Source of the DNA: Wolfiporia cocos
Lineage: Eukaryota; Basidiomycota; Agaricomycetes; Polyporales; Phaeolaceae
DNA: 64,000 nucleotides
NCBI GenBank assembly: GCA_029448655.1
Contig: JACCLO010000002.1
Coordinates: 4,774,001 to 4,838,000 of the forward strand
Reading direction: 5' to 3'
Made by a program: the position numbers and the translations under genes. The notes beneath the pieces are model-generated. The model saw only the letters and a list, made by a program, of their open reading frames with translations. It did not search any database and was not told the origin of the DNA. Shown here one piece after another: positions 1-64,000 of the stretch. Positions within the stretch are counted from its first letter, which is position 1. Every line of letters starts with the position of its first letter.

Positions 1-3000
1 ACAGGACCGCGGGGAGGGTCGGCAGCGATGCCTTTGGCACGGGCGTGATGTGCAAACTGTCGGACATCAAAGGCCAAGGAAGGGAACTACCAGTATACAG
101 ATGGAAGCGAGAGGGAAGCTAGTGGCGACTTGGAGGCGCTGAGAAACCTTGCAAGTGATGCAGATGTTTGAACTTCGGATGACCGCTCCCAGCACCAATT
201 CCGGCGGCGTACCGCTCAGCTCCAGACACATCGACCACGAAAGTAGAGAATACATGGAGATGAGTGCTTCACACCATTGATGGTCGCTGTCACATACTGC
301 ACCGCTGACCGAGTATGTCTTGAGAGCGCGATCGCGTTCAGTGTCGGGAATTGCCTTTTATGGTGACCATAACGCAGTGGCTGCCTCGACAGCAACTCGT
401 TCTCACTGTTTCCATCAAACTTTGACTATGCTTGAGGCCATCTATGATTCTATGATGGCTGCGCACGTAGCAATGCTATACCCCCTAACGTCAAGTAATG
501 GCGTGGATGTCAAGCCGCCCAACGCCACTATCTCGTACAAAGGCTGGCGAGTACGACGCTCATTCACAGCTGCGTCAAGTCAAACAGTAGTGTGTCCATA
601 GCTCACGCCACTTATCACGTAGGTGCGATTGGTTTGACAGACGGTGCGCTGAACGTTGGGCTGCGTTATTGCATTGTAGAGCCCATGTGTGGCGTTTGCC
701 ATATCCACGGCCGAGTGGCGATGCCAGCATCCGAGACGCGCGTATGCACTGGACTCTACTTAAATACATACCACCAAGCCGCACAATAATTGTCCATCGA
801 CCCCGGGGACACACAGACAAAAGCCAATATCCACTTGCACCGTACCCGGGTGCTGTGCGCACAGCTACGCACAGGCAACATGCAAAACCAATCTACGATA
901 TCACAACCAGACGTCGACACCGCCTGAATATACGATCAATCAACGGGTCTCCGCGCACAAGCATGCATCGGTCGACGCGACGATGCCACGTCGTGTCTCG
1001 CCTGACATCATCGCAGCGCTATGCGCTACGCACGGCATCGCGCATCTGCCAACTGCCTCGGACCCTATCCGCATCTGAGCCCTCGCTCGCCCGGCCTGCC
1101 GACGCGCGCCCGCGATCCCGTCCCGCACGCGGCGCGTCACCGACGGCAAGGCGTGCACGAAGCCCGAGCGCGGTGAGGCAAGGATGTCGTGATCGACCAG
1201 CCGTCTGAATCGGCTGCTGCGCGCGTTGTGGCGTCGGGCGTAGACGCGCGCCGCACACTGAGGATCAACGTCCCGCCCTGTGCTCGTCGAGCCTGATCTT
1301 TGTGGCCGGCCCACTTGCTGCGCAGATCGGGGGTGCGCGCGCACGCACCCCAGACACTACCCCGCGGCCCGCACAAGCGCCGCCGCCTCAGCGTCGAGTT
1401 CTGCCCGAGTTCGGGCGAAGAAGCAGCCATAGCGACGGAGCGACGGCCACATCGGGATACAAGCAAAAGCACAAGCACGCGCACAAGCCCTGCGGCACCT
1501 GACCCATCCAGTGAACCAGTGACCAGCGACCAGCGACCCGCCCCGTTTCAGCGGGCCCGTCCAAGCCGCGGCGGCGGCGTTCTAGCCTCTGTCGTCGAGC
1601 GAGTGCCACTGCAAGCGAGCCGTGCGCACGATCGATCCGCGACGCGTTCCGGCCACGGCTTATATCCGAGCTCTTCACAGTGGAGCGATCGCCCGTGCCC
1701 GTGCGTGCGCAGCATCGGCGTATCGAAGGGCGTCGACAAGAGAAACCTGCACGGCCGGCGAGGCTGGAGCCGGGGTGCTAGAACCGTCTGTGATGCGTTG
1801 TGTAAGAGATTCAAATCGCGGTGGCGATGATTGCGAGTGGGTGCTGCTGTCGCGATGCTTGATGGGGGTTCGCGGATACGCAGTGCTGTATGTTTGCGAC
1901 CAACGAGGGACCGCCTTCGTGAGTCGTGGCTTCAATGGTCGACGCCCCGCCCGGAGCTTTGTTATAGCATAAGCAGATCGCTGATAACATGAAGCGTGCT
2001 GATGGCGATGACGACTAGCCTGGATCCAATCCATGCTAAACCGACTGCATGCCCTCTGCGTCACGCACGCGCATCAGGAATCAGGAGGCCGTGCGGCACC
2101 GCAGCGCCCCGTCTCGGTCACCCGCGGCACCTTGCAGCGCAAAGCTTGGACGACGCGCGGGAGACCGTTCACCCTGCGCTATAAATTATAATACTATAAT
2201 GTCTTGTGTGCGGGTGTGGGTCCGCGCGATTTGTGGCACGATCGCGGCGCGCGTGCGGCCATTGTGACACATGCATGCACGCCACGCGCGGGCCTCAGCT
2301 CGAGCCTCGCGCTGCCCAGGGGAGGTGCGCGCGTGTAATTCCCATCTCGCACCGCACACACTGCAGTATTTCGACGCAGCGGTGTCCGGGGCGCTGCACA
2401 GGCACGTCCCGGCCTGATGCGCCCCCGCCTCGTCCTGTGCGCACCACAGCGCGGGCTAGCCGAGCCAGACTTCAGCTGCACATATACGCACGCGTCCGTT
2501 CGATGGGTAAGTACTAGTGATGGCAGGACGACGTGCAACCTTGAATGCACCACGAGCCAGCGCTCTCCGAGCGCCTTGACGTGGTGGGCTCGCGCACTCA
2601 GCTCCGGCATACACGCATACCGTACCGCCCCGCGCGCCCTACGTACGATCCCCAACGCATCCGCGCGCTCCTTCTAGATCTCGCGCTTGCTCCGATCGGG
2701 GCACCCGCGAGGCACGCAGCGATCAGTGCACCGCGCTGCGAGCGGACGCGTAGGAAACCGGAGGGCAGCATGACGCAGCGAAGATTTCATGAACCCAACG
2801 AAGATTTCACGGCCGCACACGCCCTCGTTCGCAGAGCACACCCACCCACGTTGCCGGAGAACGCACAATGCGTTCGCGCCAGGAACGCAGCACGCCAGCA
2901 TCCCGGCCGTCGCTCCGAGCGAGGCGGACGAAGCCTGCTTTCTGCGATCGGAGCGACTAGTACTCGCCATGCTGCGAATCGCTGCTCAGGCAGTCCGATA

Positions 3001-3189
3001 GCCATAAGCGTGAACGGTGTTGCATCTAGCGATTAGTCGTGTGTAGTGCGATATGGATACATACATCTGCCGGTTCAATACAGTCCAGGCTGCCCTCCGC
3101 CTCCCTTCTCCTTCTCCTGTAACCCTCCTGCCCTTCCTGGCCAAGCCAGCGGCGCGCTCGTCGCGGGACAATAGAAAGGCGATAGGTGA
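1..3189. other. GC-rich region, no gene recognised
   Basis: Several overlapping open frames occur on both strands, but they are arginine/alanine/proline-rich translations typical of GC-rich non-coding fungal DNA. None shows a recognisable domain or a consistent exon-intron structure. The last part probably holds the 3' flank of the ISA1 gene that ends at 3,190. Confidence 0.5.
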
Positions 3190-4029
3190 TCATGCTGGCG
3201 TCGAGGACCCGACGGTGAACGACTCGCCGCACCCGCACGCGTCCTTGATGTTCGGGTTCTTGAACGCAAACTTGGCGCTGCGAACGGGAACGCGGAAGCA
3301 ATGAGCATCAGCGCAATTCACTCGCCAGCGCAGGCCGCCGCGAGCGATAGCCGCGATAAGACACGGCAGCGCGCTCGCCCAATCCGGACGCAGCCCGGCA
3401 GAAAAGTCGCACGACGCACCTGAGCGCATCCTCGTGCCAGTCCATCTCGCTGCCGATGATCGAGAAGAGGGCCTTGCTGTCGATGAGGACGCGCACGCCG
3501 TCCTGCTCGACGACCTCGTCGAAGCGGCCGGGGGCGTCGACGTACTCGAGGTGGTACGAGAGCCCCGCGCAGCCCTTGTTGCGCACGCCGATGCGGATGA
3601 GCTGCGGCGTCGGCCCGCCGAGGAGCGCGCGCAGGCGCTGCACGGCGGCGGGGGTCTGCGGGGGGTCAGCGTGCGTGCGTACGTGCAGGGCCGGGAGGGA
3701 CGCACGAGGGAGATGGCGGCCTTGGCGGCCTTGATCGTGGGCTTGGGCCGCTCTGCCTTGGGCGCGCGCGGCGGGCGCGCGGCGTACTGCGGGGATGCGG
3801 CGTCGGCGGGGACGACGACGGGCGGGGTCTGGCCGAGCGCTGGCTTGGCCTGTGTCGATGATGGTGGCGAGGGCGAGGAGGAGGACGGCGCGGGCTGGGA
3901 CGCAGGGTGGGCGAGGGCGGACATCATGGCATGGCGGTGGGCGGGGAGGACGAGCAGCGTGCGCGCGGGTGCAGCTAGGTGTGACGCAAGGGCGTGCGAG
4001 CGGGCGAGGCGGGCGACGGTGGAAGCCAT
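3190..4029 (-). CDS. ISA1: Mitochondrial iron-sulfur cluster assembly protein Isa1 (HesB/IscA family)
   Basis: This is an A-type Fe-S carrier, known in the family to act with Isa2 in maturing mitochondrial [4Fe-4S] proteins such as aconitase. Three exons are read: 3,706-4,029, 3,420-3,655 and 3,190-3,277, joined by introns of 50 and 142 nt, giving 215 residues. The N-terminal ~95 residues are Arg/Ala/Ser/Pro-rich, as expected of a mitochondrial presequence. The HesB domain follows, starting ISLTPAAVQRL. The three family cysteines are visible: NKGCAGLSYHLEY, then DACGCGES near the C-terminus. The block IDSKALFSIIGSEMDW is the Isa1 rather than Isa2 signature. An upstream in-frame ATG at 4,056 would add nine residues. 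The first ATG of the presequence-like stretch was preferred. Confidence 0.93.
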   Translation of the reverse strand: MASTVARLARSHALASHLAAPARTLLVLPAHRHAMMSALAHPASQPAPSSSSPSPPSSTQAKPALGQTPPVVVPADAASPQYAARPPRAPKAERPKPTIKAAKAAISLVRPSRPCTYARTLTPRRPPPPCSACARSSAGRRRSSSASACATRAARGSRTTSSTSTPPAASTRSSSRTACASSSTARPSSRSSAARWTGTRMRSGASCDFSAGLRPDWASALPCLIAAIARGGLRWRVNCADAHCFRVPVRSAKFAFKNPNIKDACGCGESFTVGSSTPA

Positions 4030-4333
4030 GATGGTGACAGGCAGGAAATCCGCCACTTTGTCATCGCCCGGGGCCCAAATCCGTCGGTGTTATGTAAGCG
4101 CCACGCGCCGCCAGCGCCTGGGGACGCGTGTAGGGCGGTGGGCGCCTAGTGCCAGCTTCTGTGACGATCCCGACAAGCGAGGACCCCAGCACTCGCACTG
4201 ATGGCAGCTGCGAATAATTTACGCGTACGCGATACCCGACGGGCAACGCACCAAAGGGGGCCAGGCCCCGCCGAGTAATTATAGGCCCGCTGCACCCGCC
4301 CCTTCGTCCTCTCCCCCTCCCCCGCGCGCGACG

Positions 4334-5514
4334 ATGCAGTCCCTCGCCCGCTCCGTCTCCCAGACCATGAGCATCAAGTCCCGCCGCTCGCGCGAGGACC
4401 TCGAGTTCGACGCCCTCTTCGACGAGGTCCAGCGCGCCTTCGCCCCCGCAGGCCCGCGCCCCGCCCCCGCGAGCAGGCCCCCGCCCTCCGCGATGCCGCC
4501 CATGCCCGCCGCGGGGCCCTCCGGCCTCCAGGGCCAGGCCCTCCACCGCAAGTCCTCCGCGCCCCTCCCGCGCTCCTTCTTCGCTGCGCCGACCCCCGCG
4601 CTCCAGCGACGCACCTCCTACTCGCCTGCCTCCGCGCTCGCCGCGGCCCGCGACGCAGCGCCCGCGTGGGACGACGCCCGCCGCGCGCGGGGCCGCTCCG
4701 AGTCCCCCGCGGCTGTCCCCGCGAAGCTGCGCACCGTCGAGCAGCAGCGCATGCGCGCGGCGGACCCGCCGGCCGACGAGCCCCCGCGCGCGTCGAAGCG
4801 CAGCACGACGTGCGTCGCCGCCTTCCTCCCTCCCGCCGCCGCGTACTCACCCGCCCGCAGGAAGTACAAGGAGTCGCCGGACGGCCGCTGGGTGAGTGCG
4901 CCCGCCCGCGCCCACGTCACCGCCGACCGCTGACCGCTGACCGCCACGCTGCAGCTCGCCGCGATCTTCGACGTCCCCAGCGTGAAGAAGGACGACATGC
5001 GCGTCAGCCTCCGCGACGACCGCCTCACCGTCTCCTGGTCCATCCAGCGCGTGTGCTGGCGCAGCTCCGCGCCCGCGCCCGGCACCGGCGCCGCCCCCGT
5101 CCTCGTCCGCCAGCGCGAGGAGAGCAAGCACGAGCAGGTCATCCACCTCCCCGAGGGCACGCATGTGAGTCGTGCGTGCGGTGCGGTGCGTCGCAGAGAG
5201 CTGACATGCACGCCGCCTGCAGTCGCGCGACGTGAACGCGTCGTGGGACGGCCACCGGCTCATCCTCACGTACCCCAACCCGCGCTTCTACGCCGCCCGG
5301 TACGCCGGCCACCGCGAGGTACGCCCGCCCCGCTCTGCCGCGCCGCCCGCGCCTGACCCCCGCCCGCAGTGTCACAGCAGCAGCAGCCTGCGCAAGCACT
5401 TTTCGCGCGACAGCTCCTCGTCAGAAAGGTGCGCCATCATCCTTCGATGCGCCGTACTCCCTAATAACCCCGCGCGCGAGCAGCAGCCACATCCTGGCGC
5501 ACGCGCCGCACTAA
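4334..5514 (+). CDS. Hsp20/alpha-crystallin-like domain protein
   Basis: A five-exon gene: 4,334-4,891, 4,955-5,164, 5,223-5,318, 5,370-5,428, and a short last exon from 5,481 or 5,484 to 5,514. All phases close and the product is 317 or 318 residues. The first 186 residues are low-complexity, rich in Pro/Ala/Arg/Ser and probably disordered. The second and third exons encode an Hsp20-like beta-sandwich (FDVPSVKKDDMRVSLRDD, then ATYPNP-type closing strands). This suggests a small heat-shock-like holdase, although the long disordered head is unlike a classical sHSP. The last intron ends in CAGCAG, a tandem acceptor that would add or drop one serine. The gene is divergent from ISA1, and the ~300 bp between them presumably serves both promoters. 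Confidence 0.75.
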
Positions 5515-6694
5515 AAGCACGACCCTCACGCGCCTCACGCTTCATTTCATTTGTACCTACATGCACACACGCCGCACGGCCCAGAAAGGAAATACGCTAC
5601 ACCGCGCCACGACCGCGCCACGGACGCTCACGATACCACCTAATGTCAGTACGCTGCCACTAGTGCTAATATATACCCAGATACTGTGTAATATATCCCG
5701 CCCCGCGCCCGCACGGGCGCCGCGGCGGGGAAATGGGACTTTGGTGCAATGTAATGGGATTTTTTTGAGTAGTGCGAGGTAGCGAGTCTGAGTCTGAGTG
5801 CGCGGTACGTAGAGCGGGATTCAGTGCAGCTCGGATGCGGTCTTCGACGCAGCTGCAGCAAAGCGACATTCTTGTTTTCTCGCAGACAAGCAGCGCCGCT
5901 TGTCATGTGCCCGGGTAGACCTCCTACAGCCTCCGCGCGTTATTGCTGCCAGCCGGTGATTATACGCAGGCGATGCAGCCTGAGCCTGCTAGCATCTTCT
6001 CGAACGAGCGCGAACCCCTGCTTCACACAAGACTTCTGATGTTGCCCTCAAGCCCCCTTGTGATTATTGGGGTCGTTCTGCCGTTGCGATGGGCAGAACA
6101 GATCATTCCTTAAGCTCTGGCGAGACAAGAGCCTCTGCTCAATCACTCCAATACGTAAAGAGGGTGAACTGCCCCGCGGCCCGGGCGGTGGTGGTGAATC
6201 TACGCACTGGGAGCAGCATCAGAGGCCCGCGCTAGAAATCCTCAGGGCCCTCGAGCGGCGAACGCAATCATGCAAATGACATAACCAATGCAAGATCAGT
6301 GGTATATTACAAACACGCCGTGGTACATAGCTCTGCGATGAATAACTAGTGGGATGAGACAGTCAGCAGGGGAATACGGATACACTGGTCGAGGATACGG
6401 GATCGTGGGCGGCATGTAGGCACAACAAATGCGATTCTGTCCAGTATGAGAGTGTGAAGCACTTGACGCGAAAAAGTCAGGGAAGACGCGGTCCATCATG
6501 CAGCGTACGTAAAGCCGGAGGGCACATAGGGGGTGACGCACCCAGTGACCCGCGGGCAATCCAGCGAGGCGCGAGCGCAGCTGCGCACCCTGCCAGGAGC
6601 AGCACGCCGGGCCCGCGGGGCTGGTCGACAAGATCCGGGGAGAAGCACGCGCGGGGGGTGTCCGCGGAGCAGCACGTCACGACACCGCGAACTG
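5515..6694. other. Intergenic, convergent 3' ends
   Basis: This lies between the 3' ends of the Hsp20-like gene (+) and the phosphatase gene (-). It contains AT-richer stretches such as the region around 5,640-5,770 that fit 3' UTR and polyadenylation sequence. No coding region is recognised. Confidence 0.5.
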
Positions 6695-9600
6695 CTACCG
6701 GGTCTCGTGCGCGCCCATGGGCGCGAACTCCGCCGACGCAGACGAGTCGCTGTCCGTCCGCGGCGCACGCTTCACGCTCGGCCGCTTCGTGAGCATCACC
6801 TCGCCGCGCTTGCTCTCCTTCTGCAGCTCCGTCGGGCTCGCGCCGCGCTTCGGCCGCCCCGGCGACGCCTGCGCCTGCGCGTGCTCCTCGCCCAGCGCAC
6901 CCTCGCGCATAACGTCCGAAAGGCTGCGCTTCCGAGATAGCTCCTTGTCGCCCGCGGCGCCGGGCGCCCCCAGACCCGTGCTCCGTGCTTCCATCATGGG
7001 TCCCTCCACGTTGCGCGCGGGCGTGCTCACATCCATCGCGGTACCTGTCTGGGCTTCGTCCGAACCAACGTCGTCCGTCGCCTCCCGACACAGCCGCTCG
7101 CGCTCGCGCTCCTCATCGACGACCATCAAGGCACCCTCGATGACCGCCCGGTGCACGAAGACGTACTGCCGGAGGCTCTGGCACAGGCTCATGCGCTGCT
7201 CGCGCATGTCCTCGACGACGCGGCGGATCGGCTCGTCGTATGTGGAGAGCAGCGGCGGAGAGAGGTCTTCGTGGAGGCGGCGCGGCTGCGCATAGTCGAA
7301 GGTGCGTCCACGCTGCATGTTGACCCTCTGATCGAGCGAACCGCCGCCCTGATCGTGCTCGCCCGGCGCATCGGCGGCCGCGGGCGACTTGGAGGGAGAG
7401 CGCACGTCTTCGCGCGGAGGCTCGCCAGACGTGCGCACCTCCGATCTCCATGTATCCAAGCGGCTCGGCTCCGTCGCGTCCACCTTGCTGGGCGAGGTGC
7501 CCGGGGGCGATAAGGTGAACTTGGGCGCCTCCTGATCTACGTCCATCGGCGTCGGGCGCTCAGGGGACGCAACCTTTTGCGGGCCCGCCTTCAAGGACAT
7601 CTGCGCCGCCTTGCTTGTCATTGCGGCAGACAGGCTCGTCGAGCTGCCCGCCTGGCTCGTCGGCGGGCTCGTGGAAGTATGCGAATGCGAGCGCACGCCC
7701 GTGCCCGAATGCGAGGCTGATCCCGCGCCCGAGCGCGTGGGGTACGAGTCCGAGCTGCTCGTTTCTGAATCTTTGCTCTCGAGCACAGCGTCGCCCACGG
7801 TCGTGGATGTCGAATGCGACGGCCATCTGAACATTGTGGCGCGGCGCACCTCGTCCACCAGCTCAGGGGACGCCGGGAGAACGGTCCGAGGCTTGGACTT
7901 GGTGCGCGCGCTTGCTGGCGGACTGCGGGGCGGGCCTTGCAGCTCCTTCGTCCCGTCCACATCCATGGGCACCGACTCTGTGAACCCGGCGACACGTACA
8001 TGGACCTCGCTCTGCCCCACCGACACAGGCACAGTCAAGTCCGGCAGCGGCGGCTCGTCCTGCACCATCGACGGCGGGCTCGGGCTCGAGTCGACCTCCA
8101 TCGGTTCTCCGCGGCTGCTCCCGCCGCTGTGCGGTGACCTTGTCCCCGGAGACGACCTCGACCTCGATCCCGACCCCGACCCCGAGCCAGACCCCCCGGT
8201 TCCCGCGCTCCCGCTGACATCAGCACTCGTCGGCCCAGGCGCTGCGTTGGCAGCCTGCGTCTTCTTGCGCTTGCGCATCTCGCGGCGGAGTCCGTCCAGC
8301 ACGGCGTCCACAGCGATGAACCCGCCCGTGCGGCCGACGCCCGCGGAGCAATGCAGCAGCACCGGCGGGTTCCCCAGCGCGTGGCGCGCCACGCCCAGCG
8401 TCGGCTCCATGCCACCGTCGAGTTCCTGTGCGCCCTCGACGGCCGCTTGTGGCGGGGGCGAGGCCCTCGGCGACTGCTCCGGGAGCACGACGCGCGCGGG
8501 CCACGGGCCCGGGACGAGCGGGCCCTCGCCCCACGCGCGGTCGCCCATGCGCTTCGAGCGCGCGACGGCCTCCTCGACCTCGCGGATGAGCCCGAGCACG
8601 CCGCGCGGGTCGCTGGGCACGTTGAAGTCGGGCCAGTCGAGGTACTGCAGCTGCGTGACGATGCGCGGGGGCGCGCGCGGGAACGCGCGGTGCGTCAGCT
8701 TGAACACGCGCCGCACCGTGTCGTGCTCGCCGTGCTCGCCGTTCCCGCCCTTGCGCTTCGCCTGCTGCGGGGCCGCGTGCACGCCAAAGAAGCCGCTCTC
8801 GCTCTCGCGCCGCCGCTTCTCGCGCTCCGCCGTGTCGTCCGTCGCGAGCAGCTTGAGGTGCAGCTGGCCGTACTCGCCCTCGTCCCAGTACTTGCCGCAT
8901 TTGACGGTGGCGCCCTCGATCTCGCGCGTCAGCATGACGATAACGTGCACGTTCTGCTCCCACACAAGCCTGCGCCGCAGAGGTAACGTCAGCCACGGTA
9001 AGTCACTTTCCGATCAATCGCAACTCACGTCCAAAAGTCGGCGAACGTGGCCTGCAGCGGGCCCTGCGTCGCGATATAGCGCTTCGTGGTGCCGAGCGGC
9101 TGCACATAGCTCGCGTTCATGTAATCGTCGTCCTCTGGGCGCGCCTTCCGCAGGCGCACTCGCGCGTGCTCAAACGGCCAGATATTGCGGTACCTATGCC
9201 ACAAACAGTCAGCATCGATGTCTCAGACAGACAGGAAGCAGCGGCGGATCAAGCGAACCACTGCAGCCGAGCATCTAGGCGAGCCTAATCCCGAGCAGGC
9301 AACTCATCTGCTCGGACTTCCATCCCGCGAACGCGCTCGCGGGGGCAGATGCGGAATGCAGCAGCTCGCAGGCGCCCGCGCTCACTCACCGGTTCTTGTT
9401 CCCCTTCTCTAGCCCCGCGGTGATGCTAAACGGAAACACCTCCTTCTGCCTCTCCTTCCCCTTCTCGCCCTCCTTCCCGCGCGCCTGCGCCGCCTCCGCC
9501 TCCGCGGCCCTCACGACGCCCGCGCTGCTCACGCTCACGCCCGCGCCCTGCGCGCCGGTGTGGCTCTCCATGCTATGGTGCTCCATGATGCCCATCAGCC

Positions 9601-12307
9601 GGTGCTGCTCGCCGAGCTCGATGCGGTAGAACTGGAGCTCCAGCGCGCGCGTCAGCTCGTCCGCGCTCGGCGGGCTCTGGCTCGTGCTCGAGTCGTCGCC
9701 CGCCTCCGCGCCGGGCGACGACGGCGGCGACGCGCCCAGCGGTAGCGGCTTCCTCCCGGGGATCGGCTGCGGCCTACTCTGCGCGGGCGTCCGTGCCACT
9801 AGCCTTGCATTGGCGTGCGCCTTCGCGCCGGGACGCGCGTGTCCGGGCGGGTGGGAGATGGTGGGCGACGACGGGGGCGAGGGCGGCGGGGTCGTCGAGC
9901 GCGCCTCGCGCGCCTTCCCCTGCACGTGCGCCGCGCGGGGCAGCTTGCCCATCCCGAGCTCCTTCTCGACCATCCCCTCCGGCTCCTCCCGCTCCCTGCC
10001 CTTCTCTCCGGCGGCGCGGTCCATGTCCTCGTCCTCGTCCTCGGTGCCGCTGCTGCTCTCCTGCGCGCGCCCGCCGCGCCGCGCGATCTCGCGGAGCCAC
10101 TCGAACGGCAGGTCGCCGACGCGGCGGCGCACGCGGCGCGGGAGCTTGAGCGCGATGCCCGCGCTGCGCCCGCTCTCGATGTCCTCGCCGCGCCCGAGCT
10201 CGAGGTTCTGCCGGATCGCGTCGAAGAACGGGTTCACCGCGACCTGCAGTGCATTCGTAAGCCGCATTCGTCACCTCGCACCGCGGAACATGTGGTGGGG
10301 GCACACCGCGCCGCAGCTGCATTCGCAAATACACAGTGGGGACGCGTCGCGCGCAGATCACAGCGCCCATCTCGAGCGCGCACGCCACGCCCCAACGTAA
10401 TCTCTCCTCGCGCACCCATCGCCCACCACACCACCACATGGAGAGTCGACACTCACCGGCCTCGCATGCGGCACCGAATGGTGGTATGTCTTCTGCGCCG
10501 CCACTCCTCCAAACCCGCCCGCTCCAGGGCTCGCGATCAGCGTCGGCACGCTCATGCTGCTCGCCGCCAGCGCCGGGAACGCGTGCATCCCCTCCGCCCC
10601 GCCCTTCGCGACCGCCTGCGCCGCGGGGCCGCCGGCAAGCCCGCCGGGCACGCCCGTCGCGGGCGCCGTCGCGGTTACATTCGCGTTGAGGCTGATGCTG
10701 ACCGACGCGCCGGGTGCGCTCGCGCCGCCGCGCACGAGCCCGGGCAGGCGCAGCGTGAACTGGCCCGCGGCGGGGCCCGCGCCGCGCGCCGTGAGGGGGC
10801 TCGGGCCGGGCGTCGGCGGCACGCTCGCGAACGGGTCCGCGCGGGGGCCCGCGGGCGTCGCGGGGACCTGCGTCGGGGCCTGCGCGACACGGCCAGGGTC
10901 AGCGTCGGCGATCCGCACCATGCGCGCACCACTCACCCCGAACGGGCGTGCCGGCGCGAGCGTGCTCGCGCCCGTGAACGCGACGCGCGGGAGCGCCCGC
11001 GTGCGCAGCGGCGCGGGCGCGCTCTGGCTCTTGCTCATCTCCACCCCGCCCGGCGCGGCCATCTCGCCGAGCGCGTCCTCCCTCTCCGCGTCCTCTTCCT
11101 CTTCCTCTTCCGCGAGCGGGCTCGCGTCGACCAGCGCGGGGCACTCGCGCGCGGCCGCGTTGAAGCCGCCGCGCAGCCACGCGACGGGGCGCGCGGCGTC
11201 GAAGCCCTCCGTGCGGAACTTGCGCAGGAGCCCGAGGAGCGCGGGCCGCTCCGCGAGCGCGGGCGCGTCCGCGTCGTAGACGAGGATGCGCGACGCCTCG
11301 CGCCACGCGGCGAAGCGCGCGCGGGCGGCGGGCGCGTGGATCATCGGGGCGACGCGGGCGAGCTGGAACGTCGGCCGCTTGAGGAGCGTCGACGGGACCG
11401 AGAGCGAGAGCGCGGAGGGGAGCCGCGCGGTCGCGTAGGCGTTGTGCGGCCGGATGTCGAGCACGAGCGTCGACGGGTCGGCGAGCACGGCGGGCAGGTG
11501 CGCAGGGGCGAGGGCGACGAAATCGGACGAGGACGGCGCCGTGGGCGACGGCGCCGTTGCGGACGACGGGGACAGCGGGGACATTGCTGCCCGCGGGGGG
11601 TTAGCGGGCGACGGCGGAAAGCGGCTGGCGGACGTACGCGCTGAGAACGTGCCCGCGAGGGGTGAAGACATGCTTGGTCTTGACATTGCCCGGGGCGCTG
11701 CGGGGTGCGGTGCGATCAGCAACACGCGCTGCACGGACAAGGAAAGACATACCTGTCGACGGCGCAAAAGATATGCTCGGCCGTGGGGGTGCCGTGCCTG
11801 CTGGTCCTGCTATATGCATCGACGGCAAATGCGGAGAAAAAGACCGTGGCGAGTGTGGCGTTCGTTCGTCAGCGACGTGGGCTGCAGCGACGAGATGGAG
11901 AACGTACCGGTCGACGGGAGTGCCGGGGACGTGGTGGGCTTCAGCGCCGCGGCCGACGACGCCGCGGGCGTGTGCGATGGGGCGCGGAGCGGGACGGACG
12001 GGGGGAGCCTGAAGGACGAGGACGTGCCAGAGCTCATCGCGGGCGGAGGGAGGGAGAGCGCGGGCGGGTGGGCGCGGGCCGGGAAGAACGGAGAAGACGG
12101 GCCCGGGGCGGCGACGGGCGGGGAGAGCTTGGTGAGGTGGGTCGGGTGGAGGGCAAAGCGGGCATGGATGGCGGCGGCGAACTGGTCGACACGCTCGGCG
12201 TCCGGGCGGGGGTCGGCGGGGTGCTCGGCGTGGGGCTCCGAGTGCGGGAAGGAGGTGAGCGGGGTGGCGTACGTGCTCGCGATCTGTGGGGACGGGGAGG
12301 GCTGCAT
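6695..12307 (-). CDS. Rhodanese-domain protein tyrosine phosphatase (Pyp1/Ptp2-3 type, very long)
   Basis: Six exons are read: 11,908-12,307, 11,753-11,809 (a 57-nt microexon), 10,457-11,697, 9,390-10,243, 9,029-9,193 and 6,695-8,969. All phases close, giving about 1,663 residues. A rhodanese/Cdc25-like fold lies near residues 216-350 (TLVLDIRPHNAYATARLP). The classical PTP domain starts with FDAIRQNLELG and continues with YRNIWPFEHARVRL, FADFWTLVWEQNVHVIVMLT, the WPD loop (LDWPDF, ~1,018), the P-loop HCSAGVGRTG (Cys ~1,113) and the Q-loop SLCQSLRQYVFVHRA (~1,503). Yeast relatives with this layout dephosphorylate stress and pheromone MAP kinases, so the same role is inferred. Two large Ser/Pro-rich inserts are odd: one inside the early PTP domain, and one of ~340 residues between P-loop and Q-loop. 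The start was set at the first ATG of the long open first exon. Confidence 0.9.
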
Positions 12308-15275
12308 CGCGGGCAGCGCTGCACGGTGGACGGTAAAGAAACGGGTCGAATCGTCTCGCAGTGGGCCTTGCCAAGTCAGGCAACCCACATAACGTGGCCG
12401 CCCCCGACACACTCGACTCCGAGCCTGGGCTCCTGACGTCACCCGGTGGAGCGCGCCCTCTCACGCCGCATGTCTCCGATCTCCCTTCGATCGCCTCGCA
12501 GCGACGCCCCTTGCGCCGTCCGTCCGCCGTCCGTCCGCCGTCCGCCGTCCTCGTCGCCGCCCCGGGCAACATGTGCCGTGTCATCGCCGGTGGCCACGCA
12601 GATGGGCGGCGCTCTCCCAGTGCCCGCCGTTGTGTGCCGCTCGGCGTGGTGTCGCGCATGCCGTGCATCTCATCTGCGCATCCTTTTCGAGCCGCGCGCT
12701 GCTCATGATGTCCGCCGCTGCGCATCTGTCGCGGCTGACTGCGCGCACGCCCACAGTGCTCACGTCTTCCGCGCGCTAGCTCCGCTGCCAAAGCTGCACC
12801 ACGCCCGCCCGCGCATCTACAGTCGCCCACTAGAAGCTCCGGCGTGCCCAGGCTCACGATGCCGACCCTGCGGGTATCCACCCACACACAAGCCCCTTGA
12901 CTCAATTCTTGATTTCCGCTCCCACCACAGGACGTCCTGTCGTTTGACCATATCGGATGGAGCTACGAGCATACAATTCTCTCTCCGTGCGCCAGCCTTG
13001 TGCACTGCTTCCCGGAGCTCCACAAGTCGCCCTTGTCCACCTCCGCTGCACCGCATCCCACCTTCGACAGAGCCAAGTCCGGCCCATTGCGACTCCGCGC
13101 ATGTCGGACACACCGGCAGCTTGGCCTCCAGTCCGCACTGACGATCATCTGGTTTCGTACCCCCGTGTCTCGCTGCTGCGCTGCGCCACTGCAAGTAGTA
13201 CACATATAGCCGCTGCGCCACCTTCCAAGATCCATACGCAAGCCTGGAACATGCTCCAGCCGCTTGTTGCATCGTCAATTCTGGCAATCACAAATTTCGA
13301 CGTTGCTTGGGGGGGACGAGCAGCGATGCCTCAAGGCCTCGCCTCCCACCACGCCGTTACCTTGCTCACCCATCGACCAGCTCCAAGGCGATCTCAATAT
13401 CCCTCTCAGGAAGAACGCAAGCTCTGCGCGCAGCACCAGGCCTGCACAACGAGCATGGAGCCTTCGCGCGCATCTGACCAGGTGTCCCCATGCAGACAGC
13501 GCCGCGCCGCGCCGTGCCGCTTAGATTACCATCAGAATCCCGCCGTCCCTTCGGTCTCCCCAGTCGCGCACGCGCGCCGTCCAAGCTCCGGCGCGCGAAG
13601 CGAAAACGCCCAATACCTCCGGGCCCGTCGACCCTTCCGCGAGCCCCGGCCGTCCACCGTCGTCGATCGTGTAATCCGCCCCAGCCTCGCCCCGAGACCC
13701 AGCACGGTCCCAGAAGCCACAGGCCAGAAGCCAGAAGCCGCACTCCAGCCCAGCCAACCTGGGCCTCAGGCCTCAGGCCCTCGCATCGCCTTTCCGCACT
13801 GACGAAATCCGGCGCACATTTGCACCCTCCCCCACGCACGCACACGACACACACGACATTTCACGCAACGCACTCAGATCCCCGCCCGCGATGCCGCGCC
13901 ACCGCGTGCGCCGCGCGTCCTGATCGCGCCACATGCTGCGTCGCACCCGCCCCGATCCCTGCTTACCTTTTCCTCCGGCGCGGTTGGTGCTTGTGTTTGG
14001 TGGGGCTGCGCAGACAGGCACAGGCACGGTGACTGCGTACGCGCCCTGATGCCCACGTGCCCGTGAGCCTGCTTGCTGAGCGGACGGCGGTGATGCCGGC
14101 ACGCGCCCCGTCCATGGTCAGAGGGCGCCTTGCTGCGCCCGTGATCCGCAACTCTCTCGGTCGCGCGCCCGCGGGATTGCGAGCGTCTTCTTGTCTAGAC
14201 CCGGCAGAGGCGTCCTCGTGTGCGTGCAGAGGTGGACTGAAGGAGCACGCGGACGCTGTACTGTACAGTGATTAATGTGTCCGCAGTACGGGTTCGGTGC
14301 TATGTATTGTGCTAGTTTGCTCCGGAGCGCGTGCGTTGCGTTGGCTATTGGAAGCTGGAAGCTGGAAGCGTCTCCGGGCGATCGTCTCGCTCGACACGTT
14401 GGACGCTAGATTGCCAATGCTAACGCGCGCGCGTCTTGTGACAGCGAGATCTCTGTACTTTGGTACAGCGTGCTGGAGGATAGTGTCCAGCAAGGATGAG
14501 AGCCGCTCAGCACACGCAGGAATGGGTACCGCATTAGAGCATTGTTGCCCCACAGCAACATACGTGGTAACACGCTAAGTAGGATCCGTTGCCGTCGTTG
14601 TTGGTTATGCGTTTGGCGTATATTTTCGTACATCTGCGGGTATATGGAGATGGTTGGCAGTGGATATGTAGTCACTTGTAAGAGTTGCAATGCTCAAATC
14701 TAAGAGTCGAGGACTGCGCTCTAGCCGCTCCCCTTCAAAATCTGGCGGGGGCTCAAAAAATGGGCGCCACAGTCAATAGCGAATCACCTCCGTTTAGCGT
14801 GTGCGATTCGTACGACGCGATCGGCCAAGATCAGTGTTGGGACGTTGGAAGATCGATCATTCGCTCGTTGTGGCTGTGGCAGGACTGAGGACATATGCGG
14901 AACACAATGTCTTAAATCCGGACTCAGCCGTTACTTTGCTAATCTAGACGACGGACACTAGTGCTGGGCTGCTCAAATTGTTATCGCAGTTCATCACTTT
15001 GAGAATGGAATCTGTCCGACGTATTTCTAGCGATCATAGTCTGATGGCTATTTATTGGCAGGCGAGTCACTGCTGAGTACTTGACTGTTCAAGAAGTTGG
15101 AGTCACACCATGAGGCTGCCGTTCGAGCCATCATACTCACCAATTACTACATATCGAGTCTCCTTTGTGCAGAAATCGTTCCCAAGGCTCACAGCCACTG
15201 ACGTACGAGGCTCAGCTTTCAAGCCAACAACTTGGCCCAAGAACGTCGTCGCAACCAGCAGACGACTCCCAGCCG
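12308..15275. other. Large GC-rich divergent intergenic region
   Basis: Nearly 3 kb separates the phosphatase start (-) from the methyltransferase start (+). Open frames occur on both strands but none has a recognisable domain, and their composition matches the non-coding GC-rich background. Both promoters must lie here. Around 12,520-12,550 there is a short CCGTCCG-type microsatellite. Confidence 0.5.
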
Positions 15276-16277
15276 ATGGCGAAGGATACGTGGTCCGCTT
15301 CAGTGTACAACAACACAGCCGCGTTCGTGTATTCGCAGGAGTTCACCTCCCCGATCCTCAGTCTCCTCGATGCGCAGCCCGGGGAGAAGGTCCTCGACAT
15401 CGGGTGCGGAAGCGGCGAGGTGACGCTGCGCATCCAGCAGCTCGTCGGGCCCACGGGCACGGTGGCCGGGCTGGACAGCAGCCAAAGCATGGTATGCAGC
15501 GCTATCGCCCGAGCCCACCGCTCGAACCTGCCCGCATGCGGTTTACATACATCGCATCGTCGTCGCAGGTCGAGAAAAGCAGGGCAAACGGGCTCGACCG
15601 CGTGTTTGTGGCGGACGCCCAGGATCTGCGATTCCCGCCGTCCTGGCCTGCGGAATTGCAGGATGGGTACGACGCGGTGTTCTCCAACGCCACACTCCAC
15701 TGGTGCAAGCGCAGCCCTCAGGGCGTGCTCGAAGCCGTGAAGCGGATATTGAAGCCGGGCGGCCGCTTCGTGGTCGAAATGGGCGGTCAAATGAATTGTG
15801 TCGGTAGGTCATTGTCTGGTAAGATGGAGGTGCAAGAGCTCAGAGTGACTAACGAAACATTATCTTTCAAGGCGTGAGATCGGCCTTGTATCATGTCCTT
15901 TGCACCCGAGGTCACGATCCGATTCTGCTCGATCCTTGGTACTTTCCCTCGGTTGACGACTACAAGTCGGTACGCTGCACGCCCCTGCTCATGTATGCTT
16001 CTCCTGGCTGACACGAAGGTGAAAGCTCCTCGAGTCAGCCGGCTTCGACGTTCAGACGATCTCCCTGCATCCTCGCATCACACCCCTGAATGGTCCACTG
16101 ATAGACTGGCTCCGTCTCTTTGCGCGTCCATACTTTCTGAAGGAAATGACCGACGAGGAAGCGGAAGAAGTCATGGCTGCCGTACAGGATCTGTGTAGCG
16201 TGGATTGTCGAGACTCCCAAGGCCACTGGAGCATGATGTACACCCGTCTGCGACTTGTCGCCACCGTACCTGCGTAA
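15276..16277 (+). CDS. SAM-dependent methyltransferase (trans-aconitate 2-methyltransferase-like)
   Basis: A class I methyltransferase that would move a methyl group from S-adenosylmethionine to a small substrate. The substrate cannot be told from sequence. Four exons are read: 15,276-15,491, 15,569-15,803, 15,872-15,969 and 16,026-16,277, with introns of 77, 68 and 56 nt, giving 266 residues. Motif I is VLDIGCGSGEVTL, the acidic residue after the next strand is in AGLDSSQSM, and later strands show YDAVFSNATLHWC and LKPGGRFVVEMGG, typical of the Tam/UbiE-like group. The C-terminal part (LIDWLRLFARPYFL) resembles the cap region of trans-aconitate methyltransferases. The start is the ATG just before AKDTWSASVYN, where family similarity begins. 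Confidence 0.88.
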
Positions 16278-16514
16278 AGGTATTGCCCATGTCGGGAATT
16301 GGGAAGTCCCAGATGCGTTTACGAATGAATTGTGTTATCGGTCGCGTATATTAGTACAATGATACGCTATGTACAATGAGCAGGGGGAGATATTCCGAGG
16401 GGTACTAGTACAGAGAGCATTACAACATCCAGCATGAGCCTACAGCATCTTCAAGTCCGAAGCAACTGCAACGGTCACCCTTGTGTGAAATTGAAATACA
16501 ATACCGACACATGT

Positions 16515-19343
16515 TCACGATTCAAGGAGCTCCTGGCGCGCATCCGCGTACGCAGCCGCGCCGGTGCCGTTCAACCCTAGATGAACGAGGCATGCGCCTG
16601 TCTGGCGGTAGAGCGTCTCGAGTGCAGGGTGGACAGGACGGCCTTGGGACTCTGGAGACCCAGCGGAGGATGATCAGCGGAATGATAACCAAAAGTGTCA
16701 CAATGGAGGGGACGCACCTAGGATGGCCTGATTGACCTCTCCCGCAAGCTCTACACGCGCCTCCTGCCCAGCCATTGCACCAACATCGCCTCCGGCGTTC
16801 TCAGGATCGTCATACGCCACCACCCCAAACGTGCGCCTGAGGTGGAGGCGCACCGTCGGGCGGTTGTCCGCCTTGTAGTCCGCCTCGAGTCCCTGGCCGT
16901 ACGCCAAAGCCTCGTGCAGCGCAGACTTCGCGATCTCTGAAAGGGAGGCGACGACCGCGGACTTGTGTGCGCCGGTCGACGCGTCTCCCAGCACGGACGG
17001 CGACAGGGCCTCGGGCGACGGGTCGTCCACGTCCATCGCGCCCTCTCCATCCAGCTCGGGCGCCGCGCCGTCTGCCCCCATCTCGGCGCCCGCGTCCTTG
17101 TGCGCTGCGTCCTTCTCCGCGTCCTTCACGCGCCGGAACGCCGCGCTCGCGGCCAGGACGAGCTCGACGAACTTCCGGCAGCGCAGCCGGAAGAGCAGGA
17201 GCCCCTCCTGCGCCTCAGCGGCGCTCGGGTAGTGCGTGTGCAGGCCCTCGAGCGCTCTATCGATGTCGCCCGCGCGCACCGCGTTCAGGATGGACAGCCG
17301 CATCTGCAGGTCGCGCGTCTCAGGCTCCGACGGGTCGAGGTCGTCAAAGTCGGAAGAGGCATTGTCGTAGCCGCCATGTGCAGGCCCGTGGACCAGAGAA
17401 GAGATCGAGATGGGCTTGCTGCCGGACGTGCTGGGCTTGGGGTAGTCGTCTGTGTCCATTGCATCTTCACGCTTTACCGGTGCGAGGGGTAGGGGGTCCA
17501 AGCTGTTGTCGCGTGCGACCTGACTACGGAAGGCGCGCGCAGTGCGCGCGTATCCGTGATGCTCCAGGTATGACAGCACCAGCTTGTGCAGCGTCGCACG
17601 CGTCTCAGCATCGACGACCGGACTCGCTTTCTTGCCGACGCCTTCTACCAGGACCCTCTTGACATCTGGACTTCCTTCCTCGTCCACGTCCATGCCACCG
17701 CTCTCATCGTCGATGTCCTTCGATGGGTCCCAATCCTTCCCATCGCGCATAATTCCATCCCATACTTTGTCCTTCCGCATACGCACATAATCTTCAATGG
17801 CATAGCGGAAAGGTGTCGCGCCGAAGTTCACGCGTATTGATTCGCCGCTGTGACGCATACCGACTGAAGGGAACAACGGGGTGTTCGTCGGGATGTTGTC
17901 GAACAGATGCTCTGCAATCAACAGCTTATTTCAGCAAAAGAGACACCATAAGTGAAGGCGCACATACTGATGAATATGCCATTTTTTGTGTAGAACGCAC
18001 GCTGCACCGCAAAATCGATTCCGCAGCCGATCACATCCCCAGCTTAGCCACGCAATAGACGTGAGCAACACGTCAATGGTCGTTATGCACGTGAACTCAC
18101 TGCCAAACGTCGGGCCGTACGAAGACCCGTCTTTCGCACCCTGGAAGCAGTAGCCGTCATCCGCATGGTAGCCCCATGATCGCGCCTCCCAGCCAGGAAT
18201 GCGGCTGAGACGCACGGAGTCAGCAGAAAAGCCAATGCTGATGTGGCTGGTAGCAGACATCGCATCAGCCACCTCCCGTATGCAGGAGGATATGACGCAC
18301 CCCTTGCTACCGCTCGAGAGGATCTCAACTTCGAAATAGTACACTCCACATGCAGGCGGTATCGGATGATTTGCACGCGCGGCAGCCGCGTCCTTTTCCC
18401 CGGTACACGAGGGGCCTATTATAGAGTTATAACAACTTCTATGCAGATTGTGTGTTTACATACCAGAAAACGACAGATCGCAACCATCACTGGTGAGGCT
18501 TAGCAGTGCATTGCGATCCTGTTCGTTCCACCTCGTTGGTAGCATCAGCGTCAGCGGCGCCAAAACGGTTGTCGTAGGAATGGCCTGCGTCTCGGGTGGC
18601 GGGCTGGGACTCGGCGTGCCCTCCGAGTCACTGTCCATCGCGGGCGTCGGCGAGCGGCGTAGATACGGGTATGACGCAGGCACGATCGTCTGCGCACGCA
18701 CGCCCGGGTAGGGCGCAGCGAGCGTGCTCCGACTGCCTTGAGCGATCTGCGCAGGGTCGGTGCACAAATGGTCGCTCAAAATGGAGTGCTGCAGATACGC
18801 AGGTAGCGGAAAGCCGTCGGCATGTGTAGTCGCGTGCGGGGGCGGCGTCGGGCCGGCAAACGGCGAGGCCAGCGGCGCGTACGGGGGCGTGCTGCGCACG
18901 ATCGTGGGAGCCGGCGCGGAATGCACGCCCAAACTCGGGCGGCGCACGCGCGTGGGCGAGCTCGAGACCGCTGGGCCGGGGACACACGCGGTCGTGTCGT
19001 GGTGGGAGGCCGGCGAGCTCGTCTGGCGGACAATGCGCGGCTGGAAGGTCGAAGCAGAAGCTTGCGGGCGTTGTCCCGGCGCGACGCCGCGGTTCATGGT
19101 GGGCAGGGAGATTGGGAAGCTAGATGACAGGTGTGTCGAGCGGACGGGGCTGGTGCTCGGCCCACGCGCGCGAGCGGGGCTGCGGGAGACGGTGCTCGTG
19201 CGGCGGGCGCGAGGAGAAGTTTCGGCGGCGCCTGAGCGGGTGAAAGGTATAGAGAAGTTGATGTCGAGACTCCGTGCGACGGCGGGGTAAGAAGCACCGG
19301 AGGGACTCGGGATGCTTGCTGAGCGGGACGGTCGCGTTGTCAT
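16515..19343 (-). CDS. GID1: SPRY-LisH-CTLH-CRA protein, Gid1/Vid30 (RanBPM) family
   Basis: A scaffold subunit of the GID/CTLH E3 ubiquitin ligase, which in yeast recruits substrate receptors to degrade gluconeogenic enzymes. Five exons are read: 18,464-19,343, 18,101-18,415, 17,968-18,042, 16,718-17,911 and 16,515-16,651, with introns of 48-66 nt and all phases closing, for 866 residues. A Ser/Pro/Thr-rich N-terminal ~290 residues precede a SPRY domain (~300-470: ACGVYYFEVEILSSGSKG, GWGYHADDG-type core, FYTKNG). A LisH motif follows (~528-555: LVLSYLEHHGYARTARAF), then CTLH and CRA (~620-866: LSILNAVRAGDIDRALEGL through LYRQTGACLVHLGLNG). Acidic DMDVD-type linkers separate the domains. The full family architecture is present, with no disabling change seen. 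Confidence 0.9.
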
Positions 19344-20963
19344 ATTCTGGACATAGAGGTTGAGAGTAGTTTGGAATCGAATGATATTACAGAAGCCAAC
19401 TGAATACTCACGACTGGTATCACTGTAACCTTGGACCTATACAAACTATTGCCACTTGAAGGTACGCGTGGTGGTTGTAATAATCTGATAGATTCTAGGA
19501 GAGCACGTCTAGCAACCTTTTTGTGATGCTTCTACCTGGGTATGTGCGAATATCGGGAGGAGAGGGGTTGCTCGAAGAGCAACAACGTGTCAAACGACCG
19601 ATTGAAATGCCTTGTGGATGAGACTGAACGTCAGGACGCACGCTTTACCGAGCGCGACGAGCGGAACGCAGAAGCAGATAGGTATGAGATAAGATTTGCA
19701 GGAACTGAATCAGACACTCACAAGTATGTATCCCTGGACTCGAGCGAGCAATAGTCGCTGGTACTTCCGCAGTAATCTACCGGCGTTCAGGGGTTCTTGC
19801 GAGCCCTGCGCGAATCTCCCTTTCAGGATGCTCGACAGCAAAAGAGTATTGGACAGAACGGTAACGTGTCGTCGCTAATTGCAAGTCCCAGAGTCAAGAC
19901 AGCGCCTTTCAGGGATGCTCTTTACTTCGTATGAGCGCGTGACGAATTCGGTCGTCAGTGTCACAAGCCTCCAACGGCTGCGCGGGCCTTGCAGGACGAG
20001 ATTGGTTGCTCTGTGTTTTGGTGGGGGATGGCCAAGATGAGAGTTCAGGCTCAAGGGAGAATACGGAAGTCGAGGCAGGCCGCAAGTGACCTCGCCCCAT
20101 GACCGTGTCCGGAACTTTGCATTCGGCCTATGGTTCCCACTGTGCTCTTCTGGTCGACTTCCCTTCGCACATTCAAGCCGCATCACGAGTTCTGACACCT
20201 GTTCATTCGCTAACTATGTTACAGATTCTACAGAGCGGTTCCGCGCCAGGCCGAAGAATGAGGGGAAGGGGTAACGAAACGTCCTATTCTACTCAAACCT
20301 ACACCATGATGGACGCGCTCATAGCCGCTCACGTATGTCATCCAACGGCGTTGGCGTAGGCAACGTTCCGATGGTGCAATCAACTGCGGGGGATGCATGA
20401 CTGATATAGCTCGAACAATTGATGGGATGCGTATGGCGATCAGCATTGGCACAGCATTTCCTGCAGGCACAACCAGAAGGGGAGTAATATTTACGTACTG
20501 CGAAGACAGCGAAGTATGCAAGCATGTCAAGAGACCATTCGTGTCTTGGGGTACTCCGCAGGTTATTGGGGACAGGCAAAGTAGGTGGTGCCACTAGCTC
20601 GTACTGAGACGGGGATTTGCAGAAAGGCTATTGAGATTTCGGATTGCGAAGGTGAGATTAAGGACGACCCGATACACAAGTGTCCCTGCACCGCATTATC
20701 TTTCAGAGATAAGCACGTAGTAACGGCGGGGTGTGTCGAACATTGTAAGTAGCGAAGACTTGCACAAGCGGGATCATGAAGATATAGTCTGAGGGCAATG
20801 AGCTAACTCGGACAAAATCAAGACCACAAGACATGGGAAAGTTCTTTGAATAAGCAGGGCATCTGTTACAGAACTTCAGCGCGGATCCAGCTGGATCCAG
20901 CTTTTCGACGCAAGCCGGAGAACTATCGAATCGCATTTGAGAGCGGCGCAGTGGCAGAGTAGT
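19344..20963. other. Spacer between gene block and rearranged block
   Basis: The upstream flank of the Gid1-like gene grades into AT-richer DNA. No coding region is recognised. The last bases before 20,964 are the outer side of the inversion breakpoint described for the split helicase. Confidence 0.45.
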
Positions 20964-23498
20964 CACCGATGAAGGTGCAGTCGTCCTGGAAGGGGAACTC
21001 GAGAAGCTGCTGAAACGCGAGCTCCGCAATCGTCTGCGTCACAGAGTTCAAAACGAGAATGAGATGTGCAGAAATGTACAGGCGCTGGATATATGCCTCG
21101 CGAAAGCTGTGGCTGGCCATTGCGCTCAGGATGACAGCTGTACACAGGACCACATTGACGCTTATTCCTACCAATTGGACGCTTACAACACACGAATCCG
21201 AATAATTCTGCAACAGATGCTCATATACAACACAGTATATGCAATAGAGCAGCGGGAAGAGCAAAGCGTTCAGCGCCGGTGAGTCTGCTTGTATGGTAGC
21301 GGACAAGTCAATGGCTTATTGCAATCACTGCCTTTGAACGTAGACATTGGCTCCAAGTCCTACACGAGGCCCTCTATCCCCTTCATTACAAGCTTGGCTC
21401 CTCTCACAACTTTGAGACAGAAAAGATACCAGAATACGAAGCAGCAAAGCCTGTTGTCATGTCGTGGATTTGTGAATGGCTCGATATTCTCCACCTCGGG
21501 GTTAATGGCCTGTACCACGTCTTCCTCACCAGCTTCATGAAGGTTGCTACTCTTACCTTCACCTTCGACAAGCAGTCTGCAAAGCGACAGCTCACTCGTG
21601 CCCTCTGCGTCACTACATACAAGCCCTCCGTGTTACTGAGGCGATGGAAGGGCAGCGAGGTCTACATTGTTGAGGACTTCTTGGCTCTCATGCTAAGTGG
21701 CCATGAAACTTCAATTGTAAGAGGCGTCTTGTTCGTGCGGTGAGTCAAGATGTATCACACTTTTTGAGTGATCTGACCAACAAGAAATGCAGCTACATCA
21801 TCAAGTGTAGAATCCCTATTGACATTGTGGTTTTATGCGACTTCCTTGATCTGCTCTGCGCATCAATAGTGCTAAGAGCTCGATATCAAACGACACGTTC
21901 ACTTCACAATATCACTCTGCCACAAAGCTGGTTGGTGCGGCTTGTGGACTCAATGAAACAACTCTGTATCGAGACGATGAAGTGCAGAGAGATCGGAGAA
22001 ATGTATATTGAGTCAATGTCACAGTTGTTAGATCAAATGCAGACGGGCAAGGATGCCAGTAAGTGCCTGGAACCATGCATACGAATCAGCATGATTAACT
22101 CTTTGACCAGGCTACCTCCTTTTCCATCATTACAATCTATCATCACAAGATACTGAACTCGTGAGGGCTATATCTGTCTCACGCCTGTAAGTTCGATTAC
22201 TGTGGTGCATTGATCTGTAGCTTACATCGCATTTAGCTGCAAAAACTTGTGTCTCTGTACGTCACGTTCATATACGTGCCGTAACTATAAGCCAGACACT
22301 GAAATGAACGGCTGGTAGTGGGATATAACTCTCCGGACGATTATCAAGATGCCGTTTTCAACATTATCAATACACTGCATGGCACTAAACACCATGTCGA
22401 CGGCCTATATGAGCAGTGGGTTTTTGATTAGCAGAAGTCATTCAATAGCAATCTGATTCGCAAACAGGTATGCATCCGCGACGTCTTGGCATGAACTTGC
22501 AGAAACAGTCCGTTCGTTCTCGACCGCTGGGTCGCCCTTAGACGAAATGGTCCAGCTTGTCGAGGTTAACAAACTGACTGGCGACACATACTCGTTCCCA
22601 AACGTCAAGCAGATTGCATACACGACGGTCGATGAGTTACCAGGATTGTTGAGAACCGGCACGACATCCATCCACAGATCTAGCCCTGGTTTGAGGGCGG
22701 CATCGCCCGTTCTCTCCGTACCCGCACTCTCCGTACCCGCACTCTCCGTACCCGCACCTGTGGACCACATCACCGACGAAGCGCATAAAAAAGAGGATGA
22801 CACCGAAGAGGATCCTCATCAAAATGATGCTGTACCTGAGCTCCTCACTGAACAAATCCTTCAAGCTGCACGCAAGGTCTTGGCTACATATCGCCGTTAC
22901 GTAAAACGTCGCGATCAGCTTGACAAGCCTGGAAATGCTCTGCGCAGCGCAACCCGGCGTCGAGTTGCAGCGTCATTCCGAGAGACTTCCGAGACTATGA
23001 CTTGGCCTCGCAGACAGTATCGGATGCTCTTCCTGGGACCCTTACCGCATCTTGTGGTATATCTTGAGGGTGTGAAGGAGTACCTGTACCATCGGAAGAC
23101 TGAAGCAAAGAAGCTGTTGAGAACTGCGCAACACGAGGAGCTGGAGACTGCCGGAAAGGTTTTGACAGATACTTCGTATGCTTATATTGCGACTGCGCTT
23201 CAATAGCATCGCTAACATTCTGTTCTGCTTCAGTCGATGGATGAAGGAGGCCACACACCTTCATAAGCGTCTATTATCAGAGTCGGAGCTTCATCGTAAG
23301 CTAGACCTGGAAGAACTGAAGGCGTGCGTGCGTGAAGTCCAGCGGCTCGCTGAACAGCTACCCTCTGGCGCTGCAGCCTCATGGCGAGGAGATCTTGAAT
23401 TAGCGTTGAAGGGCATCCTCAGGCCCAGAGTGGCAGTCCGAACAAGGGAGAGACCGGTACTTAATGTGGAGGATATCGACCCTCTCGAGGTGTCTTAA
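20964..23498 (+). pseudogene. 3' half of a split TRANK1-like UvrD helicase gene
   Basis: C-terminal part of a large fungal UvrD-like helicase of the TRANK1-like group. Its other half lies at 36,841-42,520 on the opposite strand. Exons read include 20,964-21,278, 21,344-21,739, 21,793-22,058, one starting near 22,111, short ones to ~22,440, then 22,5xx-23,2xx, and a last exon to the TAA at 23,498. The junctions I checked keep frame. Visible blocks are RHWLQVLHEALYPLHYKLG, LPQSWLVRL, SPDDYQDAVFNI and PVLNVEDIDPLEV. There is no ATG at the left end: the frame begins inside ACC-GAT-GAA, the exact sequence at which the other half stops. No internal stop is seen, so the break looks recent. Alone it lacks all helicase motifs. 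Confidence 0.8.
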
Positions 23499-24400
23499 GT
23501 TTAAGCGCCAAGCCAGTGGCTTGGAAGGAGTCTTGAGCTCGCTATATGGGACACCTGATCTTGTGTCGTCGCTTGTATGCAGTCAGCTTTACACTTGTAC
23601 CTCTACATTCCCTCTGATGACCTTGATTTGCTTTTGTCTGTAGTGAGTCTGTCTTCTGACCCCCTTTCTCGACTGCTCCGGCTCGATGCGTGAATGGTGG
23701 CGCTCTGCATGGGCCTTTGACTAGTAATGTATTGTTACAACAATGCGCATGATCCTTCCGGAAGGCCGTATTGCAGCGGAACCGCCAGAAGTTCGCGTAG
23801 TCAAACTGCCACTCCAACAGGCTGGTGGACAAACGCCGGCGTTTAACGTGGAGGAAAATAGCGAGGATATTGTCAATAGACAGTTTTCGCAAGGCTGTGG
23901 GGCTCGCCATCAGTCGGAGTCACTTTTGATCGTCGGTTATGACAGAAGCACACCCAGTCACATCTGGAGTCACGGAACAAGCGCCTAGGCTTGAAGTTAT
24001 CATGACTCGGAGATCTTCGAACACTAGATACAGAAGAAACATTGCGAATGGAATGAGAACCAGCAAGACTCATCAATTCGATTTTGAGAAGTCGCTCGAA
24101 ACGATCGAAAAGCTGAGCAACAGGGGAACGAGAGGATGCATGTGCAGAATCATACAGGGGACGCTCGCTGTGTGAAGGCACAGTGCCAACATCAACGGAA
24201 AGTGACCTCAAACTATGCCCATTGGCGACGGGTTCGCGAATGCACAACACTTCTGCAGAAGACAAAGGTGCAGTAGCTGATATCCCTGACGAAGATTCAA
24301 AAGGCAATAGATCGGCCGGACGCGACTGAACCAAGATGGCGAGAGAACACGGATTTAATCGCACAGAAGCGAGGTGGGGTATGGCACGTGCCAGGCAGTA
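23499..24400. other. Spacer, no gene recognised
   Basis: This lies between the 3' end of the split helicase fragment and the retropepsin-like pseudogene. A minus-strand Ser-rich open frame of 163 codons lies at 23,873-24,364. It could be a downstream exon of the retropepsin-like gene, but it has no recognisable domain. Confidence 0.4.
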
Positions 24401-24833
24401 TCATTGAAGAAAAAGTGAGTATGGCAACGAAAAGACAAAGGGAAGTAACGCACCACGGGATGGTGAAGGCTCCCAGATATAGCCGGGAGGCAAGTTTTCC
24501 AGTACGGACGTAGGCGGCTCGACAAGCCCATGAAGCTCCAATAAAGGCTGACAAGCAAAAATCCAGTCCAAGCCGAGGAGGACATCGGACCGTGGGAGGT
24601 TTGAGACGGGCATGGAGAATGTAGAGAGATAGCGACCCCGCAATGTGGGCACCATTACAGGCCCTGAACCATAGGAGTAAGCAACGCTGCCTCGTACTGA
24701 TACGCGGCGAGGGAGATTGTGCTCGCTGAGGGACTTCAGTCAATTATCTTAATCTGCCAACTGCCCTTCGCTTAAGAAATCGCAGTTGCGAGCTAGGTTT
24801 GCATGCAGATTAATCTACTGTGACAATAAAATG

Positions 24834-24925
24834 GTACATCCCGGGGTCGAACCAAGGACCTCAGTGCAGATCAGAATAAGAGCATCGCAGCATACATTAG
24901 CCAACCGAGCTACAGTGCAACTAGT
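24834..24925 (-). promoter_or_regulatory. tRNA-like Pol III module (left, outward)
   Basis: On the minus strand it has an A-box-like stretch (GCTCGGTTGGCTAATG type) and a B-box-like GGTTCGACCCC. It points to the nearer MITE end. The acceptor stem does not pair, so it is not a functional tRNA gene. Confidence 0.55.
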
Positions 24926-25208
24926 ATCTGCCCCATTTTAAGCAATATATAGAGTATTTTGTAAACTTCATTTTCGCAGTTTAACATCTTCCATAACACA
25001 AATACAAATGAATCTGCCTCTAAAGACCTGTGATTCCAGTGTATTCAGCTTTCCCATGGTGAGTTGCTCCAGGTCAAGCATGGTAAATCAAGCTACCACT
25101 ATCATTGATTTCTGTTTGCTTGTTGGAGCAGTTAGTTGCCTTGATGATTTGCGAAAATTGTGTGTAAAATTTGCGATATATATATTTTGATTGGTCCAGG
25201 GTAACTGT

Positions 25209-25300
25209 TGCCAATATGGCTCAGTTAGCTAATTACGCTGCGATGCGATTATTCTCATCTGCGCTAAGGTCCTTGGTTCGAATCTGGGATGTACCATTTT
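25209..25300 (+). promoter_or_regulatory. tRNA-like Pol III module (right, outward)
   Basis: An A-box-like GGCTCAGTTAGCTAATTACG and the B box GGTTCGAATCT, pointing to the right end of MITE copy 1. It is the mirror partner of the module at 24,834-24,925. Confidence 0.6.
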
Positions 25301-25740
25301 ATTGTCACAGTAGATTAATCTGCCGCAGTTAGCAGATTAATCTGTGTGCAAACCTAGCTCGCAACTGCGATTTCTTAAGCGAAGGGCAGTTGGCAGATTA
25401 AGATAATTGACTGAAACTCTACGCTCGCTAGCGTAGTTGGAAGAGATGCACGATTGTGCAGCATCGGAATCGACGAGAAAGTTAGCAGGTATTCCAGCAT
25501 ACGAGCCGACAACAGCAAGGCGAGGAAGGCAAGCTTTTTCGCCTCACGAAGGGCAGATGCCGAGGCAAACGCGGCAAAACCCAAAAGGCAAAGGTTCCAC
25601 ACACTTAGGAACAGGATAAACCATGGGTGTCGAGAAATGAAACGAAAAATAGGCGCCTTGCAAAAGTTGTATGTTCGTTTGACGAATTCGCGACGATAAG
25701 AACCCACTGCCTTCGGTAGCGGGAATAACCTGTTCACAGT

Positions 25741-26424
25741 AAGTGACCTTACTCAACCCCCCATCTGACACCCTGAGCGCCCGATGCCTTCCACTTACGG
25801 AGTGCAGAATCTCACACTCAACTCATGCTCACCATCCCTTCTCTCTGGGGGCCCGGAGAGGCGGGGTCACAAAGACATCGTATCTAAGTGTATAGCGCTT
25901 TTCCATTGATGCAGTGGCCTGAATGAGTGTTGTCAGTGAAGCTGCGCACAAAAATAAATGGATTGGGCACGGGACTTATGCAGAAAGATTTTTTTGTGTC
26001 TGCATGGGACTTAAAAGAAACGTTTTGCGTGAGAGCTCTTCCTGTTATCTGAACATCGTTGTTTAAGCAGCAGTATATTAGCTACGGTGCTTGATAATCT
26101 TTTTTGAAGAATTACAAACTGGTGTGCAGTCTTGGAAAAAACTGATTCTGTAGATGCTAGTATTGCCTAAGTTCCAAGACCGTGCTATTGATAACCGTGG
26201 TTTTCCCAAACCCTTAACCAAACTGTTTATATTTGTACACAGTTTCATTAACAGTACTCATTCAGGCCACTACATCGATTGAAAAGCGCTATACATTTAA
26301 ATGTGATGTCTTCATGACCCCGCCTCTCCGGGCCACGAGAGAGCAGGGATGTGAGCGTGAATTGAGCGTGAGATTCTGCACTCCGTAAGTGGAAGGCATT
26401 GGGCGCTCAGGGTGTCGGATGGGG
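25741..26424 (+). mobile_element. Mutator-type MITE, copy 1 (right tip lost)
   Basis: This is nearly identical to the element at 49,638-50,728. It starts AAGTGACCTTACTCAACC and has ~100-bp terminal inverted repeats. The right end stops at GGATGGGG, about 20 bases short of the full terminus seen in copy 2. It codes for nothing recognisable. Its right edge lies ~120 bp upstream of the PRP16 start codon, so it may contribute to that promoter or 5' UTR. Confidence 0.8.
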
Positions 26425-26545
26425 CCCACACCGCCTAACTGGCGCTTGGCACCCTTGTACACTACTGACATACATACAGACTCTGCTGCCTAAGGACCTG
26501 CCTTACTGCTCATTCTTTCCTTGATCTCTTGTGCAGACTAGCCGA

Positions 26546-31384
<4,839 letters not shown>

Positions 31385-31948
31385 TCTCGTTTTCCATCTG
31401 ATTGACCTCTTCTCTTGCCCGCGCACTTGCAGGTTGATTGTACGAAAATACCGAGCATCATGTCTCATTTGTCTGTCTAGTGAAATGTACTGCTAGAAAG
31501 GACTTTAATATACATCCATACTGTGTTGCTAGTACGATAAGCAATCGGTCGCAGTACCTGTTGATAATGTCTACAGCCACAGATAAGCCATCATTGCTCT
31601 GGTATCAAAAGCAACGTCAAGCGTCGCATAGTCTTGCGCTAGTCGCTAGTCGAGTGGCATGTGCGTTGCTAGAACGTCTGATTAAGACTAGTCTTGCGCC
31701 ATTTGGACAGCTTGTCGGAATATGTACTATATGGCCGATGATGCAATGGACAAAGCACAGAAAAGCGCAACAGATAAGGAACTATGAGAAACTCAAGGGA
31801 CTGCGCTATGTAGGTCTGCTGCCAGGGCTACGGCTGCGTTTTACAGGCTCCTGTCGGCAGTACGTTTGATTGTGAGTTAAATCTGCAGTCTGCTATACAG
31901 ATTGTGTTCCCATCACTAATATGTAAATGTCGCTCGCTTTCCAAGCTT
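31385..31948. other. Spacer, no gene recognised
   Basis: This lies between the PRP16 stop and the ABC transporter fragment. It is AT-richer than the coding DNA. One short open frame has no recognisable domain. Confidence 0.45.
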
Positions 31949-32703
31949 TCACAAGAATGCTTGTGCCTGCAGTTTCCACAACCGAGCGTATTCTCCATCA
32001 CGTTTGAGTAGCTCCTCATGAGTACCACATTCAACAACCACGGAATCATTCATATATATTGTTAACACTGGCTCAGCAGGTACTGTCAATGACTCACAAA
32101 ATTAGATCTGCATATTTTGTTAGGTTACCAAAACGGTGTGATGAGAACAACATCGTCTTGTTTCCCCTTAGTTCTCGTAACCTGGAAAAGAGATCTGATC
32201 GGTTTACCATGAGCATCTGCAATGAACGCCTCCATCGGCCATTTAGAAATCTCGTACCATGCTCAGCAGCAGGATCCAGGGACGCGCTTGGCTCGTCAAA
32301 TCATAACAGCCCTACTTCTGAGTTATCCGAGACAATGGAGCGCAAGAAGGTTCGTGAACTGCAAAACAACGGTAGATGAGTGATTGATAGCTGTGTTTCT
32401 TGAGAGCTCACATACACAGCAAGCCTTTGCATTTGTCCTCCGCTCAATGTTCAGCCGTCAGTTGACCTTAAGCCTCCGAAGCTACGCACGGCACTATAGT
32501 CGACTTTTCGACCAAAAAGCATGCGAGTTCCTTCTGGGAGGTTTGAATAATAATCTTGGACGGGGCGGTCGAGGTATGTGTCGAAGCCGTCGGGTAGCCG
32601 ATCAATGAACTCCTCGGCGCCCCCAAGCCGTGCAGCTGACCGAATTTCTTCTTCGCTTGTTGCATTGTACGGTTTTCCGAGTGCAATATTTTCACGGATT
32701 TTT
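31949..32703 (-). pseudogene. ABC transporter nucleotide-binding domain fragment
   Basis: The fragment reads IRENIALGKPYNATSEEEIR, then EEFIDRLPDGFDTYLDRPV, LFGRKVDYSAVR, the Walker B region FDEPSASLDPAAEH, the H-loop block SSHRFGNLTKYADL, and ends VECGTHEELLKRDGEYARLW before a TGA at 31,949-31,951. Four to five short exons are implied. A TGA at 32,301-32,303 replaces a leucine directly before FDEP in Walker B, so the frame is dead. The membrane domain and Walker A are missing. The 5' side stops at a 25-bp Mutator-type MITE end. It resembles the basidiomycete ABC proteins whose linker reads SGLPEGT-LFGR. Confidence 0.72.
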
Positions 32704-32713
32704 CAACTGTGAA

Positions 32714-32738
32714 AAGTGACCCTACTCAACCCCCCATC
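32714..32738 (-). repeat. 25-bp terminus of a Mutator-type MITE
   Basis: AAGTGACCCTACTCAACC and the next seven bases match, in reverse orientation, the right terminus of the element at 49,638-50,728. The rest of that element is absent. The hAT transposon begins directly after it. Confidence 0.75.
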
Positions 32739-32761
32739 TAGTGCTGCCGCAAAGGCAAGGT

Positions 32762-32872
32762 ACCTCTTACCTCGAGGTAACCAAAGGTAACATGCCGAGA
32801 TGCCGCTTTACCTCGAGGTACCTCAAGGTAAACCGCCGAGATGCCGATTTTACCTCGAGGTACCTCGAGGTA
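32762..32872. repeat. Left subterminal repeats of the hAT element
   Basis: At least five copies of the palindrome ACCTCGAGGT or a one-base variant, some overlapping as TACCTCGAGGTACCTCGAGG. They are probable transposase-binding sites. Confidence 0.75.
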
Positions 32873-33247
32873 CCTTCTTCCGGTTATGGTATATTACGTC
32901 ATGCTTTTGCATTGGCCCGGAGCGTGTACGAATACGATCAGAGCTTTCACGTCTCGACGAATACATATGACAGCTACCTTGTTGATACACTGAATGACTA
33001 TAGGCAGCCATGATTGCTTACCAGTGATGTGCAACAATGACATGCCTGAGTTTCAACATCCCCCTGCAACTCATTGTTTCCCGCTTCGTTGTGCTTATCT
33101 AATACATGTGGCAGATGTGATTGCTCGCTCGCTTGTTGCATACTTGAAACATATAGAATATTGATAAGCCATGCTACGTGTCACTGCCCTGCACTGCTTG
33201 AAATTGTGAAGCTACCTGTGAGCTGATGCCGCCCTGCTTTAGGAAGT

Positions 33248-36200
33248 ATGGCACAACAACAGACCTCACGATTTCACTGGAATCAGACTGAAGAGTCATC
33301 ACTATCTCGAGTAGCTGAGCAGACTGCAGCTAGCTCTAGCCATTCACTGCCTCTTACTAGTCCGGTAGATTATTCTCACTCACTGTATGCTAACCATGCC
33401 AATAGACACCTAAACTATCGATCATCTCATTGGCAACACTCTCCATCCCTCATTCCTGCTGAGCTGCAATATATCCATTACCATCCACCTGTGCCTGCAA
33501 CCTCATATGGGGGGTCAACTCTAATCTTGGCTGATACTACGGCGGCTGTCAATAATCTCGCTCAAAGCTGTGCTGACCCTGCAGCATCAAAGCGTAAACA
33601 AGCAACCACTGGTGGACGGCAAAGTGGTCAGAAGAGACAGGCTACTTCTGGAAGGCTTACGGAAGCTTGCCAGCCTGACAACTTCAGTAGCAACTCACAG
33701 CCATCAGTGCATGGCGTCGGACCATGCATGGGTTTAACTCCGCCAGGAATTTCACGCGGTTCTCGTGTTCTACAGGCACAGATCCCACGTCAGGCAGGGA
33801 GAGCTGCTGATGATGTCTGGTGGTTTGTGAGACAACTTGACACGGCAGCTAGACCAGCCACTCGTCCACCAGATACACCATCGCTACTAGAAAAACCGGA
33901 TCCAAAGGTTTCAGCCTATCTTGGCTGCAGGTTGTGGTATGTAGCCATGATCTGCATTTCATAGATATGAATAGACTGCGATTTTTTAGCGAGTTACCAG
34001 CCTGGCGGACATGGAAGAATACTGCAGGTCAGATAGAGGCAATCCGTACTCACCTCAAAAAAAACCATGAGAAGGAATGGCGTGATGAGGTTATACAGAG
34101 AAAGCTGAAGGGTTGGCAAGAGCTTTCCGGATTTAATTTTGTTCAACGACGCCGCCACTCTGAGCCATTTACGAAGGAAGGGTTCCGGCAGCGTCTTCTC
34201 GCTTGGGTTGTGGTGGATGATCAGGTATTTTATTTTGCATTACTTCTCGTGTTTTCGGATGGCTCATATCGTTGGATAGTCACTGAATGTGGTTGATTGC
34301 GACGAATTTCGAGAACTATTATTATACGTTGGCGATGACAACCTTGATAATTCAGATATACCTCATCGTACAAAACTGAAGCAGCTCCTCACTGCACGCT
34401 TCAGTGAGCTTCAGGAGAGTATAGCAAGTGATGCGCAGGTAAGCCATGGTATATTATATCTATGTCAGCACTATGACAGTTCAACATCTCAACTTCAGAA
34501 TGCACTGGGCCGGGTTTCCTTTACAAGTGACCTGTGGACTGATCACCAGCTGCGAGGATTCATGGCAATCACACTCCATTTCTGCGCTAAGGACTCTCAT
34601 CGCCGTCTGTGTCTTCAAGCACGCTTGGGCGCATTTCGGCATGTGCGTGGCAGCCACTCGGGTGCTAATCTCGCTGCGCATTTTCTCGAGGTCATCAAGC
34701 AAATGGGACTGCTCAGCAAGGTATTTTTTCCCCTACATCATTACGCAATTTTTTGAATCATGCTGCACTATTCCAGATTGGAATGATTACCCTTGATAAT
34801 GCATCTAATTGTTCGACTATGATGGAAGAGCTAGAGCGCCTATTACACGAAAAGGGGATTCCATTTGACAGGGAAGGCAATCGCATCAGGCATGCCCATA
34901 TAAAATTCATACTATACTCCCTCTCACTCCAGTGTACTAGATGCTTTCCGCATGTGGTGAATATCTCAGTGCAGAAGGGAATCAAGCAGCTCACCTCTGC
35001 AGATGAGGAAGTGTACCATGACGAAGACAGTGACTCAGAGAGTGTAACACCTGATGAGATCAATAACTCCGCTCTGCAAGCAGATATCGAATACGCACAG
35101 GCATTATGCGCAGATCCAGTGGCTCAAGTCCGCGCTCTGGTAGCTGCATGCCGTGCGTCACAACAGCGCCGCGAAGATTTCAGCACTATTATAGTTAACG
35201 GCAATCGTGACAAGATGTTTGGCCCGGAGCCTCTTAGGAATCTACAGCTAGCGCGAGATGTGGATACACGCTGGTCATCCACCTTTATTATGATCGACCG
35301 TGTCCTGGAATTATATCAGGTAAATTCTGCACTGATTTATGAGATGTTTACTAACCTAATCCAGGCCATTGATCTGTTTCTTAAGCAGTCGAAGCATGAA
35401 TCCATTGCATGGCATGCCCTTAGTAGCAAAACTCTGGAGGTCCTTGATGATATCAGAGAGTTTCTCGAGGCTCCACATGCAGTACAAGAGCTTCTCTCGG
35501 CGGAAAAAACCCCCACGCTATGCTTGGTTCTTCCTGCATACGAGAAGCTGATATTACTTCTAAAGCTTCTGAAGCGCAAGCTACCAAAGATAGCGTACGC
35601 TATTTCGATGTCTATTGCCAAGCTTGAAGAATACCTCTCAAAGTCGCGCAAAACACGAATATATACAGTCGCAGTTGGTATGTTATATCCTCTAAATGGC
35701 TTATCTTTGGCTGATTGTGATTTTTAGTCTTGAATCCTTCCATGAAGTTTGAATGGCTTACCGAGCACTGGAGTCGAGAAGATTGCACGTCAGCACATAC
35801 TTGGCTAAGAGATAGCGTGGGTTATCTTTATTTTAACTCAACATGATTGATGGTGACATACTTATAGATGCTCGAGTTCCGCAGGACGATGCGTTCCACA
35901 CGTTCTGCTAATCCTGATCCACCACATTCAACCAATGCACGGCAGCCTGCGGCAGCTTCTTCGATCACTTCCCCTGCATCTGCTCTTGCCTCTCGGTCTC
36001 AAAGGCTCGGCTTGAAGCGTGTCAATGCAATGATTAGGTCCTTATCGGCGGACAGCAGAGCTCTGACAGCCACTGACTGGGGGCCTATGGCTAGCCCTCC
36101 CACAGCTCAAGAGACAACCGAAGCTGAAAGGCAAGAGGCGGAACGCCGAGCGCGTGAGCGCGATGAGCGAATTGTCGATAACGAGTTACACCGCTATATT

Positions 36201-36588
36201 GATGCTGGTCTTGTGGATGATGAGGACGAGGATTTTGACATCCTCAAATACTGGGAGGTGAGTCATGCTAGCATTCGTATTGTGTATTGAGTCTAACATG
36301 TTGGATATGTAGACCCACGAACGTGAATATCCTACATTGTACCGGGCCGCACTCGACGTTCTGCCTGTGCAGGCATCAGCGGTGCCTTGCGAGAGGGTGT
36401 TCTCATCAAGTAAAGACACAGACACCTCTCGGCGCAGTAGCTTAGACCCTGAGACAATGGAGATGCTTCAAGTCATCAAGTACAGTTTACGCCAGGACCG
36501 ACTCTCCTTCACTGATGACTGGCTGCCGAACGAGCACGAGATGCTGCGCGACGACGCGCTAACTATCGAGGCGGATACATTAGATTAG
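33248..36588 (+). CDS. hAT-family transposase with BED zinc finger
   Basis: Nine exons are read: 33,248-33,936, 33,990-34,224, 34,280-34,438, 34,499-34,720, 34,777-35,319, 35,365-35,677, 35,728-35,816, 35,868-36,257 and 36,313-36,588. All phases close with no stop, giving about 971 residues. A disordered head is followed by a BED finger (GCRLCELPAWRTWKN, then HLKKNH; Cys-Cys-His-His). The RNase H-like core shows FTSDLWTDHQLRGFMAITLH and MITLDNASNC, with CFPHVVNISVQKG and DVDTRWSSTF beyond. The C-terminal hAT dimerisation block is DVLPVQASAVPCERVFSSSK. The introns at 35,320-35,364 (45 nt) and any within 34,860-34,950 are less certain, since reading through also stays open. Nothing disabling is seen. 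Confidence 0.9.
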
Positions 36589-36734
36589 CCCCAGACTCCG
36601 CAGACACTGTATGAGTCTATTAACTACAATAATTACTCGAACGCGCCCACGACTCCATAGCTTCGCAAAGCTGAACGACCACTCACGCCAAGCGCCCGAG
36701 CTCACCATATTAGGTAAACTAGCCGAATTTGCTC

Positions 36735-36822
36735 GATCACCTCGAGGTACCTCGAGGTGACCTTGATCTATCTCGAGGTAAACCAAGGTGACGTTGCCAT
36801 CACCTCGAGGTGACCTTCACCT
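36735..36822. repeat. Right subterminal repeats of the hAT element
   Basis: Four copies of ACCTCGAGGT or close variants (including TATCTCGAGGT) lie inside the right terminus, mirroring the left cluster. Confidence 0.72.
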
Positions 36823-36840
36823 TACCTTCCGGCAGCACTA

Positions 36841-39800
36841 CATCGGTCCGTTCAATTGGGATGCGATGCTTCACGCCGCGCACGTATAGAATGGTGCCCT
36901 TAGATAGCAGAAAGCGGTCAGCGGATAGCGCCTTGATTGCAAACATCCGCCTGATGCGTTCATTCTGGCACAGATGAGCTTGGGTAATAAGCTTCTGCAG
37001 CAGTTGCACGTAGAGATGGAAATCGTGGAGATCCGAGATGACTTGAGAGGGAGGTATTCCGTGTAAGCAGGGAGGATTGCGAAAGACTCGATCAAGACAC
37101 ATCAGTGCTGACGCGTCATCGTAGTGGTAAAATGCAGCGCCCAATTGAAGAAGTGCGGGGATATCATTCCGTATGATGGCGCGAAACATGTCAACCTGTC
37201 AGCCAAGCATAAGAAGGGCGTGGAGCGTCTCGCAAGCGAAAGAGCTCACTTCAGCTTGAGTGCGCTCATCGTGCGAGTCCAGCTCGAGTTGTTCGATTTT
37301 CAGAAGTAGCTTCTGTGGATCGACGTTTCGAGAGGCAGGTCCAACTTCACCTGAAGTGCCTAGTGATAGGCCTTGCCACAGTCCATCGAGAAGACACCGC
37401 AATACCCGGCGAAGTGATTCAGAATCACCCCTCTCCATCATGAATGACTCGACTGCCTCAAGAATTCGGCCCTTTGACAACTGCAGCTCTGCCGCCTCGG
37501 TGAATCTTCTATCTTTCAGCAACGTGATGCGGGCTTCATCCAAGCCAAAATCATCCATATATTCCAATGCTTCCTCTTCGTTGGCGAACAACTTAAGAGC
37601 TTTCCTGGGAAAGCATCAGTAGCGGATAAGACAGCTAGACATCCGCAGTGTGCCACTTACTTCAGTTGGTTAGTTCTCAAGTACTCTAGACGCGCGACTT
37701 TAAGAATGCCATTGGCAATATCTTCCTCTACGGACAATCGATGGGCTTGAATGACATCAACAGCTTCGTCGAACAATCCGCCTTTCCGATATGACTGCGC
37801 AGAATGGCTATAAAGCCTTGCATTGCGGTAAGCTTCGCCAGCCAATCTATATTCGCCACACTGCGAATAACACTCAGCAGCGATACGGTGATAGGTCATC
37901 CGGTCCTCGCTAGCTACATTCGGAGAGTTGGCGGAAGCTCTAAAAGCTTGAGCTGCTCTCGTGTAAGCGGCGAGGCGTGACTTTCCACCGTCGCGCGAAT
38001 GAACCGGAGTGGATCTAGCCAGCTCTCGAAGATGATAGGCGCACGCGATATCCTTCTCCATCTGTCTTGACGCTCGCTCATAGCAATAGATCGCTTGTTT
38101 GTATCGCTTATTCTTGAACATTTCATCCGCCTTCTTCGCCCATTCCTCTTCGGTAGACGATTTAGCGAGCCGTGGCGCATCAACCCCAGGTGTGAGGGTC
38201 TCTATCTGGTCCCTCCATACGATCTACGCCATTGTTACACATCCGGTCCTGGCCTCATCAACCAGCACTCACTCTCATTGGGTCGCCAACGTCGGAGGTA
38301 TCAGCAATCCAGAGGTTTTTCCTCGCTCTTGTTATAGCAACGTATAGGAGCTTGAGCTGATGACGAGGATCTAATCAACTATTCGCGTTCTGCATCTGCG
38401 TACGACTACTTACCTCGCGGCAAAGAACGTTGTAGCGTGCATCAATGAGCTGAGGTCTCCCGTTTGACTCTTTAGATTGCGGTGTCACTTCGCGGAGAAA
38501 GATTCGCCAGCTTTGTGGATCGGCGGTCGAATCTGCGAAGAAATCATACAGCAGTACCTGCAAACCATATCATTGACAAGTTATGAGAAAAAGCACTGTG
38601 TGCAATGAGAATCGCCTCACATCATTGAATTCGAGACCTTTGGCCTCATATACTGTCCTAAGTCCGGATGTCAGCCCAGCAATGCAAGCCTCAGGGAATA
38701 TATCATACAGTATCAGGCCAATATCTCGATCGTCCAACGCTCTGCGAAGCTTCTCCCGAGCAGAATTGTTTCGAACTAAGACACCTGTCGCCAGTGCGAA
38801 AGTGAAAATTCGTCTACGAGTGACAAGCGTAGCGACATACATTGCTCCGCGCCGAATTCTATGGGATCGCCCCTGCATCTAGCTTAATGACAATATACAT
38901 AGAGTAATTCATAAACAGCTCACGATGAACCAAACAAGAGGTCCTCGTAACTGCCGGAATCTGCGTTCCATTGACTGAAAAAAATAGGCTTGATACCTTT
39001 GATCTTGCCTTCTTCTCTCGGAAGGCTGTCGATGGAGTACGGCCAGAATTTTTTGATAAGATCAATCACAGTTCGTGCGCAGTCCATAATCCCCGCATGA
39101 GAGCGATAGTTCGTTACGAGGTGGAATGTCCGAGGATTTACGTGCGGTAACGTTGATGACCCATTCTCCTGAAATGCCTCCGTAAGCGGGGTGCGTAACG
39201 TGCTCGGTAGGCATCACAGATGTACCTCTATCCTGTATAAGAATGCTTTCAGATCGTCAAACCGGAACGCACTCCCATAGGAGATTGTCTGCGCAGTGTC
39301 TCCTCCTATAAACAGCCCGCTCGTAGCGTTTGCGCACATCATTCGTAGAACTTCGCATGTGGGCCAGCTTAGATGCATCAACATATGAACGGTTTGATCC
39401 CTACCTAAAACATCAATCAATCGATTGTCCTGTGCTTCATCGATGTACCTATTGCTCGATTGAAATGGCTGACGCTGCATAATTGAAAGTGCATGGCAAC
39501 GCACAAGAAATCAATTGGCTGCCCAGGAACTCCTTTCTTGGGGTCGCGGAGATCCTTCAAGATTGCGTGGGTTCTTTGACGATGATTCATCTCAGTCCGC
39601 ACGCAACGATTGAATGAATTACATACCTGTCTGCAACATCATATTCACCGCGTTCCTGTTTTTTCTTGAGATAAGCTTTGAACAGTTGATAAATCGTGTC
39701 ACGTTGATCTGCAAACGTTGCTTGTGTACGATGGCTGAGGCTAATATACGTCTTCTCATCCAAGTATCCGCTTGCATTGTGCAAAGTATCTTCCGAGCCC

Positions 39801-42520
39801 TTGATCACACCTAGCAAGTAATAAATCCACATTTGAGGCCTGTGAAAGAATCCTGACTATGCACGGACCCATAAATTCACCAAAAACTACGGCGGGATCT
39901 GTAAAAGCATTAGGCGGTAGAACCTCAAGTTAAGAGGGTACGGCTCACCTAAACCCTTAGTCAGCGGCTGAGGAAGGTGGGGCCAGTATGAGTCTTGGAA
40001 CTTGTCGAAGGAAACCAGTCGCGTGCGATGACTACGGAACCAAGACCCTGCGGACGAGTCATCCCTACTTACGTCGTTCCCAAGTAGCCGACATAACTGG
40101 AGACAACGAGTGCGTCAGAATTATAACTTTCACACGTAGCACAGTTTGTATACCTTGTCGAACGTCACAAACAGTGGGAAATCGTCATCTTGCAACTTGC
40201 TGAAGCGTTCATCAACATCGTCTTGCCACAGTGCTTCTTCGTCTTCATCGACAAGCCGCTGTGATGGCTGGCCGCGCCTTTCATCCACCATTGACCTTAG
40301 CTCCTGAGATGACTTATCCGCTATTTCCAAGGATTCTGATAACTTGTTGAAGTAATCCTGCACTTTTCTTGCGAGAACACTGGATTGTGTGACAAACATT
40401 TGACGAGGCTTCGCCATTGCACCATCACACATCTTCCATGCGCGTTCAATGCCAAGCATCTTGAACATCATGGTGGTTGTCTTCCTGATATGGCTGTCAA
40501 GCACTTTAGCGACATCTGTACCATTATATGGCGCACCCAGTGCCGCTCCTGCCAATCACATAACAGGAGAGTGGGTATTCGATTATTTCCTGTTCTTTCT
40601 CTCTGGACAATTCAATCAGCATGCGGCAGCCTCTATTGCACAAAAGTATTTACGAAACATTGAATACGTGCGCCACGTCTTGATCTGCTAGGATACCTGA
40701 AATAAATTAGCACAATACGCTGCATGCCATTTTGTCAAACATACTATTTAGGAACGCCTGCACGATTCCGGCATTCTTCAGTGAAGTCAATATCTACAGA
40801 TTACTAACAGCCCACCTGTGAAAAAGTCACATATTTGTCGAGCCTACATGATTCTCATCGTTCAGCGTTCACGCAAACACCAACTCGGCTTCAGTGAGAC
40901 GTACACGAGCATCTCATGCAACTATGATTTACCACTGATTGTCAGATGTACGTTCGGTGCTGTAGAATGTGAGCCATACCTTGAAGAGGTCGTCCTTGTG
41001 CAAATTCGGCAGTCCAGCGCGCTCCTGGCCATGAATACCATCAATTTGAGAGCTGACGGCGTTCCAGAACGGTTCGCCCATCTCGTTGTCTTCGTACACT
41101 CCAAACACCTTAATCACTATAAGAATAATGAGTTGATACGAGGTCATTTGTTGTGTGACCCTGTCCTACCTTCCTTCGTGGTCTTGCCAGTGCGAGTCAG
41201 TCACTGCCTTCCCTGGACACGGCCCGTAGCATACTTACTTTACTTTCGTATTCGGTTACACTGTCAAAATAATACTATTGACAAACCTAATTCAGAGGTA
41301 ATGCTCGAGCCATTGGGGATATCATGGACATACAACAAGGTGATGTTCTCCGACCTGCGCTTGATATATCTGAGGGTTGGCTTCTAGACTCGTGACCTGT
41401 ATATGGTTCTCGCATGAGAATCGGCCTTTTGAAAGATCCCTGCGCACAACGTATGAGACATGTCAAACCTAACGCGTGCTCGAACATGATACCTTATGCT
41501 CTTGTAGATGGTGGTGAACAGTGGCCAGTCGTGCTTGCGTGCATGGCGTACGTCCGAATCCGCTCGAGTGGACATGAGAATACGCCGATTGCCAAGACCC
41601 TTTGCACTTTCGAAGTATAGTGTAGCACGCATAGAATGAAGCGTATCATATGTGGCAGGATCGGCGGTGGAAGGCAAAGTAACGGCACCCGATTCGGACG
41701 CGACATGCTTCGAGTCTCGCTTCAAGACTTCGTCCATGTATGCTCTCTTGAAAATCTGCTTCAATTGTGAATCACGTAGGATCCTGAGGTATTGCTGTAT
41801 TTATGTTGCATCTATCAGCTATAAATCGGCACCCTTCTTCGAGGAAGTACAGACCTGAAGAGTGTGCTTCTGTTCTTCAATGATGGCGACCGAGAGCTGG
41901 TGTGCCTCTTCTTGTGTTTTCGGAACAGGAGCATCTATCATACGAAAAGGCTTTGGATCGAGCATGTCATCGATTCCGAGTTGCCGCTGATACGCCCGTT
42001 TCCGTTTCCCCGATTCCCCTGGCAGCGAAGCATACGCAAGCGTATTCAGCACCGATGACGACGACGGAATGTGTGGACTGCTGTCGTAAAGATGCTGTAA
42101 ATCCTCAGAATCGTTGGGAAGTTGTAGAGATGATATGAATTTAGACAAGGAGTTCAAGAGTTGTTGATGAGTTGATCGGAGAAAGGCTTTGTTGTCCGTA
42201 GGAAAGTCATGTTCGACCCATTTTGATAGCTTGTCGAATACATCAGCTCTCATCGCTAGACATATAGTAAGCCCCCGAAGAACGTATATACCAGGTGAAT
42301 TCATACCGCAGACGGCAAACGCAAAGAGAGCGGGAATTCCACCAAGGTCTGTAGCGAAGGATTCCGCACTCACCACTGAGCTCTCGAGGCGGCTTTCGAG
42401 GACGCTGATAGCGTTCCCAAGAGCGACTTCGTTGCTCAGTAGCGAGATGTCCAGAAGGACCTTGTCAAACCTGAAATACGACTGCTCCGGTACTTTCGCT
42501 GTCGAGGGGCTGCCCTGCAT
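36841..42520 (-). pseudogene. 5' half of the split TRANK1-like UvrD helicase gene
   Basis: Large UvrD/SF1-type protein of the fungal TRANK1-like group. The starts are ATG at 42,520, exon 1 to 41,855, and exon 2 from 41,794. Walker A is split by an intron: VIGRSGTG then KTTTMMFK (~40,560 and ~40,480). Later motifs are YIDEAQD (~39,440), GGDTAQTI, NYRSHAGIMDCA, VYEAKGLEFNDV (~38,650) and LLYVAITRARKNLWIADTS (~38,300). TPR-like helices follow between 38,120 and 37,000 (CYERASRQMEKDIACAYHL type). The reading ends IPIERTD at the hAT edge and would continue directly into the first codons at 20,965. No internal stop was noticed. It may still yield a truncated helicase. The biological role of the family is unknown. 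Confidence 0.82.
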
Positions 42521-43565
42521 GGTGGTGGAGAGAGGGTGACTCACGAGAGAGTGCCTCGCCCATTTGGATCCACAGCAGCTAATCTATGTGTGAAGCGCGT
42601 GGGCCTCGTGGGTTGATGGGATCATGGGTCCACACAAAGTTCAAGGGTGATTTTTCGCATAATAACCGACTGCGGACGCATCCAGCTGACCTGGAGCCGT
42701 CAATTATATGCATGCATCAAGTCAGGTATGGCTATCAGAGTTATTTAACATGATTCCTGGCACGAAGACTGTTGCGCCACAGCGCTATGATCGATACACG
42801 AGGCAAATCATCATATAATAAAGGGACGACCGTTGCGTGGGAACTGCCATGTGCTTTTCCACGTGCGCCACGTGCTGTCCGTCGTCCCATAGGGCTCGCG
42901 CCACCGACCCGGGGAGTTGGCCAGTGGATTCCCACGCCCGGCGCCTGCAAGGCGCGCGATCCCTTCGGCGAAAAACGTTTCGCGCGTCCTCCCTGCGCTG
43001 TGCCACGGGGATTTTGTAGCTGTTGTAACGTAGATGGCCTGTACTGTAGATACACGCGATTAATTAAGAGAATTCAGGGAGTTTTTTGAGGCACCACACA
43101 ATGTTACAAGCGAAGCGACGACGACACCGAGCATCAGCGAGGTGGAGGAAGTGGCTGAGCGGGCAGAGAACAAAGGACAGGTGCAACAGGGTGATCACAC
43201 ACCCTGGAGGTTGGGTGGACTCATAATGTCTCCATCCAGTGTTTTTTTTCCCTTATTCTATTAGTTATCTCACTTAAGTGACAATTGATATTCGTGGCGA
43301 AGCCATGGGTAATTAAACTCGTACGATTACATAGTCTCGTCCCCAGCCCTTGCACGTGGCTGCTGCCACTCGGGAGGACCCGAGCGGAGTGCGAAAAACA
43401 TATCGCAGCAGCCACTGTACAAGGTCTGGTGGGTTTGGTCTGGTCAGGGCGGGTGTAGGTGACCCCATCTCGTGACCGCGACGCTGGCGCCTACAGCGCG
43501 ACGCGTTGGCGGTGTGCGTACAATTGTACTTGTATGCTACCTGCCTTCGCAGAATTACTGCCATA
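42521..43565. other. Divergent promoter region between two helicase genes
   Basis: About 1 kb lies between the UvrD-like start (-) and the RecQ-like start (+). It holds a GC-rich block at 42,830-43,020 with short palindromes, and an inverted pair TGGCTGCTGCC / CGCAGCAGCCA at ~43,368 and ~43,404. No gene is recognised. Confidence 0.5.
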
Positions 43566-44849
43566 ATGCCCTCTAAGCAAACTCACGGCAGTCTGTTTGA
43601 TCGTGACGTTAACGAATTCACGGATATGCTCAATGCGGCGCGTACTGCGGCCGAGAAGAATCGCCAATACTCATCCGCGGATACACGCCGCTTAATTACT
43701 GAGAAATTTCAAGACGTATTTGGGCCTGACAGAGTACCGTACGACTGGCAGCTCGATGTTACGGAGGCACTGCTTTTGCATCTAGACTCCGTTGTAATTG
43801 ACAGGATTGGGCAAAACTATGCCATTTGCTCTGATTTTGATGGCTGATGAGACGGAGAAGAAGGTTGTTATTGTCATCTCACCTTTAAATGAGCTTGAGA
43901 AGGATCTAGTAAGTACTCAATTAGCTCGATTCAGCCTTAAAATGGAAACGATATTAAGTGGAATTTAGGCGGCGAGATTGACACAGTTGGGATTGAGTGC
44001 GACCCCCGTGAATGCGGAGGTCTTCAGCCCCAAGCTTCAAATGGTGGGGTGGTATCAATATACTGCAGCTATTAGAATACACCTAAATGACTTGTCACAT
44101 CAGCAAAGCTACGATTCCTGAATCTGTTCTGATCACTCTTAATTTTCTGAGTTTGGACTTGGATGCCTAAGCCGGACTTAATTGTCTGAAGCCTCAGTAA
44201 ATCAAGATCAAGGTGGATTCAATCAGACATTCTCAGTTAGCTCGTAATCTGTGCATTCATACATTCTAGACAATGTTGATGCTCCTACATACTAGCTACT
44301 AGAAAGCAATTGCACGAGCATAATCATCAGCATATTCATTCACATTCAAGGAGTCTGTAAGTTGCAGATTCTGACTCGACGGTGCGCATGGGCATGTTAT
44401 CTCGGAATTAGAGGATAGACAGAGTGGTGCAACGTGTGACTAGTCCCTGGAGGTCGTATTCATCATGGAATGCCGTTGCAGCGACCCGGACTCATCCTTC
44501 ACTCTAACAGTGCATGATCACATTTGCGCCACAGTCCCATATGCTGGAAGGTTCACTTATTGCATAGAATGCCGCCATAGCTGTGTGATGCAGACATCAG
44601 CCAGTGCTAGTAGGAAGCATTGGGATGATCTGCATGTTTGTGTCACAGATTTATCTGGGGCTTACAGCATTTTTCCTACGATTATAGCAATTTACCTGGG
44701 ATTTATACGTCTACCTACAAGTTATCTACGGGTTAACTCCCATTGCCACCACGACAAGCTCTTAACTGGGCTTATCAACCACATGACTAGCTTACGTAAC
44801 GCTACGGTACAACCACGTCCAATAGCAACACTACAGCATACGTCATAGG

Positions 44850-45700
44850 TCTCGCCCGTCAGAGCAAGACCAGCCACGTCATAGATCTTAGATCATAATG
44901 ATAGGCCGAGCGCGGCACGCTCGCATAATAATGTCCACAAGTACAAACAGTGCCTCGCGGCCTTGTACTATTGGGTCGGCCTTCCCGGCTTCCCACCGCC
45001 ATAAGATCATTGATCACAATGGCACCTCAGGCGCGCCACGCCTTCGCATAATAATGGCAACACGGCCAAATAGCATTATATTAGCACCAAGGCAATATCG
45101 CTATAGGCTCGGCCTTCTCGGCCTCCCACGGACTCGGCGGTCTCCAAGTCCCGGGCTTCTGCCATCACGGCGTTGCCCAAACACCGGTCCTCGCCTCACG
45201 GCTAAGACCACTATATGTTCCGGTAACCTTCCGGACCGGACATATCATATGCTACGGTGCCTACTGGCCCAATAGCATTACGACCTCGGCGCTCCGCCTT
45301 GGTCAGCATCCGATGACCGGCCAATCGCCATTATACCTCACGGTATCCGGCAACCGGCATCCCTTATACCCGGGCTGCGCCCGTCTTCACATGTCCATCT
45401 AACGATGAGACCACACACTCTCTATTTTACCATTGGCCCGGCCATTACCGGCGGGCCACGGCCTTTGTAGAGTAGTCGTATCACTTGGTCGCCCTTATGG
45501 CAACCAAGCCCACATTCCTTATCGGGCATGTACTATACAGTAGCACATGACCCGTTATATATGTGTATATAAGTAGGGCCTTGACGGCCTATAACCTTAG
45601 TTCTATTCTTCTCGGCGTGCGCCGTAGAAGAACCTTCCATCTACTACCGTGCCTGATAACCTCTACCTCACCTCGTCGCCTTAGTCATCGCAAGGATACT
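44850..45700. repeat. LTR-like repetitive block
   Basis: A CG-rich stretch with repeated motifs (two copies of TCGCATAATAATG within 130 bp) and a TATATAAG box at ~45,560 followed by a pyrimidine-rich start-like region. The composition suggests a solo LTR, but I could not define TG...CA ends or a target duplication. Confidence 0.3.
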
Positions 45701-45954
45701 GGCTTGGTGAGTCCCACAGAGCCATCTGTGTCAGTTTGTAATATTGAAGAAACTTGTAAATCAGGGACGCAGAAAGAAACGTCATGTGTATATCCATAAG
45801 ATTTGGGGCGTGTAACAGCTGGTAATCGTAGAGTTTCAGTCAATTATCTTAATCTGCCAACTGCCCTTCGCTTAAGAAATCGCAGTTGCGAGCTAGGTTT
45901 GCACGCAGATTAATCTGCTAACTGCGGCAGATTAATCTACTGTGACAATAAAAT

Positions 45955-46045
45955 GGCACATCCCGGATTCGAACCAAGGACCTTAGCACAGATGAGAATA
46001 ACAGCATCGCAGTGTAATTAGCCGACTGAGCCATTGTGGCAACAG
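45955..46045 (-). promoter_or_regulatory. tRNA-like Pol III module (left, outward)
   Basis: On the minus strand: A-box TGGCTCAGTCGG and a perfect B box GGTTCGAATCC, pointing to the left end of MITE copy 2. The distance between boxes is longer than in an intronless tRNA. Confidence 0.62.
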
Positions 46046-46329
46046 GTACCATTGACCAATGAAAATATATATAACGCAAATTTTACACACAATTTTCGCA
46101 AATCATCAAGGCAACTAACTGCTCCAACAAGCATAAAGAAATCAATGATAGTGGTAGCTTGATTTACCATGCTTGACCTGGAGCAACTCACCATGGGAAA
46201 GCTGAATACACTGGAATCACAGGTCTTTAGAGGCAGGTTCATTTGTATTTGTGTTATGGAAGATGTTAAACTGCGAAAATGAAGTTTACAAAATACTCTA
46301 TATATTGCTTAAAATGGGGGCAACACCAG

Positions 46330-46418
46330 TTGCACTGTAGCTCAGTGCTAATTACACTGCGATGCTGTTATTCTCATCTGCGCTAAGGTCCTTGGTTCGA
46401 ATCCGGGATGTGCCATTT
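46330..46418 (+). promoter_or_regulatory. tRNA-like Pol III module (right, outward)
   Basis: A-box-like TAGCTCAGTGCTAATT and a perfect B box GGTTCGAATCC, pointing to the right end of MITE copy 2. Confidence 0.6.
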
Positions 46419-48992
46419 TATTGTCACAGTAGATTAATCTGCCGCAGTCAGCAGATTAATCTGCGTGCAAACCTAGCTCGCAACTGCAATTTCTTAAGCG
46501 AAGGGCAGTTGGCAGATTAAGATAATTGACTGAAGTCCCTCGGTAATCCACAAACCTAAAACTGTATGGTACTAATCGGATCCACAAACCTTTAGTCATT
46601 TGGATGCTCACATACTCTACCAGTCTTGTCTTCTGGCATATGTGTCACTAGAACCTTACTGTTTGCTGCTCTGACTAGTTTATTTGAATCTCGAAAATGC
46701 TGCCATATGGCACATGTGCAAAAAATCCACTGAATGCCTGGTGATTTTCTGGTCATATATTCACAAGGTATTCTTTTCACATTGGCATGTGATGCCTGTA
46801 CTTGATGCCTCTCCTGTAGAAAGTATTGGCTCACATCTTACCAGCCCATCTCATTGTCGAAATTCACAGGAAGGCGCCCACTCGTGAGGCTACGCGCTCC
46901 CTTTCGGACTCCAGGGACTTCGTCTGGATGGGTTACAAACGCACGGCGTAGGTACGTACAATCCGTCCCATTTTTTACTAGCGGTGACTCATCTACCTGT
47001 ACCGCCCCGATTATCAGCCCCCCGACTCCCGCCGCACCCGCCATTTCCGCCTTGGTGCACTATTGGCTCCGATCGATGTGCGACTCCGATCGCACCATCG
47101 CGCGCCGAGTGCGTCGACTTCCAACACTCATGAACGGCACAGGCCTGACAGTTGGGTTTGCATTCCACTTCAAGTAGCCACACACAACATAATTAACTAC
47201 GTATGTGCTCTCATCTGCTACTGACCCAAAGCTAACACCCACTTTTTGTGCAGGTCGCACTCGATGCTGCACCAGTGGTGGATCTGCAGGTGCCGGAGGA
47301 TTTCAAAACCAGTACGCATTTGGTGTGGCATTGTTGTCTGTGACCCCATACGATATCCCTTATGCACAAGACCTTGCTTAGCATTCTCGATGCTGCAGTG
47401 ACCGCACAGCATCAATCCAACGTTATCAGTGATATGTCACTGAAGTTGCACATGCCGAGCTGGGCAGGCGACAAGGAGTTCTCGAGATGCAACCTCAAAG
47501 GACAGTGACCAAGGTAGGTGGTTATGGTTACAAACTGGCGAGGCGACTGTGTGCCTGCCGCACTGCTTATATACATGTACAGGTAACCAGGGACTGCGCA
47601 AAAATGGTACTCCCAGCGCCGTCCCGAGAGTTCCCCTGTATCGTACCATCAATTACACCCCCTCGCATCATGACTGATACTGATAGTAGAGAGTTTGTTA
47701 ATATGAAAAAGTGTAGTACTACCGTTGTGTAAATGTACAAGTATGAGCTATTAGTGATAGATCACTACTGTGCGTACCTGAGCTACCTGTGTTTGCATCA
47801 TAATTGCAATCTTAACTCATCTGAATCATGTCTTGATCTGTCTGAATCAGCTGACTTAAGAAGTGAATCTACTGGAATAAGTCGTCCATAACTGAGTGAC
47901 TTTACATCTTGATTGTCTGAAACAAGGTGATTAAGGCAGATTAAGGACATTGTAGTTTTGCTGATGCAGGAGCTCGCAGAGGGCAAGTTCCGCATAATTC
48001 TCACCTCGCCAGAGATGTGCCTTGAGCATAAGGAGTTCTCTCGGCTAATGAGAACACCCTCTTTCACGGAGAATATATGTGCCGTTGCAATTGACGAAGC
48101 GCACTGTGCTTCGCATTGGGGAGAGAATTTCCGAAAGAAAAATGCTGAACTCCACAAGCTCCGCGCATTTGTGCCGTGTCATGTTCCATTCTTAGCCACG
48201 TCTGCTACTCTTCCGCCGCATATCCTAAACGACGTTATGCAGAAACTGTGTATACGTCCACAGAACACTTACTTTGTCAACCGCGGAAACGATCACCCAA
48301 ATATCACTGTCGCTGCATTCCGAATGGCGGGAGGTGCAAGCAATCTATCAGCACTCAATTTAGCTCTTGACGAAGCGATTGAAGGAGGTTCTCTGGAGCG
48401 TACAATAATATTCTTCAATGATCGCGATACTGCCATGAGGGCCTGCTCTCACCTACGAAGCATCCTACCTGAAGAAATGCGCAATCAGATAGACTTCCTT
48501 CATGCATTCAGATCACAAGACTCATGCAAAATTGTCATGGAGAAGTTCCGTGAGGGATCTATCATACTTTGCACCACTGAAGCTGCTGGAATGGTGAGTA
48601 GTGAAGCACACTACTGCCTCTCCTTGGACTTGAGCTTATTGTACTAAATCTCACCTTCTATAGGGTCTTGATATTGCCGATATCACCCGAATCGTACAAT
48701 TTATGGTCCCACCGTCACTATCAGTCTGGGTGCAGCGATATGGGCGTGCGGTCCGCTCTGGAGGTGCAGGAATTGCAGTCCTCCTAGTTGAGCCATCAGT
48801 ATATAAGATCAAAGGGAAGAAAACCACTGTACCTGGAGGTGCTCAAGATTTGGTGGTTGAGCACAATGAGGGCGGGAGAGGTACTGAAAGTAGAGTTTCA
48901 GTGCCACAGGTGCATCTTTAGAGACACCACAGATGCATCTGGGGCACTCTAAGTCATCGAAATTAGGCGCCCGTTAGTACCAAAATAAAGCG

Positions 48993-49077
48993 TTGCAAGC
49001 TGGGAATCGAACCAGGAACCATGAGACCTCAGCAAAACAGCAACTGAAACCACTCAGCTAAAGCGGTTGGTAAAAGG
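48993..49077 (-). promoter_or_regulatory. tRNA-like Pol III module (left, outward)
   Basis: On the minus strand: A box TTAGCTGAGTGGTT and B box GGTTCGATTCC, pointing to the left end of MITE copy 3. The sequence is a different tRNA type from the one in copies 1 and 2. Confidence 0.65.
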
Positions 49078-49382
49078 AAGATCTTGTACAAATATATAGT
49101 CAGTAGTTGATATAATAACGATATAATAACGGTCATAATAAAATTTAACATTCTGCTCATATATCAGTAAGCTAAAGTGTTCCTTGAACTCATTTGAATG
49201 CATCTCTTTATTAATGTATCCCACAACCCATATGTATCTGCAATGAGGTAAGGATGCTGTCATAAATTACCTACAGGGCAATATGGAACATTGCAGTAAG
49301 GTGTGACTTGACAATTGACAGCTACGGCGATGAAAGATTAAATGGATCATATTGACAAGCATGTGACTAGATACTAAGCCCA

Positions 49383-49450
49383 TTTGACAAAGTGGTACAG
49401 GTGGCGACTTCGCTGATCCCAGGTCAAGTGTTCGAATCCTGCACAGGTAT
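49383..49450 (+). promoter_or_regulatory. tRNA-like Pol III module (right, outward)
   Basis: GTGGTACAGGTGGCGACTTC followed by the B box TGTTCGAATCC, pointing to the right end of MITE copy 3. The A box is weaker than in the left module. Confidence 0.5.
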
Positions 49451-49637
49451 TTCTTGCACAGATGCATCTTATTTTATTCAGATGCATCTATGCAGCACGC
49501 TTGGGTGTTAAGATTGCTTAGAGAGCCCCAGATGCATCTGCGGTGTCTCTAAAGATGCATCTCCGGCACTGAAGTCCCTCACTGAAAGTGGTGAGGAGCA
49601 GGAGATTGACAGAACGAATATAGACTCAGGTAAGTTG

Positions 49638-50728
49638 AAGTGACCTTACTCAACCCCCCATCCGACACCCTGAGTGCCCGATGCCTTCCACTTACGGAGT
49701 GCAGAATCTCACACTCAACTCATGCTCACCATCCCTTCTCTCTGGGGGCCCGGAGAGGCGGGGTCACAAAGACATCGTATCTAAGTGTATAGCGCTTTTC
49801 CATTGATGCAGTGGCCTGAATGAGTGTTGTCAGTGAAGCTGCGCACAAAAATAAATGGATTGGGCACGGGACTTATGCAGAAAGATTTTTTTGTGTCTGC
49901 ATGGGACTTAAAAGAAACGTTTTGCGTGAGAGCTCTTCCTGTTATCTGAACATCGTTGTTTAAGCAGCAGTATATTAGCTACGGTGCTTGATAATCTTTT
50001 TTGAAGAATTACAAACTGGTGTGCAGTCTTGGAAAAAACTGATTCTGTAGATGCTAGTATTGCCTAAGTTCCAAGACCGTGCTATTGATAACCGTGGTTT
50101 TCCCAAACCCTTAACCAAACTGTTTATATTTGTACACAGTTTCATTAACAGTACTCATTCAGGCCACTACATCGATTGAAAAGCGCTATACACTTAAATG
50201 TGATGTCTTCATGACCCTGCTGTCACGGGCAAAAGCTTTCCCTAACGACAACGAGTCCGATCCGATCCCCTGAGTGCCCAAGCCCAGCCAGGCCCGGATC
50301 ATACCTTGGAAGGAGCCAGACAACGTCTAGATAACGACACAAGGCCCGGTTCCCACACGGCCACGATGACCGCTACGTATTTGATATACTCTACGCTTCT
50401 ATGTTTCAGAGTCTGGCTTAGACCCCTATCTTAGTCTCGCACCAGACTCCTTAGTTACCATATACGGCCATTATAGTACAAACATGTACAAACAGCCTAC
50501 TAGTATAATAGCAGGCCTCGTTCAGCTGGTAACCCCAGTCTGAACTTGGCGTTCATCCACTTTGCTCCCCTCAGTTTGCTCTAAGGTTTTAGTGGCCTTG
50601 TCACCTGCCTCTCCGGGCCACGAGAGAGCAGGGATGTGAGCGTGAATTGAGCATGAGATTCTGCACTCCGTAAGTGGAAGGCATTGGGCGCTCAGGGTGT
50701 TGGATGGGGGGTTGAGTAGGGTCACTTG
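49638..50728 (+). mobile_element. Mutator-type MITE, copy 2, carrying a solo LTR
   Basis: The element runs from AAGTGACCTTACTC to GAGTAGGGTCACTT with ~100-bp inverted repeats and a perfect 9-bp duplication GGTAAGTTG (49,629-49,637 and 50,729-50,737). A 9-bp duplication with long TIRs is typical of Mutator-like elements. It is 703 bp without the nested LTR, nearly identical to copy 1. The duplicated 9 bases contain the 5' splice site of a RecQ-like gene intron. Confidence 0.92.
50221..50603 (+). mobile_element. Solo LTR (383 bp) nested in the Mutator-type MITE
   Basis: It begins TGTCACGGGC and ends CTTGTCA, with a 5-bp duplication CCTGC on both sides (50,216-50,220 and 50,604-50,608). Comparison with MITE copy 1, which lacks it, shows the empty site. 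No retrotransposon body remains, so it arose by LTR-LTR recombination. Confidence 0.88.
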
Positions 50729-50962
50729 GTAAGTTGTAGTACACACCTGAGTCACGGTGCAAGCTGCTGATGAGATCTAGTGTCCGAATATGGCTCTCCG
50801 AAGAGCTCAGAATATGGTGATCTGGAGCCAACAAATGCAGAAAGTGACACGAGCACAAGTAGCCAGGATGGATCCGGTGTTTCAGAGAGTGGGGTCAGCA
50901 GTGATGAGTCAGAATTTGATTGCGAAGACAACAAAGAATCGGAATCTCCACATACCTGCACC

Positions 50963-51953
50963 TAGTGTTGTGAGGTCCGGTCTCAAGGACCGCTAAAGAC
51001 CAAGGACCGGACCAGGACCGGACTGACTAGGACTGATTCAGTGGTCCGGTCCAGTCCTGGTCCTGACACGGTCCTGGTCCCGGTCCTTCTGAGTGGTCAG
51101 ATTTTTCAGGACCGGTCCTGGACCGGTCCTGAGTTTATCGTAGAATAGCACTTATAATGTGGTTACTCCAAGGTAGGGAACCATGACTGACCAATTTACA
51201 ATAAAACCAAAGTATTTAAGACCCCCTAGAGTGGGTCTGCATCATGTATATACCACTGGCTATTAGGGTAAACACATCAGACAGAAGCTGACATGAATAG
51301 TAACAACCAAAAACCTTCTGATTTATGATACAATGAAGCACTGCTATTGTCTTGGGCAATGCTTGGCACATACAGGTTGTCCTCATATTATTACTAGTTT
51401 TGCTGACTGACATGCAGTTGTGTATTCTCCCATCCAGTAGTGTTAACACTCACATATTATGGTACACATGCATGGTGCATTCAATATCACCCAGTTATTG
51501 GCAGAGCGCTGCTTAGCGGTAGTTATATGCTACTCATTGTGGCACATACAAAAATGCAACACATGATCTCATCAGATACAACTTGAGGTGTGCAGTTACT
51601 GCAGTGTCATTTCTGTGTGTTGACTTCAGTATACAATTTGACTTTCAGAAATCAAGAATCAGTGCACCATAGCCAATTTTTGGGCTGTACTTACTATGTT
51701 CTGGTATATATCGAGTAGTAAGTACACTTTTGTTGCAGTTTCTGACATATAAAACTATAGTTAAGTCAATAACCACTTGATTGGTCCTGGACCGGTCCAG
51801 ACCGGTCCTAGGACCGCTATAGGACCGCGGTCCTACTTGGGACCGGTCTTCAGTCCGGTCCCTCGTTGCCCATGGCGGTCCGGTCCTGGTCTCGGTCCTC
51901 GGTCCTGCCCAAAACATGCAAAAGACCGGACCGGACCGGACCTCACAACACTA
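50963..51953. mobile_element. hAT MITE with GGACCGG subterminal repeats
   Basis: A 991-bp element. TAGTGTTGTGAGGTCCGGTC is at both ends in inverted orientation, with a perfect 8-bp duplication CCTGCACC. Both subterminal ~150 bp are filled with GGACCGG/CCGGTCC units, while the middle is AT-rich with no coding capacity. It lies in a coding exon of the RecQ-like gene between HTCT and HGAEVN codons. Confidence 0.92.
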
Positions 51954-53087
51954 CCTGCACCCATGGAGCCGAAGTCAATGAGAGTGATGAGCCGACAAAG
52001 GAAACTGTAACATATGCTAAGATGGTCGAGTCTGGGATGCGCAGGTGGATTGAGACGGAGATCTGTCGCCGCAAGGTGGCAAACGTATATTTCGCAAACC
52101 CTTTGAGCGAAGTTGGTGAGTTATGACATCTCTCAATCAGTCATGCAACTTCGATTTAATGACATACTATAGAACTCACTGTACCATGTTGCGACGTCTG
52201 TTTATTCAACAAGGAACACAGCGAAGCAGCAAGTTTGTCAGCGAGTGAGCAAGCAATGCTTACAAAGCTCAAGTGTATCCAGAAACGCATTCTAGGATAT
52301 GCACTTGATGTGGCTATGGTTGGAGCTGAGGCTGAACAAATTGAGGAATCAAGTGGGAAGACAAAACGACCTCGAGCACCACGGAGAATGGGAGACCGTA
52401 GAGGCCCACGGCTGAAGGAGTGCAAGCAAGCCCTTAAGAAATGGAGAAGTCAAGCATGGAGGACTCACTATCAGCACTCATCCTGGGATGAAGATACACT
52501 GCTCCCCGACACTGTCCTAAACAAGCTCTCATCAAAGGCACGTCTACAGACCATAGAAGAAGTTCGGATTGAGGTGCCAAAGTGGGTCTTGACTGAGAAG
52601 CACTGGGAGGATGTCCGCAGTGTCTTGAAGTCACTAGATGATGCCCATTGGAGCAGAGTTGACGTCGCATCAGGAGAGAAAGCAGCAAAGTGTAGAAAGA
52701 TCTCGGAGGAGAACCGTATGCGCCGCGATGAGGAGAGACTTGCAGCGAAACGTGCGACAACCGCCAGACACAGACAAGCTCAAGCTCAAGCTCCGATACC
52801 TGATTGGCAGCTGCAGTGGGAGGCTTGGGAGGCTTGGCAAGCACACGCTGCAGCGCAATCCGCAGCACCATGGATAGACTCTGCGGATAGTATGGCATCG
52901 TCTTCTGCATACATACAGCACACAGGGACAGTCACAATGCCAAGTCATTTGCAGACTGATGGTGATCAACCTCCTGCGATGCCTGGGCTGCTGCCTGAGC
53001 CTGGATACTAAGGTATGAGATAATGTGTCTATCAGTGGAGATATCACTCACCTGACAGCTGCTTTCAGCCGCTCTCTCTCCGCTATG

Positions 53088-53475
53088 TAGAGTTTCAGTG
53101 CCCCAGATACATCTTTAGAGTGAACGCAGATGCATCTAGGCCACTCTAACACGTAAATCACGTGCCAAGTATGTAGACAGATGCATCCAGATACATTTAT
53201 CATCTATGGAAAAAGACGATGCTACCGCAAGGAGTCGAACTCCTGACCTCTGGAAAAGATGGATGGCAGTGCTAGCAGTGACTCAGACCACTTGGCCACA
53301 AGGCTTCGTAACACGCTCACTTACAATATGATATGATACGTCGTTACCCATCTCCAAGTCGCGATTCAAGTTATATCTGCTTTACACGAGATGTACGTTA
53401 TATGTGCAGATGCATCTGGTGGGCAGATGCATCTGGTGGGCAGATGCATCTACTGTTGGAGATGTATCCCAGTTC
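53088..53475 (+). mobile_element. Partial copy 4 of the tRNA-module MITE
   Basis: It starts TAGAGTTTCAGTGCCCCAGA like copy 3 and has the same CAGATGCATCT motifs. The expected right end GGCACTGAAGTCCCTC is not found, so the right boundary is approximate. Three CAGATGCATCTGGTGGG-type units lie at 53,405-53,455. Confidence 0.6.
53222..53305 (-). promoter_or_regulatory. tRNA-like Pol III module with a Ser/Leu-like long arm
   Basis: On the minus strand: A box TGGCCAAGTGGTCTGAG and B box GAGTTCGACTCC. This is the best tRNA look-alike of the set. The ends do not pair into a clean acceptor stem, so it is more likely a tRNA-derived module than a working tRNA. Confidence 0.55.
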
Positions 53476-53675
53476 CAAATCAATATATTTACCGAGCATA
53501 ATACCTCTGTCGGACAAATAGTATATAGCTAAGTGTACAGGAGGTCCATGCAATCTACGAGGCACAGTACTGAGCTCTTGCGGTACAGACAATCCAATAT
53601 GATACAGTATGTACACGACCGATAAATGATGCGTCAATCGAGAGCAGCGCGCACAGCCAAAAATATTGCGGCTGT

Positions 53676-56297
53676 TCATGGTTTTGGTGATTCGCAGGCG
53701 ATACACTGTTGCGCGCTGGACTTGTTCCGGACCATGCAGATAGAACATTCCCAATCAGATGTCGCAGATGGCGGTGCCAGACCAGCGGCAGCCCAGTTAA
53801 ATCCGGAAACTGGCGGTGGCGGCAACGGAGCAGAGGGGGTGGGTGACGGAGCAGAGGGAACAGAGGGAGCAGATGACGGAGAGGAAGATGACGGGGAAGG
53901 AGATGTCAGGGACGGACCGTTCGGCCGTGGAGCCTCGCAGACGCTACACTTGACAGCCGAGTCGGGGCTCCGGAGCTGACAGAGTCCACAGATCCATTCA
54001 GGCTGTTTACCGAGAGAGACAGCAGAAGTCGACAGAGACGACGCCACGCGCTTCACGAAATCGTAGGCCGGGAGCGTATGAAACGGGACAGAAGAAGCGA
54101 ATTGCCACGCCTTCGTGAGGCGAGCACCAGTATTGGGAGAAGGGGCCACACACGCCGAGAATTTATACCTAGGAAGCGCCTCGAGCGGGACCGAAGCCGC
54201 ACGTTCTAAAGCCTTCGAGTTCATAACAGTTTCTTGTTCACGTTGTTGACCGGAAGTTGACGCGTAAGACGTGACTGCGTCGCGAGCGAGGGTGGCGGGA
54301 GCGTGCACCGGAGTTAAGGGATGCTCCTGGCAGACCAGGTGGGCCTTTGCGGGAGCGTGCGCATTTGCGGGATGCTCCTCGGCGCTGACGGGGACCATAG
54401 AGGCGGAGGGGGCGAGAGCGTGCGCTAGTGGGGGATACTCTTGAGAGGGGATCGATTCCGCAAGTTGGGGGACGGGAGCGTGCGCCATCGTTGAATCATG
54501 CTCCTGGCGTGAATCGGTCTCCTCCTCGCTGTCTTGGTCAATGGTAAAGCTGGTCCGCAATTTGCTGGGCTCGCGGGGCGCGTACGAGTTGCGCGTGAAC
54601 GATCGGTCAACGTGAGAACTTGAAGAACTGTTGATGACGGGGGAAGGCAGAAGGGGGGTGACGGCTGGGCCCGGGACGGGGGCGGGTGTAGGTGTAGATA
54701 CTGGTGGTGAGGTGGGGGTGCTTGGCCGTGACGGGTGCTCTACAACTTCCATGGGCTTCGTAACCGGTGCTGACGGTGCGTCGTCCATATCGACGTCGGC
54801 AACTTCTGGTGACGGTGCGTCGTCCATATCGACGTCGGCGACTTCTGGTGACGGTGCGTCGTCCATATCGACGTCGGCGACTTCTGGTGACGGCGAACTA
54901 TCCAAGTGGCCGTTTGGCGTTGAGCCGATTCTCCTCTTCTTCGGCTGAGAACCTTCGTCGTCGGCATCCTCTCCATCGTCACTGTCATCCAAATGACGCC
55001 GTGTCGACTGCCTTGACTTCTGACTAGAATTCGCGGCTGGGTTCAGGAACTTCGTGTTAGGATCCGGACGAGACCGTTTTGCTCCCTGCGAATGTGTGAG
55101 CTCGTACGCACGATACAGTATTGATAACTTACCTTCGGGACGGTCGCTTCGATGATCCTCTGCTCCGTAAGTCTTGGCTGTGACTGTTTCGCCCCTACTT
55201 CGAGATCCTTCATCTGCTGCCAAGTCCTTTTGAGTGGACGGAGCGGATCGATATCGTCGACGTCGGGTGTCCAAGCTCCTTCCCACTCGTATGGGTTGTC
55301 GACATCAGGCTCCTCGACTGATTTCGTTACTTTGTTGACAATCTCGATGAAGGCCATGGTCGAAAACATAGGCATCTCAGGGGTTGGTGGGGGATTAGGA
55401 GGCGAATGCTCCGGAGGACTCGATACCTCACGTACAGAGACAATCGGCGCGGCATCAGGCAGGGGTTGCGAGGGGTCCGGAAGCGATGTAGGTGCAGCGT
55501 CGTTGTGAGTAGCAACAGCAGAGGTATCAGGGGCGGAGTCATTCTGAGCAGGAGCGGCGGGACCGAAACAGTCTCTCTGTATAGCGGCGACATCTAGCAC
55601 GCGGGCTTTGATATTCGCCGTGGCGTTCTTGAACCATTCGATTTCAGCCAAAGCTTCGGCGCGGGCTGCCAGGAATTCGGGAGTTTCCACCCTAGGTGGG
55701 ATGGAATTAGATGCCTTTCGAGCCGCCTTGATAGCTTCATAATTAGCGAGTCTCTCCTCCTGAATCCACTCAGGTTCAGGCACTTTGAAAGAAGGGTCAG
55801 CAAGGGCCACAAGTCAAATTGCAGTACTTACAGCCTTCCAACTCTTTCATAAGACCTTTAAATGCCATCGTGTCCAGAGCGCCATCGCCATAATTACGCA
55901 AGTTTGCTTCCACAAACGGAGTCATTTTCCCTATTGCCCTCAGCTGGTGGAAAAGCGTAACCGCAGGATAGCGCCACTGAAGCCAGTATTCGAATTCATC
56001 TTGAGGGCAATCCTCGCTACTGGGAGGCGGGAGAAACTCCGGAGCCGGCGGTAGAAGTTCGTAAGGAGGGATTTGCAGCTCCTCCAGTACTCTCTGGGGT
56101 CGGGTAGCGAGGAAGTTGCAAAAAGGGCGGGCGAGGCGACAGTGCGGTGCAGGTTGTTCCACAAGTTCGAGTTCTGGCTGAGGGACGTCCTCCATAATAG
56201 GCTCGAGCGCGGTGTCAGCGGGTTGTTCCGGGGCGAGTTCAGGCTGTTCAAGGACGTTCTCGTATTCTCCAGGGACGGCAACAGTAGGTAATTCCAT
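53676..56297 (-). CDS. Protein with two C-terminal RanBP2-type zinc fingers
   Basis: Three exons are read: 55,832-56,297, 55,133-55,782 and 53,676-55,085, with introns of 49 and 47 nt. The phases close and no stop interrupts 841 residues. A short ordered region occurs early (FEYWLQWRYPAVTLFHQLRA), a likely helical segment begins exon 2 (EERLANYEAIKAARK), and long Pro/Ser/Thr/Glu-rich stretches make up most of the rest. Three perfect or near-perfect 13-residue repeats (SPEVADVDMDDAP) follow a basic QPKKRRIG that could be a nuclear signal. The C-terminus holds two Cys4 RanBP2-type fingers, WICGLCQLRS..CSVCEAPRP and WECSICMVRN..CIACESPKP. Such fingers bind Ran-GDP or single-stranded RNA, so a nuclear role is inferred. 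Its exact function is not recognised. Confidence 0.78.
54772..54888. repeat. Three tandem 39-bp coding repeats
   Basis: Three head-to-tail copies with at most one or two differences, in frame, encoding the 13-residue acidic repeat of the RanBP2-type zinc-finger protein. Confidence 0.9.
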
Positions 56298-57195
56298 GCT
56301 ACTGCCAGCGAGCTGGGACGACGCGTGTCAGTACGAGACGTAAATTTGCGGACGTGCAAGATGCGGCCAGGGGTGAAAAAGCGCGCGGTTTGTGTCGAAA
56401 TTTGGATACGACGCGTTTTGCTTCCGAACGACGCAAATGGGCCGAAAGCGACGCGAAAAAAGCTGTAAACGCGTAGGAAAAACGCTCACCTGGTGACCGC
56501 GCTCAACCAATCTCCAAGCGGCTTCCACATATCCTGCATCCGGCCTGTAATCCTTGTTCGTAATAATCTCCTTTCCCCACGAGAAAAAGTCAGATAAACG
56601 TTTGAAGACATGCGTCGAAAAAGTAGATGGTTCCTGCTAGTCCGAGTTAGCCATATTCCGAAGTCAAACATACAAAACACGTCACTCACTTCGTAATCGG
56701 GGCATTTGTCCGGGCGAAATTGGGGTAGGACGTTGTATCTGTGCGACCCACGCGTATCCGAACGCGTTGGTCCGCTCATTGCGGAATGCGGCGCGAGAGT
56801 GGAGTCGATCTTTAGAAGAGGCAACCGATGCACTACGTATGATAGGATCGAGGAGTCGCTGATCAATTTTAAGACGTTCACGTGTATGATGTTTGCCTGT
56901 TATAGGAATACAGACAATCTGCGGTTCGAAATGAGTATAGCTCAACGGAAGTGCGTAAGGTCCAGAATGCTTACCGTAGATTTCCGAGGTTGCGAGTTCG
57001 AATCTTGGAGGGAGCATCAATTTTTGATTGGCCTTATCTAAGGCGGCTGCTAAGATCTAAGAGTTGGCAATTTTTGGACATCGCAGCTCACCGTTATAGC
57101 AAACAACAATATGACCGCACCCATCTGCATGTCTGTAGAGGTGCTTCCGGCCACGCGTAATTGGTCTTTTTTTTGGCAATGATAATACAACAATT
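56298..57195. other. Intergenic, no gene recognised
   Basis: The upstream flank of the zinc-finger gene and the downstream flank of the KDZ transposase. A tRNA-like stretch at ~56,930-57,020 is discussed among rejected items. Confidence 0.45.
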
Positions 57196-60100
57196 TCACT
57201 CTCTATCCCCACCCGTGACTTCCGTGTCCGCTATCGATACCGAAGACCCAAAATCGCGCTTGCAGACCTCCAGCAATCGCACATATCGAAACGCTTGCCT
57301 GCACAGGTTGCTGTCAGCATCTATATTTATTCTAAGGGGAGATACGAACCTCCGAGCATAAGCTGCTCGCCCAGTATCGTTCAATGCAATTTGGCGCTCT
57401 GCTTCTTTATTCCACTTTTGCTCATGGTACCGGAAAAAACGCGCCGTCCGACGCATTTCCTCTTGTACGAGTTCAACTAGCTCTTGCCAGCGTGTCATGC
57501 GCGCCTTGGAACGGAACCAGTGCACTCGGACCGCTGAAGAATCAGTCAGACATTTTCGTCACCCATGAGAATAGAAAACACCTACCGTCCTGGAGATATT
57601 CTTTGATGGCCCCCTCCCCCTGTTGTGCCGCAAATGATACATCGTCCCAAAGCCACGATGGCTTCCGTCTGCTGTCTCCCACAAGCTGGTCCATTGTGTA
57701 GACAATAAACGGTCGCACGTCTTCCGCTTTCAGTCGTCGAAATGTTGGGTCATTCTCCGCCATGCCGAGCGATATGAGAGCCCTCCTAGCACTTCGGTAA
57801 CGTCTGGCTGCTTTATGCGTTGTGAGCATCTGGCGCCGGATTATTTCGTTCGATTTTGTATTGACTTTCTGTCCCGAGCCCTGCTGTTTTCGTAGACGCA
57901 GCGCACGACCCGTAATTAAGTGCGTGCACACGTCATCCAGTGCATCATGTGCCTGGCCCTCGCGCAGCTGTCGTTCAATCTGCGCCGCCGCCTGGAAACG
58001 TTGCTGGGTACGTAGCGATGAATCGTACGCGGAAGGAAGCTCTATTCTCACCGCGCGAATATGTTCCCAGCCATGCCTCTTTGATGTCCTGGCTCCTACA
58101 TTCGTGCTGCCGCCGCCCGGTGCCTTTCGCTTATGCCCTGTTGATATCTTGTCGTCCGAGTTGCCCTTTTCCGCCGAAACCATCGACCCATTATCCCCGC
58201 TTTCCGATTCGCACTCTGAAGCCTCGTTGAAGTTGTCGTCGTCATATCCATCCAGTTCGTCTGCTCCGCACGCCATAGGGAGTTCCTTGCGTTCGACACC
58301 AGTAGATACCGCCTCGATAGCTTCCTCGACAATGGGCCACAGATATTGTTCGTTCAGCTTCTGCCACTGCTCCACCCGGCACAAGAAGGTGTTGACCCGT
58401 TCCTCCACGTCAGTACTTTCGTAGTCTTCGTCCTCTGCGTCTTCTAAGATATGCAAGAGATCCGCCCTGAGCACTGTATGAGTATAGACCCATGCATACC
58501 AATGTACACGTACTGTAGCTCCTGGACTGTGATACCTTCTTGTATTGTACCTACTATTCCACTCACGGCCGTGTTGATCTTGTTTTGATTGAGTGCCGAA
58601 AACACTTCCTTCTGTGTAAGCCCTGAATACGATATTAGGGAAAGCTCTTCGCCAATACCTATGCCGCACCTTTATCACGCCGCGGCTCGTATGGGTTGCT
58701 CATTGCGTTGTGATGCTTCATATCTATGACCCTCGACAACCAGGCTGTCTCCTCCTCCTGCCAACAAGCAAGCAGAGCCATTCCCCCTTCCCCTTGTGAC
58801 ACACACTCTTGCACTCTGATGAAGTGATCTTCGGACAATTTTAACTGTGCGACTGCCTCCTTGAGCTTCTTTGCGAGATCATGTGCTACTATTCTTGTTA
58901 GTCACGGAGACTATCGTGAACATAACGATGTGAGTAAAACTCACAGATCGAATGAACGCGTCGTATGTTCATGTCAGAGTAATGGTCGTTGATGACATCG
59001 TGCCGGTGACCAGGAGTCATTTCGCGCGTTCGCTGGGCGAGAGCATTCAACGCAGCCCAGATCCGCTCTGGAGCCTCGCCATCTGTCATGCCCATGCCCG
59101 GTTGAAGGTACAGTGATTTGAATATACAACACTTTTCGGTATGTGCTCCCCCATGCCATTTGCCCACGACACGTCTCGTCTCCGGAAATTTCGCCGTCTT
59201 GATAGATGTATAATCAGCTAAACGTTCGGCGATCTTGCTCATACGCTTGTCAAAGTTTATTCCGTATTGACAATTGATGTCGTACAACGACACATGAAGC
59301 GTCAGGTCCATCCATGCTTGTAGGCCAGACAGCATCGCAAAGTCAACATTGGCGTATCTGTAAATTTACGTCAATTATGCTCATGGGATGCGCAACCATG
59401 AATACCTTTCTCCTTTTTGTAGATCCACTGAGCCCCCCGGTAGTACAAACATGTGGCGCGCACAGGACAGACCAATTGTTCCGGAGACCTTGTCCCAATA
59501 TCCCCCGTAGCCCATGGCGCCAAATTTGTGGCAGGTCGTTAACTGAGAAGATATGTGTTTCAGAATGTTGCATGCGCGCAAAAAACACCCACTTCCCGCT
59601 TTGGGGGCCCTAGCGTTTTTTGAAACCTCGTAAAGTCGTCGGAATGTGCGTGGTAAGCCGCTCCCAGACTGAGTGCAGCATCATCTTTGTCGCCCGGTTT
59701 CTGTTTCAGGTTTTGATGGAAATTACCGTCCACTGTGTGGAACAGTGCATCAAGATACCTGCACTGCGTTCAGGGTAAAATCTGTACGATGATATATGCA
59801 CATACCGTTGATCCCGAGGTCGCTTCTTCCATGCTGGATCCATGTTCATGTCAATTTGTGGACATGCAGGACATAGCACCGCGAGGGACCCAGATGGTAA
59901 ATTACGGGCGGGTCGTACTCCCGCACGCTTAGTCGCGCGCAGGAAGGCAAATTCTCGTTGCAAAACCAGAAATTCGCGATACCGATCCTGAAAAGGTTAG
60001 TACAGGCATCACCCATGTAGAAATCACCCACCGTTACTTCATGCATGCATGCATTATCTGTCGAGCGTCGTAGGTATAACATGAAATCGTATGCACTCAG

Positions 60101-60995
60101 CTGCCCTTGTAGTGATAGCAGATGGAACTGACGCATGACATCTAGTGTGAATGCCGTGGCTGGATTCTCCCATGACGCCGGAAACAGTCCAAAGGCGATG
60201 AGCTGTAGTGAACGTGGCTTGGGTTCTAAGCATTCGTCGAGAATGCAGGAGCAGAAGTGGACCTCTATTTGAGTGACTCCCCGGCTGTGTACTATTGTCA
60301 TAAGACGACTGTCAGTTGAAGCCTCCGGACAACGACTGCCGTCATGTCCCAGACGGAGTACATATCCCAACGTCGACAAGTCTACGCGTTCCCAAAACCC
60401 TAGAGAGGTGCTCCACTTCTCTAATCCGTGGAACGGAGAAGAGACATGTGCCGACATTATGCATCCCGCGCATAGCGGTGCGCTATGGAAGCAATCCCGG
60501 CAGCGGTATAAATCGGTAGCCTCATTGACGACCCCTTTGAATGTGCATCGCCCACAGAGGACATCGTCCCCGGCAGGAGACTCTCGCGCGAGCAATGAGT
60601 CTTGCGCTAATGCTGCCCACTTGTCGAGGAATTGAGACATCCGAATTGAAGGGGGCTAGCACTCTGATCGTCAGCGCCATAGTTGCCTGGAGGTGCATTC
60701 CACATACAATCGTGTTGTTCACCTTTGCTTTCTTCACCTGTATAGCCTCCTCTGCAGTTTCCATTGAAGCCGTAGTTGCTGATGAGCCAGTGTTCACATC
60801 GAGCTCAGCTTGGATGGCGGACCGTTCAGCTTTGGGTGAGGCGTTGGGCCGGACACTTGCAAAACCATCCAGATGGCGGGTATCAGGGTTTTCAAGTCCG
60901 CACCGACTACGTTGAGCGACATCTATGGACATGTGCTGCAATCCAAAAAAGCCGGATCCCGAGCTATCTGCTCGAGACTTCTTCTTGCCAGCCAT
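57196..60995 (-). CDS. KDZ (Kyakuja-Dileera-Zisupton) family transposase with CxC2-like cysteine cluster
   Basis: A DNA transposase of the basidiomycete-rich KDZ group. Exons read include 60,723-60,995, one from 60,655 to ~60,030, one from ~59,988 to ~59,787, one beginning ~59,760, others between 59,600 and 58,600, and a C-terminal part in ~58,500-57,550 and ~57,535-57,196. The N-terminal cysteine cluster is CGRCTF..CRDCFHSAPLCAGC, with the block FGLFPASWENPATAFTLDVM typical of the CxC2 domain. The core shows CARHMFVLPGGSVDLQKGERY, SLYDINCQYGINFDKRM and FPETRRVVGKWHGGAH, then GMTDGEAPERIWAALNAL. The end is an Arg/Glu-rich coiled region (MTRWQELVELVQEEMRRTA). No stop was noticed, so it may be intact. 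Exact exon borders in the middle are provisional. Confidence 0.85.
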
Positions 60996-62235
60996 GTCCG
61001 CACGAGGGTCAGCGCCAGAGGATGGTAGGATTCTGAGAAAGTGCGGCGCCTACAAACTTGACGCCAAACCGCATGCATGCATAATTGCTCACTTTCATGG
61101 ACTGAGTGTCAGGTATGCTCGTACCTCAAGTGGCAGCTCAACATCGAGCTGTCCCAATCTGAGACGTCAATAGGACGTCCAGGTCTTGTGCGTCCTCGGT
61201 GTAACTTACTTATATCAAGCCAGTCTCCCCCTAGACTCCTCTGTACCCGGTACCAGTGTACCCATCGACGCTGCTTGCTCTACGGCTTCTCTTTCCCTCT
61301 CATAATCACACTTGTACTCAATCTTCAGCTCAACGCTCCAGCTGTGTGCAGATCCAGTCAAAGGAGAAGCAAGGCTTCGCCGTTACTACCGACGTCTTTG
61401 TTCGTCGTGCATTCACCTTACTACCCACCCACACGCTCTTGCCTCTCGTCACACGCACGGACCGATATCTATATCATGCAACATGCATGGTCGCTCGCTT
61501 TCTTTGTCTCGCCCGGTGAATCACAGGTGAGCTTTATCTGAAGTGCCAGTTAGCTGCTGGTGTACTGCTAAGTTCGTCGAAATGCACTCAATAGGCTGTA
61601 GATACTGTCCTGGCGAAGATCCTCGTGGCTCATGACAAGCTCGAGGAATTGAGCATAATCATCGACGAGCCAAACTTCATCAACTTGCCCGAAGTCGAAG
61701 CGATACCACAGGATTTACACCAGTACCATGCGCTGTGCAAACTATATCGGCAGCGCGGTGAGCACCAAAGACTGTTGGAGACGTGGCCAAATAAGCAGAC
61801 TCATTACCTTTGCTCGCGTGGTCATCATCTCGGTGAGTGGCATCCCAACCTTGACCGTAACGCCTGCCATGGCTGCTGCCCTTACTCCGCACTTCTCGCC
61901 ACACACCCACCATCGCGTCACACATACCCAAACCCTTCCCAAGTTCTCCTCCATTCGTACTTACCACAATTTAGCTCACAGTCCCTGTTGTGCTCCCGCC
62001 GCTTGTTGCACGCACGGACCGATATCTATATTATCTCATGCAATTAGCAGCAGACATGCTCGCACCTCCAGTGGCAGTCCAACATCGTGCCTCACCAGCA
62101 CCTGGGACCGTGTCCGCTGCCACCCATGCTCTGATCACAAACTTACAGCGCATGTATTCATGGAACAAATTTTTTGGTATAAATACAACGCACTATGGCC
62201 ATGTTTCCGTACATAGTATGTATATTGTGTCAAAG
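60996..62235. other. KDZ 5' flank with short direct repeats
   Basis: Mostly non-coding. Two direct repeats occur: a 20-base ACGCACGGACCGATATCTAT at 61,456 and 62,010, and ATGCTCG(T/C)ACCTC(A/C)AGTGGCAG at 61,113 and 62,055. A VPS39-like fragment lies between the copies. Confidence 0.5.
61596..61785 (+). pseudogene. Fragment of a VPS39/Vam6-like HOPS subunit
   Basis: One open segment reads AVDTVLAKILVAHDKLEELS, then IIIDEPNFINLPEVEAI and HALCKLYRQRGEHQRLLETW. The D-T-LAK, ELL-IDEPN and CALY-RG-LLETW pattern is that of the clathrin-repeat region of Vam6/Vps39, a vacuolar tethering subunit. Only ~63 residues are present and the rest of the gene is not nearby. It is a captured or leftover gene piece. 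Confidence 0.45.
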
Positions 62236-63117
62236 TCATGTCGGTATTACTTCGACCTCACGGGCCTCCTCGCTTGCGCGTTCTGTTCGCAAGTGACGTT
62301 TTAGACTGGATGGAGGACGTAGAGGTACGGTGGGCAGTCTCCCAAACATCCGGCGAAAGCTCCGGCAATAAAAGCATATAACCTCCTTCTCGAACCGTTC
62401 GAATCCCGAGTTATCGATATTCTGCCCTGCAGGCATCCGAATATGACCGCTCAGTGGCCAACAGGTCAGAATGCGAGCCCATGCTATGACATGCTTACGA
62501 CGGACTGTCGGGTCGTCGTGTCCAAACAAGTCTGGCACCTCCTCTACCTCCCACATTGGCCTCATCGCTCCAACATCACTCCAAACACTAGTGATGAGTA
62601 GCTGCCTCTCGTGAGCGCTGGAGTCATCCATGTACAGCCCCGCCGCCAGTTGTCGATCCGCAATCATGAGTTCCCATCGGAAACCGAGCACAGAGAGCTC
62701 CCAGACTACCTCTGCCCATAAGCGTTCGTCACTGTCTGCAGTTGCCCGAGGGACAACGCAGCCCGCCCATGTCGATCCGTTGAGTTCGCTTTGATATGGT
62801 ACAAACTTGCCATGTACCCCAAAAATCACGTTAATGTCGAGTCGTGAGGCTGAGCGCTTCATTGCACGCCGATCCCCTGTTTTAGGGCCCGACGTCCGAT
62901 TGCCGTCGTCAGGTGGAAGGGGGAGACATGCAATTTCTGCCTCACTCGCTCTGGTCCGGATGTCGTTGTGGGGTTGAAATGGGATTCGCCAATACTTGCC
63001 ATCAAGGACTATCCGCCATTGTCCAGTCGTGAACAGGACTTGGCCATGAGCAGGAGGATCCAGCGCTCGTATCAGGCACCATTCCCAAATCCGCAGCCAG
63101 TTGTGCATTTTCGCACC
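62236..63117 (-). CDS. Hypothetical protein, 5' end cut by a hAT-like element
   Basis: An uninterrupted frame of ~290 codons ends at 62,236. It contains segments such as WEWCLIRALDPPAHGQVLF and WAEVVWELSVLGFRWELM, Trp-rich and of protein-like composition. No family is recognised. The frame runs straight into the element that begins at 63,118 without an ATG at the boundary. The first internal ATG is at MHNWLRIWEW. Its adjacency to the KDZ gene may mean it is an accessory ORF of that element or an unrelated broken host gene. Confidence 0.5.
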   Translation of the reverse strand, partial: GAKMHNWLRIWEWCLIRALDPPAHGQVLFTTGQWRIVLDGKYWRIPFQPHNDIRTRASEAEIACLPLPPDDGNRTSGPKTGDRRAMKRSASRLDINVIFGVHGKFVPYQSELNGSTWAGCVVPRATADSDERLWAEVVWELSVLGFRWELMIADRQLAAGLYMDDSSAHERQLLITSVWSDVGAMRPMWEVEEVPDLFGHDDPTVRRKHVIAWARILTCWPLSGHIRMPAGQNIDNSGFERFEKEVICFYCRSFRRMFGRLPTVPLRPPSSLKRHLRTERASEEAREVEVIPT

Positions 63118-64000
63118 TAGTGTTGCCAAAGTTCAGTTCAGAACCAAGGTTCAGAACCTGAACCGCCTGAACCGAACCTAGGTTCAGGTTCAGTCCAGGT
63201 CCGGTTCAGGGTAGGACATCAAGGTTCGGTTCTTGGTTCAGGGGGGTCATGGGTACCCTTGAACCGGGTTCAAACCGGACTGAACCTTGAACCACATAGC
63301 ATTAACATATTCTGTGTAGCCACTGGTGGATAAGCATCAATTACAATTATGTTCTTGCCATCTTTGCTATAGTGTTGTTGCAGTAAGTTATGGATAGCTG
63401 GCTTCACCATAGCAAGCACCAGCACTCATATACTCTAGTCTCCCAATATGGCAAGGGCTCAACCCCATGCTGGGATCACCATGCTTTCTGTGGCACTGGG
63501 CTGCATTTGTTGCTGTCAGATGAAGTAAGAAATGTAGAAGATTATGTTCCACTTCATATCCATGATCCTAGGTTATATACAGTGTTGTCTAAGAAATGGT
63601 TTATTATTGAGGTTTGCCTCAGGCTAATTCACAATCATAAACTCTAATTACTGAACTGCTCAAAATGGCTGCCTTGAGTGATTATTGTGCATCTAAAATT
63701 CATGTTTACCACTCTAATCAAGATTAAGAGCCACTTTGGAATTCAGCCCAATAGACACCAAATGGAGGCACTGCAGAACTTGAAGTGTGATTACTTTAGT
63801 GGGTTCAATAGTGCCGGGAATGAGGTAGGCAATAGAGAGCAATTGGTATACATAGAAAGGTGCATGAAGTTGGTGTCTAAATTATTATTTTTACACTCTA
63901 TAGAAGCAAGTAACTTAGCGGTTCGAACCTAGTTCGAACCATGAACCGAACCTGATGAACCAGTTCACCAGGTTCAGTCCAGGTTCAGGTTCAGGTTCAG
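63118..64000. mobile_element. hAT-like MITE with GGTTCAG subterminal repeats (runs off window)
   Basis: It begins TAGTGTTGCCAAAGTTCAG after cgcacc. The first ~170 bp are filled with GGTTCAG/CTGAACC units, the middle is AT-rich, and the units return at 63,920-64,000. The right terminus lies outside the window, so the target duplication cannot be tested. Confidence 0.75.

Follow-up and report, generated by a model that had tools for sequence, protein, structure and literature searches.

Two halves of a UvrD-like helicase gene lie on opposite strands in the medicinal wood-rot fungus Wolfiporia cocos, and our comparisons show that they are one interrupted gene and that the split is real. The window, the whole 64,000-nucleotide stretch of DNA analysed here, also holds a second broken unit, the transposon TE2, and both breaks coincide with target sites of one hAT family. 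In our best model, only the segment S2 (20,964-26,424/5) was moved and flipped, and we consider the whole account, a reversed-ends-like excision of S2 from between two hATs followed by its inverted recapture, to be probable, albeit well short of certain. It would be a natural, sequence-resolved hAT rearrangement with four traceable target-duplication halves, in which the freed segment, an apparent by-product of the reversed-ends reaction, survives at a new place. Through an event of this kind, a large helicase gene can be split and about 5.5 kb of other DNA brought near the start of a splicing-helicase gene; if the account is true, host DNA has been moved and flipped without leaving a transposon end where it landed, a kind of change that the usual searches for transposon-borne rearrangements would miss. 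The features are collected in Table 1.

Table 1. Features of the window involved in the rearrangement (positions are those of the window)
Feature	Positions	Strand	Remarks
S2, moved and inverted segment	20964..26425	+	both ends at hAT target-duplication boundaries
Helicase gene, 3' half	20964..23498	+	ends at stop codon; paralogue match
hAT alpha duplication, S2 side	20964..20971	+	CACCGATG; first base C vs G in the other copy
TE2 copy A, terminal-inverted-repeat transposon	25741..26424	+	without its last 18 bp
hAT beta duplication, S2 side	26418..26425	+	GATGGGGC; last base C vs G, or G lost
S3, PRP16-like gene and transporter gene fragment	26426..32738	+	not inverted in the best model
TE2 orphan right end	32714..32738	-	25/25 bases equal to copy B 50,703-50,727
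hAT beta duplication, other side	32731..32738	-	plus-strand reading CCCCCATC
hAT element, now single	32739..36840	+	left flank beta site, right flank alpha site; from termini and flanks
hAT alpha duplication, 5'-half side	36841..36848	-	plus-strand reading CATCGGTC
Helicase gene, 5' half	36841..42520	-	start codon at 42,520; paralogue match and joint gene model
TE2 copy B, reference, both ends present	49638..50727	+	9-bp duplication GGTAAGTTG on each side

One helicase gene in two halves

The main evidence comes from a same-genome paralogue (C12:4706124-4714739), which, like one Wolfiporia cocos protein, is continuous through the join point. By BLAST, the 5' half (36,838-42,613) is 92.6% identical to C12:4708989-4714739 and the 3' half (20,965-23,877) is 86.4% identical to C12:4708998-4706124, and the two matches abut in the paralogue with no gap and with an overlap that matches the target duplication in size. 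The 5' half, on the minus strand, terminates in ...GAACGGACCGATG at 36,841, where the hAT terminus TAGTGCTGCCGG comes next, and the 3' half, on the plus strand, begins with CACCGATGAAGG at 20,964. Over the join the paralogue reads ...GAACGGACCGATGAAGG, with a single copy of the 8-mer; only the 8-bp target duplication stands between the gene halves, the reading frame is uninterrupted, and the translation runs in frame (IPIERTD-EGAVVLEGELEKL). A first-pass annotation had proposed just this, one gene cut at a hAT target site with contiguous halves and a preserved frame, and the paralogue and protein alignments bear it out. Its naming of the gene as UvrD also agrees with the UvrD N- and C-terminal domains (Pfam PF00580, 7.1e-08; PF13361, 2.1e-14), which were found by scanning the W. 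cocos relative P0001, the window halves being assigned by their alignment to this protein.

Divergence from the paralogue is nearly the same in the two halves (dS 0.154 and 0.145). The candidate explanation of two different genes, with a jump in divergence where the halves meet, was rejected, given that the join itself shows no such jump: identity is 87.2% and 88.8% in the last two full windows of the 5' half and 97.3% in its final 37-column piece, and 92.8% and 90.0% in the first windows of the 3' half after the join. As a whole, the 3' half is less similar to the paralogue, with windows down to 81.8%. Apart from one paralogue and two partial, distant matches, a genome search with 20,500-23,700 gave no further copies, and no second copy of 18,000-20,990 was found.

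The joint gene model of the window copy and the paralogue has 31 introns and no internal stops in either copy, with the introns picked by a script that penalises stops, so that the lack of stops is in part a product of the method; better evidence against decay is that all the exon gaps between the two copies (7/7) are multiples of 3. The absence of decay stated in the first-pass annotation thus holds for these gaps and for the open frame, with the intron choice weakening the latter, and its view that the event was fairly recent and had one of its breakpoints at a hAT end agrees with ours. A model built only on the paralogue had put 62 stops and 3 frameshift flags into the window copy, and it was superseded by the joint model.

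A second broken unit and four target-duplication halves

The hAT in the window carries the hAT C-terminal dimerisation domain (PF05699, Dimer_Tnp_hAT, E 9.3e-12 at 36,313-36,585); four further hAT-element stretches were scanned, with no family in three of them and the same family under the cut-off in one. This hAT family has short inverted terminal repeats and 8-bp target duplications: identical 8-bp flanks were found in eight of the ten other copies with both ends found, and in the other two the flanks are, on our reading, equal except for a small indel. The ten leave out ends without a partner (L026, L055, L056, L057, and one end each in L045 and L037). The first target-duplication scan kept only pairs agreeing in at least 6 of 8 bases, and it was redone without this filter on 24 loci of our choice; one C67 pair with identical flanks turned out to be a duplicated stretch.

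Within this family the window hAT is an anomaly, since its flanks disagree, CCCCCATC on the left vs. CATCGGTC on the right. The alpha target is GACCGATG, both in the paralogue and in the 5' half, and the beta target is GATGGGGG, both in TE2 copy B and in the orphan TE2 end. The breakpoint which had been placed at the hAT left end is exact in its position, but the sequence there is that of a second hAT insertion site, missed in the first-pass annotation. On both hAT sides there is also a CATC, with a chance of about 1 in 256 on our reading, and this counts against our best model.

The beta site leads to TE2. The right arm of copy A reaches the copy B position 50,709, with the end of copy B at 50,727, and the 25 bp to the left of the hAT (32,714-32,738) are, judging from their full agreement with copy B, the missing right end of copy A. 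The TE2 body and this orphan end overlap by 7-8 bp, like the gene halves, and the outer duplications of copy A, TTCACAGT at 25,733-25,740 and its reversed counterpart at 32,706-32,713, agree in 8/8 bases. A 23-base TE2 end pattern has 10 genome sites at no more than 1 mismatch. The candidate history in which S1 formerly adjoined the TE2 end, by simple inversion, was discarded, given that this end belongs to copy A; a genome pattern search for the TE2 right end plus AACTGTGAA found no site with 3 or fewer mismatches. TE2 shows inverted arms and a target duplication of 9 bp (copy B) or 8 bp (copy A); the hallmarks of Mutator-like transposons are a 9-bp target duplication, long inverted repeats, and a MULE transposase.

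At the gene break and at the TE2 break alike, 7 bases overlap and one more is changed, which adds up to the 8-bp duplication of the hAT family. At both S2 ends (n = 2) the terminal base is a C, against a G next to the hAT in the other duplication half; the changed base is the complement of the one touching the hAT, as in hAT excision footprints. With n = 2, the pattern resembles a hAT-type footprint, the alternative being loss of the G with a neighbour-supplied C, or an ordinary substitution.

Besides the gene 3' half and TE2 copy A minus its right end, S2 contains a retroelement relic, recognised by eye. It now lies about 120 bp upstream of the start codon of the PRP16-like gene, likely at 26,546 (by eye, with its position checked); the best PDB match of the ORF at 29,979-30,704 is PRP16-like. 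The new site of S2 is without an 8-bp duplication (S1 ends in AGAGTAGT and S3 starts with CCACACCG), and therefore the reinsertion was not a normal transposition, a further point against our model; hAT ends were found neither at the S1/S2 (20,963/4) nor at the S2/S3 (26,424/6) junction. The transporter gene in S3 (31,951-32,699) was tried as a test of order and proved uninformative, because its upstream part is absent from the window: the search for it there gave one match at chance level (14,126-14,224, E 0.008), and in the genome an upstream probe of 186 residues matched only its own source.

Deduced ancestral order and the probable displacement of S2

At the level of sequence, the two target sites, the four duplication halves, and the two changed bases are demonstrated, as are the ancestral gene-gene and TE2-TE2 adjacencies. 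From them, the ancestral order S1, S3, hAT, reversed S2, hAT, S5 is strongly deduced, including the adjacency of S1 and S3. We infer that two hATs once existed, one in the gene (GACCGATG) and one in TE2 (GATGGGGG), the second copy and its orientation belonging to this inference.

In the proposed mechanism, two same-direction hATs would have flanked the 5.46-kb S2, one in the helicase gene and the other in the right end of TE2, which would have been downstream of the helicase gene. The hAT transposase would have cut the two inner ends facing each other over S2, the reversed-ends arrangement, releasing S2 with hairpin ends whose opening would leave the one-base complement footprints. The gap would then have been closed through the two homologous hATs, presumably by annealing or recombination, and the single hAT that remains would owe each of its flanks to a different insertion site, while the freed linear S2 would have been captured by end joining, flipped, in an S1/S3 break just upstream of the PRP16-like gene. 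This chemistry of excision and reinsertion is our reconstruction, and we offer only tentatively the general proposal that hAT transposase excises segments between two copies and that the naked linear pieces are recaptured in nearby breaks.

The same final order and junctions would also result from two successive inversions, first of S3 plus S2 (20,964-32,738) and then of S3 back, where both steps would break at the hAT ends and the hATs would merge later; in maize, alternative transposition is known to produce inversions (PMC8225341). We find this unlikely, given that it takes four cuts, one reused breakpoint, and a later merging of hATs, vs. three cuts for excision and reinsertion, and that the two junctions of S2 lack a hAT end. 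The inversion of 20,964-32,738 put forward in the first-pass annotation could be the first of these two steps.

Ectopic recombination between the hATs, releasing S2 and one hAT as a circle, with S2 reinserted later, would account for a single hAT with flanks from two sites, and exchanged target duplications are its signature in Drosophila Galileo (PMC2775673). Nevertheless, a randomly opened circle would give a permuted S2, and the real S2 has each of its ends precisely at a hAT border, with a changed base, so that this explanation still needs cutting at the hAT ends. The hAT with the reciprocal flank pair was not found either: the genome pattern search for the junction of hAT and CCCCCATC gave 10 sites, all at 2 mismatches, and the four inspected have no similarity to hAT, TE2, or S2. 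We judge this course of events improbable.

One inversion of 20,964-32,738 beside a single hAT, as originally annotated, fits the gene halves, the 7/8 duplication match, and the frame, but it leaves TE2 in two pieces despite the matching outer duplications and overlapping inner ends, and the disagreeing hAT flanks unexplained; unless the TE2 match is fortuitous, it already speaks against this inversion, which we hold to be very improbable. Moving S2 alone reunites both the gene and TE2 and accounts for the four duplication halves, and for this reason it is preferred over the single inversion. The Ac/Ds-like aberrant transposition also suggested there is the right class of mechanism. Repeats are present, and yet an assembly error is hardly credible, since the inferred source assembly is described as homokaryotic, with about 330x PacBio plus Hi-C (PMC9503964), and a misjoin is not expected to yield matching duplications at two sites.

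Comparison with known hAT rearrangements

No fungal case of reversed-ends transposition was found in the excerpts of the literature searched; alternative transposition is named there in general terms. In yeasts, Ac/Ds in Candida albicans and Kat1 in Kluyveromyces lactis resemble our proposed case in their hairpin-capped flanks and complement footprints (PMC5873905, PMC4763223), Ac/Ds footprints being centred on the complement of the element-adjacent base (PMC5873905), but these are single-element excisions or programmed cuts at the mating-type locus, and not the removal of a segment between elements. With Drosophila Galileo our case shares flanking duplications from two insertion sites; unlike it, where a chimeric element is expected at each breakpoint (PMC2775673), there is one element here. 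An ectopic-recombination inversion is recognised by elements at both breakpoints whose duplications have been exchanged, and no hAT is present at 20,963/4 or 26,424/6.

An objection comes from one study of Ds in Arabidopsis, where excision occurred without a rise in crossing-over and hairpin ends are argued to be unable to start recombination (PMC1978519); our model needs its repair to run via the hAT ends, which carry no hairpin caps.

The closest comparison is the maize Ac/fAc reversed-ends transposition, in which the segment between the elements is freed (PMC3744419, PMC4270019) and recombination of Ac with fAc is on record (PMC4270019). In our model, the window would share with it two same-direction hATs with inner ends facing over a segment, excision-type footprints, and inter-element recombination; two target sites are demonstrated and one hAT survives, the other hAT and its direction being deduced. 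In the published models, the freed segment is circularised (PMC3744419, PMC4270019) and the hAT ends insert elsewhere, generating an 8-bp duplication there (PMC3744419), whereas here the freed segment would have been reinserted in linear form, and its new site, at S1/S2 and S2/S3, is without a hAT end and without a fresh 8-bp duplication.

One helicase gene in two halves

The proposal of the first-pass annotation that a single UvrD-like helicase gene had been split in two, to be checked by the contiguity of its halves against an intact homologue, was borne out by a search of the genome (64,431,438 bases, 76 contigs), in which an unbroken paralogue runs over the join and the two halves match stretches of it that abut (86.4% identity for window 20,965-23,877 and 92.6% for window 36,838-42,613). 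Likewise, the alignment to P0001, a related W. cocos protein, crosses the join without a gap, the nearest protein relative being from W. cocos MD-104. The near-identity previously noted for the 8-base cut sequences also holds, since the 5' half terminates in GACCGATG and the 3' half opens with CACCGATG, with seven identical bases and one changed, and GACCGATG is present once in the paralogue, at the join position. At present, the 5' half reads 13 residues beyond ERTD into the hAT element and then stops.

Coordinates of the features in the window (C12:4774001-4838000) and, with the prefix C12, elsewhere on its contig
Feature	Position	Strand	Remark
S1	up to 20,963
S2	20,964-26,424/5		moved segment
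S3	26,425/6-32,738		holds PRP16-like gene
S5	from 36,841
Helicase gene, 3' half	20,964-23,498	plus
Helicase gene, 5' half	36,841-42,520	minus
Fast C-terminal region	21,000-23,500		dN/dS 0.77
Unbroken paralogue	C12:4706124-4714739	minus	same contig as window
Related UvrD-like matches	C12:4655001-4715000		near 4659222, 4689330, 4694151, 4706124
hAT	32,739-36,840		now single
TE2 copy A	25,741-26,424		right end gone
TE2 copy B	49,638-50,727		reference
Orphan TE2 right end	32,714-32,738		25 bases left of hAT
ABC transporter gene fragment	31,951-32,699	minus	in-frame stop
Further repeat	24,728-25,423 and 45,827-46,541	opposite	92% identity; one copy in S2
Duplicated flank	63,118-64,000		92% to C12:4697839-4698713

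A joint gene model of the window copy and the paralogue gave 2,148 and 2,135 codons, including the stop, with 31 introns; its seven exonic gaps are all divisible by three and it has no internal stops, which agrees with the earlier remark that neither half is decayed, with the caveat that the absence of stops was partly built in by an intron-choosing script that penalised them. Between the two copies, dS is nearly equal in the two halves (0.154 and 0.145), as expected of a single gene, and dN/dS is 0.22 and 0.77. Introns, on the other hand, diverge more at the 3' side of the gene (56/328 sites) than at the 5' side (99/1134); this fits the one-gene reading less simply, and gene conversion in the 5' part may be its cause. 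No second allele of 20,500-23,700 was found in the genome, where the matches were the region itself, one paralogue (86%) and two distant partial copies (72%); a homokaryon would account for this absence.

With P0001 as outgroup, the window copy is faster in protein sequence than the paralogue, with 51 window-only vs. 27 paralogue-only differences over 1,244 sites of the 5' part, where 82 alignment columns were excluded because the models disagreed, and 91 vs. 15 over 698 sites of the 3' part. This acceleration is not merely a result of the split, because the rise starts before the junction. In a simulation without constraint, which assumed a transition bias, 91 replacements were accompanied by a mean of about 4.9 stop codons, and 0.01 of 2,000 runs had none, the observed zero depending on the intron choice. 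This result and the in-frame gaps suggest a 3' part whose reading frame was preserved during most of the divergence time, and a split that came late compared with the duplication, in line with the recent event proposed earlier. The C-terminal region of the window copy also carries a 12-residue in-frame repeat expansion, with VPALS units near 22,732. Related UvrD-like matches are clustered about 80-135 kb to the left of the window gene, and the duplicated flank at the window's right edge corresponds to sequence adjoining another UvrD-like paralogue.

A second broken unit and two hAT insertion sites

Directly left of the hAT, 25 bases reproduce without mismatch the right end of TE2, a terminal-inverted-repeat transposon whose end sequence occurs four times in the window: at both ends of copy B, which has GGTAAGTTG at either flank, at the left end of copy A, and in this orphan. 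The right arm of copy A can be traced to copy-B position 50,709 (62/64 bases), the orphan starts at copy-B position 50,703 (25/25 bases equal), and the sequence bordering copy A on its outer side, TTCACAGT (25,733-25,740), equals that of the orphan on the opposite strand (32,706-32,713) in 8/8 bases, TTCACAGT having four occurrences in the 64-kb window when both strands are counted, these two included. Given the overlapping inner ends and matching outer flanks, copy A and the orphan were once one element.

The separated parts overlap at both original ends of S2 by seven identical bases and one changed, the size of 8-bp target duplications: GACCGATG/CACCGATG in the helicase gene and GATGGGGG/GATGGGGC in TE2. 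The single hAT is flanked by CCCCCATC and CATCGGTC, one from each insertion site. Among 24 loci scanned for the family, 10 other copies had both ends found, and the 8-bp flanks were identical in eight; the other two, at C12:5184516 and C56:1975485, have 4/8 and 2/8 at strict position and, in our reading, come into agreement with an indel of 4 bp or 1 bp. The disagreeing flanks of the window hAT are therefore unusual for the family, and two insertions explain them, although both flanks contain CATC, which would coincide by chance in about 1 of 256 cases. One of the eight, on contig C3, has oppositely directed ends about 129 kb from each other, and its flanks match when read along the element; it lies in two opposite-direction parts (C3:481663-513041 and 610617-611198), about 98 kb apart, whose outer 8-bp flanks agree, and we read it as a further rearrangement that broke within the hAT copy itself.

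Each end of S2 has C at the position that once abutted a hAT, where the other half of the duplication has its complement, G. Excerpts from PMC4763223 describe hairpin-capped flanking DNA in hAT excision by Kat1 and Hermes, and excerpts from PMC5873905 describe Ac/Ds footprints centred on the complement of the element-adjacent base. The changes favour a hAT-type excision footprint as supportive evidence rather than proof, since there are two of them and, had the G been lost, each C may instead belong to the adjoining segment.

Probable movement of S2 and a proposed mechanism

Continuity of the gene places the start of S2 beside S5, and continuity of TE2 places its end beside the end of S3; from these two adjacencies, the ancestral order would have been S1, S3, reversed S2, S5, given nothing else between S1 and S3. 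S3, with its PRP16-like gene, kept its orientation, and S2 crossed over it and flipped, so that the single inversion of 20,964-32,738 first proposed gives way to movement of S2 between two hAT sites. The PRP16 naming rests on one ORF in S3 and its top match in the PDB. About 120 bases (26,426-26,546) now separate S2 from the probable start of this PRP16-like splicing helicase gene downstream, a codon picked by eye at 26,546 and checked for position, and the arrival of S2 may have altered the promoter. The ABC transporter fragment in S3 is related to C12:4970906-4971658 (68%), and its upstream part was not found in the window or genome.

A pair of inversions yields the same final order and requires more cuts. 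In movement between hAT sites, S2 would have been bracketed by two hATs pointing the same way, with their inner ends facing each other across it, as in the reversed-ends arrangement; transposase would have cut at these inner ends, repair via the two hATs would have left one on the chromosome, and S2 would have been captured by end joining. No transposon signature was seen at the S1/S3 break, and a search for a hAT end abutting the other copy of CCCCCATC gave ten sites, all with two mismatches, the four examined being unrelated. In maize, as excerpts from PMC3744419 and PMC4270019 describe it, reversed-ends transposition of the Ac/fAc type frees the inter-element segment, and recombination between the elements can follow; there, however, the freed segment is drawn as a circle, whereas here S2 sits uncircularised between S1 and S3, reinserted without a duplication at the new site (AGAGTAGT vs. 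CCACACCG).
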